Source: Acholoe squamosa (Eukaryota > Annelida > Polychaeta > Phyllodocida > Polynoidae). Taken from it: a stretch of 64,000 nt of DNA. The stretch is taken from NCBI GenBank assembly GCA_949317995.1, contig OX439037.1:73905762-73969761 (forward strand), read 5' to 3'. Below, piece by piece: positions 1-64,000 of the stretch. Both the position numbers and the translations under genes were made by a program. Position 1 is the first letter of the stretch. Every line of letters begins with the position of its first letter. The notes beneath the pieces are model-generated. The model had not been told where the DNA came from. It searched no databases and worked only from the letters and a program-made list of their open reading frames with translations.

Positions 1-396
1 GCTTTGTGATCTTTCAGAGGGAACACTTTCGTATATTTCGTATAGTAGTCGCAAACAACCATCATGCAAGTGTTACCTCTAGGGGTTGTATTAAACCCGC
101 TAATGATATCAATTGCAATCCTGGCGAAGCGTACACCGAATAATTCCTGAACCAATGGGTTCTTTCCTAACCCTTCCCTGGGTTTATTCTTACAACATTC
201 GGGACAAGTGGCGATCCACCTTAGCAAATCTCCACTCATTCCCGGCCAGTAGTATCTCCGGGTAAGTCTTTCCAGAGATCTACTCTTTCCGAAATGACCA
301 CTTGTCACGTGGCCATGGCAGTAATACATAATATCCCGACGCATAGTGCTCGGAATAACAATCTGAAGAATCTTTTTAGTCGGACTAATTTTCCAC
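1..396 (-). CDS. Gypsy integrase, N-terminal part (fossil, cut by window edge)
   Basis: The minus strand encodes the HHCC zinc-binding region of a retroelement integrase: two histidines in a HGHVTSGH-like string, then YYWPGM, then CPECC. The start of the catalytic core follows (ARIAIDIISGF, then VVCDYYTKY), with the first catalytic Asp in IDIISG. Integrase joins the element's DNA copy to the host chromosome. The remainder of the core and any chromodomain are beyond base 1. It lies directly downstream of RNase H, as expected for Ty3/gypsy. Family assignment is firm; completeness cannot be judged. Confidence 0.85.
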
Positions 397-2145
397 CTAC
401 ATAAGATTCCATCTCTGACCTCTAGCTCGGCCCATTGGGCTAGTAGTCTTCTCATTTCCCTGTTCTCCATACTGATAGCAGGACGGACAGGTTTGATCCC
501 TAACGGAACTGTTTCCAGGAGTTTTTTTGGTAATGGGGTCCTTACCCTGGAACTTGCGAATGATCTCTGGTGACCATTCTATTAAAGTTCCCGGATAGTC
601 CCGGAGTGGCATATGCGTAACAGCGATCACGGCGTTATGCTGTCCGCAATTGCCACAACTCTCTCGACCACATTTCCGAATTGGCTTCCTAGATAGGGCG
701 TCCGCATTAGTGTGCTTCTTCCCCGACCTATGTTGGATCTGGCTATGCTCCAACCCGAATTCCGAAAGGTGCGCCAACCATCTGCCTATCATCCCCTCGG
801 CATCCTTGAAATTAAGGAGCCATCGGAGAGACGAATGGTCAGTTCTTAGTGTAAAATCAGATCCCCATAAAAAATGTTTAAATTTCTTAGTATACACCAC
901 CACAGCCAGAAGTTCCCTCTTGGTGGTGCAATAATTCCGTTGGGCCTTATTCAGAGTGTTGCTAGCAAATGCGATCGGGACTTCCACACCATCCTGGACC
1001 TGGGATAGTGCGGCTCCAATGCTGTCATTACTAGCATCCGTATCCAATATGAAGTGATCTGAAGGGGTTGGGTATTTTAATACCGGGGTATCCGTAAATA
1101 GGGACTTTAGTTTCCTAAAAGATTCCTCCTGATCATTACCCCATGGGAATGGTTCCCGAGTTCTCCCAGGTGTCCAATGGGCAATACTCTGCATAGGAAA
1201 ACTCACTCGAGAGTATCCCGGAATGAAGTCTCTGTAGTAACTACAGAACCCCAGAAAAGATCGCACCTGCTTAGCAGTTGTTGGTCTTTCCCAGTCCTGG
1301 ACACTCTCTACTTTTTCCGGATCAGCTTTAATCCCCTCTGTGGATATAATCCTACCGAGGTACGTAATGGCCTTCTGAAATAATTTACATTTCTTAGGTT
1401 TCAGACGTAATCCATTGGACACTATCCTCTTGATCACTTCTTCCAGATTATTTAAACATCCTCGGAATGTCTTTCCGAAGACAATTACATCGTCTAGATA
1501 TACTAGACATTTCTTCCATAATAGATCACTCAGGAGAGTTTCCATCATGGCTTCGAAGGTAGCAGGTGCGTTATATAATCCAAAGGGCATAACCCTATAT
1601 TCGAACAGGCCTAGGTGGCTGGAAAACGCTGTTTTCTCTATGTCCTTGGGCTCCATTCCGATCTGCCAATACCCGGACTGAAGATCCAGGGTGCAGAACC
1701 AATCATTCCCGCCCAGGGCATCTAAGGTTTCATCCACCCTGGGCAGAGGATATGAGTTTTTCTTAGTTAATCCGTTTAATTTCCTATAATCCACACAGAA
1801 GCGAATGCTTCCATCCTTCTTAGTGGTCATGACGACTGGACTGGACCAGGGACTGGTACTAGGCACAATCACTCCCTTTTCCAACTGATCTATTATCTCA
1901 TTTTCACAAATGATTTTCTTTTTAAGTGGCAACCGGCGATACGGAATCTTAAAGGGCTCCGCCTCTCCGGTGTTGATATGGTGTAGTACCTTATCATTCC
2001 GGCCCAAAGGACCACCAGAGTAGCCAAAGGCGTCCTCATATTTCCGTATCAGATTCCGAACTTCCATCTTCTGATAACTGTTCTCCAGAGAGGATTCCTC
2101 TATTAGATTATCCAACTCCATATTCATTTTCTCCTTCCCGAACAA
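397..2145 (-). CDS. Gypsy pol: reverse transcriptase and RNase H (fossil)
   Basis: This is an open stretch of 582 residues. A reverse transcriptase spans roughly residues 60-300. It shows the usual Ty3 landmarks: RRLPLKKK near the entry, DYRKLN, FCTLDLQSGYWQI, AFSSHLGLFEYRVMPFGL, and the catalytic YLDD in CLVYLDDVIVF. The connection domain (FLGFCSYYRDFIP) follows. RNase H begins at FILDTDASNDSIGAAL and continues through the TKRELLAVV and TDHSSLRWL strings to NADALSRK. Together the two enzymes copy the element RNA into DNA and remove the template. The order RT then RNase H, with integrase following, places it in Ty3/gypsy. It is part of the broken element described above. Confidence 0.95.
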   Translation of the reverse strand: MFGKEKMNMELDNLIEESSLENSYQKMEVRNLIRKYEDAFGYSGGPLGRNDKVLHHINTGEAEPFKIPYRRLPLKKKIICENEIIDQLEKGVIVPSTSPWSSPVVMTTKKDGSIRFCVDYRKLNGLTKKNSYPLPRVDETLDALGGNDWFCTLDLQSGYWQIGMEPKDIEKTAFSSHLGLFEYRVMPFGLYNAPATFEAMMETLLSDLLWKKCLVYLDDVIVFGKTFRGCLNNLEEVIKRIVSNGLRLKPKKCKLFQKAITYLGRIISTEGIKADPEKVESVQDWERPTTAKQVRSFLGFCSYYRDFIPGYSRVSFPMQSIAHWTPGRTREPFPWGNDQEESFRKLKSLFTDTPVLKYPTPSDHFILDTDASNDSIGAALSQVQDGVEVPIAFASNTLNKAQRNYCTTKRELLAVVVYTKKFKHFLWGSDFTLRTDHSSLRWLLNFKDAEGMIGRWLAHLSEFGLEHSQIQHRSGKKHTNADALSRKPIRKCGRESCGNCGQHNAVIAVTHMPLRDYPGTLIEWSPEIIRKFQGKDPITKKTPGNSSVRDQTCPSCYQYGEQGNEKTTSPMGRARGQRWNLM

Positions 2146-2192
2146 TTTATGTTCGGGTTCCCGAATGTCCTCTCATACTCCATTTATCAGCG

Positions 2193-3074
2193 TCATGGAC
2201 CCAAGTCTGGATCCCTTCTGCAGATAGATGGTCCTATCACTGGCAGTACATTCCAGAATGGATTTCCTACCAGAGTATCTACTGATTCAAGCCCAATGCT
2301 GGCTAATTGAACCACATCTGGCTCAAATACTCCTTCTTGGTCTTTCAGGTTCCTATCTGAAGTACAGAGTACATCGCAGGAGACACCCGGGGGTATCTTT
2401 ACGGTATCCACTACGCTGGCTATGGCACTTATCTGTCTTAGTACACACTTCACTTGGATGTCGTAGGGCTTCCGAATTCTCAACTTTCCACTACATGGGT
2501 TCAGTTTGGCCTCAAAAAGGCTCGCGAAGTCCAATCCAAGTATCCCGTCATCGTTCATATTGGCTATAGTAGGAGAGAGCACATACTCCTTCCCACCAAT
2601 AGATGCCTTCATAAATGTTCTACCAAGAACCTGCATACGGGTCCCATCGGCCGTACAAGCGTTTACCCCCTTTATGAGGTTTTCACTCTTGTCCGGCAAG
2701 AGGCTGTAGAACTTATTGGAGATCATCGAGTGGCTAGCCCCGGTATCGACCAAAAATTCCCCAGTCCTACCCTGGGTCGTAACAGACACATACCATCTCC
2801 TACCTCCCAGGGGGGAAGGGTTTCCGGTAAACCTATCGAAATCTTCCGAAATGCCGAGATCCAATCCATGGTCTTTCAGATGCTCCAGACATGGATGATT
2901 CGGGGGAAGGTGTGCTGCACATACACGTGTAAATACCTCTATCCACCCTTCCTCTTCTCCAACATGTGTACTTTCTTTCATCACTAACTTAGTGTCCTTA
3001 CTTTTGTTGGAGTCCCCGGCCATAGGAGGGGCGAGGGGATCAATCTCGGATCCCTCCTCCCCGGGTGTAATCAT
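2193..3074 (-). CDS. Gypsy protease region (fossil)
   Basis: This open stretch of 293 residues has a retropepsin-like core. The active-site string FLVDTGASHSMIS lies at about residues 107-119, and ILGLDFA at about residues 176-182 is the usual second landmark. The first ~95 residues are polar with no recognisable domain, and the C-terminal ~110 residues resemble the linker between protease and reverse transcriptase. The enzyme would cut the Gag-Pol precursor and act as a dimer. It sits between the zinc-knuckle stretch and the RT stretch, as the family requires. Confidence 0.85.
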   Translation of the reverse strand: MITPGEEGSEIDPLAPPMAGDSNKSKDTKLVMKESTHVGEEEGWIEVFTRVCAAHLPPNHPCLEHLKDHGLDLGISEDFDRFTGNPSPLGGRRWYVSVTTQGRTGEFLVDTGASHSMISNKFYSLLPDKSENLIKGVNACTADGTRMQVLGRTFMKASIGGKEYVLSPTIANMNDDGILGLDFASLFEAKLNPCSGKLRIRKPYDIQVKCVLRQISAIASVVDTVKIPPGVSCDVLCTSDRNLKDQEGVFEPDVVQLASIGLESVDTLVGNPFWNVLPVIGPSICRRDPDLGP

Positions 3075-3163
3075 TTCGGATTCATCAGATGGTTTATCAG
3101 GGATAGTACTCTGGCATACAACTAGTTTCCGGGTTGAGCAATCCGCCCCATCCTCAACCCTCC

Positions 3164-3640
3164 TTAATTTTCCGAATTAGGTTCTATCTCCTCAACTGCT
3201 GACATATTCCGGGGAACTGGCTCCGCAGCTCGGCATTCATAGGCTACATGACTCATTTTCTGACAGCGATAACATCTGATCCTGGACTTATCATACCTCG
3301 GTCTTCTATATCGGTGACCTTCAAGGTCCTCCCGGAAAGACTTCAGCATAGTTTCCATCATGCTCTTCATATCTAGGTTTCCAGATGGCCCACTCTCATC
3401 CTTCTTAACTATAATTTCCTTAGGTTCTGAAACATTCTTATCGCGACTCTCGGGAGCTCCCCGCCTTTGTTGAGTAGTAAAGGATCTCCTGGGAATAAAC
3501 TTCTTAGCATTCTTAGGGAACCTCAGCGCTGAGATTGTACCATCTTCTTCTTCATACTCTAGTACCTCATATTCAGCTTCAGTTTCCGAGACAGCAGCTG
3601 CTGCAGTAGGAATTACTGGTTTCAGATCAGGGAGTACCAT
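3164..3640 (-). CDS. Gypsy Gag nucleocapsid part with CCHC knuckle (fossil)
   Basis: This open stretch of 158 residues has a single zinc knuckle, CYRCQKMSHVAYEC, at about residues 123-136. It fits C-X2-C-X4-H-X4-C and is preceded by a basic run (HRYRRPRYDKSR). Such knuckles bind the element's RNA during packaging. The N-terminal part is acidic and then basic, with no other domain recognised. It lies between the capsid-like stretch and the protease. Confidence 0.85.
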   Translation of the reverse strand: MVLPDLKPVIPTAAAAVSETEAEYEVLEYEEEDGTISALRFPKNAKKFIPRRSFTTQQRRGAPESRDKNVSEPKEIIVKKDESGPSGNLDMKSMMETMLKSFREDLEGHRYRRPRYDKSRIRCYRCQKMSHVAYECRAAEPVPRNMSAVEEIEPNSEN

Positions 3641-3686
3641 ACTGGCAGTTTCCCTAGGGACAAATCCGGAAAGAAAAGTTTTCTTC

Positions 3687-5387
3687 TTATTTCAAATTGG
3701 CTATGGCATCACATAACGTCTTCATAGTGGCACCCGGACCCCATGCTTGGTAAGCACAGTCCTGGTGGTCTTTTTCTCGTAATCCTCGTACAAAGTGTGA
3801 GATCAATTCATCACTCACATAATCATCATCCATTACCAGGTTAGGTCTAGCCTTCCGTAGTAGTATCTGAAGTTCCAATCCATAAACCTGAACCGATTCT
3901 CCCGGCTTCTGAATTCTCTTCCTATACTGAGTCATCGGGTCCTCCGACACTATGTTCCCGAGATAGGAACTGCCAATCTCGACTAGCTGAGCGTATGTTC
4001 CTCTATTCCTATACTGCTCTCTCCAATGATCCACAGCAATCCTACCTGGTCCCTTTTTCAGACATCTTACCAATATGGGTAAGGATTCGTCTTCATCATA
4101 TCCATCTACCTCACGGTCGTCCGTGAAGTCCGAAAACCAATCTTTCCATGGTTCTGATCCATCGAAAGACTTAGTCTTGATCTGATTCTTCTTAGCTGAA
4201 ATCTCCCTACTTTTCAATCGGGTACATTGCTCCAGACTCCAATCCAACATCTTCTGATCCTTGGTTTTCCTACCACCCCGACCAGATCCATTAGATCCCG
4301 GACCACCGGATCCCGAATGGTTGTTGTTCGGACTGTTCCAGAAAGTGAATCCATACCCTGTGTTCATACCGGGTTGGGGTCCTGTACCCCCAGGGGCCTG
4401 AGCGCCTGTGTGACGGGTCCCTCTATCACACGGGGTATGGTTATTATTCTGATCTGTGTTGGTTTGGCTACACGTCTGATTATCCACCCTATAGGTCTGA
4501 TCGTTCGGAATAGAGTGACTGCTGTCCTGTAACTGGTCGGATATGTCACCCAGCTCATCAGCGCCCCCTGGAGGGGTGTGATTTAATTGACTAGGGGTCG
4601 GGGCTGGCCCCCTGGTGTCAATATACTGATATTCACCATCAGTGGTGAAGGTGGCATCCCTTTGACCCACACTTAGCCGGACATTCCTATCCTTACCGGG
4701 AACGTATTTGTCTCCTACGACATTCCGGGTGGCCTGATTATTCACAAAGGGGTCATACCCCTTCTTCAGAATGGGTTTTGGGGTAGAGGTGATCGGTGGA
4801 CCTTCCTCCCCACCATCCCGTGGGATACCACTGATATTGGGCTCCTCCAATGCTTTCTCATTCTCATCTGAGTCCTCACAATCCGGTTCTTCTTCACCGG
4901 AATCATCAGATCCTTCCTGCATCATTCTTAGCTTTGTAATTTCATATATAAGGTCATCCCTCTCCTGGTACAACTCCCGATTGTTATCCTGAATGTCAGT
5001 AATCAATCGATCGTTTTCCTGAATGTGCTGCTCCCGAAGGGCCACATGTTCTTTCTGTTGTTTCTCTATAATCTTCTGATTTTTCTCATAGACCTCATGT
5101 TGAGCTTCGATTTGCTTTTCTAAATCAGCAAGGCGCGCACTGGCAATATTTAGCCCCGTTCGGTATTGTCCTAGGGTCTCGTCATGCTCTGAAGTCTTAG
5201 TTTCCAAGGTGGAGGTAGCCAGACTCAGCTGCATTCCGACTTCCTCGACATTCTTCTCGTACCTCTCATACTCGGCTTTCTTACCTTGAATCATAGCCCC
5301 GATCTCCCGGAGTCGAGTACGATGGGTATCCACCTCTTGTTCCAAGGTTTCAGTGGTACGTTCTAATAATCCCTTACTTTTATTCAA
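3687..5387 (-). CDS. Gypsy Gag: coiled coil and capsid-like domain (fossil)
   Basis: This open stretch has 566 residues. Roughly residues 1-150 are a charged heptad-like region rich in Glu, Gln, Lys and Leu, typical of a coiled coil. Residues ~150-370 are acidic and then Gly/Asn/Pro-rich, probably unstructured. Residues ~385-560 look like a retrotransposon Gag capsid: FDGSEPWKDWFSDF at its start, then LVRCLKKGPGRIAVD, a YRKRIQKPGESVQVYGLEL string like the conserved 'QxPGESVxxY' segment, and HFVRGLREKD. A long coiled coil before the capsid makes this Gag longer than many gypsy Gags. Family is firm; the exact protein start is not known. Confidence 0.85.
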   Translation of the reverse strand: MNKSKGLLERTTETLEQEVDTHRTRLREIGAMIQGKKAEYERYEKNVEEVGMQLSLATSTLETKTSEHDETLGQYRTGLNIASARLADLEKQIEAQHEVYEKNQKIIEKQQKEHVALREQHIQENDRLITDIQDNNRELYQERDDLIYEITKLRMMQEGSDDSGEEEPDCEDSDENEKALEEPNISGIPRDGGEEGPPITSTPKPILKKGYDPFVNNQATRNVVGDKYVPGKDRNVRLSVGQRDATFTTDGEYQYIDTRGPAPTPSQLNHTPPGGADELGDISDQLQDSSHSIPNDQTYRVDNQTCSQTNTDQNNNHTPCDRGTRHTGAQAPGGTGPQPGMNTGYGFTFWNSPNNNHSGSGGPGSNGSGRGGRKTKDQKMLDWSLEQCTRLKSREISAKKNQIKTKSFDGSEPWKDWFSDFTDDREVDGYDEDESLPILVRCLKKGPGRIAVDHWREQYRNRGTYAQLVEIGSSYLGNIVSEDPMTQYRKRIQKPGESVQVYGLELQILLRKARPNLVMDDDYVSDELISHFVRGLREKDHQDCAYQAWGPGATMKTLCDAIANLK

Positions 5388-5896
5388 ATCCCCACTTTCG
5401 TCTTGGAGGTCTTCGATCTCTCTTTCGAATTCCTTGATCTTATTTTGTCTTCGCTCACCCTCTTTCTTCTGATATCCAGTAGTTTTTCAACCCTGGACCT
5501 CTCCTGAGCGCTCATCCGCCTCCATTCCGCATGAGCTAGTCTGTCTGATTCATAATTATTCCTTTCTTCCCGGTATCTATCCGAGGGCGTCCCGCTCACA
5601 GGAGCCGGTTGACTGGATCCACCGGGATTGAAAATAGATTCAGAAAGGAGTGCCGTATTTAGGTGGTTCAAAAAAACTCCTTGACCAGCTAATGGCACAA
5701 GGTGAATCAGATCCCTTCCCGGTCCTCGTGGTTCACTGCCGGGTACTTGGGCCAGAGTGATGGGACTACTGGAATCCCCATCTCTCAATAAGTCTGATGA
5801 TCTTATGTTAGGCGCGGTTTGGTTAGCCGGCGCTATCGGATGGTCGTCGGTTGTGACGTCCAACCCTATCGTAGAAACCTCACTTCCGGAATCCAA
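5384..5896 (-). CDS. Gypsy Gag N-terminal part (fossil)
   Basis: This open stretch of 170 residues lies immediately upstream of the capsid-like stretch, in the same direction. The sequence is polar, with a Pro/Ser/Thr-rich first half and a strongly charged C-terminus that looks like the beginning of the coiled coil. No domain is recognised in the first ~100 residues. Position is the main reason to call it Gag. The stretch between it and the primer site (about 5897-6030) would be the untranslated leader. Confidence 0.6.
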   Translation of the reverse strand: MDSGSEVSTIGLDVTTDDHPIAPANQTAPNIRSSDLLRDGDSSSPITLAQVPGSEPRGPGRDLIHLVPLAGQGVFLNHLNTALLSESIFNPGGSSQPAPVSGTPSDRYREERNNYESDRLAHAEWRRMSAQERSRVEKLLDIRRKRVSEDKIRSRNSKERSKTSKTKVGI

Positions 5897-6030
5897 TGTC
5901 CCGGCCTCATTCCGAGATGGATCCCTATACTCCTGATAGGCTAGACCCGGGGCACCATGGCTTCCCGGGGACCCACCTTCCGGATACTGATTCTCGTCTT
6001 GTTCAGACAGGGCTGCGCACTTCTGAAAAC

Positions 6031-6051
6031 CGAATCCTGGTCATGGCACCA
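6031..6051 (-). other. Putative tRNA primer binding site
   Basis: On the minus strand this reads TGGTGCCATGACCAGGATT and continues two more bases. TGG at the start is what the CCA end of a tRNA would pair with, and it begins one base after the LTR end. The implied tRNA 3' end carries a TTCGAATCC-like T arm. I do not recognise which tRNA it is. Confidence 0.75.
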
Positions 6052-6052
6052 G

Positions 6053-6470
6053 TGTAATGTATGACCGTCGATGGTTCGGAAAGGATCACGAATACGAGTA
6101 TATCCGGTTTCAAAAGGCAATAAGTATTTATTCAGTATCCTAAGTTACAGGGAGCTAAATAGATTCCGTATGGTCGAGAGGGTGTTCGGAAAGCTCGGAC
6201 TTATGACTACCAGGTAAGATCTCGGAGTCAGTACGTTCTGATGTTATTCCTATGGAATCCGGTAGGATTCTCCTCGTCCTAGGTTCCGACTCGACTATTA
6301 TATAGCCACAGGGGTTGGGTGGCGACCTCTCGTGTTTAACCCCCGCAGCCCGGAGGGCGGTGCTGCCACCGCCCGCCAGGCGTACCAGGCTCTCAACCCG
6401 AAAGGCCGCTCCACTCGGAACCTAGGCAACCCGTAAGCCATGAACACTATGACTAAACCGTGCCCCTACA
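6053..6470 (-). repeat. 5' LTR of the gypsy element
   Basis: This 418-bp segment reads TGTAGGGGCACGG at its minus-strand start and ends CATACATTACA, giving 4-bp inverted ends TGTA/TACA. A TATA box (CTATATAATA, about 6293-6303) and an AATAAA signal (about 6127-6132) sit in the expected order for U3-R-U5 on the minus strand. The base after the LTR resumes a beta block, starting ATACT; the same ATACT occurs at the matching point of the beta copy at 34138-34142. This fixes the boundary and suggests ATACT as the target duplication. Confidence 0.85.
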
Positions 6471-6840
6471 ATACTATGGCCAGAATAACTAAGAGGCCTC
6501 ACAAGATCCTTTGCTTAGCTCTGACAGCGGTGTAAATACTGGCTAGTGGAAGTGATGGAGTGTATTGATATTGATGGTTATTATGCAGTAGCCATATAAT
6601 TTGGGGGAAAAGTCATGATGACCTGAAACCAACTAGTTTAGAGCCTTTGAACAAAGAAATGTGATACTGCGACCCCACTCCTCCTTGTGCTGACAAAATT
6701 AAGTTTAGATGTGAGCTTTGAAGTCAAATGAAAGGCCATGGCCTTGGTCGTTACTTTCCAATATTCATTTTGTTTCATTCTTTAACCATTCTTTGGATTT
6801 TTAGTATTATCCCTTTGCCTAATTGAACGGGCAATCAAGT
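6471..6840 (+). repeat. Beta repeat block, copy 1 (cut by the gypsy insertion)
   Basis: Strings such as GCTCTGACAGCGGTG, GAAGTGATGGAGTGTAT and CTAGTTTAGAGCC recur, with changes, at 34.14-34.9 kb. A weaker relative lies at 25.8-26.0 kb. The left half of this copy should lie beyond the gypsy element. No coding sequence recognised. Confidence 0.65.
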
Positions 6841-9800
6841 CAGGAGATATCAAACATTTTTCATTACTCCTGCTACAGGAGAGGGGAGAGAAACCTGGAT
6901 ACCTGTAGAAGTGTCGATAGGGTACAGGATTCGGAGAGAGGAGAGAATACATTGTACATAATCTGCCACTACCTCCCAGCTAATTCACCTTCATCTGACC
7001 CAAGTCTGACACACCCCATCTCAACCTGAATCCTTATTTATACCAGATACCAGATTTCTGTTCCTGAGTTCATACCCATCAAAATCCCTCAAACCATTGG
7101 GCTATTACACAATTTTCCCCAAATTTCTAGTATGTCATGTTGGTTTGATGGTTTTCCTCACAATAGTATTATTTCAATATTATAAAGCAAGCCTGGTAGT
7201 GAACATTTTCAAGGCACAGGTATGGATACAGGAATAAGTGCAGCCTTTTACTGGAGGGAAAATGTGGCTTTCAATGGATGTTTTTATTAGACATCAATGG
7301 TACTCAAAACTTGAGATCTGGGACAGCAACCCCAGCTGTGATATAGACTGACCAGAGAGATCTCTCTTGCTGTCTTCACTAATCATCCTTCCATACTTAT
7401 TAGGTTTTGATGTAGGGAGCAACTTGGTCCGTCCTAGCAACTAAGTCTATAGCTCACACACTACCCTATCATTGGCTCACAGCCACCTGATGCCAACTCG
7501 AATGAATTGCTCTAGACTCGGCAGGGACATAGTGCGAGGGATTTTCCAAGCAGATACAGAAAGGTAAAATTGACAGGATAAGTAAGGATCAAGTAGGCGT
7601 GTAAAGATTAGCTTTCAGTTTCATGTCAGCTATACGGTCCTCTTCACAGGGTTTTGTTAACCTGCTGACAAGGACCACAAAAGTGCCCAATTATTATTCA
7701 GGATTCGCCTAGAAATATGTCTCTAAGTTTAATTCCCCGACCCCTTACAAGTCCCAAATCCCCTGATTTTAAGGTTTTAATACATTAGATACCCACACTT
7801 ACATGTGGTACACACTGACATTTACTTTGTGTGTACCTGAGATCTTACAGAAGCTTAACGTTATGTTCAGTGGATTTATACAGCTGATGAGTTTTATGAT
7901 CACAAGGCGTGCATGTATGCATTAGGGTTAAGAAATCAAGTTGAGCAGGCTTTCTCAGAGATGGAGGAAAGTGAAAAAAATACAATACATTCATCAAGGT
8001 GCAGAAGCCTAAATTATCACACACGATCACCCACAACACCATGACTGCAAATTCTTGGGGTGTGTTAAACCTATGGGCTGTCAGTATCTTAGGCATATCA
8101 ATGAAATACAACTCTCTCTCACACGTATCCTTAAAAACATCATTCCCGCGTCCATTCCACCCTATACAGTCACAAGGGAATTCATCTTCACTTGACCTCC
8201 TTGACCCTTTCAGTGATAGGACCATAAGCAGGTCCAGAACAATGCAGTCATTAATAGAAAACCTTCTGATGGGTTTGGACAGCTGCTGGTAAATAAGTAA
8301 AACAGCTGTCTTGCTATATACTGCACCTTAATTCATTGATGACCGAAGTTTCTGTGAGCGATATTCTTGCAATGTGCTAAGGGGAAAGCTCTCTGAAATT
8401 AAGAAAAAAACGTTAAGGACGTTCTTCTTTATAGCATTTATATAAAGGCCTGCACGCTTCCATTTTATAAAGAGGGGTATGAATGGTGCGGGAGGCACAC
8501 ATCTTTTTTATGCTAGTATCCAGAATGTACCATTGAATCAGAGGTTATCACCATTCTGTCAACGGACGGTTACAAGTGGTGAAGTGAATGTACATGGAAT
8601 CCAGAGAAGTTCATTTGATGCTTTTATTGCATAGCTGACATGAGTGTTTCATAAAGGTGGTAACAATGATAACACTCGCCAATATCCAAGCTCTGCCTCC
8701 GATCCTATAGTTCAACCTGTCGTAGGTTCTAGGTATAGGTGTAAGATGTAAGTTGGGAGAGATGAGCTTAGAATAGATAGATTGGGAGCTGCTCAAGCTA
8801 CCTTTTATACTAAGGGCTTGAGCAGCTCACAGTGTTGTGAAATGTTCTGTACATGTGGCTCAATAGAATAGTGACACATGTCATAAAGAGAGAGTGCCAC
8901 CTGTGGGTAGATTATGTTAATGAGAATTGAGAGGAGATTGTGAAATATCCTCTCATTCCAAATATGGCACCACAGGTGGATCGCACTTCCTCCATAAGGG
9001 GCTGTGCGGATGTAGATAAGGTTGGAATGTTATTACATCCTTGTACCTTATGTCACAGAGTCTAATGGAGGAAATGGGTTTGTCATAACTTATGGATCCT
9101 GGTTCCTGTTGGGGAATACAGGAGATTGTTGAGTGTGGATCGTGAGCAGAGCTTGGGCTTTATATGGTGAAGAAATTAGTAAATGTGAAAAATATTAATA
9201 ATACCCAGAATGGTCCATTGACAATTCATTATTTTAACCTATCTAACCACCTTACACATAAGCCTTCACCTATCTTATAAGCCCCACTCAGGTTGAAGAA
9301 TGTTACTATTACCCCTTGTTCTAAAGGATAAAACTTTCTCCTATAAATCATGCTGTGACTTCAAGCTATCCTCACACACAAGCCGTGCTTTATAGGTATG
9401 GTACCATGGTAGGCCTAAAGCCGAAAGATGTCACACAGTGTCTTATATCTGAATAGGTTATTATTTGTTCCTTGCAAAGAGTTGCTTTGAGGAAGGAGGA
9501 TATCAATCTTGCTGCTCACTGTTAATGGACAAGTCAAGGCTGATTATGCCATATTAATTATCTTGATGGCCTGTCATTACAACCACAATAATGATCACCA
9601 TATAGCATCCTTCATACCAGAAAACAGAGCTTCAATGTAATTCCGCTTGCAGGGAACAGACAGATTAAGACTTAATCTGTCTGCACTTAAGATATAAAGG
9701 AAAGCCCCAATGCAATAAATCTGATTGCCACTAAGTGAATACCCTGAATATGACTTTGATCATGGTATTTTAAGAAGCCATTAGCCTCAATGAAAACATA

Positions 9801-10130
9801 CCGGTAGATTCAGCTAGTAGTTAGGTAAACTATAACCCTACATTAGGCGATAATCTATCCCACCATCTTGCACTTGAAGATCTGATTAACATGATTCAAA
9901 TAATGGTAAGGGTTGAGGTATGCGACATTTATGACACATAGAAATAATAAGTGACAGGAAATTAAATACTTCAACAATGACAAGACAGGTTACAATATGT
10001 GTACTTGGGTATCTAAGAAATGATTATTTCACAGAACAATTCTAGCATGTGATATGAGAGAAGTTCCTGCCAAGAAACCTTACAAATTCACCTCAATGAT
10101 TGTGATTTAAATACTAGCATTTTCCACCTT
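6841..10130. other. No gene seen; unique-looking AT-rich sequence
   Basis: Nothing recognisable as coding. The only clear local structure is the 13-bp hairpin at 8786-8828, listed separately. A reading of 126 residues on the minus strand (7845-8225) has no domain and lacks support. Confidence 0.5.
8786..8828. repeat. Perfect 13-bp hairpin
   Basis: GAGCTGCTCAAGC at 8786-8798 is matched by its exact reverse complement at 8816-8828, with a 17-base loop. Role unknown; it may be a remnant of a palindromic element. Confidence 0.7.
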
Positions 10131-10139
10131 TTAGTAGAA

Positions 10140-10430
10140 TGCCTAGACTAACAACCCCACTGCATCAAGAGATTGTCAGACAGGACTGCCTTTACCAGCT
10201 GTGGTGGCACTGCTGTATAACTCAAGAAGTAATCAGTGTCATTTAGTCCTACCCTACGCTCCCTAATTACATGGTCTTTTCACGTGAATGTGTCAGCCAA
10301 TCACACAGCCTGACACCATCGTTAGTCTTCTTTCACACAGCTGCCACTCGAGGGAGCCAACTTCACCATCATGACACATAGGTTTATCACCTTAAGTGAG
10401 ACAGCGTATGTTTACCAGAAGGCAATGTGA
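10140..10430 (+). repeat. Gamma repeat block, copy 1
   Basis: The segment containing CACACAGCCTGACACC, then CTGCCACT and CATGACAC, recurs in the same order at 26.13-26.34 kb with small gaps. No coding sequence recognised. It follows beta copy 1 just as the second gamma follows a beta copy. Confidence 0.6.
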
Positions 10431-11023
10431 TAGCTTAGAGTGCTCTTTGTGTTTGGATTGGTCATGATTCACCCTTCGCCAAATGGCATTCCTTTGTTGC
10501 ATCACTGTTTTTTTAGGTCTATAGAAACTCTTATCAGACGTTCCTAATGATATGTAGTTGTAAGAGATGGAATATGACCTCCCAGATATTCAATATTCCT
10601 ATTTCGATAACCTTTGGAAAGGATATTTAGTCTGTCCAAATTACTGATCAACTCCAACTCTGTTCATCATAAGTACTATCACTGAGTTTTTACATGTTAT
10701 GTAAATAGCGAAAAGAAACCATTTGATATGATATAAGATCAAATAATTGTAAATTATAGGACTAATCTACTGCTTTCTTGATGTCCTCACACTGAGCGCA
10801 TTATTGATAACTGTATTTGTTTACAGAAAATGTTGTTCAGTATAATAAACATTAAAATCAAAATTGAATTGTAAAAGTAACCAGGTACATCAGCTCCTGT
10901 AGTGCACATGTCACCTCTCAAATCCATACCAGACCAACCTATCTAGCATTGTGCTTATACATTTTGTTTACCCAGGATGTCAATATGATACCAGAGACCC
11001 GTGTTATACCAATGTTGAGCTAA

Positions 11024-11276
11024 GGAAGTGGTCATTTTTTAATAACAGGGGAGGGATGATGGATTCTTAGGCAGGTGGGTCAACATTTATTTGGCCCTCC
11101 CCCTCGGAGGGGTCGGAAATTTGTTGCCCCTCCCCCTTTGTGCTATAGCAATGTGCGGGCTATTTCACTAAGAAAGGGTGAAATTTGTGTCCCCCTCCCC
11201 AGAAGAGGGGTCTGAATTTGTTTGCCCCTCCCAAAACCACCACACCTCCCCTGTTGTTAAAAAAATGACCACTCCC
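11024..11276. mobile_element. Harbinger-like MITE
   Basis: This 253-bp non-coding element has near-perfect terminal inverted repeats of about 30 bp: GGAAGTGGTCATTTTTT and GGGAGTGGTCATTTTTTT, each followed by an AACAGGGGAGG-like string. It is flanked by TAA at 11021-11023 and 11277-11279. A 3-bp TAA target duplication with GG-starting ends is typical of PIF/Harbinger. The interior has GA-rich/CCCCTCCCC strings in both orientations. No transposase is present, so it would depend on a transposase supplied elsewhere. Confidence 0.75.
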
Positions 11277-11639
11277 TAACAACTCCTGCAGACCACCTTA
11301 AAAAAGTAGACTCCTAGTCTAACACAAAGGCAAATCAACATTTTTGTGAAATACACAGTTTGAACCTACATATGAATTGGAAAGAATAGTATCATTATGC
11401 AATTGTCACCCTGTTACACTGAACTCTGTATGACTTCAAAGTGTGTAAGCTCTTCTCTATTCATTCCTTTCTATAGAAACGACAATTTGACAAGATTTCT
11501 CATCCTTGTCCTCAACGTCTCAAGTCTAAGTATTAGGTTATATTTGAAATGTGTCAAGTGGGGTTGAGAGGGAAGGCCTGGAGGGGGCTGATGACTGACC
11601 CTAAAGGTAAATGTTCCTTGAAGGTCAGCCTCTTTCATT

Positions 11640-11800
11640 CAATTTATTCCTTTTCCTCTACAGACACACTAAGTTCTCTGACTGAATGGGCCCTAATGGA
11701 CTGAACCCAAGAGTGAAACACTTAATCGAAAAATCATTATTGTGATCAATAAGAGTGAAACCAGTTCATCTGCTCAAAGAGCAAAGACTTTTAGTTTTTG
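11640..11800 (+). repeat. Delta repeat block, copy 1
   Basis: A string close to GGGTGAAGTACTTAACTGG, then AATCAT-ATTGTGATCA and AAAGAGCAA, is shared with 26.59-26.70 kb. It is short and diverged, so the match is weaker than for the other blocks. Confidence 0.5.
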
Positions 11801-12831
11801 AATTGATAAAGAATAGAATAATGTTAGATACATGTGTAATACATACCAGGCTAGCAGCCAGGGATACCTTATGGACACACAACCATCCCAGTAAACACAC
11901 ATACATAATTTGTACGTAATTTGAGAACGTTCTCTAAACATAAAAATGTAAGGGTTTTTTTCATGTTACTGGACATAATACAATGCAAATTTACATTCAC
12001 AGAACGTTCTCTGAACATTTTCTGTACGTATTATTTACGTCAAGTATTTACATCATTTAACGTAAAATCATGTCATTTGCCTTTTTGGTTGGGGATTCAG
12101 TAAGCATCATTTGAACCTTCATCTATGTAAATTATTTGCGTGCCTAAATGTAAATTCATGTAATTTGAGTACTATGAGCAACATGATTTGAAGGAAAGGG
12201 GTTTTGCCCAAAACATGGGCCCTCGAGGGCCTTGATTAATGGTCATTTAAAGGTAAAATTACGAAATTTGTCTATCTATGAATCAATTTCCCCCTGTTAA
12301 AAACACTGATATGCTCCCCTTAAAATAAGCAACATGGGATAGAGAGACAGAGGGACAAGGAGAGACAGAGACAGATAGAGGGGGGCTGAGAGTGATATTC
12401 ATTTCCCAAAGCAAGGAGTATTTGTTTGATCTAGTCTCTTGACATAAAGTGAGAATATGAATTTAGTTGATCATAGTTTTTACAGCCTCTGACTGTATTG
12501 TATTGTACCATGCGGTATTGGAATATAGCTGCTGGGGCAGCACTTTACTTTTGATCACCATGCCCAACTGATCCCACCCTGCTAACTACCTGTGCCATGT
12601 AGTGAAGGGCCCGGTCACAGCTGAGTGCACAATACTCCAATAGCCAAACCAAAGGGGGTGTCATTGTGCACCACCAAAGGCAATTTATCCCATACCTCTG
12701 CTGTAATTCAGCAGTTTGACACAGCTATATGAGAATATAGGTGCTTCTGTCCTTGGTACTTCTCAGGTGCCAAACACTCTGTATGCTGCTGAGTAGTAAA
12801 GTATGTATCGGCATACCATCCCACAGTAAAT

Positions 12832-13029
12832 ATGCCTCATTGTACTGCCCATGGCTGCCCAAACATGATGGAAAAGTGTCAATTTTACACTATTTCAATA
12901 GCAAGACATCCATCCCAACCAAATCGAAGGGACCTATGGGTCACTGCAATCCACAGGCAGTACTTGTCAGAGGCTAAGGTCAACAACGTAAGAATTTTCC
13001 GTACACATTTTGTATCAGGTATGTATTGA
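12832..13029 (+). CDS. THAP zinc-finger exon (5' part of a THAP-domain protein)
   Basis: The first 66 codons from the ATG read MPHCTAHGCPNMMEKCQFY and continue through HPSQPNRRDLWVTAI to RIFRTHFVSG. This matches the THAP fold: MP-x-C at the start, GC-x-N, a central R-x-x-W and a C-terminal THF. The C of the usual C-x-x-H pair seems replaced (RIFRTHF where CSxHF is normal), so zinc binding may be damaged. The coding part is interrupted after HFVSG by a good splice donor (CAG/GTATGT at about 13018), where THAP genes often have an intron. THAP domains bind DNA and are found in host regulators and in P-type and Kolobok transposases. The flanking inverted ends favour a transposon origin. No catalytic domain was recognised downstream. 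Confidence 0.6.
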   Translation: MPHCTAHGCPNMMEKCQFYTISIARHPSQPNRRDLWVTAIHRQYLSEAKVNNVRIFRTHFVSGMY

Positions 13030-13094
13030 ATACATTGGTAGTCATCATTTTATAATATAGGACGGGGAATGTGGTGGCAAATTTATGCCTTCGT

Positions 13095-13450
13095 TTTCCA
13101 TATAAGGGTTACCGTGGCAGTCTGAGACATAGGGAGGGTACCGTGGCAGTCTGGGAGACATATTAACCAGAAACACCACGAAATGGGCATACGCATACCC
13201 ATAAGCCCACTGTAAACCCACAAGTGGCTTTATAAGCCATATAGGGGTTAAAGCAGCAGTTTGCGAGACATTTAGCGGTAACGGCAGCAGTCTGTGAGAC
13301 ATATAGGGGACACAATGGTAGTCAGGCAGACATGTAAGGGTCATGGTGACAGTGTACAAATCCTCTAGGGATACTGGGACAGTCTGTGGGACATATATGA
13401 GTTGCGGCAGCAGTATTGCAGCAGTCAGCAAGACATATAAGGGGTATGGA
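13095..13450 (+). repeat. Degenerate minisatellite, ~35-60 bp units
   Basis: Units built on GTGGCAGTCTGNGAGACAT followed by ATAAGGGGTNAC recur about seven times with drift. A 128-residue minus-strand reading across it is a by-product of the repeat. Confidence 0.6.
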
Positions 13451-14297
13451 AGTCACTTGCACACTGCCTCTGGTTACAGTGGAATCAAGTATATATGCAA
13501 AGCTATGTAATTATTTGAAGAATTTGAAGACTCTTGTGGACATGATAAAAATGTACTGAACACTTAGAATTCTGCAGATGACATGAAAAACTCATGAAAA
13601 GCTTTGGACAAACTCCCCCACCCATGATAGGTACCTGTGTGTTACCAAAGCTATACCTATAACATAAGGATAAGCACTATACATGGTAGTTGTTTATTGC
13701 TAAGCTCAATCATTCTGACTTGGCCCTTGGCCTCCCTCTAGTGACAGAGGTGATTGAGGTGCAAAACGTTGGTCAGCTATATTTAGTACATTGGGTGCAG
13801 GCAAATAATCTCTGGTATAGACTTACAGGACAAGCCATTTTGTGACATGGGGAGGTTGCAGCAATTTGGCTGTGGCTATTAGATCTATCTGTAAAGGAGT
13901 AGAAATGAATCATAACAAAGAGATGCATATTGCCTGTGATAAGGATAGTAGTTTTGCTCAATTCTGCTCACTGATAAGGGTGCAACTTTCGGGACAGTGT
14001 TTTGAAAAACTATATAAAAGAGAAAGGGAGTCACCCCCAGTACATCATGACATCCCTTCAAAGCGGTGACTTTATAGTTGGCCTTCTTCACCCTCCTTGA
14101 TAAATATGGCAGGTTCTGCATCCAACTTCCTCAAATGTGGCAACCCCTAAATGAGAAAGGGCCCTGTTCAGTGCCTATATATGCAACCAGCAGTTTTGAA
14201 ACTACATCATTGTTTACCTAACAGAACCTGTATAGTTGACAAACTGTGCTAGTCCTAGCTGATGTAGATATGCAATGTTAGTAAATGTAACTTACAG

Positions 14298-14454
14298 TCA
14301 CAATATGAGATAGATGTCAAGCAAATGGAAACACAACCCCACCAGCCCCTACATAATGACCACTCTCAGCACCAATACTACCAGTCTGGACAACACTGCC
14401 CACACCTAACACATTCTCCTGCATATACCAGACTGCTATACCAACCACTACAGT
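14298..14454 (+). CDS. Possible internal exon (unsupported)
   Basis: A 157-base stretch sits between a good acceptor (TTACAG at 14292-14297) and a good donor (GTAAGT at 14455). One frame is open throughout and encodes a Gln/His/Tyr-rich peptide with no recognised domain. It cannot join the THAP exon directly, because the phases would put a stop near its start, so another exon would be needed between them. This is a weak, splice-site-based guess. Confidence 0.2.
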
Positions 14455-14939
14455 GTAAGTATGTATCTGCTCTTTTTCACCATTCCCTCATCATTGTATG
14501 TTATGTTCAGCATTTTAATGGTGCATTGTTAACAAAGACTTTCTCAAACATATATAAGGTATTTAGGTAGAATTTCATGACTTGTGTGGTTATATCTCAG
14601 GTTGGTATCTCTGCTACCAGTATGCCCTGTTGGCTGCAATATTGAACAATCTTTATGAATAGTACTTCTATCACAAGCCCTATTACATTTATCCAAGAGG
14701 AATGATGCCATTTGACTACACCATTATTTCCACTGTACATTATTGCAACTCTCCATTCCTTTCCATTGAGTATCATGGTATATACACCTGAAGATATAAT
14801 TAGAACCCTATATTTGTGTGGCCACTGTGTTTAAAAATAGCCCTCCCACTGTAGTTGCATACTTCTACCAGGGTGAGCCCATGTCATGTTGTGTGTCCAG
14901 TTTAGGTGAACACTGTAGGTGTATTAACCCTTGTACAAC

Positions 14940-15580
14940 CACTATCTGTATCAATGGCCACTAAATATAGTACTGCAGATAATGTTAAACCATCCAACCA
15001 CTATATATAGCTTTGTAAAAAGAAAACTATCTTTATCAAAAAGGAATACCAATTGGGTCAAAACTGGTCACTCTTGGTCAAAATAGGTCAAATGTGACCA
15101 AGATGGGTCAAATGGCCAGAGATAGGGCAAAATGAGCCTGGTAGACCCAATCTGGATAAATTGGGTCACAAGCTGTATAATTTACCTAGTGTGTGTAAAT
15201 TAACCAGGATGGCCCAAATTGAGTGGTATGTATATATGGGTATATTAGGTTGAATCTTCTGCAAAAGGGATGAATTGGCCAAAGATGGGTCAAATTGGCC
15301 AGAGAGATGTCAGGTCTAAAATGGGTAGATTGGGTCTAAACTGCTCTACTTGACCCAATGCAACCTATTGTGTCTGATATTGAACTGATTTGACCAAATT
15401 TACCCAACTTGAGTCAATCTGACTACTCAGCCCAAGGTTTTCCCATCTTGGGCCAACTTTGTCCACATGTCTTGGGATGACTTGAACTGATTGTCCCACA
15501 TTAACCCAATTTAGCCAAATCTCTGGCCTTTTTTTCTGTAGCCACTTAAACTATATTTAGTTTCCTTTGTCAACTTTTCA
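14940..15580. repeat. Inverted-symmetric segment rich in TGGGTCAAA words
   Basis: The left half carries repeated TGGGTCAAA, TTGGCC and GGCCAGAGAT. The right half carries the reverse forms (TTGACCC, TTGGGCCAACTTT, ATCTCTGGCC). Outer strings ACTAAATATAG and CTATATTTAGT mark the two ends. It looks like a MITE-type insert with short words arrayed inward from each end. Confidence 0.5.
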
Positions 15581-17109
15581 TGTTGGTAAATGGAATAAGC
15601 ACTTGCCTATTTTTTATTATTCATGACAGTACATTCAATCTATTCTCTTTTATATTTAATCTAGTAACCGCTCAAAATGCAAATCCAAGGTTGCCCAGGT
15701 GGTGAGGAATACCCAAAGGATCACACATGAATTGACTAATGCCAAAGGTGCAGTAAAATTGATTATGTGTATTTGAATAAAGATCTTTCGGGCTACAGCA
15801 ATTGAATCAAAGTCTCTAGAAACCAGCCAGATTTCCGGGTCAATATCTTACCCATGGCCAAATGAATTGGCTGAATATAACCACAATGTTGTCCTCAGAG
15901 TAATTAAAATGTATATACACTTTGATAAATGCATTGAATGATTGAAATCTCATCAGACCATGATGTAAATAAACATCAAATTCCTAGGATGATATCATGT
16001 GTAAAGATGTAAAATAAGTTCCTGTGCTGTAGACATTAGTTAAAAACCTATCAGGCAATGATGTAAATGAACGTAAAACTTCTACTGAAATGTAATGTAA
16101 AAATAATACATCATTAGAATGTACATATGACGTAAAAGAAACATTGATTTACATCTCTAAGGTTACGTAGATGTACATCAATCCTTTTACGTATATAAAC
16201 ATTCAATGAAGTTCACTAGATATCTACCCAATGGGTGATAAATGTTTTTTTACATTAAGATATGTAAAAATATTATATACATAACGTAAATATCACGTTC
16301 AGAGAACGTTCTGTAGATGTCAATCTACATTATGTTACGTTCAGTTACCTAAAAAACGTACAGAAATTATGTTATTTGACCCCTAAAATTACGTTCCCTG
16401 AACGTTAATAAACGTAAGTGTGTTTACTGGGATTATGTGTTATGCTCCATTCAGAGACACTAACTGAGCAAGCAAGAGTAGCTGGTCAATAGTAGACCAG
16501 CCCAAAGTTAAAGTAGCACATGGAAAGTGTGAATTTCGAGTAATACGTGGCGAAGATTAGCAAATAAGCTTTACATGTGCCTATTAATTTTCTTTATCCC
16601 ATTGTGGTTGGCTAAAATGCCACATACAAGTAGGTCTGCCTCCTCCCAAAAAAATAAACACTTAATAAGCTTACCTTCTTTTAGGTTGATTTAGATGTAT
16701 GTATTTCTGTCTTAAACAGAGTATGGATACACGTTTTGCTGTCTATGGTATGACGGCTAGTTGGATACCTATAGATATATAAATTTCGTCAGTATATAAT
16801 TTTTTGTTATAACTTATCTTAATCTAACTTGTTTGATTCAAATTAAATGACCAAAAAATAACAAAGTACTGGTAAGTTTCTTCTAACAACATGGTCTGTT
16901 ATGCTTTCCTAGCCAGAGTCAAGCATAATGTCTTTATTTGTGGGGGAGGGGGAGTTTAGCCTATTAGGTTCACACCTAATACAATACCAAAACTGTATCT
17001 AATTACTTTGGAACATGTTCTTAATTCCAGCATTCTGACTGAGCTTCCTTGTTCCTTGTACCTTTTTTATCTGATCAATCGATGGCAGCATTTGACAACT
17101 TAGACTTTT

Positions 17110-17800
17110 GTTGGTCCTTGCCCATTAGATCTAAATAACACGTACACAGAGTGCTGCCCACCCTGGCTATATGTCTGTGGAGAGTAACCAGTTGACACTA
17201 GAACATCCCCATTAGGAAACTGGAACCCACTTCACAGCTCTTCTCCCTGATTCCAGGCCAGCATCAGAGAAGCCCCGGATGAACTCAGGGGGTACCTATC
17301 CAACCACAGGCTCAGGGCCCTTTGCCAGAGTCTGATAGGGATAACCTGGTAGTTCAATTCCTTGGAGAGAGTTGGCTGGGGGAGACCCTGCTTACAGAAA
17401 TCTAGGTGTTTTCTGGAGAAGGTGGGGATCAGGTGAGGGTGTGTGGTGCCTGTGTGGATGGGCAAAGAGAAGACCCTCAAAGCTCTGGCTCCCATAAATT
17501 CTCAGCTGACGATGGGTAGGATGAGGACATGAGGGATCTGCGAGAGTATGATACAGAGGTCAAACCTACTTCAGTGGTGGGAGGTCAGGTGGTGGTGGGA
17601 TGGTGGATAGGGAGGGAAGAGGAATATTTGAATGACAGTTGGAGAATGTATATTTAATGATTTTTTTCAAGGGCCAAGCTACTCTGTTAAGCCAGCGGCG
17701 AATCTACACAGAAGATGCATGTGTGTATATACATCATTCTACAAGGAAGGACGCATGTTGAGGTAATGGCGATCCTGAGTAGCTTATGTAATGACTATCA
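17110..17800 (+). repeat. Alpha repeat block, copy 1
   Basis: It contains an ordered series shared with two later copies: CATTAGGAAACTGGAACC, CTGATAGGGATAACCTGG, ATTCCTTGGA, ACAGAAATCTAGGTGTTTTC, GATGGGCAAAGAGAAGACC, TGATGGG and ACAAGGAAGGA. Related copies lie at 20.88-22.34 kb and 27.19-28.18 kb. No coding frame recognised. The flanking intervals 16432-17110 and 17801-18480 hold nothing I recognise. Confidence 0.7.
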
Positions 17801-18479
17801 GAGTTCTCATATATCTAGCCAAGGACCTTAATTTAGATACAGATGCACAGTAACTATTAATTTTGTAGATCAATAGGCTCTGCCAGGTTAATGTTTCAAG
17901 TAATATCATGATTTTAGTATATCTAGTCAACAGACTAGCAAATAGTTGGATGCTGATCTAGAATATGGAAACTTATAAGTTTATACATTAACCTCAATTC
18001 AAGAAAGTAACATTAATAGTTCCTCATAAAATTCGCATCAAGTGGTTCCTTTTGTGCTCTACATGTGTTCTATTTAAAATGTAAGTGTACTATATAAAAT
18101 GTAGACCTATCACTTTAACAATACAGCAATAAGGTGTGGACTTTCTGTCTAGTGTAGTAACGCTTTGATAGCTGCACGATTCATCAAGATTCATCGGTGT
18201 GTCCCCTGGCAGGCCTAAGCACTAACACTCTGCAATACACCAGTCCACAATGCCAACCTTTGGGGTATAGGTCAACCCAATATGCATGGATGAAGCACCG
18301 CAGAACTATTCACAAGGACTAAATCATATCAACAAATGTATATGATGCATCACTGCACCATGTGATCCATAAAGGGTTAAAAGCTTTCAGTATTTAATCA
18401 TAATTATCAGTACTCCTGGAGGAACTCACATGCCCCGCATGCCTTTACATCAATCCATAATGTTCATGTTAGATCTGAG

Positions 18480-19080
18480 GGTATCAGGTAAACCGGTAAT
18501 GATGTGTTACAACCAGGGGGAAAGGGTAACCTCAACCAATACACAGCTACAGTGACGATCGATTTCTTCACATATCACCATTTGAAACAAGATCACTTGA
18601 TGGTCTGCCAGGATCACTGTCTGGCTGGGAAACAAAAGCCTGCTTACTCCACAATTCTCCAAGGGCAACGACCTTGTGGCCAATGCAATTTGCCATCTTC
18701 GATAGGTCTTGTGGCCTTGTTTCACTGACATAAATGACAGACCAAGTGACAACCCATAATTCCATTATCCATTATCCTTACTTTCACTCCTCCTGCTGTC
18801 TATAATTATGTCATTCTTCCATCAACAGTTAGAATCAGTCCTCATACTTGTTCATGATGGATCACTCTAAATCTAGTCAGAATGACTAAAGAGACCATTT
18901 TTTGTACCTTTTGGCCATTGTCTAAAAGGCACACGTATACTAAGAGGATTGTGAATGACATCACAATTTGCATAGGTCGTCTGTTCATAGCATTACTGCA
19001 TGTCTTAACACTAAACTTTGTAAAGTCAGCTGGTTGCAATCTTACCTGCTTAATTAGAAACCAGATATCACAATCTGACT
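18480..19080 (+). repeat. Beta repeat block, copy 2
   Basis: AACCAGGGGGAAAGGGTAACC, the TGTCTGGCTGGGAAACA string, GAATGACTAAAGAG and the closing TGCATAGGTCRTC...TCTTAACAC series are shared with the beta copies at 25.36-26.07 and 33.75-34.45 kb. No coding frame recognised. Confidence 0.7.
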
Positions 19081-19164
19081 ATTAATATTAATATCAAGTA
19101 TTAAAGATATCACATATAGTTGGCTCATGTGCTGCATATTATAATTCCTCATGACATTGATTGT

Positions 19165-20290
19165 AGTGTAAACCCTGTGGACATAGTACATCAAATCAAC
19201 ATTGACAACTGCTTGATTTGTGATGATAAACCTGTCAACACTTTTTCAATCATTCTATTTCAGTTTTGTCAACTATCACCATTTCAACCGCAGATCAACA
19301 GTTGACATATCAATGTTGAAATATTGATCTCAATTCAAAATTGCTTCAACATTGATTTGTCAATGTTCAATTAATGATATCGATTTCAATGTTGATTCAA
19401 CATTGACAGATCAACTAAGTATCACCTAACAACTATCAACATTGAATCAATGTTGAAAAATATTGAAATAATATTGAGCCAATGTTGAATCAATATAAAA
19501 ATACAAATCATAGTTGACATTTTTTTTATGCTGTGGCAACTTTAAATTCAAACATATTTCAACCTTGAATCAACTGTTGATATTCAAACATTGCAAAGGT
19601 TCATGTGCCCGCTGCCCAGTGGACACACTTAATTACATTGAATTAACATTGATGCAAAGTAGATGATGCATCATTATACACGGTTGAAGCAAGGTAGAAA
19701 TATGTTTAAATTTTACACAGCATGACCAGGTCAACTGTGGTTCAACATCTACATACTCCTGATGTGCTGATCCAATGTACTGTATTCGCTCTAATAAGCG
19801 CACACATGCGGAAAATCAATGGAAAGATGCTCAAAAACTTATTAGAAGAATTAATTCTAATAAACGTACACCCAAAGGCCCAAAGTCGTTGTTTTTGCCC
19901 TAAAGATCTTAATATTTACGTATCATTTTACACCAGGGTGGGCCCCAAAATGGAGGGGGTGTGCTTATAGAGCATGTGCGCTTATTAGAATGAATATGGT
20001 ATGTATTTCTTTGTTGACTCAACATTGTTACAACATTGATGGTTGTAAGGTGATTCGGAGTTGATATGTCAACATTGAAAATGACATTATGGTAAAATCA
20101 CTGTTGAATCAATGCTGAAATGAGAACAACATTTCAGCATTGATATGTATACTGTTGATCTGATGTTGAAATGGGGATCTTGAGAAAATTGAAATTGAAT
20201 GTGTTGAAGATAGGTTGATTGTCAATATCAACTAATTTCTTTCAGTCAATTGTCATCATTGAGTTAATTTTCTGTGTCCATTGGATAAGA
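19165..20290. mobile_element. CAACATTGA-rich inverted-repeat element(s)
   Basis: End-like strings are CCCTGTGGACAT at about 19171 and CCCAGTGGACACAC at about 19617, with an inverted TGTGTCCATTGG at about 20273-20284. The DNA between is packed with CAACATTGA/TCAATGTTGA words, many in palindromic pairs. The best single element is about 19617-20284; the left part may be a second, partial copy. Non-coding. Superfamily not assigned. Confidence 0.55.
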
Positions 20291-20879
20291 TCCTGGGAAA
20301 TGTCTTTAATGCATTCCTCTAAGTTATGTGGAACTGGATTAGACATCTAATATTCATATAATTCTTTTCTTCTCGTCAAAATGGTACGTGCTTTGAACAA
20401 CAACTAAATCTTGCCCTGACCCTCCATAGAGTTTTAGGTGTCCCGAGATTACACAGTGCTTTTTATCAGGGAAGTACAGTTTTCAATCAATTGACAGAGT
20501 ATCTTTCATAGTTGTCCACCAATGTAAGCATGAAACCAATTTGCTGTACAACTAGGCAAGAACTCCGGACCCTGACCTTAATGTGCTCAAGATTATTGTC
20601 TAGTCAATATGGGCTTGGAGGCAGATTCTAGGGCATACTTCCCCAACACCCACATCATCTTGGGATAAAGGAGCCACATTTAGCTCATTTCGATTCACTT
20701 TGTGGATTTTACTCCCGTTTTCTTCATAATCAGGAGTTTGAGTTTACTTTTTTTTCTGACACAGAAATCATGTTTATGCATTTCATAGATTTCCAGTGTG
20801 ACATTGAGTCAAATGTTAATAGCCTTCAGAAACTGAAAAAAAGCATTATCTTCCAGAAGTAAATACAAATAGTTTGTCC

Positions 20880-22340
20880 TACCATCCATGAACTACTTTT
20901 TGTATCTATAATCAATGGCCTGCACCCTTTGGTAGACCATGCATTTACTTGGATAGTGACCAGTTTCCAGTGACCCCATTAGAAAACCCACTTCACAGTT
21001 ATCCTTCCAGAAGCCAAACCTGTTTCCCTTGCAAAGCCATGGGTGAACCCTTTGGGCTGCCCTAACCCTCCCCTACTACAACTTTACTGACCTTTGCAAA
21101 GTTAGTGATGACCTAGCTGCCTAATTCCTTGGATAGCATTAATTTCTTCCTACAGAAATCTGAGTGTTCTGTGAAGTCGCTTGGGATCATCTGGGCAAAA
21201 GAAGAGCCCACATCTACCAAGGATGGGCAAAGCGAAGACCACTAAACCCCTGGAAGACCACTAAATCCCATAAATCTTGACCTGATGATGGGGAGCAGGT
21301 CTGAGCAACTTGTGGGAAGATAGGACGCTGTATGTTAAGAGGTGCATCCTGACTGCCAGGGACGTGCATCTTCACTGCCGGGGACGCCCGCACACCCCCC
21401 ACCCCCAACTACCCCTTCCCCCTTAGACTATACCTGTCATGGGAGCATTTTTCACACCTTTCCCTCTCAGTCCAGCCTGGTGAAGTAGGGAAGAGGGGGT
21501 ATAAACTCAATGTATCTCTGTTATTCAGGATAGGGAACCTTAGTTCTTGTTTAAACTGTAAACATCTAAACATGTTTAGCAAAAATGTTTATGTATTTAG
21601 AATAAAAGTGTTCTTTTCCTAAATGTGTAGTTGATGAGACACCTTATTGACATATATGTTTAGGTTTTAAACATGTTTAGACCTAAACATGTTTAAAATC
21701 TAAACACCATTTTTGCAGTGCAGGGACTGCAGGAGGGCACATGAGACTAACAGAAGCTCTTTATTTGGGGATGAATCATTTATCATTTATGATTATCCTG
21801 CTAAAGGGAAGAATTCTTGTGGGATTGGTTTGGTTCTCAGTACTGTAATGAAATGAATATAATCAAGTTTGATATGTATACTAAGGAAAAGTATATTTAC
21901 TTAAATAGAGCCACCACCAATTGTAGTTATCAATAAGAAAAGAGACCAATCCATCTTTTCTGTATTTGGCTGCCTTTTTCCTTTTTCTTCCAAAGAGAGT
22001 CAGCAATGCAATATCTTAAGCAGGAAAACAGAACACCTAACACTAAAAAGCAGTGATTAATGCAGCATGATGACAGCATGATTTCTTATAGAAAGCCAAC
22101 AAAGTTTGTAAGTCTACTTCCACTCAAGTTGACAACAATGATTCTTTTTACACTCTCATTGAACATAGATTCTCCCTCTGTAGTTACACTTTGCATTCAT
22201 TAGAAGTGCATAAGACCTACACATTTCACATTAATGCAGCAATGTTTGTCATTCAGGTGTTGGCTTAGTGTCTGCTTGATTTACCCTTTCAGGTGTGCAA
22301 TGTTCCACCAGCTTCCTTCACCGTCTTGATGCAACAATAT
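20880..22340 (+). repeat. Alpha repeat block, copy 2
   Basis: The ordered series of alpha copy 1 recurs, here carried further right: CATTAGAAAACCCACTTCACAG, CAAAGCCATGGGTGAA, GGGCTGCCCTA, AGAAATCTGAGTGTTCTG, GATGGGCAAAGCGAAGACC. The far end (ATTAGAAGTGCATAAGACCTA, TTTACCCTTTCAG) matches the far end of copy 3. A short palindrome-rich insert (21535-21716) interrupts it. Confidence 0.7.
21535..21716. mobile_element. TAAACATGTTTA-rich MITE-like insert
   Basis: About 180 bp holds repeated TAAACATGTTTA palindromes and ends at the right with TTTTGCAGTG, whose reverse complement CACTGCAAAA is a common end for small palindromic elements. It lies inside alpha copy 2. The left end was not pinned down. 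Confidence 0.5.
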
Positions 22341-22639
22341 AAAGTGGGTTATTCCTCTAACCAGCATTGTGTTGGGCCATCATGATGGCCCTTAAGGAGT
22401 GTGTTAATATCATAGGTTTGCATGGCATAAGGTATAAATGCAACACTGGCAAGTTACTCACCGACACTGCATTTTTTCATTATTAAGCCTAATGCATCAT
22501 CTATAGATGCACTATATATGAGGCTCTTAAATGGTTTTGGGCTTCTCTATCAGCTGTGAATCCTTTTATCAACACTGCAGAAGCACCTCATATTGTGCTC
22601 ATGTCTTTACACTGATATATGATGGAGTTAGCACCTTTT

Positions 22640-23674
22640 AGTGCAGTCATTGTGTACCAAATTCCAGGGGGTTTTGGCAAATCTGGCGGAAATCATGAAA
22701 ATTTGCATACAGGGTCTTAAGATAATGCTGAAATGAGATCCAAGTGGATACATTCATTTTCAAGAATGTTTCCCCTCTAAAATTGATGTTGAAAATAGAT
22801 TGTGTGAAAATGATGAATAATTATATAAAATTCCCTTGTCTTTTATCTAATAGGTTAATTTGCAAAACTGAACATAGGGTATCATTTATTAAATGTACAA
22901 TTAATCATAGAAAGTATATTATATGATGTTTATATCAAAACTCCAATGATGATAGCTTTATTTGCATATCAAACTGTGGTAAGTATTTGTAGGCAGCTCC
23001 ACCTTTGGACAATTCCTGGCCTGTATGGCTCATTTCCTGCCTATCTAGCTCATTCTATGTCTATTTAGTTCATATCCTGTCTCATTCCCGGGCTATGTAG
23101 CATATTCCTGGCTAATGTGGCCTATTCTTCCCCTCATATTTATATGGCTACAATAGGATTTTTTACATGACATGGACCATGTATACAGAACTCTTCTTTC
23201 AGAGGCTTCTTTCACAAGAATTTTGCATCAGTTAATGATAAAAAAAAACACTATTAAAACCTTTGATCAATGAAACAGAAGTTTAGTCAGTATTAAATAA
23301 TGCGCATGATACTTGAGACCACTAGAATCACTGACTTGTTCTTACCTGATTATGATATGCAAATTAGTTATATTTTATGCAAATTAAAGTCATGGACTAC
23401 TAATCTAGACTTTTCATGAATCAAAATACATGATATCTTTGGTCTACATTATTTATCAACATAGAAGTCATTGCATTATAGTTTATATATATTTATGGGG
23501 AGATTAAATAGGGATTTTATACTTTTTATTTTCAATGTCACATTACATGTAGAAACATTCATCAAAAGTAATGTATCCACTTCGATTTGGATTCAGCATA
23601 CTCGAAAACCCCTGTAGACCAAATTTCATGATTTCTGCCGAATGTGCCAAACCATATCACATAATGACTGCACT
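22640..23674. mobile_element. 1.03 kb non-coding element with ~110-bp inverted ends
   Basis: AGTGCAGTCATTGTGT at 22640 pairs with the inverted copy ending at 23674. Similarity continues inward through GTTTTGGCA, GGCRGAAATCATGAAA, ATGCTGAA and AAGTGGATACATT. No frame of note lies between the ends. TTTAG occurs at both outer edges and could be part of the target duplication, but this is not certain. Superfamily unassigned. Confidence 0.65.
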
Positions 23675-23929
23675 ATTTAGTAAATGTTTCATGGAATGTT
23701 AGTGGCAATGTCACTGTACATTACATTAGCACATTATATTTTACCAGAAGACGTCTCTTCTGTTACATTTGCATCCATGTTCAAGGGACCTTGGTTTTAA
23801 AGTGAATAGTTATATAGGGAGTATATTACTTTGATAAACAAAACCTGGTTGAACCTGGTGAATGTAGTACTTACAAGACACTTACGCTATGGGATTAGAA
23901 CAATCATGCATGATTTTTTTTATGACCCT

Positions 23930-24320
23930 AAAGTGTTTATTCCACCAAAACTGATAATTTTCAGTCATTTTGTCAGGCCAATTGTGGTCCGATTTCTGAG
24001 ATTTCTCCTATCTGCTTCCTATCGGCCTGATGTTTTGTCGGGCCGATAGCAGCCCGATAGGAGAAGTTTCAGCCAGAAAACATTTTTTACCTCTTCCATC
24101 AAGGGAAAAGAAAAATTGGCTATGGTTGTAGGGCCGATAGTCCATAGAGGCTGATAGATGGCCAATGAAATCAAACCGATTTGATTTTGTCAGGCACCTA
24201 TCATGAAGCGATGCAAACGATGGACATTTTTGAGTGCTTCCAAAGAGAACGATTATTGAACAATTTCTGGCTGAAAGCTGGCTGATTATTGGCCAATGGT
24301 CTAAAATTATCGCCAATGAA
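23930..24320. mobile_element. GGCCGAT-rich inverted-repeat insert
   Basis: Words such as TCGGGCCGATAG, GGCCGATAG, CAGGCCAAT and their reverse forms CTATCGGCCTGA and ATTGGCCA are arrayed from both sides around 24.1 kb. Same style as the other word-array elements in this window. Ends not defined. A 132-residue minus-strand frame across it looks accidental. Confidence 0.45.
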
Positions 24321-25139
24321 GATGATGCATTGCTCATGGAAACAGATGGAAAAATCATACACGATTCCGTCTTGGTGGAATTAACACTTAAGCAAGGCAC
24401 ATGCATTTACCATGACAAAGGCAATATACCTCCTCAAAGAGTTACTGTCTTACATCTGCTAAATGAGGTTACACATATAGGCAACACCCCAAACATTAGG
24501 AGAAGCTATAACCCAAGCCTAGGCCTTGCAAACTGAAGGTTTAAATTTAGTACTATTCTATATGAATAAGAACCCAGGTAAGCCATAGGCAAACTATGTA
24601 AACATACTATAAGCTGCAGGAGGCCTCTGATTCAGGTATAGGCCATGGACTATATGCCAGAGTTCATGATATATAATTCCTAATAGGATAGACTTACCAT
24701 CTATCAGACACCTCTAGTTGAACACTTGATTTTTTTTATTAATCATGCTAACTAAGATTTCTATTAGTGAATCGCAATGCACCCTAACCACAATTCTCTG
24801 CTTCTTTGCAAGGGTAGCTATTAATGCAAGTGCCTGCCTCACAGTATGAAAGGTGGGTAATCCACTGCAGTGGTTGTGTTTAGTATGACCGGAGGGTGTT
24901 GCTCCTATAGTAAAAGGAAGAGCTGGCTAAAAATGCCCTTGTTTCCAGTCCTTTCTTTTCATGTAGCTATAACTTTTCCCTTTTCTTGCTCACAAGTGGA
25001 CATTCAAGTATGGTGCTCAAAAAGGGAATTTGAGTTGGTACCTAGTTGGGAGAAGTCAGTCAGTATAATATACTATAGAGTGTGTGACATGAGTAGGTAC
25101 CTTATAGTGCAGCTCTCTCTGTTTTAAACAAGGCAGGTG

Positions 25140-26070
25140 ACTTTTCAGACTAATGTGGTGAGTGCAAGTTGAATGGTGAAGCAGAGCGTGACTTCTTTTG
25201 AAAAGAGGGTACCTACTGACAGCTCTTTTTACCATAGGAGCAACATGCTCCTGACTGATCGTCAGATCAGCATCAGTCAGTCCGATTTCAGGTCAGTGGA
25301 ATACCTGCTTAGGCAGGTTGAGTTAGGAGCTGATCAGTGTTTTGATGTGAGATCTGGGGGATCAGGTAATGGTTTGATGGATACAAACAGGGGGCAGAGG
25401 GTAACCTCTCCCACCATGGTGCAAAAGAATGGTGCTCTGGTGTCAATGCCGTTGTTCACCTATCCCCATTTGAACTGAGATTGATTGTTTCCCTGTGGAT
25501 TGCTGTCTGGCTGGAAAACACAACCCTGTTTATTCCTGGCTCATCCAAGGGGTAAAGCTGCTCTTGTTCATCCACTCACCACCTCCCATAGGCCTTGTGG
25601 CCTTTTCACCCGACACCCCATATACCATCCTAACTTCAGCATCACAAATGCCAGAACAAGTGACAAGTTCCTATCACAAATCCTCTTGCAATTTCAGTAC
25701 CTATTGCTATCTGTATATGTCTGTAATTCTTTCTTTAACACTCAGAATGATGAAATGACCTTTTATGTTATTGATGAGAGAAGATTCTGATCAGCAGAAT
25801 GACTAGAGAGGTCATACACCAGCCTTTGGTTACCTATCATAGTAATTTAAATTGTACGTTACTTATGGAGTGTGTGGATATTGATGACCTCTCAGTACCC
25901 AACGGTCATTTTGTCAGTATGAGTGCAAAATCTCTCTCGTAGCCAAAGTCTTAAATGCAAGTATCATTGTGAATGATAGGGTACTTTGTAAAGGTTATCT
26001 GTTGACATTATTTTTGCATATCTTAACACCGAACCTGGTAAAGTAAACTAGATGAAAATCAAGTGGATTA
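25140..26070 (+). repeat. Beta repeat block, copy 3
   Basis: Clear relatives at 18.48-19.08 and 33.75-34.5 kb share GGTTTGATGGAT, ACAGGGGGCAGAGGGTAACC, TGGTGCTCTGGTG, TGTCTGGCTGG and AGAATGACTAGAGAGG. This is one of the better preserved copies. No coding frame recognised. The interval 24330-25140 to its left holds nothing I recognise. Confidence 0.7.
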
Positions 26071-26129
26071 CAGCATTCAACATCAAAGGTTTCAGGAGCA
26101 TATAATACGGTCCTACGAGTTATAGGGTG

Positions 26130-26345
26130 TTGCATTTATATGACCCAGGAATCATCTACTCCTGCCCTAGTCACCCTAATCATATGACTGTGTCAACCAC
26201 ACAGCCTGACACCCACTAGGTTGGTCTTCAAACAACTGCCACTGGATAGCGCAGTCCTGACTAATGCCATGACACCACCCCTTGCTATGTTTCTTTTGCT
26301 TACCAACAAACTTGATAAGTTCATTGATGCAAGGTGTTTCTAAAG
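26130..26345 (+). repeat. Gamma repeat block, copy 2
   Basis: CACACAGCCTGACACC, TTGGTCTTC, AACTGCCACTGG and CATGACACC match the gamma block at 10.14-10.43 kb in order and orientation. It lies just right of a beta copy. Confidence 0.6.
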
Positions 26346-26589
26346 TATTGAGAGAGCTGGCACTATGAACATGCAAATTCAATACTAGAACAGGGACTAG
26401 GAAAGCAATTGATTAGAAAAATAATTCAAGTTGTGTTCACCTAGGGCTCACGATAACATGGTAATATACACTTTCCTTCCTTCATCCAAGAGGCAAAGGC
26501 AAATTTAATCCAAAATCAACATAATAGAATCCACATAATCACCTATATGATTGCTCCAGGATGCTTACAAGTATTTTTCTAGGTTGTGT

Positions 26590-26705
26590 GGTCTCCATAC
26601 TGCAGCAGGTTGAAACCAAGGGTGAAGTACTTAACTGGAAATCATCATTGTGATCACTCAGTTTTAGTTTGATCCAAGAGCAATGATATTATGTGTTGCA
26701 AGTCT
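26590..26705 (+). repeat. Delta repeat block, copy 2
   Basis: GGGTGAAGTACTTAACTGG, ATCATCATTGTGATCA and AAGAGCAATGA match the delta block at 11.64-11.80 kb. It continues the beta-gamma-delta-alpha order. Confidence 0.5.
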
Positions 26706-26887
26706 TAGACAAACCTTTATACAAAGATTATCTCAATTTCTTTTCATGTACTCATTTGAAATGCCATACATTTTTCTGCCCAAATATAGCACATTCCTTT
26801 GAAGAGTGAATCCACAAAATACCGTATTATGCTTATAATGGCTCAGTCAATTGGTGTGCAGCCTTTGGCATCTCAGACATTTGGTGG

Positions 26888-27180
26888 CACGGGCGTGGAC
26901 TGGTTACCAGATTTAGTCTTGTGTAGGTGTTATCCATATGCTATAGTAAGGGTGAGAAAGTAAAGGGAACAGTGCTGCCCTCTGGTGCCTTTATTTGCTA
27001 TGCACAGACCTTGATTACGGAGGTGAGTGGTGACTTTGCCACTCACCTCCGTAATCAAGGTCTGTGCATAGCAAATAAAGGCACCAGAGGGCAGCACTGT
27101 TCCCTTTACTTTCTCACCCTTACTATAGCATATGGATAACACCTACACAGACTAAATCTGGTAACCAGTCCACGCCCATG
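26888..27180. mobile_element. hAT-like foldback MITE, near-perfect palindrome
   Basis: This 293-bp element is almost entirely two arms: 26888-27030 and 27039-27180, with an 8-base loop. By eye the arms differ at two places only. The ends read CACGGGCGTGGACTGG and CATGGGCGTGGACTGG, resembling the CAGGGGCGTGG ends of hAT elements. An exact 8-bp target duplication, TTTGGTGG, flanks it (26880-26887 and 27181-27188), the length hAT transposases make. Matching open frames on the two strands are mirror images, not genes. The intact duplication and arm identity indicate recent insertion. Confidence 0.9.
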
Positions 27181-27189
27181 TTTGGTGGA

Positions 27190-28180
27190 TCTTACCTGTG
27201 AAGTCATAATGAGTAGATAAAGTTCAACCAATCCTGGCACCATAACACAAAATGTGCTTGGAAAGTGACCAGTTTTCATTTATAGTATGATCCAATTAGA
27301 AACTACAATCTGCTTCATAGCCAAACCTCCAGAGAACAAGCCAGTGTCCGTGGCAAAGCTATATGGATGAATTCTTCAGGCTGCCCTATCGCTCTCCTCT
27401 GAACTACCATGACCCTACTGCCCTTTGTAAAATTCTGATAGTGATAACCTGCCATTCTAAATTCTTGAATAATGTTAGTTGGAAACCCTTTCCTTCAGAA
27501 AAAGGCCTAGATTTCTCAGATCTAGGTGTTTTTTTTTAATTCATGAGGACCAGGTGAGAATCTAATAAGCCTTTGTTGATGGATGAACTGAAGACCACTG
27601 AGCCCCTCGCTCCCACAGATTTTCACCTGGTGATGGGGAGGATCTAGACAGAAGTGGATGGAGGTGTGATATATGGGCCAAATGTATGGTAATGGGGTAG
27701 GGCAGAAGAAAGTATTTAGCTGACAGGGGGAGATATGGAAAGTAAAGTTTTATGGCAAGGGTTGAGGAATTTAAGGCAGGCCTGTGAGGCCTATGGGAGC
27801 TCTTCATGTGGATAAATTCTCTATAGTTATCATTCTTTGACAAGGAAGGATATTTCTGGGGTTACTAGGATCTTCATTTGGTCAAGAAATTGATATAATT
27901 AAAATTCATTAGTATACAAAGGGAAACCTGAGGTACTGAAATGCAGTCACTACCTATTACCTTTGCCAAGGTAAGATTAATTGGTTTCATCATCTTTACA
28001 ATCTTAGTGAACATTTCACTTTGTATTGCCACTTTGTAACCATTAGATGTGCATAAAACCTATGCATTTCACTTTAACACAACTGTGACATTCCCGAAGG
28101 CATCAGCATACCGCCTGGTTGGTTTACCCTTTCAGAGGCACATGATGACTCCAGGATTCTTCATTGTAATGTTGCACAAA
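27190..28180 (+). repeat. Alpha repeat block, copy 3
   Basis: The alpha series recurs: GTGACCAGTTTTC, CCAATTAGAAACT, GCAAAGCTATATGGATGAA, GGCTGCCCTA, CTGATAGTGATAACCTG, AAATTCTTGAA, TGAAGACCACTGAGCCCC, ATTAGATGTGCATAAAACCTA and TTTACCCTTTCAG. It is bounded on the left by the hAT-like hairpin. Confidence 0.7.
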
Positions 28181-28839
28181 TTCATTGCTGGCAAGTCAAC
28201 TCATCATAGGCAAGATTTTTAGAGTGTATCAATTCCATAATGTATAAGTTTACAAATCACAGAAGTGAGCCAAATAGATTTTACTGGGGATTTGGGGGGT
28301 CTACGAAAAAACTATGCAGTATCTGAAAGTGATTTCTTGTGTATACTCTATAGGTGTTGGGGTAACTGACCACGAGATATTATGAGTTAAATATGAAAAC
28401 TGTTGCTATGGCAACAGCTGGAACACGCATACTCTGGAAACTGTGTCCGGGCGAGTTACCATAGGGGGGATTTTCCTTTCAGGCCTGTTATGTTAGTAGT
28501 AATATACTTTTGATCCACTGATATATAATTTCTCCTCTGGTAATGGGTCTAAGGGTTTGACTTGGAGAGTTGTAGCTATCTTTTCTGAGCTTTTGCTATA
28601 ACCCATAGCTCATCTTCCAACTGGGATTAAACAGGATTTTATGTAAATTCCAGGATATAACATATTCATCACTTGCTGTTCTACATAAAAGGGACACAGG
28701 GTTAGATAGGCACTATCAATTATATGGAGGACAATGCCCATGATATGTGCTTCCAGGTGGTATATAGTTATAGTGGGGGGAAAATCTGTCTGTACCTGAG
28801 ATTTTACATTGAAAACACATTGTAATCTTGCAATTGGGC

Positions 28840-29640
28840 ACTCGCCCAAACATTTGCTTGGTTGCCAAAACATTTTCCTGCCCTGCTTCTGCAGACCATG
28901 GCACTACCCAAATTGTCTATGGGTTGGATACTTAGGTATGTGAGAGGGGTAAATGATTAACATATTTAGGATAGTTGAATATAATAAATGTACACAGGAG
29001 GGGCAAGAGTCTTCGTTTTTTAATAGGCTAGAAGAGTGAACAGAATCACGATAAACATTTATCAAAAGTACCTGCATTTTATTATAGCAAGGACAAATCT
29101 GGCATTGATAAAAACTTCCCATGTATAATCTTCACGTCAAAATGTTCTAGACCTAAGATTTTCATGGAGATATGATGATTATTTCTATAGGAATTCAAGC
29201 TCTCATCATGGAATGATATGAAAGGTCACTCGCCTGAACATTATTTCGCCTGGACAAGAAAGCACTTATTACCCTGCTACTGCAAAGGAATGGCAGAAGT
29301 CAATATTCTAATACATTGGGTAGTTAGGCATATGTGGGGGGTAAATAACTGATTATAGTTAACATAGTTAAATAGAATCATCCTGCACTGGAGAAGATGG
29401 AACATGATTTTTCGCCCAGACAAGGAAAAAAATGGGCTTTTGCAAGGAAAACAGTTATTGCCCCCTCACGGTGAAGTTTATGGATGAAATTAATTTTTTT
29501 TCTTTCAACACACTGTAACCCCCACCTGTAGCAGATTTATTAAGGGATATTTGAATCCATCTCCCATTTATGTATTTAATGGGGGAGAGGCTAAATGGTC
29601 AATTTATCACCCGGACAACCCAATTTACAAAAAATAAAAT
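28840..29640 (+). repeat. Degenerate tandem triplication, ~300-400 bp units
   Basis: Two units carry, in order, CACTCGCC(C/T), CA-ATT-GC, CCCTGCT-CTGCA, TACTTAGGTATGTG-like and GGGTAAAT-ATTAAC strings (28.84-29.15 and 29.23-29.40 kb). A third, weaker unit follows with CGCCCAGACAAGG and CACCCGGACAACC. Non-coding. Confidence 0.45.
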
Positions 29641-29649
29641 GTTCCAGAT

Positions 29650-32190
29650 GGGTAGAAAAAATTGGCCCTTGAAGGTGATTTTGTGTCCTATTTCACCACG
29701 AGACTGTATATTTTACATAATAAAAGTGAAAAGACACATACCTAGTCCTATTTCCACAAGAAATAATTAAATGTGTTGATTTTATTGATTTTCCCAGCAA
29801 AAAGGGGTCAATCTTAGGCATTTTTAGCCCCCTGGAGCCCAGAATATCGATGTTAGACCACTCAAACCCATATAATGACACCAAGATACCAAGGGGCTTG
29901 GCGACCCCTCAGGCGGTGCAGCAAGCACTTGCGCGCCCCCTATATATCACGCTATAATTGTGAGGAGGCAAGTTAAAAGGACAGTCCGAGGGGGATTAGT
30001 ACCAATTCTGGCCACCAGGGGGACACCACTATGGCCTAAAAGGGGGAAAATATATCAAAAATAGTTATATACTACTTTTTTATGTAAATTACAATCGTCC
30101 TAAAGGGAAATTCCCATTTTTAAGGAAAACCTTCCAAATTTGGAATGTAAATAGAACGATTTTGGGCATTTGAGGGCAGAAATCAGTGCTCTTGTTGATG
30201 TTGGTTGCCATGGAAACATTATTTTCACTCAAAATTGAGGAATCAAAAAAGCCTATTGGTAGCCACACCCACAAGGATCGGTGTGTTGAAATGATGGTAA
30301 AAATCTGATAATCAGATCAAATCTTATGAGAAAAAGAATGTGAAGAATATGACAATTTCCCTAATTTGCAGAATTATGCCTAATTATACATATCATCTGA
30401 TATATCTCATGAAATATACAAGGTAGACCTTATTTGGGATTTGAATAGGTCGGTAACCATCTAAGTTAATAGAACCGTAACTCTGAAACTAGCAGATATA
30501 TTTTCTCATGTAATATATCATTGGAAAGTTCATGGCCTGAATTTAAAAATTGACGTTTTCCCTGGGGGACCCTTTTTGCTTGGCTATACACATATATGCG
30601 GCCGCACAGGTCTCTGTGTGTCAGTCTCAGAGCAGCTAGCACAGAGGCCACATCCCTCAAACAGGTCAAGATGGCCAGTGTTGCCTAATGATAAGTCTAT
30701 GGAGGTCACCCAATTTTCCCAGTAATATTTCTACTATTAAACCTGGAGCACTTTTGAGCACTCTTAGTGAGATGAATGCATAATGTCTTACACTATTGAT
30801 ATGTAGAAATGATTCCTACAGGGACTCTCACATTAATGTGTAAAATCTATTTTGAATTGGCTAATTATCAAATTTTGGGCACCCAACTGTCAAATGACAT
30901 CCACATAAATATTGAACTATCCTCACACTGACAGGTATAAAACACATATCAGACATACTCAGACAACAGTGGCTGACATGACTACAATAATATGTTCTTT
31001 GGATTATCCTTTACTTGTATGTATTATGCTTAGGAGATACAGACTCAGAAATGGTCGTTACTGCATGGGCGCAGTATTTACCATAGTACTAACTAGGTCA
31101 ACTCACAGAGGGCGTACTGCTTGCTACGCCGTCTGGCGACCCCTAAAACAGCCACAAAATTATATTTGGCTCACTTCTATGATTTTCAACCATAAATGCA
31201 ACAGTGGCTGCCTTTATTTGTTTGATCCATAGGTGCACTAAGCGGCCCTTAAGGGTTAGGATTCCATTATCGACACTGCTTGAGCAGCTCATATTTAGGC
31301 CATAGGGAGCCAAAGCTATCAATGTGAGATTCAAACATGGCGGAAAAATAGCCTTCGGCTGTGCCATATGTAAGTAGGTCACAGTGCTGAGAGATGGGAG
31401 ACAATTTCCTAAATATTTTTCTGGACATGTTGTTGGAGAGAAAGGGATGAGTCTTCAGTATTTGGTGAGTCAGTATCATTACTTTGTATACCTGACTCCA
31501 TTTTTGAAATTGAGCAGAAGTTTTAGATAAATATCTAAGTAGGTTAAGCCCCATATCTCTTCAGTATTGTGACCTATTTACGGATGGCACGGTGACGTCA
31601 TAAAACGTGTTTCTTTGAGGCTAAAATTGTAGTCGCACAGAAACAACTTTCATCCCCTATGCCTTCATACTTTAGTTAGCATATAAAGGAGTCAGCAACT
31701 TTAGTGAATATAACAAGGATTGCCATTGGGGAAAAGAAACTACTTAAAGTCGAATTTGTATTTTTCCGGTGGGGAATTTATCAGCTAACATCCATGATTC
31801 AGTTCTGCCATGAGAATTTTTTCATTGCTGTCATCATTTTACTTCATAATCTCAACAATTGAGCTTTATGTCTAAATCATATACATCAATATTCACCTGT
31901 GTTCTAAGCATAATATTCCAATGTCTGTTATAATGTAATAGGTCTAAGTTGTATACACTGTCAGCCTAGGGCACCAGATTTACAGTGGATTGCTTATTAT
32001 GCGGGTCTACACTGGTAGTTCATGATAGTACAATCCTATTGACTTGATATGGGTTGTAGTGTATCTGCTGCCTATTTACAATTCGGGCTGAGAGTGTACG
32101 CTATTGATGGTATAAGCCACACCCTGACTTTGAGAGAAAGCTATAAGCTTCACTTTCGACTTGAAAATTGTTAGTAATTAGTACTGTTCT
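29650..32190. other. No gene seen
   Basis: No convincing coding sequence. Points noticed: an X-box-like GTTGCCATGGAAAC at 30204-30217; a weak inverted match between GGCGGTGCAGCAAGCA (about 29911) and GTACTGCTTGCTACGCCG (about 31113-31130), which might be ends of a diverged 1.2 kb element; and a single TGACGTCA at 31593-31600. Confidence 0.5.
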
Positions 32191-32199
32191 ATGGTGAAC

Positions 32200-32322
32200 A
32201 AGTAATCAATGGATAATTCATGACGAGTGTGTGTTAGCAAAGGATAATTACACGAGGGTATAGCCCGAGTGTAATTATCCTTTGCTAACACACACAAGTC
32301 ATGAATTATCCATTGACTACTT
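32200..32322. repeat. Long hairpin, ~52-bp arms
   Basis: The left arm starts at 32200 and runs through TCAATGGATAATTCATGAC and GTGTGTTAGCAAAGGATAA to TTACAC. It is matched almost perfectly by the right arm ending at 32322. The loop is about 16 bases (GAGGGTATAGCCCGAG), itself partly self-complementary. Probably a MITE-like palindromic element; no target duplication was identified. Confidence 0.8.
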
Positions 32323-32389
32323 ATTTTATTCCACAAAACCAATAGATAATCAATAGAATATCAATAAATTCAAGTTGAAAACAAAAATT

Positions 32390-32660
32390 GTTCCCCCTCC
32401 CCGGGACTCGAAGCCTGCCATAGTGTGTACACGATTGGTACAAAAACCTCGTCACCCGGCAGCGGACAGCTACAGCTCCCGTCTCGGCTTGCCTTGCTTT
32501 GAATGCGTCTCATGGTTATGGCAGCTGGCACACAGCGAAAAATAGTGTTTGTACACAATCTGTACACACACCTCGGTGCCTGGCAGCCGTGGCTTTGTTT
32601 GAATGCGTCCCACGGTTATGGAAGCGGACAGCTACAGCGCAAACGGCGAAAAAAAGATGC
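32390..32660. repeat. Partial tandem units next to tRNA-like sequences
   Basis: GAATGCGTCYCAYGGTTATGG occurs at about 32500 and 32602. GGCAGC-GGACAGCTACAGC, GTACACAATCTGTACACAC-type strings and GGGACTCG recur in the same interval. It looks like a duplicated unit built around a tRNA-like segment. Confidence 0.5.
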
Positions 32661-32731
32661 GCCCGGTCCGGGACTCGTCCCGCCTACCTCTAACGGTTGA
32701 GCGCAATGCACTAACCACTAGACTACCGGGC
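32661..32731 (-). ncRNA. tRNA-like sequence (tRNA-Glu-related SINE head or pseudogene)
   Basis: The minus strand starts GCCCGGTAGTCTAGTGGTTA, continues through GTGCATTGCGCTCAACCG, and ends GGACGAGTCCCGGACCGGGC. The first and last seven bases pair exactly (GCCCGGT/ACCGGGC). TAGTCTAGTGGTTAG fits an A box, and GGACGAGTCCC is close to the B box. The body resembles tRNA-Glu, but the anticodon arm and T arm are irregular, so it is more likely SINE-derived than a working tRNA. Confidence 0.6.
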
Positions 32732-32788
32732 CGCACTCTTCAGCTAGCAGCCGTCGCCATTATGCGGACAGTAGGGAACAAAAATATA

Positions 32789-32830
32789 TGCCCGGACCGG
32801 GACTCGTCATGCCTACCTCTACAATCTAAC
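32789..32830 (-). ncRNA. Truncated second copy of the tRNA-like sequence
   Basis: GCCCGGACCGGGACTCGTC and GCCTACCTCTA repeat the 3' half of the neighbouring tRNA-like sequence in the same orientation. The 5' half is replaced by unrelated sequence. Confidence 0.5.
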
Positions 32831-32861
32831 CAAGCAAACCCAGACCATTCCACGTCATTCC

Positions 32862-32930
32862 CTGTGGCGCAATGCATAGGGAGTTTTGGGATGTGAGACT
32901 GCAGGATCGACCCCTACCCTGGCAATGAAA
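32862..32930 (+). ncRNA. tRNA-like sequence on the opposite strand
   Basis: CCCTGTGGCGCAATGCATAG resembles the 5' half of tRNA-Arg type sequences (TGGCGCAATGGATAG), and GGATCGACCCC fits the B box. The acceptor ends CCCTG and CCTGG do not pair well. Probably a SINE head or pseudogene. Confidence 0.5.
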
Positions 32931-33744
32931 AATTTCGTAGGTTTTAACATGTAACATATGACATGTAAGGACATGTAAGCTGTGCAGGTTATCCATGGAT
33001 AACCACACTGGGTGCCTGTTATCCTTGGATAACCACACGCCTTACAAAAGTGATGCTACAGCCTTCATGGTGTGCAATATCGACAGGTATGTGCATGGGA
33101 ATATCTAGAAAAAGCACTCAGAATCCCAGAAATCGTGGAATAATGCTGAATAACTTGTGTAAGCTACACCCTTTAGACTGCTCCTACAAGCCGCAATAAG
33201 CCTCGGGTTACATAATTATTAGCTGTGGAATTTACAGTGGGTATTGTTAATTTTGTGTCTGCCTTCTAGGCAGCCTTGGTTTTGAGCACTTACAAAGACC
33301 TAATCTTTCTCCACTAGAAAATGAGTGTGACCAATTCATTATAATTATTGACAATGATTAAGAACTAATTTGGTGATGATTTGATATGGATTAATGTAAC
33401 GAGGGTGATATATAGAGGTATCCCACCCCCACCCCATACATTCTGGTACCGTTGAGGTAATTTGTGAGCGAGTGGATAAAGGACATAATACTATTAGTTG
33501 CAATTATCGGATTGATTGACAATACATTGGAAACATACATATAGTTGATTATCTTAAATTTTATGAGTCATATCTGTATACTGCAATCTCTATTTGTGCA
33601 TCACAGTGCAAAATTACCATATTTTTCTGCAATGAAGAACACTTGTTATGCATAGATAACCAAGAAGTCAAGTCTCTCGCTCATGAAATGTGCCTATCTC
33701 AAGGTAGCATTCACAGGTTGGAATAAGACCTGGCATGTTGATTT

Positions 33745-34900
33745 GGGATTTAGGGATCAGTAAGTGGTTTGATGGATGCAACCAGGGGGAAGAGGGCAAC
33801 CTCACGCATCATAGCACATAAAAATGGTGCTTTGGTGACAACATCTTTCTTCGACTATCCCCTTTGAAATGAGATTTTCTCCACTGTCTGGCTGGGAAAC
33901 AAGAACCTGTTTATTCAAGACTCATCCTGGGGTAAAGCCCTCCTAGGTCCCATCCCGCTAACCCCCTGCCATAGGCTTTCTCACTTCACAAGCCATAAAC
34001 CATCCTTACTCCACTGTCAGAAATGACAGAAAAGGTGACAACCCCCAATCCAAACATCTCTCACGCTTTCTGTGTGTCTGTAATTCCTCTTTCAACAGTC
34101 AGAATGATAAAGAAACCTCATAATCCTTCATGACAGAATACTCTGGTCAGAATGACTAAAGAGTCCGCCCACAGCCTTTCAGTTAGCTCTGACAGTGGTG
34201 TAAATGCTGGCTAGTGAAAGTGATGGAGTGTATGGATATTGATGGCCTGTTATACTCTTTTTTACGCCTCGGAAGAGGTAATGGCCAGGATTTGCTCACA
34301 GTGTAATTTGTACCTTTCAGCAAAGGTCAAAAAGGTACTAAAGGGGATCGGGAATGACAGGGTACTTTGCATAGGTCATCAATTCACATTTTTCTTTCTG
34401 CATGGCTCTAAGCACAGTAATATCAAGTTTTAGATTTCTCATTTGACACAGTAGTTCTAGCGAAGTACCCATTTAAGTTAGAAAAAGGCATGATGACCTT
34501 ACACCTAGTAGTTTAGAGCCCTTTCAATAACCAAGCGTGATCAGGAACACCAACACTGGCCCCTTGCCAATGATCAGTACATTTGGCTAGTTCCATAGAA
34601 CAGTAATCTTTCTCTTGATGTCCTTTGAAACTAGCCATTTTCGCAGAAGAATATTTGAAGAAGCATTGCTATATCCTAGACCACTAGCCCGGTTGGCCAG
34701 AGGACTAGGTCTACCCTAATGATGTAATACTGCTATAATTTGAATATTAGCTTTCAGTCAAATGTATACCATGGAAACCTTGAGAAAAAAGACATAGTTT
34801 TCAATGTGTTTCCCCATTATTCATGTTCTTTGATCCATTGATTCCTATCCTCGTTGGATCCATTAGCATCATTCCTTCCTTACCGTACACTAATGACAAA
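33745..34900 (+). repeat. Beta repeat block, copy 4 (longest)
   Basis: GGTTTGATGGATGCAACCAG, GGTGCTTTGGTGACAAC, CACTGTCTGGCTGGGAAAC and CAGAATGACTAAAGAG match copies 2 and 3. AGCTCTGACAGTGGTG, GAAAGTGATGGAGTGTATGG and CTAGTAGTTTAGAGCCC match copy 1. It therefore bridges both halves of the block and supplies the unoccupied version of the gypsy insertion site at about 34138. Non-coding. The interval 32931-33745 holds nothing recognised. Confidence 0.7.
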
Positions 34901-37658
34901 AAAGGCTATGCACTGCCAGACTGTGCCTGGCTATTTACAGTACATTGCTTTTATTTTTGGAAAACAGTAAGGGCTGCTTGACATATGCAGTTACAACCAT
35001 CTTATACTAAGGCAACAGCATGTTCCTTTTCACTTAACTATCCCAAACTTAATTATATTGAGAAGAAATTACGAAGTATGCCTGAGGAAGGTCGATGCTG
35101 TGAACATCAAATCCACTCGGAACGGTCAGTTCAAGCTAACACAAAGTTGAGCTATGAAAGAAAAAAAAATGCTATTCCTATAGAAGTCCATTTGTTCTAT
35201 TGAAAGCAGCTTCTTCCTGACCCACTAAAATTGTTTCTGAAAAAGCTCTGTCCAAAGCTGAGTTGTTAGTGCGATAGTTTTTCCCAGCTTCCAATGCAAA
35301 CGGATCTGCATAAAAAAATAATCCACATCCTAAGTTTAAGAAGGATCTTTAATCTAAAGTAGGCATTAAAAATGTAATGGTCATTTAGCTTATATGTAGG
35401 GATTTTGGTACTGTTTGTCATGCAGGCAGTATGGTTGAATACACACGAAGACAATTGTACCAGACTCAAAGTGACTAGAGTTGCTGGCACAAAGGCTTTG
35501 CCATATTGATTAAGCCACTCATTCCCTAAGATATGGAAATTGTCATTGGCACAACGGACGCCACAAAGAAGAAAACAAAAAAAGTCATCTTAGCACTCAC
35601 TAGCATTATAATGAAGATCCCTGTAACAAACTGTAATGGAATGTAGCAAATCCCCAGGCAAGTCTCATGAGATACTATAGAAGACACTAGAAATGCCAAT
35701 ATCATCTCCTCAGCTCTGACAGTAGGAGAAACGTGATCTGACAATAGTCTCACTCTAAGGCATTTCTCCCCCATCCAGGAATAGCTTTAACAGCTTGGGG
35801 GGACAACTCCCAATTACAATGGTTGAGAGCACTATTCTAATCCCACACTTTGTCAGTAAAGGAACTTTTATTGTTAGGTCAGCCAGATACACCCCTGTCA
35901 CTTCCACACTAATCCACAGCCTTGCCCTGGAGATAACTACTCCAGTACAGCCACATGCTCGTGTCGACGGCCAAGATTACTTCCCCATCCCATAATATCA
36001 TCTTCGACGGGCTATGAGATGTAGGGACTAATGAGAAGCCATTTTTGTAAGAAATGTGATATAGTAAGGCCTTATCATATATGGTGACTTTTCAGGTTTC
36101 ATTATCAGATTAGATTAGTAGGAAATAAGTTGCTGAAATAGGCATGGATTGTGAACAGGATTTTCATTTTTTGCATTGAATTATTCATTTGCGGAGCCAC
36201 TCCATCTATATGCATTGTTAGTCCTCCCTACACATTTGCCCTCTACCCTGAGAGAATAATGACACCCCATGTAGTCAGCATGGTATAACATTCAATCATG
36301 TAACTTTGTAATGTTGTCAAGGCCAGTGGATTAAAATGACAAGCTTTAATATTATTATGAGTAACTTTGACCAATGTACCACTTCCCTTTACGCTATATT
36401 TATGAAAATCACATGTTGTACGAATGGCTTCCCATGAGTCTGGGATTATTGACTTCCGACAGGAAATCTCCACAGGCGCATGTGCGGCAGTCCTGTCTGC
36501 ACGGGGCGGGCTAAGTGGGCCCCGTGGACGTGGTCAATAAGACGTCACAGCCAAATAAGACGATATAATTGTTGCCGGCATCGACGTCTCTTTGCCGGCG
36601 TCCGTTCCGATTATGGTTAATACCGCCTGGGGCAATGAGCCCAATGTCCTTAGATCGATCTCGACGCATTTTCTTCACTCAGCCCTCATTGATCCAGCCA
36701 TATTGAAGTTCATTTAAAGGGTTCTTTCTCCCTTTTTGACCTGCTTTTTATGTCTTTGAGTTTAGCGCTTCAAGAGCCGCACAACGCCTCCAGGGTCATT
36801 TTCCTTGGTCGTCATAGTGCACCAATGCAGTGATGGGGAGTCTACTCAACAACAATGCATTTAAGGCAGAATACAGACCCTTTTGGGGGCTATCAACCCC
36901 GTTTGGTTGGCATGATGCGTCAATAAACCTAGACAGGGCTAAAGTGGCAATTTTGGTTGCAGAATGCTGAAAAGTGCCATGTGCAAAAATTTGGACCTGT
37001 ACCTATTTATGTCGTATTTAGAGATTTCGAAATCTCTAACTTTTGCGATTTTCAACGTAGTAGTTGTTTTGATACATGGATTGGATATCATAGAAGTCCC
37101 ATAAAAAAAGTTCTATAAAGCATATTTGGAACCCAGGGACCTAGAACTATAAACTATAACATTTTACTTCTGAATCTATCAATTTTGCTTGATGAGTCAA
37201 TCAGGTGTCCTACGCGTGTAGGACGGTAGCCTAACCTGGGTTGGCAGTGGTGAGTAGACACACGCTGTATACATGCATCATGGCGACCGATGGGCAAGAT
37301 ACATAACTGTAGAATAAGACAGTGGTCCTCAAAGGGTTAACAAGGCATCTAGTTGTTCTCATCATCAGCTGTATCCTCTTGGAATATATTTCTGCTCAAT
37401 GTGGAAAGTCCTTTCCCTACATTGGCAGCTCTTAGGAAGAGCGCGTAAGGTGATACATATAAGGCATAAATATAGGGTAATCCGTAGCTTGTACTATGAA
37501 CAGTATGTAATCGGCTCAATGGTTATGGAATCATTGGAAGAGGATGTGTACACATGTATATTATGTTCATTTAGGCCAGTGGAGATGGGGTGAAATATGC
37601 TGATTATGAAAAGGAAGATTAGAGACAGAGAGACAGAGAGAGGAGAAAGGCAGAAGGG

Positions 37659-37660
<2 letters not shown>
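34900..37660. other. No gene seen; CpG-richer patch at 36.48-36.62 kb
   Basis: No supported gene. An 82-residue minus-strand frame (35526-35774) has two hydrophobic runs but no family I recognise. From 36478 to about 36620 CpG is locally common (GCGGCAG, GACGTCAC, TTGCCGGCG), which may mark a promoter or a younger insert. A palindrome at 37018-37039 is listed separately. Confidence 0.4.
37018..37039. repeat. Perfect 22-bp palindrome without loop
   Basis: The core AGAGATTTCGAAATCTCT, with TT and AA outside, is its own reverse complement over 22 bases. Function unknown. Confidence 0.8.
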
Positions 37661-37956
<296 letters not shown>

Positions 37957-38009
37957 GGAGAGACAGAGAGAGAAATGCATGAGTAGTAGAGATAAGGGAG
38001 ATATAACAT

Positions 38010-38382
38010 ACACAGTAGCTGACAGTAGCTAGATATTTAGAAATATGACGATATCTAGATACACGAGGAAGACGCACACAGACGTACAAATGAAAGACAT
38101 GTGACACTCACTGGTTTAAAACAAAAACAATAATGGGATTTCTGCAGAACCTCATTAGTGAATGAGACATATAAGAAGACATGTCCTTCATAGCATGACC
38201 TCTGGAATCTTTGGCCTACCAAGGTAGACCGAGACACTACATTAAGTTATTAGTAGCTGAAGCTCAGTGTACATCATTTTGTTGACAGAATAAATTAGTT
38301 ATAATCTCTAGTTACAGACCTTTGTAATTGAGTTTGAGATGAGGATCTGGATGTTTTCTCTAGTACAAGATATCCCTACTGT
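38010..38382 (+). repeat. Duplicated unit, copy 1, left part
   Basis: AGCTAGATATTTAG, ATATGACGATATCTAG, GGGATTTCTGCAGAACCTC, TAGTGAATGAGACATATAAG, GAGACACTACATTAAGTTAT and GATGTTTTCTCTAGTACAA match 59.04-59.45 kb in order. The match stops at the left end of the 8.5 kb insert. Confidence 0.8.
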
Positions 38383-39209
38383 ATTGTAGCTCTGGGGCTG
38401 ATAGGGCCCACCATGCATCCCCCCACATCCCAACATGAGAGGTATTTTTTCGATCCTAGGGTCCCCTGAACAAGATTCAAGATGTTAACATTGATTATTT
38501 TTGGATGCACTACCGGTTTTTGCTCATTATCCATGTGTGGGTTCAGACCACTTTTGGGTCAATTTTGCTCAATCCCTAAGCTCTAAGACTATCTTACCTT
38601 ATCTGGATCCTGAAGCTATAGGTTTTGTTGGAAAGAAGACATAATAAGCTTTCCATTAAGCTCTAATACATGTTTTTAAGTTCAGATTGGAGGGTACCAG
38701 ATGGTCGGGAAGACGGAAGATTGAAATCACATAGTTCCTTTTTTAACTGAAAATTTTAAATGCACTCCAGATACATGTATAAAACTTGCTCTTATCCCCA
38801 TCTAACCACAATATCTAATATGATTTAGGTAGGCCAAAGCTTTCTGAGTAATATGAGATATTTTGCAGCATTCCTTGTTGACTATGACCCACGGTATTGC
38901 CTTAGAAGCGAAGACACTGCTGTGAGTCAATACAATGCTGTTCCATTTCAATAATCTACCTCTTTATCTAAATGGATGTTTTTCCATGCTAAATCTTTAT
39001 CAATTCTCCCGACTCTTATGTAAAAATGGGTGCTGATTAAGAATGTACATGTTTCTACTTCATAAAATTCAAGCAAGGTTGTATATGGCTGAAATTCAAA
39101 ATGACCAACAATAGATTCAAATATCACTTTGAATTACATATGTGCAGTCTAGAAAGTATCTTGTGGGTCCTACCCCTTATAAATCAGCATAGTAGAATAC
39201 AGTGGTGCT

Positions 39210-39680
39210 TTTGTTTTGTTGCTAGGTGGTGTGGTTGCCTAGCAACAGTAGCTTTGCATAGCAACCAAGCTGAAAATATGCTCAAATGTGGAATATGCAT
39301 GGTTTCCTTTCAGTAACATAATCACCTGATATAAATTTGCATATAACTCTTCTGTGACTTCCATCATAGACGAGGAATATAGGTGATAAAAGGTTGCTAG
39401 GTTGTGTGGTGGCCTAGCGATAGCGGTTTTGCATAGCAACAAAGCCTAGATTCATACCTGTAGGCATATACTATGTCTTGTGCATAGTCTCCTCTCAAGG
39501 ACATAGTTCAATTGCATATAGCTCCCCTGTGCCATCACACAGTATGAACATAGGTAGTAAATGGTTGCTATGTCATGTGGTTGCCTAGCAACTGTAGCTT
39601 TACATAGAAAGCCATGTACAAATATATGCAGATAGTCACAGATAAGTGTATAGTCTTACCCCAAGAACTTGTATGTATAG
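39210..39680 (+). repeat. Three ~172-bp tandem repeats with X-box-like palindromes (left arm)
   Basis: Units begin near 39217, 39391 and 39563, each with GTTGCTA-G then a TGCCTAGC palindrome and a GCATAGCAAC string. GTTGCCTAGCAAC is exact in units 1 (39234-39246) and 3 (39580-39592) and degenerate in unit 2. It fits the RFX-factor X-box consensus. Confidence 0.75.
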
Positions 39681-40102
39681 CTCCCAAGAAACATCTCAGA
39701 ATAGAAGCATATATAACAGTATGCAAGGTCATTTGCTTGATGTTATTCTACCTTATAAAATCATCTAATTGACAGAGACCATATATAATGAAATAATGAT
39801 AAAATGATAAAATATTTGCTTCATCCATACCCTGTGTTATTTTGTATATACATATCCGTGCATATATGTATCTCAGATCATCCATGATTACACAGGATTG
39901 TAGTTCCTAACAACTGTCCCCTCCCCCTCATGTCAAATTCCTGTAACCACTGTCATATCAAAATTTACCATTGCTGGTACTGAAAACACACATTTAGAAC
40001 ACAGAGGATTGGCTCTGAGCCTCATAATGTACTGCATGCCTAATTGATTATCCCTAAAGCTTTGGGCAGCCTACTTGTCTGAAAGTAAATGCAAGGTGGT
40101 TA

Positions 40103-40640
40103 GTAGTATATAATGTATCGGAACAGGACTATAGCTAACTACAGGATATTACTCACTGGGGATGCAGCCAATCAGAGGCCTCCATTTGGTCACGTGACCT
40201 GAACCGCCCGCAGTGCATGGCCATATATGGTCATGTGACCTTAACCTTGACCTCATTTTCATAATAGGCCATGCCCCATTGACCTAATTAGGGGATTAGC
40301 AACCACCTCTCACCCAATCAGAGGACGGCATTCTGGTTACAATGGTAACATGACCTAATTAGGACACCATCCACAGATACATAGGGTGAGACCGCCTGTA
40401 GTAATTCTCTTTTTATCCCCACACCCCTTACACCTGTAAGCCGCATTAGTACATAGAAGGGTGGTAGGTGAAAAAAAAAGAAAAATTATATTTTATTTTA
40501 TTTGTATATGTGCATGTGTCTGAAAAAATGGCAAACTGAAAGCTTGTTAAGAAAAAAATAAATAAATAAAAAAAAGCTGGGAAATATTTCGGTGACCTTT
40601 GAGGTGGGGGGGCCCAAAGTATTAAGTTATTTTAATATTA
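40103..40640 (+). repeat. Inner left arm of the foldback element
   Basis: Inverted match to 43221-44040. Shared strings include CTAATTAGG, GGTCACGTGACC, GACGGCATTCTGGTTAC, GGTGAGACCGCCTGTAGTAA, AAAGCTTGTTAAGAAAAAA and AGCTGGGAAATATTT. The right copy has ~280 extra bases. Confidence 0.8.
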
Positions 40641-41439
40641 GTGAAACCGCCCCATGGGCGGGTTCACGTATAAGCCATGTATTTTACGATAGAGCACTGC
40701 TGTTTTTTTGCAAGCCACCAAAGTGAGGGGTGTGTCTTATACATGAGGATTTTGTACTTTAGAGTAGTACTAAACTGCTAAAAATACATGCCTGTACATG
40801 GCACTAGACCATACAACTAATGTTAAAGACAAATGCTGGTGGATGAGTGGTAAAGAAGTTGTGTTGATTTTTGCCTATACCTTTGGATATCATTAGGTTT
40901 ATATATAGGGATGAAGGAAATGTAAAAATAGTGAAGTGTCACCGAGCTTAATTCTCTGGGAAAGGGCTGTAATGAAGGAAGGCCTATAGGAGTCAATGGG
41001 AAAATTTATGACCTCATTTCTTGCCAAAATATCTTTCATGTTCTGTTGCTATTTTCAAATACTTTTAGATTATGATAGTTGGATATGTATAGAAGTGAAA
41101 AATGCAAAGAGATGCATATATGACCCACCTCACTTTTGTGTATTGGACCATTTAAGTACAGCATGCTTCCAAAATGATGTTCACATTCAGGTTTAAAAAT
41201 ATTCACCTTTTCCTTATCTCAACTGTGATATATGGAAAGTATGAATGTCCTGGATTTTAAAACTAGCTTTATATATTTTCTAAGTTGAGGCAAAGTCTAT
41301 CAAAAGTGTGATACAGAAAGTGTCAGGTGTAGCCCTCAGTGCAGTGCCCTTCAGTGTGGATACTATTAGGACCATGAGACCTGATGAGTGAGTACGGTGT
41401 AGGCCTACCTATGTGGATTTTTCTCCAACTTAACTTTAT

Positions 41440-41851
41440 ATTGGGAGCGCTGCTGTTCATATGCACAGACATGGACACATGTCCTCATTTGTGACAGTGA
41501 TGTCTAATCAGAATTTTCTCGCAATGAATATTCACTCTAAAAATATCCACAATACCTATCATGGATTCTCGTTAAACTGAACAATGAACCACTGTTGTTG
41601 CATTATAGTGAATCAGTGTAGTTTCTACAATGAAGCAGTACAGTACACACTGTGGTACAAGGAATCTCAGGACTTTTCTAGCCCACTTAAAAGGGTCTAT
41701 TTCTCCTATTTTCTATTCCCTCAGGTGTGTGTGGTCCACATATGCGCAGGCACTGACACATTCCTCTGTGAAATTGTGTAATGTCATTCTCGCCATGAAT
41801 ATGACCGTAGCTGTCGAAATGGTGTTAAAGACCTATTACTCACTCACTCAC
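41440..41851 (+). mobile_element. SINE-like units with CACTCACTCAC tail
   Basis: Two related units share TCATATGCACAGACATGGACAC (first) and CACATATGCGCAGGCACTGACA (second), then TGTGA, TGTCTAAT and CGCCATGAATATGACC. The second ends GTGTTAAAGACC followed by CACTCACTCAC, a tail common in invertebrate SINEs. Relatives are at 62.33-62.57 kb. No A/B-box head was identified, so these may be 3' parts only. Confidence 0.6.
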
Positions 41852-42442
41852 AAGGAATCTGTGTGAAAATGATGATGGTTCTCTGGCAATGTTGGGACAA
41901 GGATTTTACCGGGTTTTATTTATAATTTCACCTACCTTACACAACTTTAAAATTTAGTCACCCACATTTGATTTTAAAGATTTACAGAATTTAAATGATA
42001 CAAAAGTCATAAAGACACGTTCAAAAATTTTCTCACCAACCAAAAAACTGATAGAGCCAGTGTATCAGCGTCAAGTCGAAAGCACAATATTATCTGTGGA
42101 CATACAAGAAGCTGGTTCCAGCATGCAAGGACTGTGGTTATATTGAAAATAAGTTTGAAAATATCTTCTAGAACACACTTCACATTGGTACCTGCACAGT
42201 AATGTTGTTCCCATTTTTATTGTGAAGTCGAGACGTGGCACACAGCCGATGTGAAGGATTGACTTTTGTGTGAGAAGTTAGTCAAAAAAAAATTTTGGTG
42301 GCAATTCTTTGGAAAAAGGGGTGAAATTGGAAAACTCCATATCAGTTACCTACCCCCTGTTGCACCTACTCCTATTACTACTGCTGCTTTTGTACCCACT
42401 GCTACTACTGCTCCTGCTACACCCTATCTTATATACTACCTT

Positions 42443-42546
42443 GGTAATCCCTTTTTCACCTGCCTTACACAAGAGTGCTTTGATGGTATTTACAAATATG
42501 CTCCTCCCTTTGAGATCTTTAATACCCAGGTGAAAAAGGGATTACC
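42443..42546. repeat. Exact 20-bp inverted repeat, 64-base spacer
   Basis: GGTAATCCCTTTTTCACCTG at 42443-42462 is matched exactly in reverse at 42527-42546. The short string GAGTRCTTTGATGGTATT occurs just inside the left arm, just outside the right arm, and again inverted at about 43507-43527. Confidence 0.8.
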
Positions 42547-42732
42547 TCAGGTAGAGTACTTTGATGGTATTAACCCCGTCCCCGCACTCCACAATCGGTA
42601 TACCCCTATTCCACGGATCTTAGCCCAAAAATAACCCCTATTTCATCGACAAAACACAGATATTTAGGGCCGCACAAGTTCCCCCTATTTTTCAAAAATC
42701 CTATCTATTGCTCAGTACCTTTTGATATAGTA

Positions 42733-42919
42733 CAGTCATGTCTCTATAAACCAGCCACCTCCGTTTGAGATAAAATTTGACTGGTTCTTGAATCGAATGG
42801 TTCTCTGAATTATGATTACAATTGAATTCAATGGATATAATCAAATCTGTTTGATGGCAAACTTGGCTGGTAAGTGAATCAACCGACCTATTGAAGACTG
42901 GTTTATAGAGACATGACTG
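42733..42919. mobile_element. Tc1/mariner-like MITE with TA target duplication
   Basis: This 187-bp element has exact inverted ends CAGTCATGTCTCTATAAACC, flanked by TA on both sides (42731-42732 and 42920-42921). Ends starting CAGT with TA duplication are typical of Tc1/mariner. Non-coding; it lies near the centre of the foldback element. Confidence 0.8.
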
Positions 42920-43045
42920 TAGAAAGAAGTCTCTCTCTTCCGTTTATCAAACTTTCACAGCCGCCAGACCAACAGGCCATTAAGTATCCAAAATCACGCG
43001 ATTAATGAATATAGTGTCGATAACGACGCGTTTCGGCTAATAACG

Positions 43046-43158
43046 TCAGAACCGCTGCTGCTGTTGGTGCTGCTACTGCTGCTGCTACTGCCGCTATTGC
43101 TGCTACTGCATTGCCACTGCATGCTGCTGCTGCAGCAGCAGCAGTAGCAGCAGCAGCG
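43046..43158. repeat. CTG/CAG trinucleotide tract, partly self-complementary
   Basis: About 90 bases of interrupted GCTGCTACTGCTG repeats turn at a CTGCAG centre (about 43132) into CAGCAGCAGTAGCAGCAGC. The tract can fold into a long hairpin. GGCTAATAAC occurs directly on both sides. Confidence 0.75.
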
Positions 43159-43220
43159 ATTCAGGCTAATAACAGCTTATAACGCTGGCCGGTACCTGCT
43201 GAGGCGACAATGCAGCAGTA

Positions 43221-44040
43221 TTAATATTAAAATAACTTCGGGCCCCCCCATCCCAAGGGTCACCCAAATATTTCCCAGCTTTTTTTTATTTATTTAATTT
43301 TTTCTTAACAAGCTTTCAGCTTGCCTTTTTTTTCACACACATGCACATATGCAAATAAAATCAAATATAATTTTTCATTTATAATTTTCACCTACCAACC
43401 TTGGATGTCTAATGCGGGTTACATGTGTAAGGGTGTGGGGATAAAAACAGAATTACTACAGGCGGTCTCACCCTATGTATCTGTGGAGGTGGTGGGAAGC
43501 ATATTTTTTAATACCATCAAAGTGCTCTTGATCTCGGTAACATCACAGGTGTTAGAAACTGTGATAATTACCACATGCTGGTGATAGCCAGGCTTCTGAT
43601 TGGTTGGATGGCTGACCCTCATTTGCATTATGGTGTTGTGTTTTACTTGCTATATAATTTTTTTTTATGTATATTATATACCTCATTTGCATAATTAGCC
43701 CTGCCCCATTGTTTACAAATGAAGGACCACGTGGCTAGGCCACGTGGCTAGGCCATGTGTTGTTTACACACATGGGGTCAGGTGATCGCACTAAGCTCCT
43801 AATTAGGTCATGTTACCACGGTAACCAGAATGCCGTCCTCTGAGAGGTGGTCGCTAATCCCCTAATTAGGTCAAGGGGGTATGGCCTATTATGCAAATGA
43901 GGTCAAGGTTAAGGTCACATGACCATATATGGTCATGCACCACGGGGGGTCCAGGTCACGTGACCAAATGATTGGCTGCATCCCCAGTGAGTAGTATCGT
44001 GTAGTTAGCTATAGTCCCGTTCCGATACATTATATACTAC
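43221..44040 (-). repeat. Inner right arm of the foldback element
   Basis: Inverted match to 40103-40640, with extra sequence between about 43500 and 43780. That extra part includes a tandem CCACGTGGCTAGG pair near 43731. GTTACCACGGTAAC at 43812-43825 is an X-box-like palindrome. Confidence 0.8.
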
Positions 44041-44864
44041 TGTGGTTTCATTCACATATTGAGAAAATGAAAGAGAAGGCTTGGAATGTAATTGTACAAT
44101 TCTCAGGATATTCTCTCATCTGTTACCTCTTCAGAGCATCAGGCCCAGTGTTATCCATCCTCACATATCATTACATTCTGGTTCAACTTCTCTCATAGCA
44201 GAGAATCCCAACAGCTGGGGATTATGCTGCTGGACACTTCTGAGAAGGCATGTTGATCTGTTATAGTTTATTGTCCCCAACACATGGTGTAGTGAATTAC
44301 TAGTTGACCCTGTTAATACTACTGAAGGCCACTGGCACACAGACCTTGAGTATCTTCTACCATTCCACATCACTCACAGTGGACATGGTGGTTGATTGGT
44401 CTAGCTTATAGAAGAGGGAAGTGTCATCCATATTGTACAAACTCCTCCTATCATATCTAGAAAGCACCTGAGGCTACTGTTGTGCTTCTGTCACCTTCAA
44501 TTGAATCTGCAGTCTCTCTCTCTTAATGGATCCTATGACTGGAGATCATATGCCTGCCTTTGACAATTGAAAGCCATCTTTTAAAGTTACCCAGGGTTTG
44601 AACATTGACCTGCCCACTACAGTGCCAAGTCATCTATTGCATATTTTAAACAGCAATCACAGACTTGACCACTAACTCTGTAATTCATTTTGCAGGAAGG
44701 TTTGATTAACATGGGAGAGAAAAAAAGGATAGTATGTTGAATGGCTGTAATAAATACATAACTTCAAATGGACAGAATACTTAATGGGGGGTTTATTGGA
44801 TGTGTGACCACTATCAATAATGTCTGACACAAAGTAGCAAGTAGCTATTAGGATCAAGCTAGCC

Positions 44865-45125
44865 ATTCTAGAATATTGGCTGGCAACCTGCCTGTATATT
44901 GGAGACATGATACAAGAGGTTACTAGTCAATCATCCCCGGTTTTCCACCTCACTCACAAGGGCACCCTATCACCGCAATGCTTTATCTGTCTCTCCTATA
45001 CAGATATTTGGAATATAAAGTGTGATTGGAGATACAGATATTTGGAATATAAAGTGTGATTGGAGATCTAAAACCCAAATCTAGTGGAGTTCAAGTGAAC
45101 TATTCCCCAGGATCTGGGGAAATAT
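44865..45125 (+). repeat. Repeat with inverted copy at 51.99-52.24 kb
   Basis: GGGCACCCTATC, TTTATCTGTCTCTC, GTGATTGGAGATC, TAGTGGAGTT and GGATCTGGGG match the reverse strand of 51985-52245. Within it an exact 34-bp tandem duplication lies at 45000-45067 (two copies of a unit starting ACAGATATTTGG); the copy at 52 kb has only one unit. Confidence 0.75.
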
Positions 45126-45589
45126 AACCTCCCCCTATCTCTAACTTGAGCTGTCATGAAGATAAACATTCCATCTTGGGAGTATGAATGTATGGTATGA
45201 ATAAATGAATTACCACAACAACAATAACAACAACAAAAACCCTTACACCATCCAAACAAACATTTACCACCTTGTTCTTGTGTTATTGTAGCCAATAATT
45301 TTACACAACTAGACTGATTTCCTGGGATTGATCATCTCTTAACCTAGCCAGACTCTCACTGATAACTTCAGAATCCTAATACTGTAGGTTTACTTTAAAA
45401 AATTATCTGTCATTTGAGGTCTGTTTAATGATCCTAGCACTCATCATCCCCAGTTAGGGTTAGTAAGCCTGTAGTTCCTATCCAGATCGCTATTCTATTT
45501 AAACAATGCTCTAGAATAATCATGACTATAGATGCTCTTTACCATCAAGGTTCCTTTTCCCAACCTACACTACTATTGAGAATTGTATG

Positions 45590-46100
45590 TTACAATTCAT
45601 TTCTGAGGCGAAACCATATACTTATCTGTGACTCTCTCAAGAAATGTGGACATGGGGTTCTAAGTAAAGCTGCAGTTGCTAGGCAACCACATGACATAGC
45701 AACCATTAACTACCTATGTTCATACTGTGTGATGTGCACAAGGGAGCTATATGCAATTTGAAATCAGTGAACTATGTCCTTGAGAGGAGACTATGCACAA
45801 GACATAGTATATGACTACAGGTATGGATCTAGGCATTGTTGCTATACAAAACTGCTATTGCTAGTCCACCACACAACCTAGCAACCTTTTATCACCTATG
45901 TTCCTAGTCTATGATGGAAGTCACAGAAGAGGTATATGCAAGTTTACATCAGGAGAGTATGTTGCTGAAAGGAAACCATGCAGATATGCACATTCGAGCA
46001 TATTTTCAGGCATGGTTGCTATGCAAAGCTACTGTTGCTAGGCAACCACACCACCTAGCAACAAAACAAAAGCACCACTGTATTCTACTAAGCTCATTTA
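45590..46100 (-). repeat. Tandem repeats with X-box-like palindromes (right arm)
   Basis: Mirror of 39210-39680. Exact GTTGCCTAGCAAC (reverse strand) lies at 45675-45687 and 46034-46046, with the middle unit degenerate (about 45856), the same pattern as the left arm. The pattern therefore predates the split of the arms or is kept alike by exchange. Confidence 0.75.
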
Positions 46101-46936
46101 TAGGGATGGGACCCACCAGATACTTTCTAGACTGCACATATATGTAATTCAAAGTGACATTTGATTCTATTGTCGGCCATTTTGAATTTCAGCCATATAC
46201 AGCCATTAAATCTCATGAAGTAGAAACATGTATGCTCTTAATCAGCACCCTTTTTTTACATAAGAGTCGGGAGAATTGATAAAGATTTAGCATGGAAAAA
46301 CATCTATTTAGATAAAAAGGGAGATTATTGAAATGGAACAGCATCATATTCGCTTACGGACACAGTAGTATCTTCCCTTCTGAGGCAATAACGCGGGTCA
46401 TAGTCAAGAAGGAGTGCTGCAAAATGTCTCATATTACTCAGATAGGTTTGACCTACATAAATCATATTAGATATTGTGGTTAGGTGGGGACAAGAGCAAG
46501 TTTTTTTACATCTATCTGGAGTGCATTTAAAATTTTCAGTTAAAATAGGAACTATGTGATTTCAATCTTCCATCTTCCCGACCATCTGGTACCCTCAAAT
46601 TTGAACTTAAAAACATGTATTAGGGCTTAATGAAAAGCTTAGTATGTCTTCTTTCCAATGAGATCAATAGCCTCAGTATCTAGACAAGGTACGATAGTCT
46701 TAGAGCTTAGGTATTGAGCATACCCCTTGAATAACATGGTAGCAAAATTGACCCAAAAGTGAACCCGCACATGGATAATGAGCAAAAACCGGTAGTGCAT
46801 CCCAAGATAATCAATGTTAACATCTTGAATCTTGTTCAGGGGGACCCTAAGGATCAAAAAAAATACCAGTCCCGTTGGGATGTGGGGGGGGGGTGCATGA
46901 TGGGCCCTATCGGCCTCCGGCCTATTGGACATTGTA

Positions 46937-49810
46937 TGGATACATAGGTTGTTATATTTCTGCTTGGATAATTATGGTTTGATCACGACCAAATAAAATC
47001 CTATGGAGTAGCACTGTATACAAATGACATTTCCTCTCCATAAAAGGATGATTGCTGTCTCCCATTATTGTAATACAGGGATTCCCCATGAAAAACAGAC
47101 TTTTATAGTGTAGACATAGTATCATAGGATAAGTAGGCCCAGTGGTCATATGACAGGTCCACTTTATTGATCTTCTATCACCAATAAATATGGCTGTACA
47201 TACATCATCCTCCCTCTGTATTCACTGCACTGTCTGGTCAGTTACTAAGGTTATACCAGCCCTCCTTACACATGCTTTGAAAGCATAGATTATAAAATGG
47301 CTATACATAGAAGCAGCATCAATCATTGTAACGGTGAATGGCTTCAGTATATAACTTGGAGAAACCAAATGTTATGCATTGTCCATCGAAGGAACTTCTA
47401 CTCCAAAGGAATAGAGGTGAAGCTTTTTATCACAGTAAGGTATTTCTCAATAATGAGAAGTTCCATCACTGGAGGTCATTTCTCAATGCACTACAATTGC
47501 ACGCAGTCCTTAGACTTGAAATCCCAATGCTATTCCTACGAGGATTTTGATGCAATTTTTAGGGTGCGGTCAGAGTGTGTTAAGAAATAACCTCCTGAGA
47601 AATGCCTTCCAGATCTAAAAGGTCATGGCTACAAAATATATATACAGCCAACTTCTATGACAAAAAGAGTCACATAAAAAGAAATGATTACATGTTATGG
47701 TTTGTCAAGACATTGAAGGAATGGCCTACATCGATCGTTATGTTTTCACCCTGCCTTAACCCCTCACTTTTATCTAACTACCTTTGATTTACTATCTATG
47801 ACCAACCATCATTTACACAAACTTTCACCTTCCTGCACAAGTCCAGAAAGTCAGGGAATATGGAGGGGCTAATTTTCTGCCCTCATGTGATTGGCTACTT
47901 TACCACAGCTCCCTTTTAGTCAGTAATGAGAACTAGCTCACAGGGGCAGAAGCACTTCCGGCCTAAGGTCAAAATGAAAAGGGCCCAGCGTCCTTCATCA
48001 GAAACACTGAGAAATTCACACGAACGCCAACCCCTTCCTGTCAGCCTCCTGCTCACTCTCCCACTTCCGGTGTCAGAGACTCATGTGACGTCGTTTTCTC
48101 ATTGCCATGGCGTGATCTTGTGTGCCATACTTTACTGTGTGGCCACTATAGGGCTAGGTAATTTTTTTATCAATAGGAGAGTTAATGGATCTTTGGCGAG
48201 ACTAGCGATTTTCCAGGACCCTCATTAGAAGGGTTGACTTTTCTTTTCCAACCACTTCCTTTGTACTACAGTAATGCGCAGGCTTTTGCATTGGAATTTG
48301 ATGATATTTGACCAGTCCCCCCCTACCGTTCCCATATAGACTCATAAAAATGAACACTCCCTTACTATTCAGAGGGGGGTGTCTGTGTAAGACTAATCAG
48401 CGTAGTCAACCTTTACGTGCCCAGAGCTATTTGATGATTTTCCATTTATTTCACAAGTACATCACCCCAGTGATAAAGACCATGTATATATAATTCTGAA
48501 CAGGTCATTGATATGGAATTCACATTATGCACCTGATTCTTTTTTACTTCAACTTTCAGTTTAGAGAGAAATTTCTGACTGAGTGTGGTTACCATAGCAA
48601 CCAAAATGTTCCTTTTGTTGTTATTCACTAGTATAATAGTCTCTTTAGTGTTGTGCTGCTCTAATCTCATTAAGTGTGAGGTTTGCATAACTAAACTCAA
48701 CTAGTTCTGTCCAACTACCAGGTACTACCAGGGTGCAAAATGTATTGGTCACAGTTCATGAAATCATTTACATGGATATGAACAATTCCTATGAATGGAT
48801 TAGTTGTAAGGTTGGCAAGTCTATCAAAGGTGTGGCAGTAGGGGACAAATGATCCAGCATCACTTTGCTATCATGCTAGATCCTATCTCCTTGGGAGATT
48901 TCCCTTCAAAGAGTCACATGTATGACAACTTATTTTCAGGTTTTGCCTCACTGTGTGTGAGGTAATGGAGATACAGTCAAATAGATGGTCTCATTGGAAT
49001 AAGGGGGTCATGGCTGTTCTAGTGAGGGTATAACTTTGCAGGTTGGACCAGTAGATGTTCCTGGATGAAAAACTGTTTCAATATGCATGTATTTAAGTAT
49101 AAAACCGCGCATTTAAGCGTGCCTGGGCACCTAAGGGCTAATTGGCTAAGGCTGTTGCAGTAATGAACAAAATACTTTCTTGATAATATGAGTAAATCGT
49201 GGGTTAGAATATAGGTGTGCTCTCCATAGGTTTACATTTTCTCCTGGCAGATAGCTTAATAATTACAGGAAATTGGGAAGGAATAAGTGTACCGATGGTG
49301 CACATGAATATATTTCAACAGGATTGTGGTAGAAATTGATGGACCATACAATGCCATCAACAAGACATTGTAGATTTTAACAGCTCGCATGCGCTCATTG
49401 ATTCCGTAACAAAAACCATAATCAAAAAAATACATACTTTCTGTCACTGCGGTCAAATGAAATGTTTTGTTTACCCCACTTCTATCACCAATAAGTAAAG
49501 CACTGCATTAGACTACCTATGCACATTATTACAAAAATAATGCCCTTGTGATCAGTGTCTACCAGACTCTGTCTGAAGGGGGAAGTACTAATACCCACAG
49601 AATTAGCCCCGATAATGGCACAGGGAATCCCTGACCGTCACCACCTGGGTCCCATCCTCCTAAACTAGTTTCTCTCACACTCGCCCTAACTGGCCTCCAA
49701 TCCAGACTAAGAGGAAGTCAAGGGTCCAAATAGAAGGCAGGGGTTGTTTAAACATCTTCCAAAACCTAGGTTGCTAAAGTCTCAGAATATTACCTAAATC
49801 ATATTCAGTT
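46937..49810 (+). repeat. Duplicated unit, copy 1, right part
   Basis: Ordered matches to 59.64-62.23 kb: GTACATACATCATCCTCCCT, GAATGGCTTCAGTATATAAC, ATAACCTCCTGAGAAATGCC, GAGGGGCTAATTT, TCACTCTCCCACTTCCGGTG, CTTGCAGTAATGAAC-like, CACCACCTGGGTCCCAT and AAACCTAGGTTGCT. The two copies differ by small gaps and many substitutions, so the duplication is old. Non-coding as far as I can see. Confidence 0.85.
48061..48115 (+). promoter_or_regulatory. Possible TATA-less promoter cluster (ETS, CRE, YY1-like)
   Basis: CACTTCCGGTG (ETS type), TGTGACGTCG (CRE half-site) and GCCATGGCG (YY1 type) lie within 55 bp. The same three, slightly changed, sit together in the duplicate copy at about 60987-61042. 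This combination is common in ubiquitous TATA-less promoters, but no transcript or gene start is visible here. Confidence 0.25.
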
Positions 49811-50990
49811 TTCCTTGTACAAAGAATTCAATTAATTCCATGTTGAGAACAGCAGTTCTTAAAGTAAAGCATAGGCAAACCCATTCCCTGTCAGGGCATG
49901 AAGAAACTGAATCTCATTCCCCACGGCCCCAATCTCCCCTGTGGCATCATCAAAATAGCCTTGAACCCCATAATCAAAAGTGGTTTTTGAGTGCTCCTTT
50001 ACCTAGGAAACATGAAATAAATACAGAGATCCACTAGAATTACTCCAATCTGAATGTTTCTTCACTTGGTTGCCTCAAAGCAGGATTCCAGGAGGCTCTC
50101 TCGTGAAGATACACTCAGTTTGAAGTAATGCCCGTAAACCTCTGTCTATTTTCACACATTATAACCTAATTATAAAGACACTATAGTCATCCTCCAATTC
50201 ATTAAGAAGAAATAACAGTTTCAAGCACGAAAATTCATTATAATTCTTAGTGAACAAGAAATACATTACAGTCACTAGCTACATAATGAATGTAATGCCC
50301 TGCAAGGGAACAATCTTTGTGGAAACAAATGGAACTTTAGTAACAAAGGATCAGAACAAGAGACAAATCATCAGATGTAAACAATTGGCGATTCCCCTGA
50401 ACCTGTCTTCGCAAAAGGTTCAGAGCGAGTGCAAATAGACTAATCCTATTCAGTCCAAATAGACAATGAATGCCATTGGATTGCTAGATCTGTACACACT
50501 TAAAAGTGTCCTTTCCAATTTAGCTTTCAATGTTCACTTATTTTCTGTTTTGTTAGTCATCAGATTTTCTCAATAGCATTTTGATTGAAACATTGCAATA
50601 GAGTAGTATGAAAGGGTACATGCGGTGCTTCAGGATGAGACTATTGACATCAGCCAATGGAAACTTTAGAATGGGCTCTAAGAAGCAATGCCTTTATGTA
50701 TAAGAACACCCATTGATGTCTTCTTTCTTTGAACTACTATGGAGGCACTTGAGTATGGTATACTCATATTCATTTCTCATGGATTCATTTCAAGGGTCAT
50801 AGTTGTGATTCTCCAATAAATTTAATGTAGTTCAGGCATATTTAAATTAGGCCTTTGAATATCAAAGGTACCCTAAAATGGCATGTCCACACCTATGCGT
50901 CTCATTGATCAGAGGGCTATATAAGCATCAGGAATGCAATTTACAAAGCATTTCTTAGCCTGTATAAATTATTTAGCTTTTTGAGGATGT
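49811..50990. other. No gene seen
   Basis: AT-rich sequence without recognised coding or repeat structure. A lone GCTATATAAGC at about 50919-50929 resembles a TATA box but has no supporting gene. Confidence 0.4.
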
Positions 50991-51049
50991 GCTTCAATCA
51001 TTTTTATTCTCTGGATTTATAACCATTTTGCTCAAATAAAAAAATGTCC

Positions 51050-51690
51050 ACATCTCTTGAGTGGTTTACATAATGCATACCTATTTTCCTCTCTAAAGAA
51101 GTAATAATTCAATATAAAATCATGAAAAATGGCTTAAAATATGTTCCCTTCATGTTATTATCTGATGAAAATGTAAAATTAAGTCTGTGGTTTTATATAA
51201 AGAAAACAGAGCCCATAAGGCTTGGGAAAAAATGTTTGTAATTTTAAGAGAGTGATTTATGTGACGCTTACAAAGTAATGAATAAACAGCCTAACTTAGG
51301 TATCTATCTCACCAGCGTATGGAGTAAAATATGTATACAAAATATTGACAGGCATTTGATAGATAATCATTTTTATAAGACAGAATATTCCTGCTTTATT
51401 GCCAAAATAGTGGTTGACATGATGTTATGTAAACCAACACACCCCCTCTTCCTCCCCAGAAGGGAGTGGTCTACATAACGTCACATAAACCACTACACTA
51501 TATCTTTGTCTGTTTGTTATGCATATTGCTAGTTATTTACCTGTCTATGCCTTCTCTATAATATTATAATATTCCTAAACACAATTTATTCATAAAGAGA
51601 CTGGATATACCTTCTATTAACATACCCTTTGCATTTACTCTATATGGTAATTTCTCATAAAAGTGGTTTACATAACACTGAGTGGTTTAA
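51050..51690. mobile_element. GTGGTTTACATAA-rich segment, possible MITE
   Basis: GTGGTTTACATAA or a one-base variant occurs near 51061, 51468 and 51664, and the reverse TTATGTAAACCA near 51424. ATAAACCACTA lies at about 51486. Words in both orientations towards both ends suggest a palindromic element. Ends not defined. Confidence 0.4.
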
Positions 51691-51984
51691 TAAGTCAATG
51701 GGAAGTGAACTTTAGGCCTTTATTATTTCAAAACAGGATATAATTACATTACCAAACTTCAGATGTGGTTTGCTCGATAGGAAATGATTCCAGAACAATC
51801 CTTTGCAACTTGAAAAAACTAAATCATTTTTTTCATGATTTCTGCCCCCTAAATGCAAGTCTTAACTTGGAATGCACAGCACCATCATTTTAGTCACAGG
51901 TGCTTGAAATATGTGGGTAGGTTTTCACTGGTACCCTGGTAGTATTGAGGGCATATACCCACAGGCCGTGTCTGATGACATTTT

Positions 51985-52245
51985 TCCCCAGATCCTTAAA
52001 CTCCACTACATCGGAGTTAAAGATCTCCAATCACAGTTTATATTCTAAACATTTCTATATGAGAGACAGGTAAACCATTGGGGGGATAGGGTGCCCCCTT
52101 GTAAGTAAGGGTGGAAACAGGGGTTGTTGACTGGTAACTTCTTAGGCATGACCTGCCTATATCATGTCCCCAATTTAACATACAGGTAGGTCGCCAGCCA
52201 AGGCTAGGTTGAGCGTAATGCTCATATATGCCACCTATAATAGTA
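51985..52245 (-). repeat. Inverted copy of the 44.87-45.13 kb repeat
   Basis: CCCCAGATCC, AACTCCACTA, GATCTCCAATCAC, GAGAGACAGGTAAA and GATAGGGTGCCC match the reverse strand of 44865-45125. It lies outside the foldback element, so the 45 kb copy is probably an independent insert in the right arm. Confidence 0.75.
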
Positions 52246-52633
52246 TGGTAATAAAATTTGGATCTACCTACCATTTAACAAGTAAACACCACATGTGTGC
52301 AGGCATATATACCAGCCTTATGTTTCAGAATGAGACCTTTTTAGTACACCATTCTAAGTGAAGTGTAACTTATTAATGTCTGAACATTGCCTGCCCCTGA
52401 GTTCAGGTTCAAATATCAGGTTAACTATGGTTAGCAATAGCTGCACTGGAGGCCACCATGGTAAATGCCATGGACATTGTCAGCCGTTATGATAGCCCTT
52501 GATAGAGGAGCCCTAAATTTGGCTGCACCACACAGGTTATTCCTCCCATAACCACTGTTGATGTGCACATCCATCATCTTTGTATGGGGGATGGTGCCCA
52601 TCACTATGCGTTGTAATAGGGTTATGCCATATG

Positions 52634-52805
52634 AATGTAATATATGATGATTATGCTTGCACTAGTGCCTCTATCAGTCAGAGGTGGAGCCTCGTGCCTC
52701 TATCAGTCGGAGGCAGAGCCTCGTGCCTCTATCAGTCAGAGGCGGAGCCTCGTGCCTAACAGACATGTGTGCATAATCATCACACATTGCGTTTATAACA
52801 TGCTC
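52634..52805. repeat. Hairpin element A with three 29-bp tandem units
   Basis: The outer stem is TGATGATTATGC (52645-52656), paired exactly with 52771-52782. The loop holds three near-identical 29-bp units at 52665-52693, 52694-52722 and 52723-52751, starting GTGCCTCTATCAGTC, plus a partial fourth. Each unit folds on its own (CCTCT/AGAGG; GAGGC/GCCTC). The outer flanks AATGTAATATAT and CACATTGCGTTTATAACATG are shared with hairpin B at 52985-53125. Confidence 0.8.
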
Positions 52806-52927
52806 TTCACCTTTAGGATGTATTAGAAAGCATCCGAATGCATTTTGCATTCACTGACATACAAACATATATGTGGTATCCATTGGGTCCCAAACATAAG
52901 ACTTATCCAACCCAGCACCTTTGTCCA

Positions 52928-52995
52928 GCCCTGTGGCCTAATGGATAGCATGAAGCACTTTGGATCAGAAGATTGCTGGTTCTAGCAATGTAATA
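52928..52995 (+). ncRNA. tRNA-Arg-like sequence (SINE head or pseudogene)
   Basis: TGTGGCCTAATGGATAGCAT is close to the 5' half of animal tRNA-Arg (TGGCCTAATGGATAAGG). It is followed by TTTGGATCAGAAGATTG, near the tRNA-Arg anticodon arm (TTCGGATCAGAAGATTG), and GGTTCTAGCAATG in place of the T arm (GGTTCGANTCC). The T arm is damaged and the acceptor does not close, so it is not expected to be a working tRNA. It runs straight into hairpin B. Confidence 0.65.
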
Positions 52996-53125
52996 TATAA
53001 TGAATAGACTTGAACGAATGCCTTTCAGGGGATGATATAGACACGATGTGAAGCAGAGTGCCTATATAAAGCCCCTGAAAGGCATGACTTCAAGTCTATT
53101 CATTACACATTCTGTTTATAGCATG
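52985..53125. repeat. Hairpin element B
   Basis: The arms 52998-53031 and 53072-53105 pair at 31 of 34 positions, with a 40-base loop. The outer flanks AATGTAATATATAATGA and ACACATTCTGTTTATAGCATG match those of hairpin A, while the stem sequence itself (AATAGACTTGAA, CCTTTCAGGGG) is unrelated to stem A. Confidence 0.8.
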
Positions 53126-56100
53126 GTATCCACCATTAATTCTAAGTATTTACCTTTAAAATAATTGATAGAATCCTCTGTTTTCTGTTACGAGTGGACG
53201 AGACGGCCCTCGACCATCTTCGTTTCATGTTGATGTCCCCCCAAGCAGACCGCCGAGAAAAACACTTCATTTACACATGTTATAGAGCATTTGTAGCCTT
53301 ATAAAGTTAATACAACAAATAAAATATATTCTATTTACTGACACCAAGCTCCAATGGATGATTTGAAGGCTATATTCCCTCAAAAAGGCCAGAATACAAT
53401 GAAATGTTCCGGTACCACATCGCAAATCCGAGCAGAAGGTTAGTTCAATCAGTACACACCAGGCAGTGCCACAGGTACTGTTGACAGAATAGCGAAGTCG
53501 CACGGCCGGTCGTTCGCTTCAAAAGTTTACGATATTTTTATATTAAATACAGCCATAATATCAAGGAATCTAGTTGGTATATATGCTTCACAAATGGAGG
53601 AAATATGTTGGTCTCAACTCGTAGTCAAGGTATGTCCGTCAATTTTTGGGTTCTTCATCCCGATATATGGGAACTCGTTTCATCCACTTTTAGCACTCAA
53701 ATCAGTGCCGAACTCGATAACCATGCTATAATCCCACCCATGCTTAGCTTTTCCTGTATAAGTTTAGTATAGAAAAAGAACACTATCAATATCAAAGGGT
53801 TATCTGTCAGTGCCTCTATCCTGTGAGAAAAGCACTCTGACAACACATGAATATCAACTGTGTAGTCTAAAGGTGAGATGAAGTTAACTTCCTTTGGTGG
53901 GAGTGCATTATCCATCTAGATAATGCATGGTCAATCAACCAATTTGAGTTTAGAGTTTGAGTTTAACAAGTATTTATTTGGCAAAAATCATATACATACG
54001 TTTTTCAGATCAGCCAATGCAGTAATCAGGATAATGCACCATGGCTTTGCCCAGCCGTGTTATAAAATGTGATAACTGTAGTATAAACCCACAAAGACCG
54101 CTTTGCGGTATTATGTACAGGCATCTATAGTTGGGGAGGAGGACAAGCGTATACACCTTTCTACCTTAAGGTCGTGGGAAACTAAATGTATTTCCTCTGT
54201 TTTTAAATAGCGTATCACACAAAAACAGCCGCCTAAAATGTTTGTTGGTAATAATTTCCACCGTAGTATGATTAAACCATCCCTCATACACAATGTGACA
54301 GAAATTGCCAGTTCACCCTATTTTGGGTTTGAAAATCTCCATTGGCCAGATTAACTTTTGCCTGCCTCATAAAATCCCGAAACCCTGGCATAATATAAAA
54401 AAACACCTACTATTCCATTTATCAACTAATTGGGAACACCTGTGATTTTTCTCATAATTCTACCAATATTCTTCTATTTAAATTCTAAACCAATCAGCAG
54501 CCAGCCCACCCTTCAGTGCAGGCCTGAATACTATATGACTCACGAGATGGCAGCATTTACATCCACGTAACCTTAACTGTATGTTTGTTGGCCATGAATA
54601 CTGTTGTGTCACACAAATATATTTACATGCAAGTTTAAGTAGATGGAGTGCATGGGTATCAATATTGGTCAAATGAATGTACATAACAGGATACCCTATG
54701 AGAACATTGTCTAAATATGGGAATGGTGCACTTAATGTAGATTGCATTGGAAATTAAGGTTCCTTTTACAAGCAGGACTGGATTATGACAGATGAAGAGA
54801 TGGTATTCATACTGAAGGTCAGAAGTACTGCAATATCACCATAATATTGTTATGACAGGCACATATGTCATATCAAATAAACTTTATTCCCTAAATATTT
54901 TATCACTTATAAGATGACGTACAACTTTAGAAAAGGAATCTACTAAAGATTGGTCTTCTACAGAACATTTATATACAAAAATAAAAGACATAGTAGTTAT
55001 ATAGATACATTTGCCACAAAAGACTCTTGTGAGCTTTTCTGTAAACCTGTGCCCTGTTTTTCTCAAAGTTTAATGCAGACATTTGTAGTATGAAGATAGA
55101 AATTGAAGATAGAAAATTAGTATGAATACAGCGGAGGACAATAATGGACCTTTATAGCATTTTTCTGTGACAGATTTCCATTACCACACACACTGTTAGA
55201 CCATGGAAAGGGTTTCACAGTAGATTGCTTCTATTTTTAGAAAAAGTATACATTAGTTGCTGTCAGTCCAAATCCATTGACTCAACAGTAGGTTACTCGG
55301 TACCCAGTACAGTGGTCTTTATAGCCCATTTACATGCTAGATGCCCCCTTTTTCCCTGTAGAAAAGAGTTTTATTTTACATATACCTAATCATGACATGT
55401 CATAACAAAGTTTATATGTCGATCTATATCTAGATAAATGCAAAAAGTCAAAGGTCTGAGAGAAGTTTTTATACCTGTCTTGCTATAGTGTGTATATGCA
55501 TAAAAAGTCAAATATATGCTTATCCTCTCTAGAATCAATAGTACCTCCACGGTACTGCAAAAAAAAAAGACTAAAGATTCACCTTCCTCTCATTGTAAGC
55601 TCTCCACAGTTCAACCTCTCCCTGGAGGTTATGGGTAGACCATCTATCCCATATCCCATAACATATTCCCTCCCCCACCTCCAATCCCAACCGGGCAAAG
55701 ATAAGGTGACACAATGATTAACCCACAATTGAGAAAGCACAAAAGATGTATAGCAAAGTATGGTACAAGGGTGACATAACTGAGGATTATTTTTTTATGA
55801 TATATGTATACTTATATCTTCAGCTATAATTTGGTTTTCATGTTAGAATATTCTCAATGGTTTAAGTGAAATAACATTTTTTGTGGGTCCAAGAATCTGC
55901 ACACATGAAAAGAATTAAAATAAAACACAGCTCTTTTACCCATAGATTATTTCTGTGTTATCCATGTTAGCAATCACATTAGGTATTAGTAATCCCTTCC
56001 CTTCTTTGCCATTTTCGTGCCCAGAATTAATCTGATTTATTCAAAATTATTGTTCATTCAAATAACTCTAGTAACAGAAAGTAAGGTAAAATAGCTATAT

Positions 56101-57480
56101 GAAAATGTAATATGAAACGTGTTATTAATAAGGGATGGTGGTGGCCCAATAAATTGAAATTGGCTGATTCAAATGAAACTGCCCAGAATGTCATGATTTA
56201 TATCTTTTGTTTGGGAATATGCTATTTTCAACCCATAAAGTGTTATTTTGAGTTTCCAAATAAGGCCATTCTGCTGGAAATTTAAGGGAAACAGTAAAAT
56301 AATTAAACTCCTTGGAAGAAATCATGTAAAAATTATTTTATCACTATTTTAGGCAGAAGAGGCAAGAAATAAGTTTAATAGGGCCAGAGTAAACAAAAGG
56401 AAGATAGCACCATGGACTTGGCCTCCACTGCATATCCTCCCTATTCTACACCTCTGTGAATAATGACATAGAGGTCTCAGGGGGTAGAAGGTGGTGCCAC
56501 CATCTATTTGATCTCTGTCTCAATGTCACACGACTTCAGGGAGGCTGATGTGATAACCTCTGGATCATTGGGGTGGTGCTTGGTTAGGTGGTCTCCCTGA
56601 GAGGGTGGTGAGGTGAATAGTAGCTTCTAGGTGCAACCCACAACCTCTTGATACCCTTAAGGCCATCGATAACAAGTTTGATGGCCTCTGGTCTTAAAAG
56701 AATGTTCAATAACGGAATAACACTGTGATTCAAGTCTGATGACTCTATCTGTGACCGCAGGTGAAAGGGACACATATATTAGAACCCCTAGGAATGGTTA
56801 CAGAAAGAAGGTTGTTATGATCAGTGTGATGATCATTGCACATGGCCACAGCAGAGAGAGTGGATGTTAATTCCCAAGAGGCAGAGTAGAGGCAAAAAAT
56901 GTTTCAAAACTAGCCAAGTTGGTGAAAAATTCCTTCCGACGCTGAAGGAGTCAGAGGTTTTCGTCTTTTTGAACAACAGACATTCACAGGCTTTTCTGCT
57001 ACAAAGCTACATTTACATATTTATGCCCCCCATCAGGAGAGACCATTTTACAATATATCCTGATAACCCTATTATAAATGACCCTCACTAAGAAAGATGA
57101 ATTTCAGTTCAATGTCATTGGATGGACCATTAAAGAGCTGATCTTGAAACATCTCATTGGGAAAAGCAGAAATTTGATTTAAGCTGGGATAGCTTACTCT
57201 AATATTCACTGCAGAAATAATTAATATGGAATATTTGAGTATGCTGAAACATCCCTGTGGAATTAGATCCTACAAGATAATGGAAATTGCTTCTATCTAG
57301 ATTAAATCCCAAATGAAAGTCTCAACATTTGTATCGGTATTACTATCGTATTCTGATGACCTTTATGCCTTTTATTTGCCATAGAGTCGAGGTAATTTTT
57401 ATGCAATGATGATGATTAAACAACAAACTCAACAACAACAACAACAAGTGTATTGATAGCCGCCATTTTCCACAATGCTT
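53126..57480. other. No gene seen; AT-rich with a CpG-richer patch at 53.17-53.52 kb
   Basis: The interval 53170-53520 has clustered CpGs (ACGAGACGGCCCTCGACC, CACGGCCGGTCGTTCGC) and could be a promoter or an old element. GCATTATC/GATAATGC at 53908-53929 is a short hairpin. The rest shows no coding or repeat structure I could confirm. Confidence 0.4.
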
Positions 57481-58300
57481 TAAAGGAGTCTGTTTTGGGT
57501 CCGGTGCTTTTTTCCAGTGTTTTTTTTCAATATATGTTAATACCTTGCCCACTGTATATGAGTTTGATATCACTCTATATGCTGATGACGCAGTTGTGTC
57601 TGTACATAGTAAATTAGATATGCATAGGGCGATAATTTGTATTAGTCAATGGTGTATAAATAATAGCCTTACTGGTAATGGGGAAAAAAGACTAAATGGC
57701 TCTTATTTAATGAAAAAAAAGTAAAAACATGACTTTTTTTTTTAAATGAATAACATACCACCGGAAAGAGTGTATGAATTTCCATATTTAGGCATCACAT
57801 TAGACCCTGAACTTAAGGTTGTAGAACATAGGCGGACACAGATACTGCCTTAACAATTTACAAATCTATGATTTTCCCACTGCTTGATTATTGTGATTTT
57901 ATCTGGGATAGGGACCATAAAGGGGAAAATAGGTATTTGCAATATATACAAAAATAAGGCTTTGCGTATGGTTTTTAAAGTTAGACTTGGGGAACATCCC
58001 ACTATGACAACCAAGAAGATACAAAATTAAAGTAACTGCTGTGAATTAGCTGTGAGAAGAGACCAGCATTTACTCTTTTATGCTTATAAACTATCCCAAA
58101 ACCCGCTATATGTGGATAATAGAGACACCCCAACAAGGTATCATAATAGTAAGAAACTCAAGGTTTTACACAGCAGCATTGATGTTGAGGTGGGAAAATG
58201 GCGAACCAGTGTACCCCTTTATTCTATATTTTGTGCTTTTCTGTAATGACTATCATAAGCAGCTGCTCAAATACCATGCAACACCATGGGGGGATGAATG
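57480..58300 (+). mobile_element. Decayed non-LTR retrotransposon (LINE) fragment
   Basis: Parts of a reverse transcriptase are readable in shifting frames: SVLGPVLF (57489-57512), then FDITLYADDAVV with the catalytic YADD at 57578-57589, ISQWCINNSLTGNG, PLLDYCDFIWD and NKALRMVFKVRLG. Near the end, CELAVRRDQHLLFYAYKL, YVDNRDTPTRYH and KKLKV resemble the C-terminal domain of CR1/L2-type LINEs. Frame changes between blocks and several stops show it is dead. The 5' end is missing and the 3' end unclear. Interval 58300-59030 beyond it shows no clear feature except G-rich runs. Confidence 0.8.
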
Positions 58301-59029
58301 AAGCTTTTTACGCTTTGTGACCAGAGGAGAGGGTGGGGGTCTGCCCAAGTGTTATAAAACAAAAATGGTTAATGCATCACATGACAAATATGGATTATAT
58401 ATAAGGATTTAAAGCATCTTCATGTGTTCCCTTTCAAATTAAGAAGGGGAGGGGTCATATGAATTTACAAACGGTCTATCAATTAAATCGATTAGAATGC
58501 AAAGAGATACTAGAGAGTTTAAGATTTGTCTACTTTTAACGTGTACGGCAACATCTAGCCTACCATATCCTATCATTCTAGACAAATACATAGCCCTACA
58601 AGTTGTGATCTTAAACTTCCTAATGATGCATGGGTGGGGGGGGGGGTTCTGAGCGGGGTTATATAATTAGGGAGGGGGTGGTCATTATGTTACAAAGTGT
58701 TACAAGGGGGTAGGGTTTTAAAACGTGGCCAAAATTTATGTTACATAATATTTGGTGAAGAGGTTTTTCTTTCTTACATAGCCCCAAATATATCATAGAG
58801 ATAAGTCTAACTCACCATCACTAACCCATGAGTGGACAGAGTGATGCCAGTAGAGGATCAGTAGGCCACTGCAAATTCAGTTGAGAGTCAGTAGACTACT
58901 GAATCTGAACTGAAAAAGGCAGTGTAAAGTCATTTGTTTTGGGAGTAATCTATCCGTGGTTACTGAAATGTGCAGTGGTTGATCAGTACATTCTCAGTAT
59001 CCACTGAATTTGGAAGTAGAAACTGCCCT

Positions 59030-59450
59030 CTGGTCCGGGGTAGACAGTTACTTAGCTGACAGTGCAGCTAGATATTTAGGTATATGACGATATTATCTAG
59101 GTATATGAGGAAAGCTAGATATATATTTATAAGGGGGCTAACTGAACAGAGAGACAGGCACACAGATACAAAAGACATGCATAGACATATGAATGGAGGA
59201 CACCAGGTGAGCGTGACACTCACTGAAATTAAATACAATAATAGGATTTCTACAGAACTTCATTAGTGAATCTGACATATAAGACATGTCCTTCACAATG
59301 TGACCTCTGAATTCTTTGGACTGTCAAGGTAGACTAAGACACTACATTAAGTTATTAGTAGATAGCTATGATCTCTAGATATGGAACCTTGTCATTGAGT
59401 TTGAGGTTAGGATATAGATGTTTTCTCCAGTACAATAAATCCCCTACTTG
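59030..59450 (+). repeat. Duplicated unit, copy 2, left part
   Basis: Matches 38010-38382 (GATATTTAGGTATATGACGA, TAGGATTTCTACAGAACTTC, GACACTACATTAAGTTATTA, GATGTTTTCTCCAGTACAA). It is followed after ~190 bp by the right part rather than by a foldback element. Confidence 0.8.
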
Positions 59451-59639
59451 AAACAAAAAGAAGTAACATTATTCAGCTGAAAAGACAATGGAAAATGGCA
59501 CCCGGGAGCATTTACAAGCTTCATGTTTCATAAATATCCCTTGACAAGAAAACAAGAAAAAAAGTATAATTACGATTTAATGAGAAGCCAGAAATAGATT
59601 TCATTGGTTATCGTTTTCAGAGGATACATTGAATAAATT

Positions 59640-62235
59640 ATAAATATGGGTGTACATACATCATCCTCCCTCTATTCACTGCACTGTCTGGTCAGATACT
59701 AAGGTATCTGATTTTCTTATGCATTGTACATCTTTGCCACCCAATAAACTACTTTAAAAGGTTATACCAGCCCTCCAGATTATAAATTGGCTAGACATAG
59801 AAGCAACATAAACCATCGTTATGGTGAATGGCTTCAGCATATAACTTGGAGAAAACAAAATATAATGTTATACATTGTTCTTTGAAGGAATATAACTTAG
59901 TCCAAAAGAGTAGGGAGAAGCTTTCTATCACAGGGGGGCATTTCTCAATAATGATAAGTTCCATCGCGGGAAATAATTTCTCAATTCACTACAATTGCAC
60001 ACATTCCTAGGACTTGAAACCCCAATGTTATTCCTATGGATATTTTGGTGCAATTTTAAAGGTGCAGTTGTAGGTACAACTTTAAAGGTGCTGTCGTAGT
60101 GTGTATTCCACCCTCTTTTCATGTTGACTTTGTTTGCTAGTCTTTTACATGAATAATTATAAACAGATTCCGACTTAATCAGTGTCACACCTGTTATCAA
60201 TATTGTCTAGTACATTATGTGACTTCAAAATTGGGCCAGATGCACCAAGTAGTGCATTGTTTAGCCTTAGGGGCTGTTGCAACCATGCTCATAATTATGA
60301 TACTAAGATGTTTGGCGACCCTAGCACAAGCAGTTTCAAAGGCACCTTTGAGGGGCATTTATTTGCAGATAAGCAGTGCTTTGCAGTCAATAGTGTGATG
60401 CATTTGACCAATGGTGATGTCATTTAATACAACTTTACAATAGCAGATTTTTTATCCATTACAAATCCTACCAAATGAAATCATAATGAAAATAGGGTGG
60501 CCTTTTCTTTTAAGAAATAACCTCCTGGGAAATGCTTTCCAGATCTACAAAGGCATAGCTGAAAAATATAACCAACTTCTATGATTTAAAGAGTCACACA
60601 AAAAAGAAATGATTACATGCAACCACTGGTCAAGACATTGAAGGAATGAACTACATCAATCATTATGTATTTACCCTGCTTTAACCCCTCTCCTTTATCT
60701 AACTACCTTTGATTTACTATCTACGGCCCACCATCATTTATACACTCTTTGACCTTCCTGCACAAGCCCAGAGAATCAGGGAATATGGAGGGGCTAATTT
60801 CCTATCCTCATGTCATTGGCTACTTTACCACAGCTCCCCCTTTATTCAGTAATGAGAACTAGCTCACAGGGGCAAAAGCACTCTTGCCCAAGGTCGAAAT
60901 GAAAAGGGTCCAGCATCCTTCATCAGAACCACTGAGAAAGTCACACACACGCCAATCTGTTTCCTTCAGCCTCCTGCTCACTCTCCCACTTCCGGTGTCA
61001 GAGCCTCATGTGACGTAATTTTCTCATTGCCATGGTGTGATCTCGTGTGCCATACTTTACGGTGTTGCCACTAGGGCTGGGACGTTATTTATCAATAGGA
61101 GGGTTAATGAATCTTGGGCGAGCCTAGCAATTTTCCAGGACCCTCATCGTTGACATTTTCTTTCCAACCACCACCTTTGGAGAACAGAAAGGTGCAGGCT
61201 TTTGCACTGAAATCTGGTGATATTTGCCCCTCCACTATTCCCCCACCCCTTCATAAAAATGAACCCTCCCTTATTCAGAGGGCAGAAGTCAGGGTAAGAC
61301 TAATCAGTGCAGTCACTTATTGGCTAAGGCTCTTGCAGTAATGAACACGATAATTTCTTAGACACTATACAAGTCAGTCTTGGGTTAGAATATGGTGTGC
61401 TGTCAATAGACATGCATATTTGCTCCTGAGGGTTGATAAGTAATGTTAAAAGAAGATTTGTTCATTGAAATGATCAGATTGACGTCATTTCATGTTGAGA
61501 ATAAAACCTTTAATGGAAATCATTTACAGTTTTACGGTAAAGTCAATGGAGCATGTTGTGAATTGCATCAAAATGATCAAGAGTATTTTTTCACAACCCT
61601 CACAACAATTATTTTCAAACAAAATCTATAACTCATAATTCTTTATCATATTACTGGTCAACCTGGGCTGATAGTTTAACCAATACAGGAAATTAGGAAG
61701 GCATAAGTGCTGAAAATGAAATCTTTCAACAGGGATTAAACAGTAGTAAAACTTGATTAACCAGCATGTTTTCCTTATTCTTAAGTTCATGAATCATTTT
61801 GATGGGATAAACATACAGTACCATCAACAAATCATTGTAGATTTCAACAGGCCCCATCAGCTCATTGATTCCATGAACATCTTTTCTGTCACGATGGTCA
61901 CATGACCCCACTTGTATCACTGATAAATAATGTATTGCATTAGACTATCTATGCACCCTAGTGCCCTTGTGTATAGTGCCTCCTAGACTCCTAAAGGGGG
62001 CAGCACTAATATCCACAGAATTAGCCCTATAATGGTACAGAGAATCCCTGGTCGTCACCACCTGGGTCCCATTCTCCTAAACTAGTTTCTCTCACACTCC
62101 CCCTAACTGGCCTGCAATCCAGGCTAAGAGAAAGTCAAGATTTCTAGGTAGAAGGCAGGAGCTGTTTAAACATCAAAACCTAGGTTGCTTAAGTCTCAGA
62201 ATATCACCTAGATGATATTTAGTTTTACTTATACA
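59640..62235 (+). repeat. Duplicated unit, copy 2, right part
   Basis: Matches 47.18-49.81 kb in order over about 2.6 kb, including the ETS/CRE/YY1-like cluster (about 60987-61042) and the segment with CACCACCTGGGTCCCAT. Small frames here are not conserved with copy 1. Confidence 0.85.
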
Positions 62236-62329
62236 AAAAATTCAAGTGCAATACAACGTCATACTGGTGAATATAACACACATGTGTATATATATGTTGT
62301 ATGTTGGGCCTCCCCAGCCCCAGGCCATC

Positions 62330-62566
62330 TTTAAAAGGGGTCTATGTCTTGCTTTTCTATCCTCTCTGAGTGTGGGTGGTGTCCATATGCGCGGGCACTG
62401 GCACATATTCGTTCCTTGAATCTCCTCTTTCCTGTCCCCTCTTTCTTACATGTGTCTGGTGTCCATATGCACAGGCACAGGCACATGTATTCCTTTGTGA
62501 CGTGATGTCTAATATACTTTTTCCGCCATGAATATGACCTTAGCTGTCAGCTTGGCATTAAACAAC
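62330..62566 (+). mobile_element. SINE-like units, split from their tail by a solo LTR
   Basis: AAAAGGGGTCTATGTC, GTCCATATGCGCGGGCACTG, GTCCATATGCACAGGCACAG, TGATGTCTAATAT and CGCCATGAATATGACC match the units at 41.44-41.85 kb. The tail CATTACTCACTCACTCAC resumes at 63039, after the LTR. Confidence 0.65.
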
Positions 62567-63034
62567 TGTGGTGGTCCCGCGTAGTCTTCGAGGTACCTTC
62601 GTGGTCCTCGTGGCCGACGTCGAGAACACCTGTATTACCCGACGCCTGGGGGCGCTGGAGTCCAGCGCCACGTCACCACATGGTCACGCGGCCCTCGACT
62701 CTGGTGTATATAAGGCCGTTGTACGGCCTTCCTTAGGGTCAGTCCAGCCGCGACTGACCATTGTGAGCGCTGGTTGGCGGCTGCCCGGCTACCATATTGT
62801 AATTCTTCTCTGTGCTGTTGCACAGAGAAGGTAAATGTGGAATATTAACTGCAGACACTAGAAGGCCTAGTGTCGAACATGCCATAGAGTTCAAACTCTA
62901 CCACCTGTAACTGTTATCGAGAACGGCTGATGCCTATGTGTTATTAGACAATAAAGTTTTAACTGGAACCTGAATAGTTGTTCTTCGTTGTTTATCGAAA
63001 GATTCGATTAAACTTCGAGGGGTAGAACACTACA
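62567..63034 (+). repeat. Solo LTR of a second LTR retrotransposon
   Basis: This 468-bp segment begins TGTGGTGGTCCCGCG and ends GAACACTACA, with CAAC duplicated on both sides (62563-62566 and 63035-63038). TATATAAGG at 62707-62715 and AATAAA at 62950-62955 are placed as in a U3-R-U5. The related SINE at 41.8 kb shows the uninterrupted site. It is unlike the LTR at 6053-6470 and much richer in CpG than its surroundings. The internal part of the element is gone, as after recombination between the two LTRs. Family (gypsy or BEL) not determined. Confidence 0.85.
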
Positions 63035-63179
63035 CAACCATTACTCACTCACTCACTATGTTGTATGTGTATTTGGTACATACTGGTCTATCATAATCCC
63101 CTGTGTGGGTTCGTAGGTGCTTCCCTCCAGGAGGGTGTTACTCCTATGGGAGAATGAAGTACTTAAGCGCTGATTCCAT

Positions 63180-63545
63180 ATCCGCCAAATGGGGTTCCCA
63201 TAAGGAATATCTGTGCCCTTCCGTATACAGATTACGGGTTACTTCAGTACAAATGGGCTTCCTGACAGATCCCGCTTACGGGAGCAGGTGGAACAGTCTT
63301 TTTGTCCTTTTTTCCGTACACTGCCTACGGATCCGGTCTACTTTTCCCGTAAATCAGAATATTTAATTTATTGGATTTTCTTCTGTACGGATTACTTGGC
63401 AGAAAACGTATGGGACCGTAGAAACCACACATAGGCCATCTGGTGTCTCTTTCTGAAACCTTTAGTTCATGCATCTATGGGTAGGCGGCGGACGTCACTA
63501 CGGGTCATGTGACCTACACTTTGTCCGTACAAAACAACAACCAAA
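63180..63545 (+). promoter_or_regulatory. CCGTA/TACGG word array, likely transposon subterminal region
   Basis: CCGTA or its reverse TACGG occurs about nine times between 63220 and 63530 (for example CCGTATAC, TTACGGG twice, CCTACGG, CCCGTAAAT, TGTACGG, ACCGTAG, TCCGTAC). By chance fewer than one is expected. Such arrays are typical of transposase binding sites near element ends. No inverted end could be located; the partner end is beyond the window. Confidence 0.55.
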
Positions 63546-64000
63546 ATGGTGACTCGTGCCACTCGCTCGACCAAATCTACATCAAAAGAAGGCAAAGGTG
63601 GACCTCTGAAGTGGCGTAGGATCAAATGCAGTGTGGCAGAAGAACCTGTAGACAAGCAGGACGATGAGGTACAGTCTGAAGAAAGTCAATCTCTGTTAGC
63701 GCGTTAAAAAAAACGTGTCGAAAAGCCAGTCACCGACGACGACGCTTCTCCTCCCGCGAAGAGGCCCCGTATACCAAGGGTTGGTACTTTGGGAATCCGC
63801 CAGGTTAATTCTGGGAGCAGTAAAAATGAAAACACCCATGCCTTCCCTGCTGAAGAGGACAGTGATAGGCCTGGGGAAAGCCAGGGACTGAGGGGTCACA
63901 TAAAAAACATATTGGTTGAGTCCTACGCAGAGGAAAAGGCTCTCATGGAGGAGTTTGAAAAAGGGCAGAAAAATTTAGTGAAGACGGGTAGCCGTGCACG
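63546..64000 (+). CDS. Unknown basic-protein frame, 5' part, cut by window edge
   Basis: From the ATG at 63546 the frame encodes a Lys/Arg/Ser/Thr-rich N-terminus (MVTRATRSTKSTS), an acidic stretch rich in Glu, Asp and Gln, a basic PPAKRPR nuclear-localisation-like string, and a Glu/Lys-rich helical stretch up to the edge. The frame is interrupted once within the visible part, so this copy may be inactive. I recognise no domain. The upstream CCGTA array suggests it is the first gene of a mobile element; a host gene cannot be excluded. Confidence 0.4.

Follow-up and report, generated by a model that had tools for sequence, protein, structure and literature searches.

The question raised by this locus is whether the 8.5-kb insert at 38389-46922 of the window (the whole 64,000-nt stretch of Acholoe squamosa DNA that was analysed) is one very large palindrome or a set of mobile elements lying one inside another. 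A sequence-only reading had joined two nested pairs of inverted arms into a single palindrome, and both pairs were recovered, nearly where that reading had placed them:

38389-39660, forward strand: left inverted arm of the outer element, about 1.27 kb, aligned to the right arm over 1,263 columns
45606-46922, reverse strand: right inverted arm of the outer element, about 1.32 kb, partner of the left arm
40102-40640, forward strand: left inverted arm of the inner element, 539 bp, starting with AGTAGT
43222-44041, reverse strand: right inverted arm of the inner element, 820 bp, with ACTACT at its end

The outer pair was found as an alignment of 38396-39654 with 45613-46915 (1,312 alignment columns, 1598 bits) and the inner pair as two blocks, 40102-40364 with 43797-44041 and 40365-40640 with 43222-43491. 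These arms are far above chance, the top inverted match among 20 mononucleotide shuffles of the segment reaching 37.4 bits. Comparison of the outer and inner arm sets by BLAST (E up to 1e-3) gave no mutual match, and a search of both sets against the rest of the window at the same threshold gave no match outside the insert. Because the inner pair does not match the outer arms and has a target duplication and an end motif of its own (below), it was treated as a separate insertion, so that the two pairs stand but their union in one palindrome does not. The two arm sets are best read as unrelated, nested insertions, and the apparent giant palindrome as old non-coding mobile elements, one within another. 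The earlier picture is thereby corrected to a stack of insertions with an order that can be estimated.

The inner element is 3,940 bp long and, besides its arms, comprises or is flanked by the following features:

40096-40101, forward strand: left target duplication GTGGTT, exact at 6 of 6 positions, abutting the end of arm homology
44042-44047, forward strand: right target duplication GTGGTT, exact at 6 of 6 positions, abutting the ACTACT end
40641-43221, no strand assigned: core of the inner element, 2.58 kb, with no recognisable gene

The homology of the inner arms terminates at AGTAGT, and their ends carry AGTAGTATATAATG. Among random pairs, 0.03% share an exact 6-mer when its place is fixed, and the frequency of AGTAGT is 0.03% of positions on each strand. 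When up to 2 mismatches are allowed, five matches to the 14-base inner end are present in the window where 1.02 are expected: the two ends of the element, plus three further sites that each have 2 mismatches. About 305 bp of the right arm (43492-43796) are unmatched in the left arm.

Searches for genes were negative across the insert. Six-frame translations of 38389-46922 (with X at stops) contained nothing reaching the Pfam cut-off, the rows below it being Fibre_HD (0.062), DUF1450 (0.049), DHHC (0.025), ICMT (0.093), YbhQ (0.11) and DUF5693 (0.96). The same was true of the 10 ORFs scanned among 53 stop-to-stop ORFs overlapping the insert, four of the 10 lying mainly in the inner core. A 123-amino acid ORF in that core (42263-42634) had no sequence match in the PDB at E up to 1. 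Neither Rfam families at gathering score nor tRNAs (bacterial code) were identified in the whole window. Exact end and arm motifs gave 0 matches in viral contigs and prokaryote genomes, a result that was expected because the genome is animal-like and that says nothing on copy number in the host.

The terminal features of the inner element resemble those published for the virus-like Maverick/Polinton elements. In vertebrate Mavericks, as described in PMC8097293, the commonest end motif is (AGT)2//(ACT)2, another being (AG)3//(CT)3; target duplications are 6 bp, inverted repeats range from 46 to 1,447 bp and intact elements measure 12.7-24.6 kb. The inner element is alike in its 5'-(AGT)2//(ACT)2-3' ends, in the exact 6-bp duplication GTGGTT and in arms of 539 and 820 bp that fall inside the vertebrate range (PMC8097293). 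It differs in its length of 3.94 kb, and in that genes for protein-primed polymerase, integrase, ATPase, protease and capsid were not detected by Pfam. Because Pfam finds no gene there, the element is taken as non-autonomous, and the absence of the Maverick core genes by this search places it as a derivative with the cis features and not as a Maverick proper; our reading is a Maverick-like derivative that is non-autonomous. Membership of some other superfamily that has AG...CT ends and makes 6-bp duplications is unlikely: the lack of any Pfam-detectable Maverick gene, a length far under that published for intact vertebrate elements (PMC8097293) and the shortness of the terminal motif would agree with it, but the exact end motif co-occurs with an exact 6-bp duplication and the long arms are within the published range (PMC8097293).

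A third, much smaller insertion lies within the core of the inner element:

42733-42919, no strand assigned: mini-transposon, 187 bp, with perfect 22-bp inverted ends, CAGTCATGTCTCTATAAACCAG

TA is present on either side (42731-42732 and 42920-42921), giving a 24-bp perfect inverted match when counted in. The insert resembles mini-transposons of the Tc1/mariner type in its CAGT...ACTG ends, TA flanks and length.

The remaining features of the outer element are as follows:

39661-40101, no strand assigned: outer core to the left of the inner insertion, no Pfam match at cut-off in six frames
44042-45605, no strand assigned: outer core to the right of the inner insertion, no Pfam match at cut-off in six frames
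39218-39610, forward strand: diverged tandem units of the left outer arm, starting at about 39218, 39393 and 39564 (the third partial)
38382-38388, forward strand: left candidate target duplication, TATTGTA, matching 46923-46929 at 6 of 7 positions with the arm ends level
46923-46929, forward strand: right candidate target duplication, TATTGGA, matching 38382-38388 at 6 of 7 positions with the arm ends level

The tandem units are spaced at about 175 bp, match one another at 67-69% and are mirrored in the right arm at approximately 45660-46062. They bear near-palindromes of GTTGCCTAGCAAC, all four exact occurrences of which in the window lie in the outer arms; allowing up to 2 mismatches, eight are present in the window against 1.51 expected, seven of them in the outer arms. 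For the outer element, the evidence supports an insertion whose arms are foldback-like and repetitive within, and in which no transposase was detected; the earlier suggestion of a foldback with tandem-repeat arms and no visible transposase is upheld to that extent. A single foldback probably does not describe the locus, the inner pair looking like a different and later element. A segment of the outer core, 44876-45095, is similar to 51995-52201 on the opposite strand.

TATTGTA/TATTGGA is only a probable target duplication of the outer element. Agreement at 6 or more of 7 positions is seen in 0.19% of random pairs when the place is fixed, a figure to be set against the scanning of several registers for the outer ends. 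Competing repeats are an exact TATTG, which leaves the ends 2 bp out of register, and an exact ATTGTA, which leaves them 8 bp out. The latter had been proposed at both outer edges and was indeed found (38383-38388 and 46931-46936); it is disfavoured as the duplication, however, given the 8-bp offset of the arm ends and an exact 6-mer being shared by 8.9% of random 24-base pairs from the window. In the symmetric register, matches of 8-11 bp are absent at up to 2 mismatches; at most 3 bp away from that register, the best is 6 of 8.

The flanking DNA gives an approximate reference point for the age of the insert. A duplicate of the flanking unit lacking the insert, as had been reported, is present at about 59.05-62.25 kb:

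59053-62245, forward strand: copy B, diverged direct duplicate of the flanking unit 38016-49831 (copy A), without the 8.5-kb insert

Copies A and B are 84.3% identical over 1,947 ungapped columns from five of the six matching blocks listed (K2P 0.178, 95% range 0.158-0.199). Their homology stops at about 38380/59448 on the left, within about 10 bp of the left edge of the outer element, and restarts only at 47184/59640 on the right. Comparison of 248 of the 261 intervening bp in copy A (46923-47170) with 182 of the 191 in copy B (59449-59630) gave no alignment, the local score being 17 and 315 of 500 shuffles scoring at least that. As an empty site exact to the base, copy B was rejected, since on the right about 260 bp of flank have no alignable counterpart. 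The unoccupied duplicate has a sharp edge on the left only; its right junction is not preserved, so that dating by it is only approximate. An origin of the outer arms by inverted segmental duplication, with no transposon, is rather improbable; it would accommodate the imperfect outer target duplication and the failure to see further copies within the window, but not readily an arm homology whose two limits are in register and adjoin a 6/7 direct repeat, a left edge so close to the end of A/B homology, and arms with repeated near-palindromic motifs.

The outer arms are 90.5% identical over 1,263 columns (120 differences; K2P 0.102, 95% range 0.083-0.121), and the inner arms, computed without the block 43492-43796, are 93.5% identical over 511 columns in two blocks (33 differences; K2P 0.068, 95% range 0.046-0.094). 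The A/B duplication is more diverged than the outer arms, which is consistent with insertion of the outer element after that duplication. The inner and outer arms differ in divergence (33/511 versus 120/1,263 columns, Fisher p 0.040), and outer divergence was equal to or below inner in a bootstrap fraction of 0.0125; the 95% ranges overlap, and K2P is 0.085 for the proximal half of the outer arms, near the 0.075 of one inner block. An insertion order of outer, then inner, is supported but not proven by these values, which presume that the arms did not differ at insertion and that gene conversion has not acted on them.

Taken together, the likely history is one of three class II insertions stacked within a single copy of the duplicated unit: a foldback-like element, then a Maverick-like element, plus a mini-transposon. 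The first arrival would have been a non-autonomous transposon of about 4.6 kb, its insert not counted, whose long inverted arms are repetitive within and which landed beside CCCTACTG. Later, the 3.94-kb gene-free element with Maverick/Polinton-type ends would have entered the outer core and duplicated GTGGTT; the 187-bp mini-transposon may have inserted into it afterwards or may already have been carried in its core. Mobilisation in trans, and with it the identity of the enzymes, the class of the outer transposase and the existence of other copies, is what we infer: a transposase encoded at another locus would bind and cleave the outer arms, the tandem units being likely secondary binding sites, and an autonomous Maverick would supply the protein-primed polymerase that copies the inner element and the integrase that inserts it. 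The view of the sequence-only reading, a single composite foldback with two nested inverted-repeat domains that moved as a unit, is very unlikely, since the concentric arrangement of the four arms and the exact ATTGTA flanks outside are outweighed by inner arms that have their own exact duplication and end motif, lack a BLAST match to the outer arms and are less diverged.

Among known foldback-like elements, Galileo of Drosophila, a member of the P superfamily, is flanked by 7-bp duplications in most copies; two copies with three tandem units, each of about 210 bp, have inverted repeats of 1,263 and 1,264 bp (PMC3573991). The outer element is similar in architecture, with long inverted arms and internal tandem repeats; it differs in that its 7-bp match is only 6/7 and that no transposase was detected in it, autonomous copies of such elements being marked by a P-type or Mutator-type transposase. 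Tetris, a foldback element of Drosophila virilis, has internal repeats of about 220 bp and is described from copies without transposase in a paper that also cites the sea-urchin TU foldback element (PMC4079207). Long or composite inverted arms are shared by the outer element with Tetris and Tm1, but their target duplications of 8-10 bp (PMC4079207) and 9 bp (PMC3169594), respectively, have no counterpart with up to 2 mismatches at the outer ends in the symmetric register.

For the inner element, a curation guide states in general terms that non-autonomous counterparts exist for many autonomous families (PMC8969392). No description of non-autonomous or miniature Polintons or Mavericks was found in the titles and abstract openings surveyed or in passages of PMC8097293, PMC6431247 and PMC8969392, which is weak evidence of novelty as subscription papers were mostly outside the search. 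Tentatively, the inner element might represent a family of Maverick satellites that are short and lack genes, minimal replicons consisting of ends only that are replicated and integrated by a helper Maverick. Such a satellite could conceivably be the chromosomal counterpart of a defective-interfering genome, one copy of which jumped into a foldback element. The locus offers a gene-free element with Maverick-type ends and, should there be further copies that share these ends and carry 6-bp duplications, they would help to define the minimal cis sequences for Maverick copying and integration.

Self-alignment of the window (rows of at least 60 columns) recovered both pairs of inverted arms claimed by the sequence-only reading, the outer at 38396-39654/45613-46915 (1598 bits) and the inner at 40102-40640/43222-44041, far above the best inverted match in 20 mononucleotide shuffles (37.4 bits). 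The structure is real, and we reinterpret it as non-autonomous DNA elements, all of kinds already known, inserted one within another.

Features of the window (window coordinates)
38389-46922: outer element, arms about 1.27 and 1.32 kb
39234, 39580, 45675 and 46034: GTTGCCTAGCAAC sites, in the outer arms
40102-44041: inner element, in the outer core
42733-42919: mini-transposon of 187 bp, third nesting level, in the inner core; perfect inverted ends, TA on both sides
397-5896, minus strand: putative Ty3/gypsy-type retroelement; one ORF for protease, another shared by reverse transcriptase and RNase H

The two arm pairs had been read as a single 8.5-kb foldback palindrome, a view that the analysis of the inner pair makes unlikely. 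The homology of its arms stops at AGTAGT, GTGGTT adjoins the element directly on both outsides (6/6), and inner and outer arms gave no mutual match in BLAST (E up to 1e-3). Outer arms differed at 120 of 1,263 columns (K2P 0.102, 95% 0.083-0.121) and inner arms at 33 of 511 (K2P 0.068, 95% 0.046-0.094), the latter count leaving out a 305-bp block of the inner right arm (43492-43796) that has no left-arm counterpart. These ranges overlap; outer divergence was equal to or below inner in a bootstrap fraction of 0.0125 (Fisher p 0.040). K2P was 0.111 and 0.085 for the distal and proximal halves of the outer arm, and 0.060 and 0.075 for the inner blocks taken singly. The inner unit, with its own ends and GTGGTT pair, no arm match and a lower divergence, is therefore an insertion of its own within the core of the outer element, and probably the later of the two. 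Exact copies of CTTTGATGGTATT, a motif of 13 bases, occur three times in the window, at 42478, 42559 and 43510 (minus), all in the inner element and one of them within the 305-bp block.

For the outer target duplication, the symmetric register of the ends gives the candidate pair TATTGTA/TATTGGA (6/7), which we tentatively favour. An exact TATTG is possible if the ends are 2 bp out of register; the ATTGTA pair noted earlier is indeed an exact match, with the two arms then unequal in length by 8 bp.

Self-alignment confirmed a direct duplicate of the flanking unit at 59053-62245 (copy B). The insert in copy A (38016-49831) is missing from it, as had been proposed, and the left edge is sharp, the alignment running to CCCTACT, at most 10 bp from the outer edge. 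The right junction does not align: homology restarts only at 47184/59640, and 46923-47170 against 59449-59630 gave no alignment, 315 of 500 shuffles scoring as well. Copy B therefore shows the absence of the insert and not a base-precise empty site. Copies A and B are more diverged than the outer arms (K2P 0.178, 0.158-0.199, over 1,947 columns in five of the six blocks that match, without the one of 60 columns at 38016/59053), so insertion after the duplication is consistent with the data, given arms identical at insertion, no later homogenisation and equal rates. A second, tighter presence/absence difference is the approximately 730 bp at 48409-49137 in copy A, absent from copy B at 61315/61316.

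The whole window has a G+C content of 40% and a CpG observed/expected ratio of 0.38, values that, along with the retroelement, suggest eukaryotic DNA of animal type. We infer the Ty3/gypsy-type assignment of 397-5896 from matches to reverse transcriptase, RNase H and protease. A near-perfect 293-bp hairpin at 26888-27180 (self-complementarity 96.6%) is probably a young mini-transposon; self-complementary stretches also occur at 32197-32325 (89%), 52992-53111 (78%) and 19294-19581 (68%). Viral and prokaryote collections contained no exact matches to the end or arm motifs of the insert, which has no bearing on the host genome.

The outer arms hold diverged units spaced at about 175 bp and GTTGCCTAGCAAC near-palindromes. 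All four exact GTTGCCTAGCAAC matches in the window lie in these arms; with up to two mismatches there are eight against 1.51 expected, seven of them in the arms, and none of 100 shuffles reached eight. The motif resembles the X-box, target of RFX factors, and might be a site for a transposase or host factor. Such a build is that of foldback-like elements, bearing out the earlier suggestion for the outer element. In Galileo of Drosophila mojavensis, two copies have arms of 1,263 and 1,264 bp with three tandem units, which have been proposed to contain secondary transposase sites, and most copies have 7-bp duplications (PMC3573991).

The inner element resembles Mavericks in end motif, 6-bp duplication and inverted-repeat length: vertebrate Mavericks most often start with (AGT)2 on the 5' side and finish with (ACT)2 on the 3' side, their inverted repeats measure 46-1,447 bp and their target duplications 6 bp (PMC8097293), and a curation guide gives the order long inverted repeats and 6-bp duplications (PMC8969392). 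Its 14-base end AGTAGTATATAATG has five matches in the window with up to two mismatches, own ends included, against 1.02 expected; the further three, at 23289, 30063 (minus) and 52989, each have two mismatches and may have arisen by chance or be what is left of related ends. Pfam, the sole family library run, detected no gene on the insert, although a badly decayed one could escape it. The element differs from Mavericks in gene content and in length, 3.94 kb against the 12.7-24.6 kb published for intact vertebrate elements; with three terminal features shared and these two not, we class it as a Maverick-like, non-autonomous derivative rather than as a Maverick itself. The one point that a specialist would take further is that a 3.9-kb element with no detectable gene carries ends of the Maverick type.
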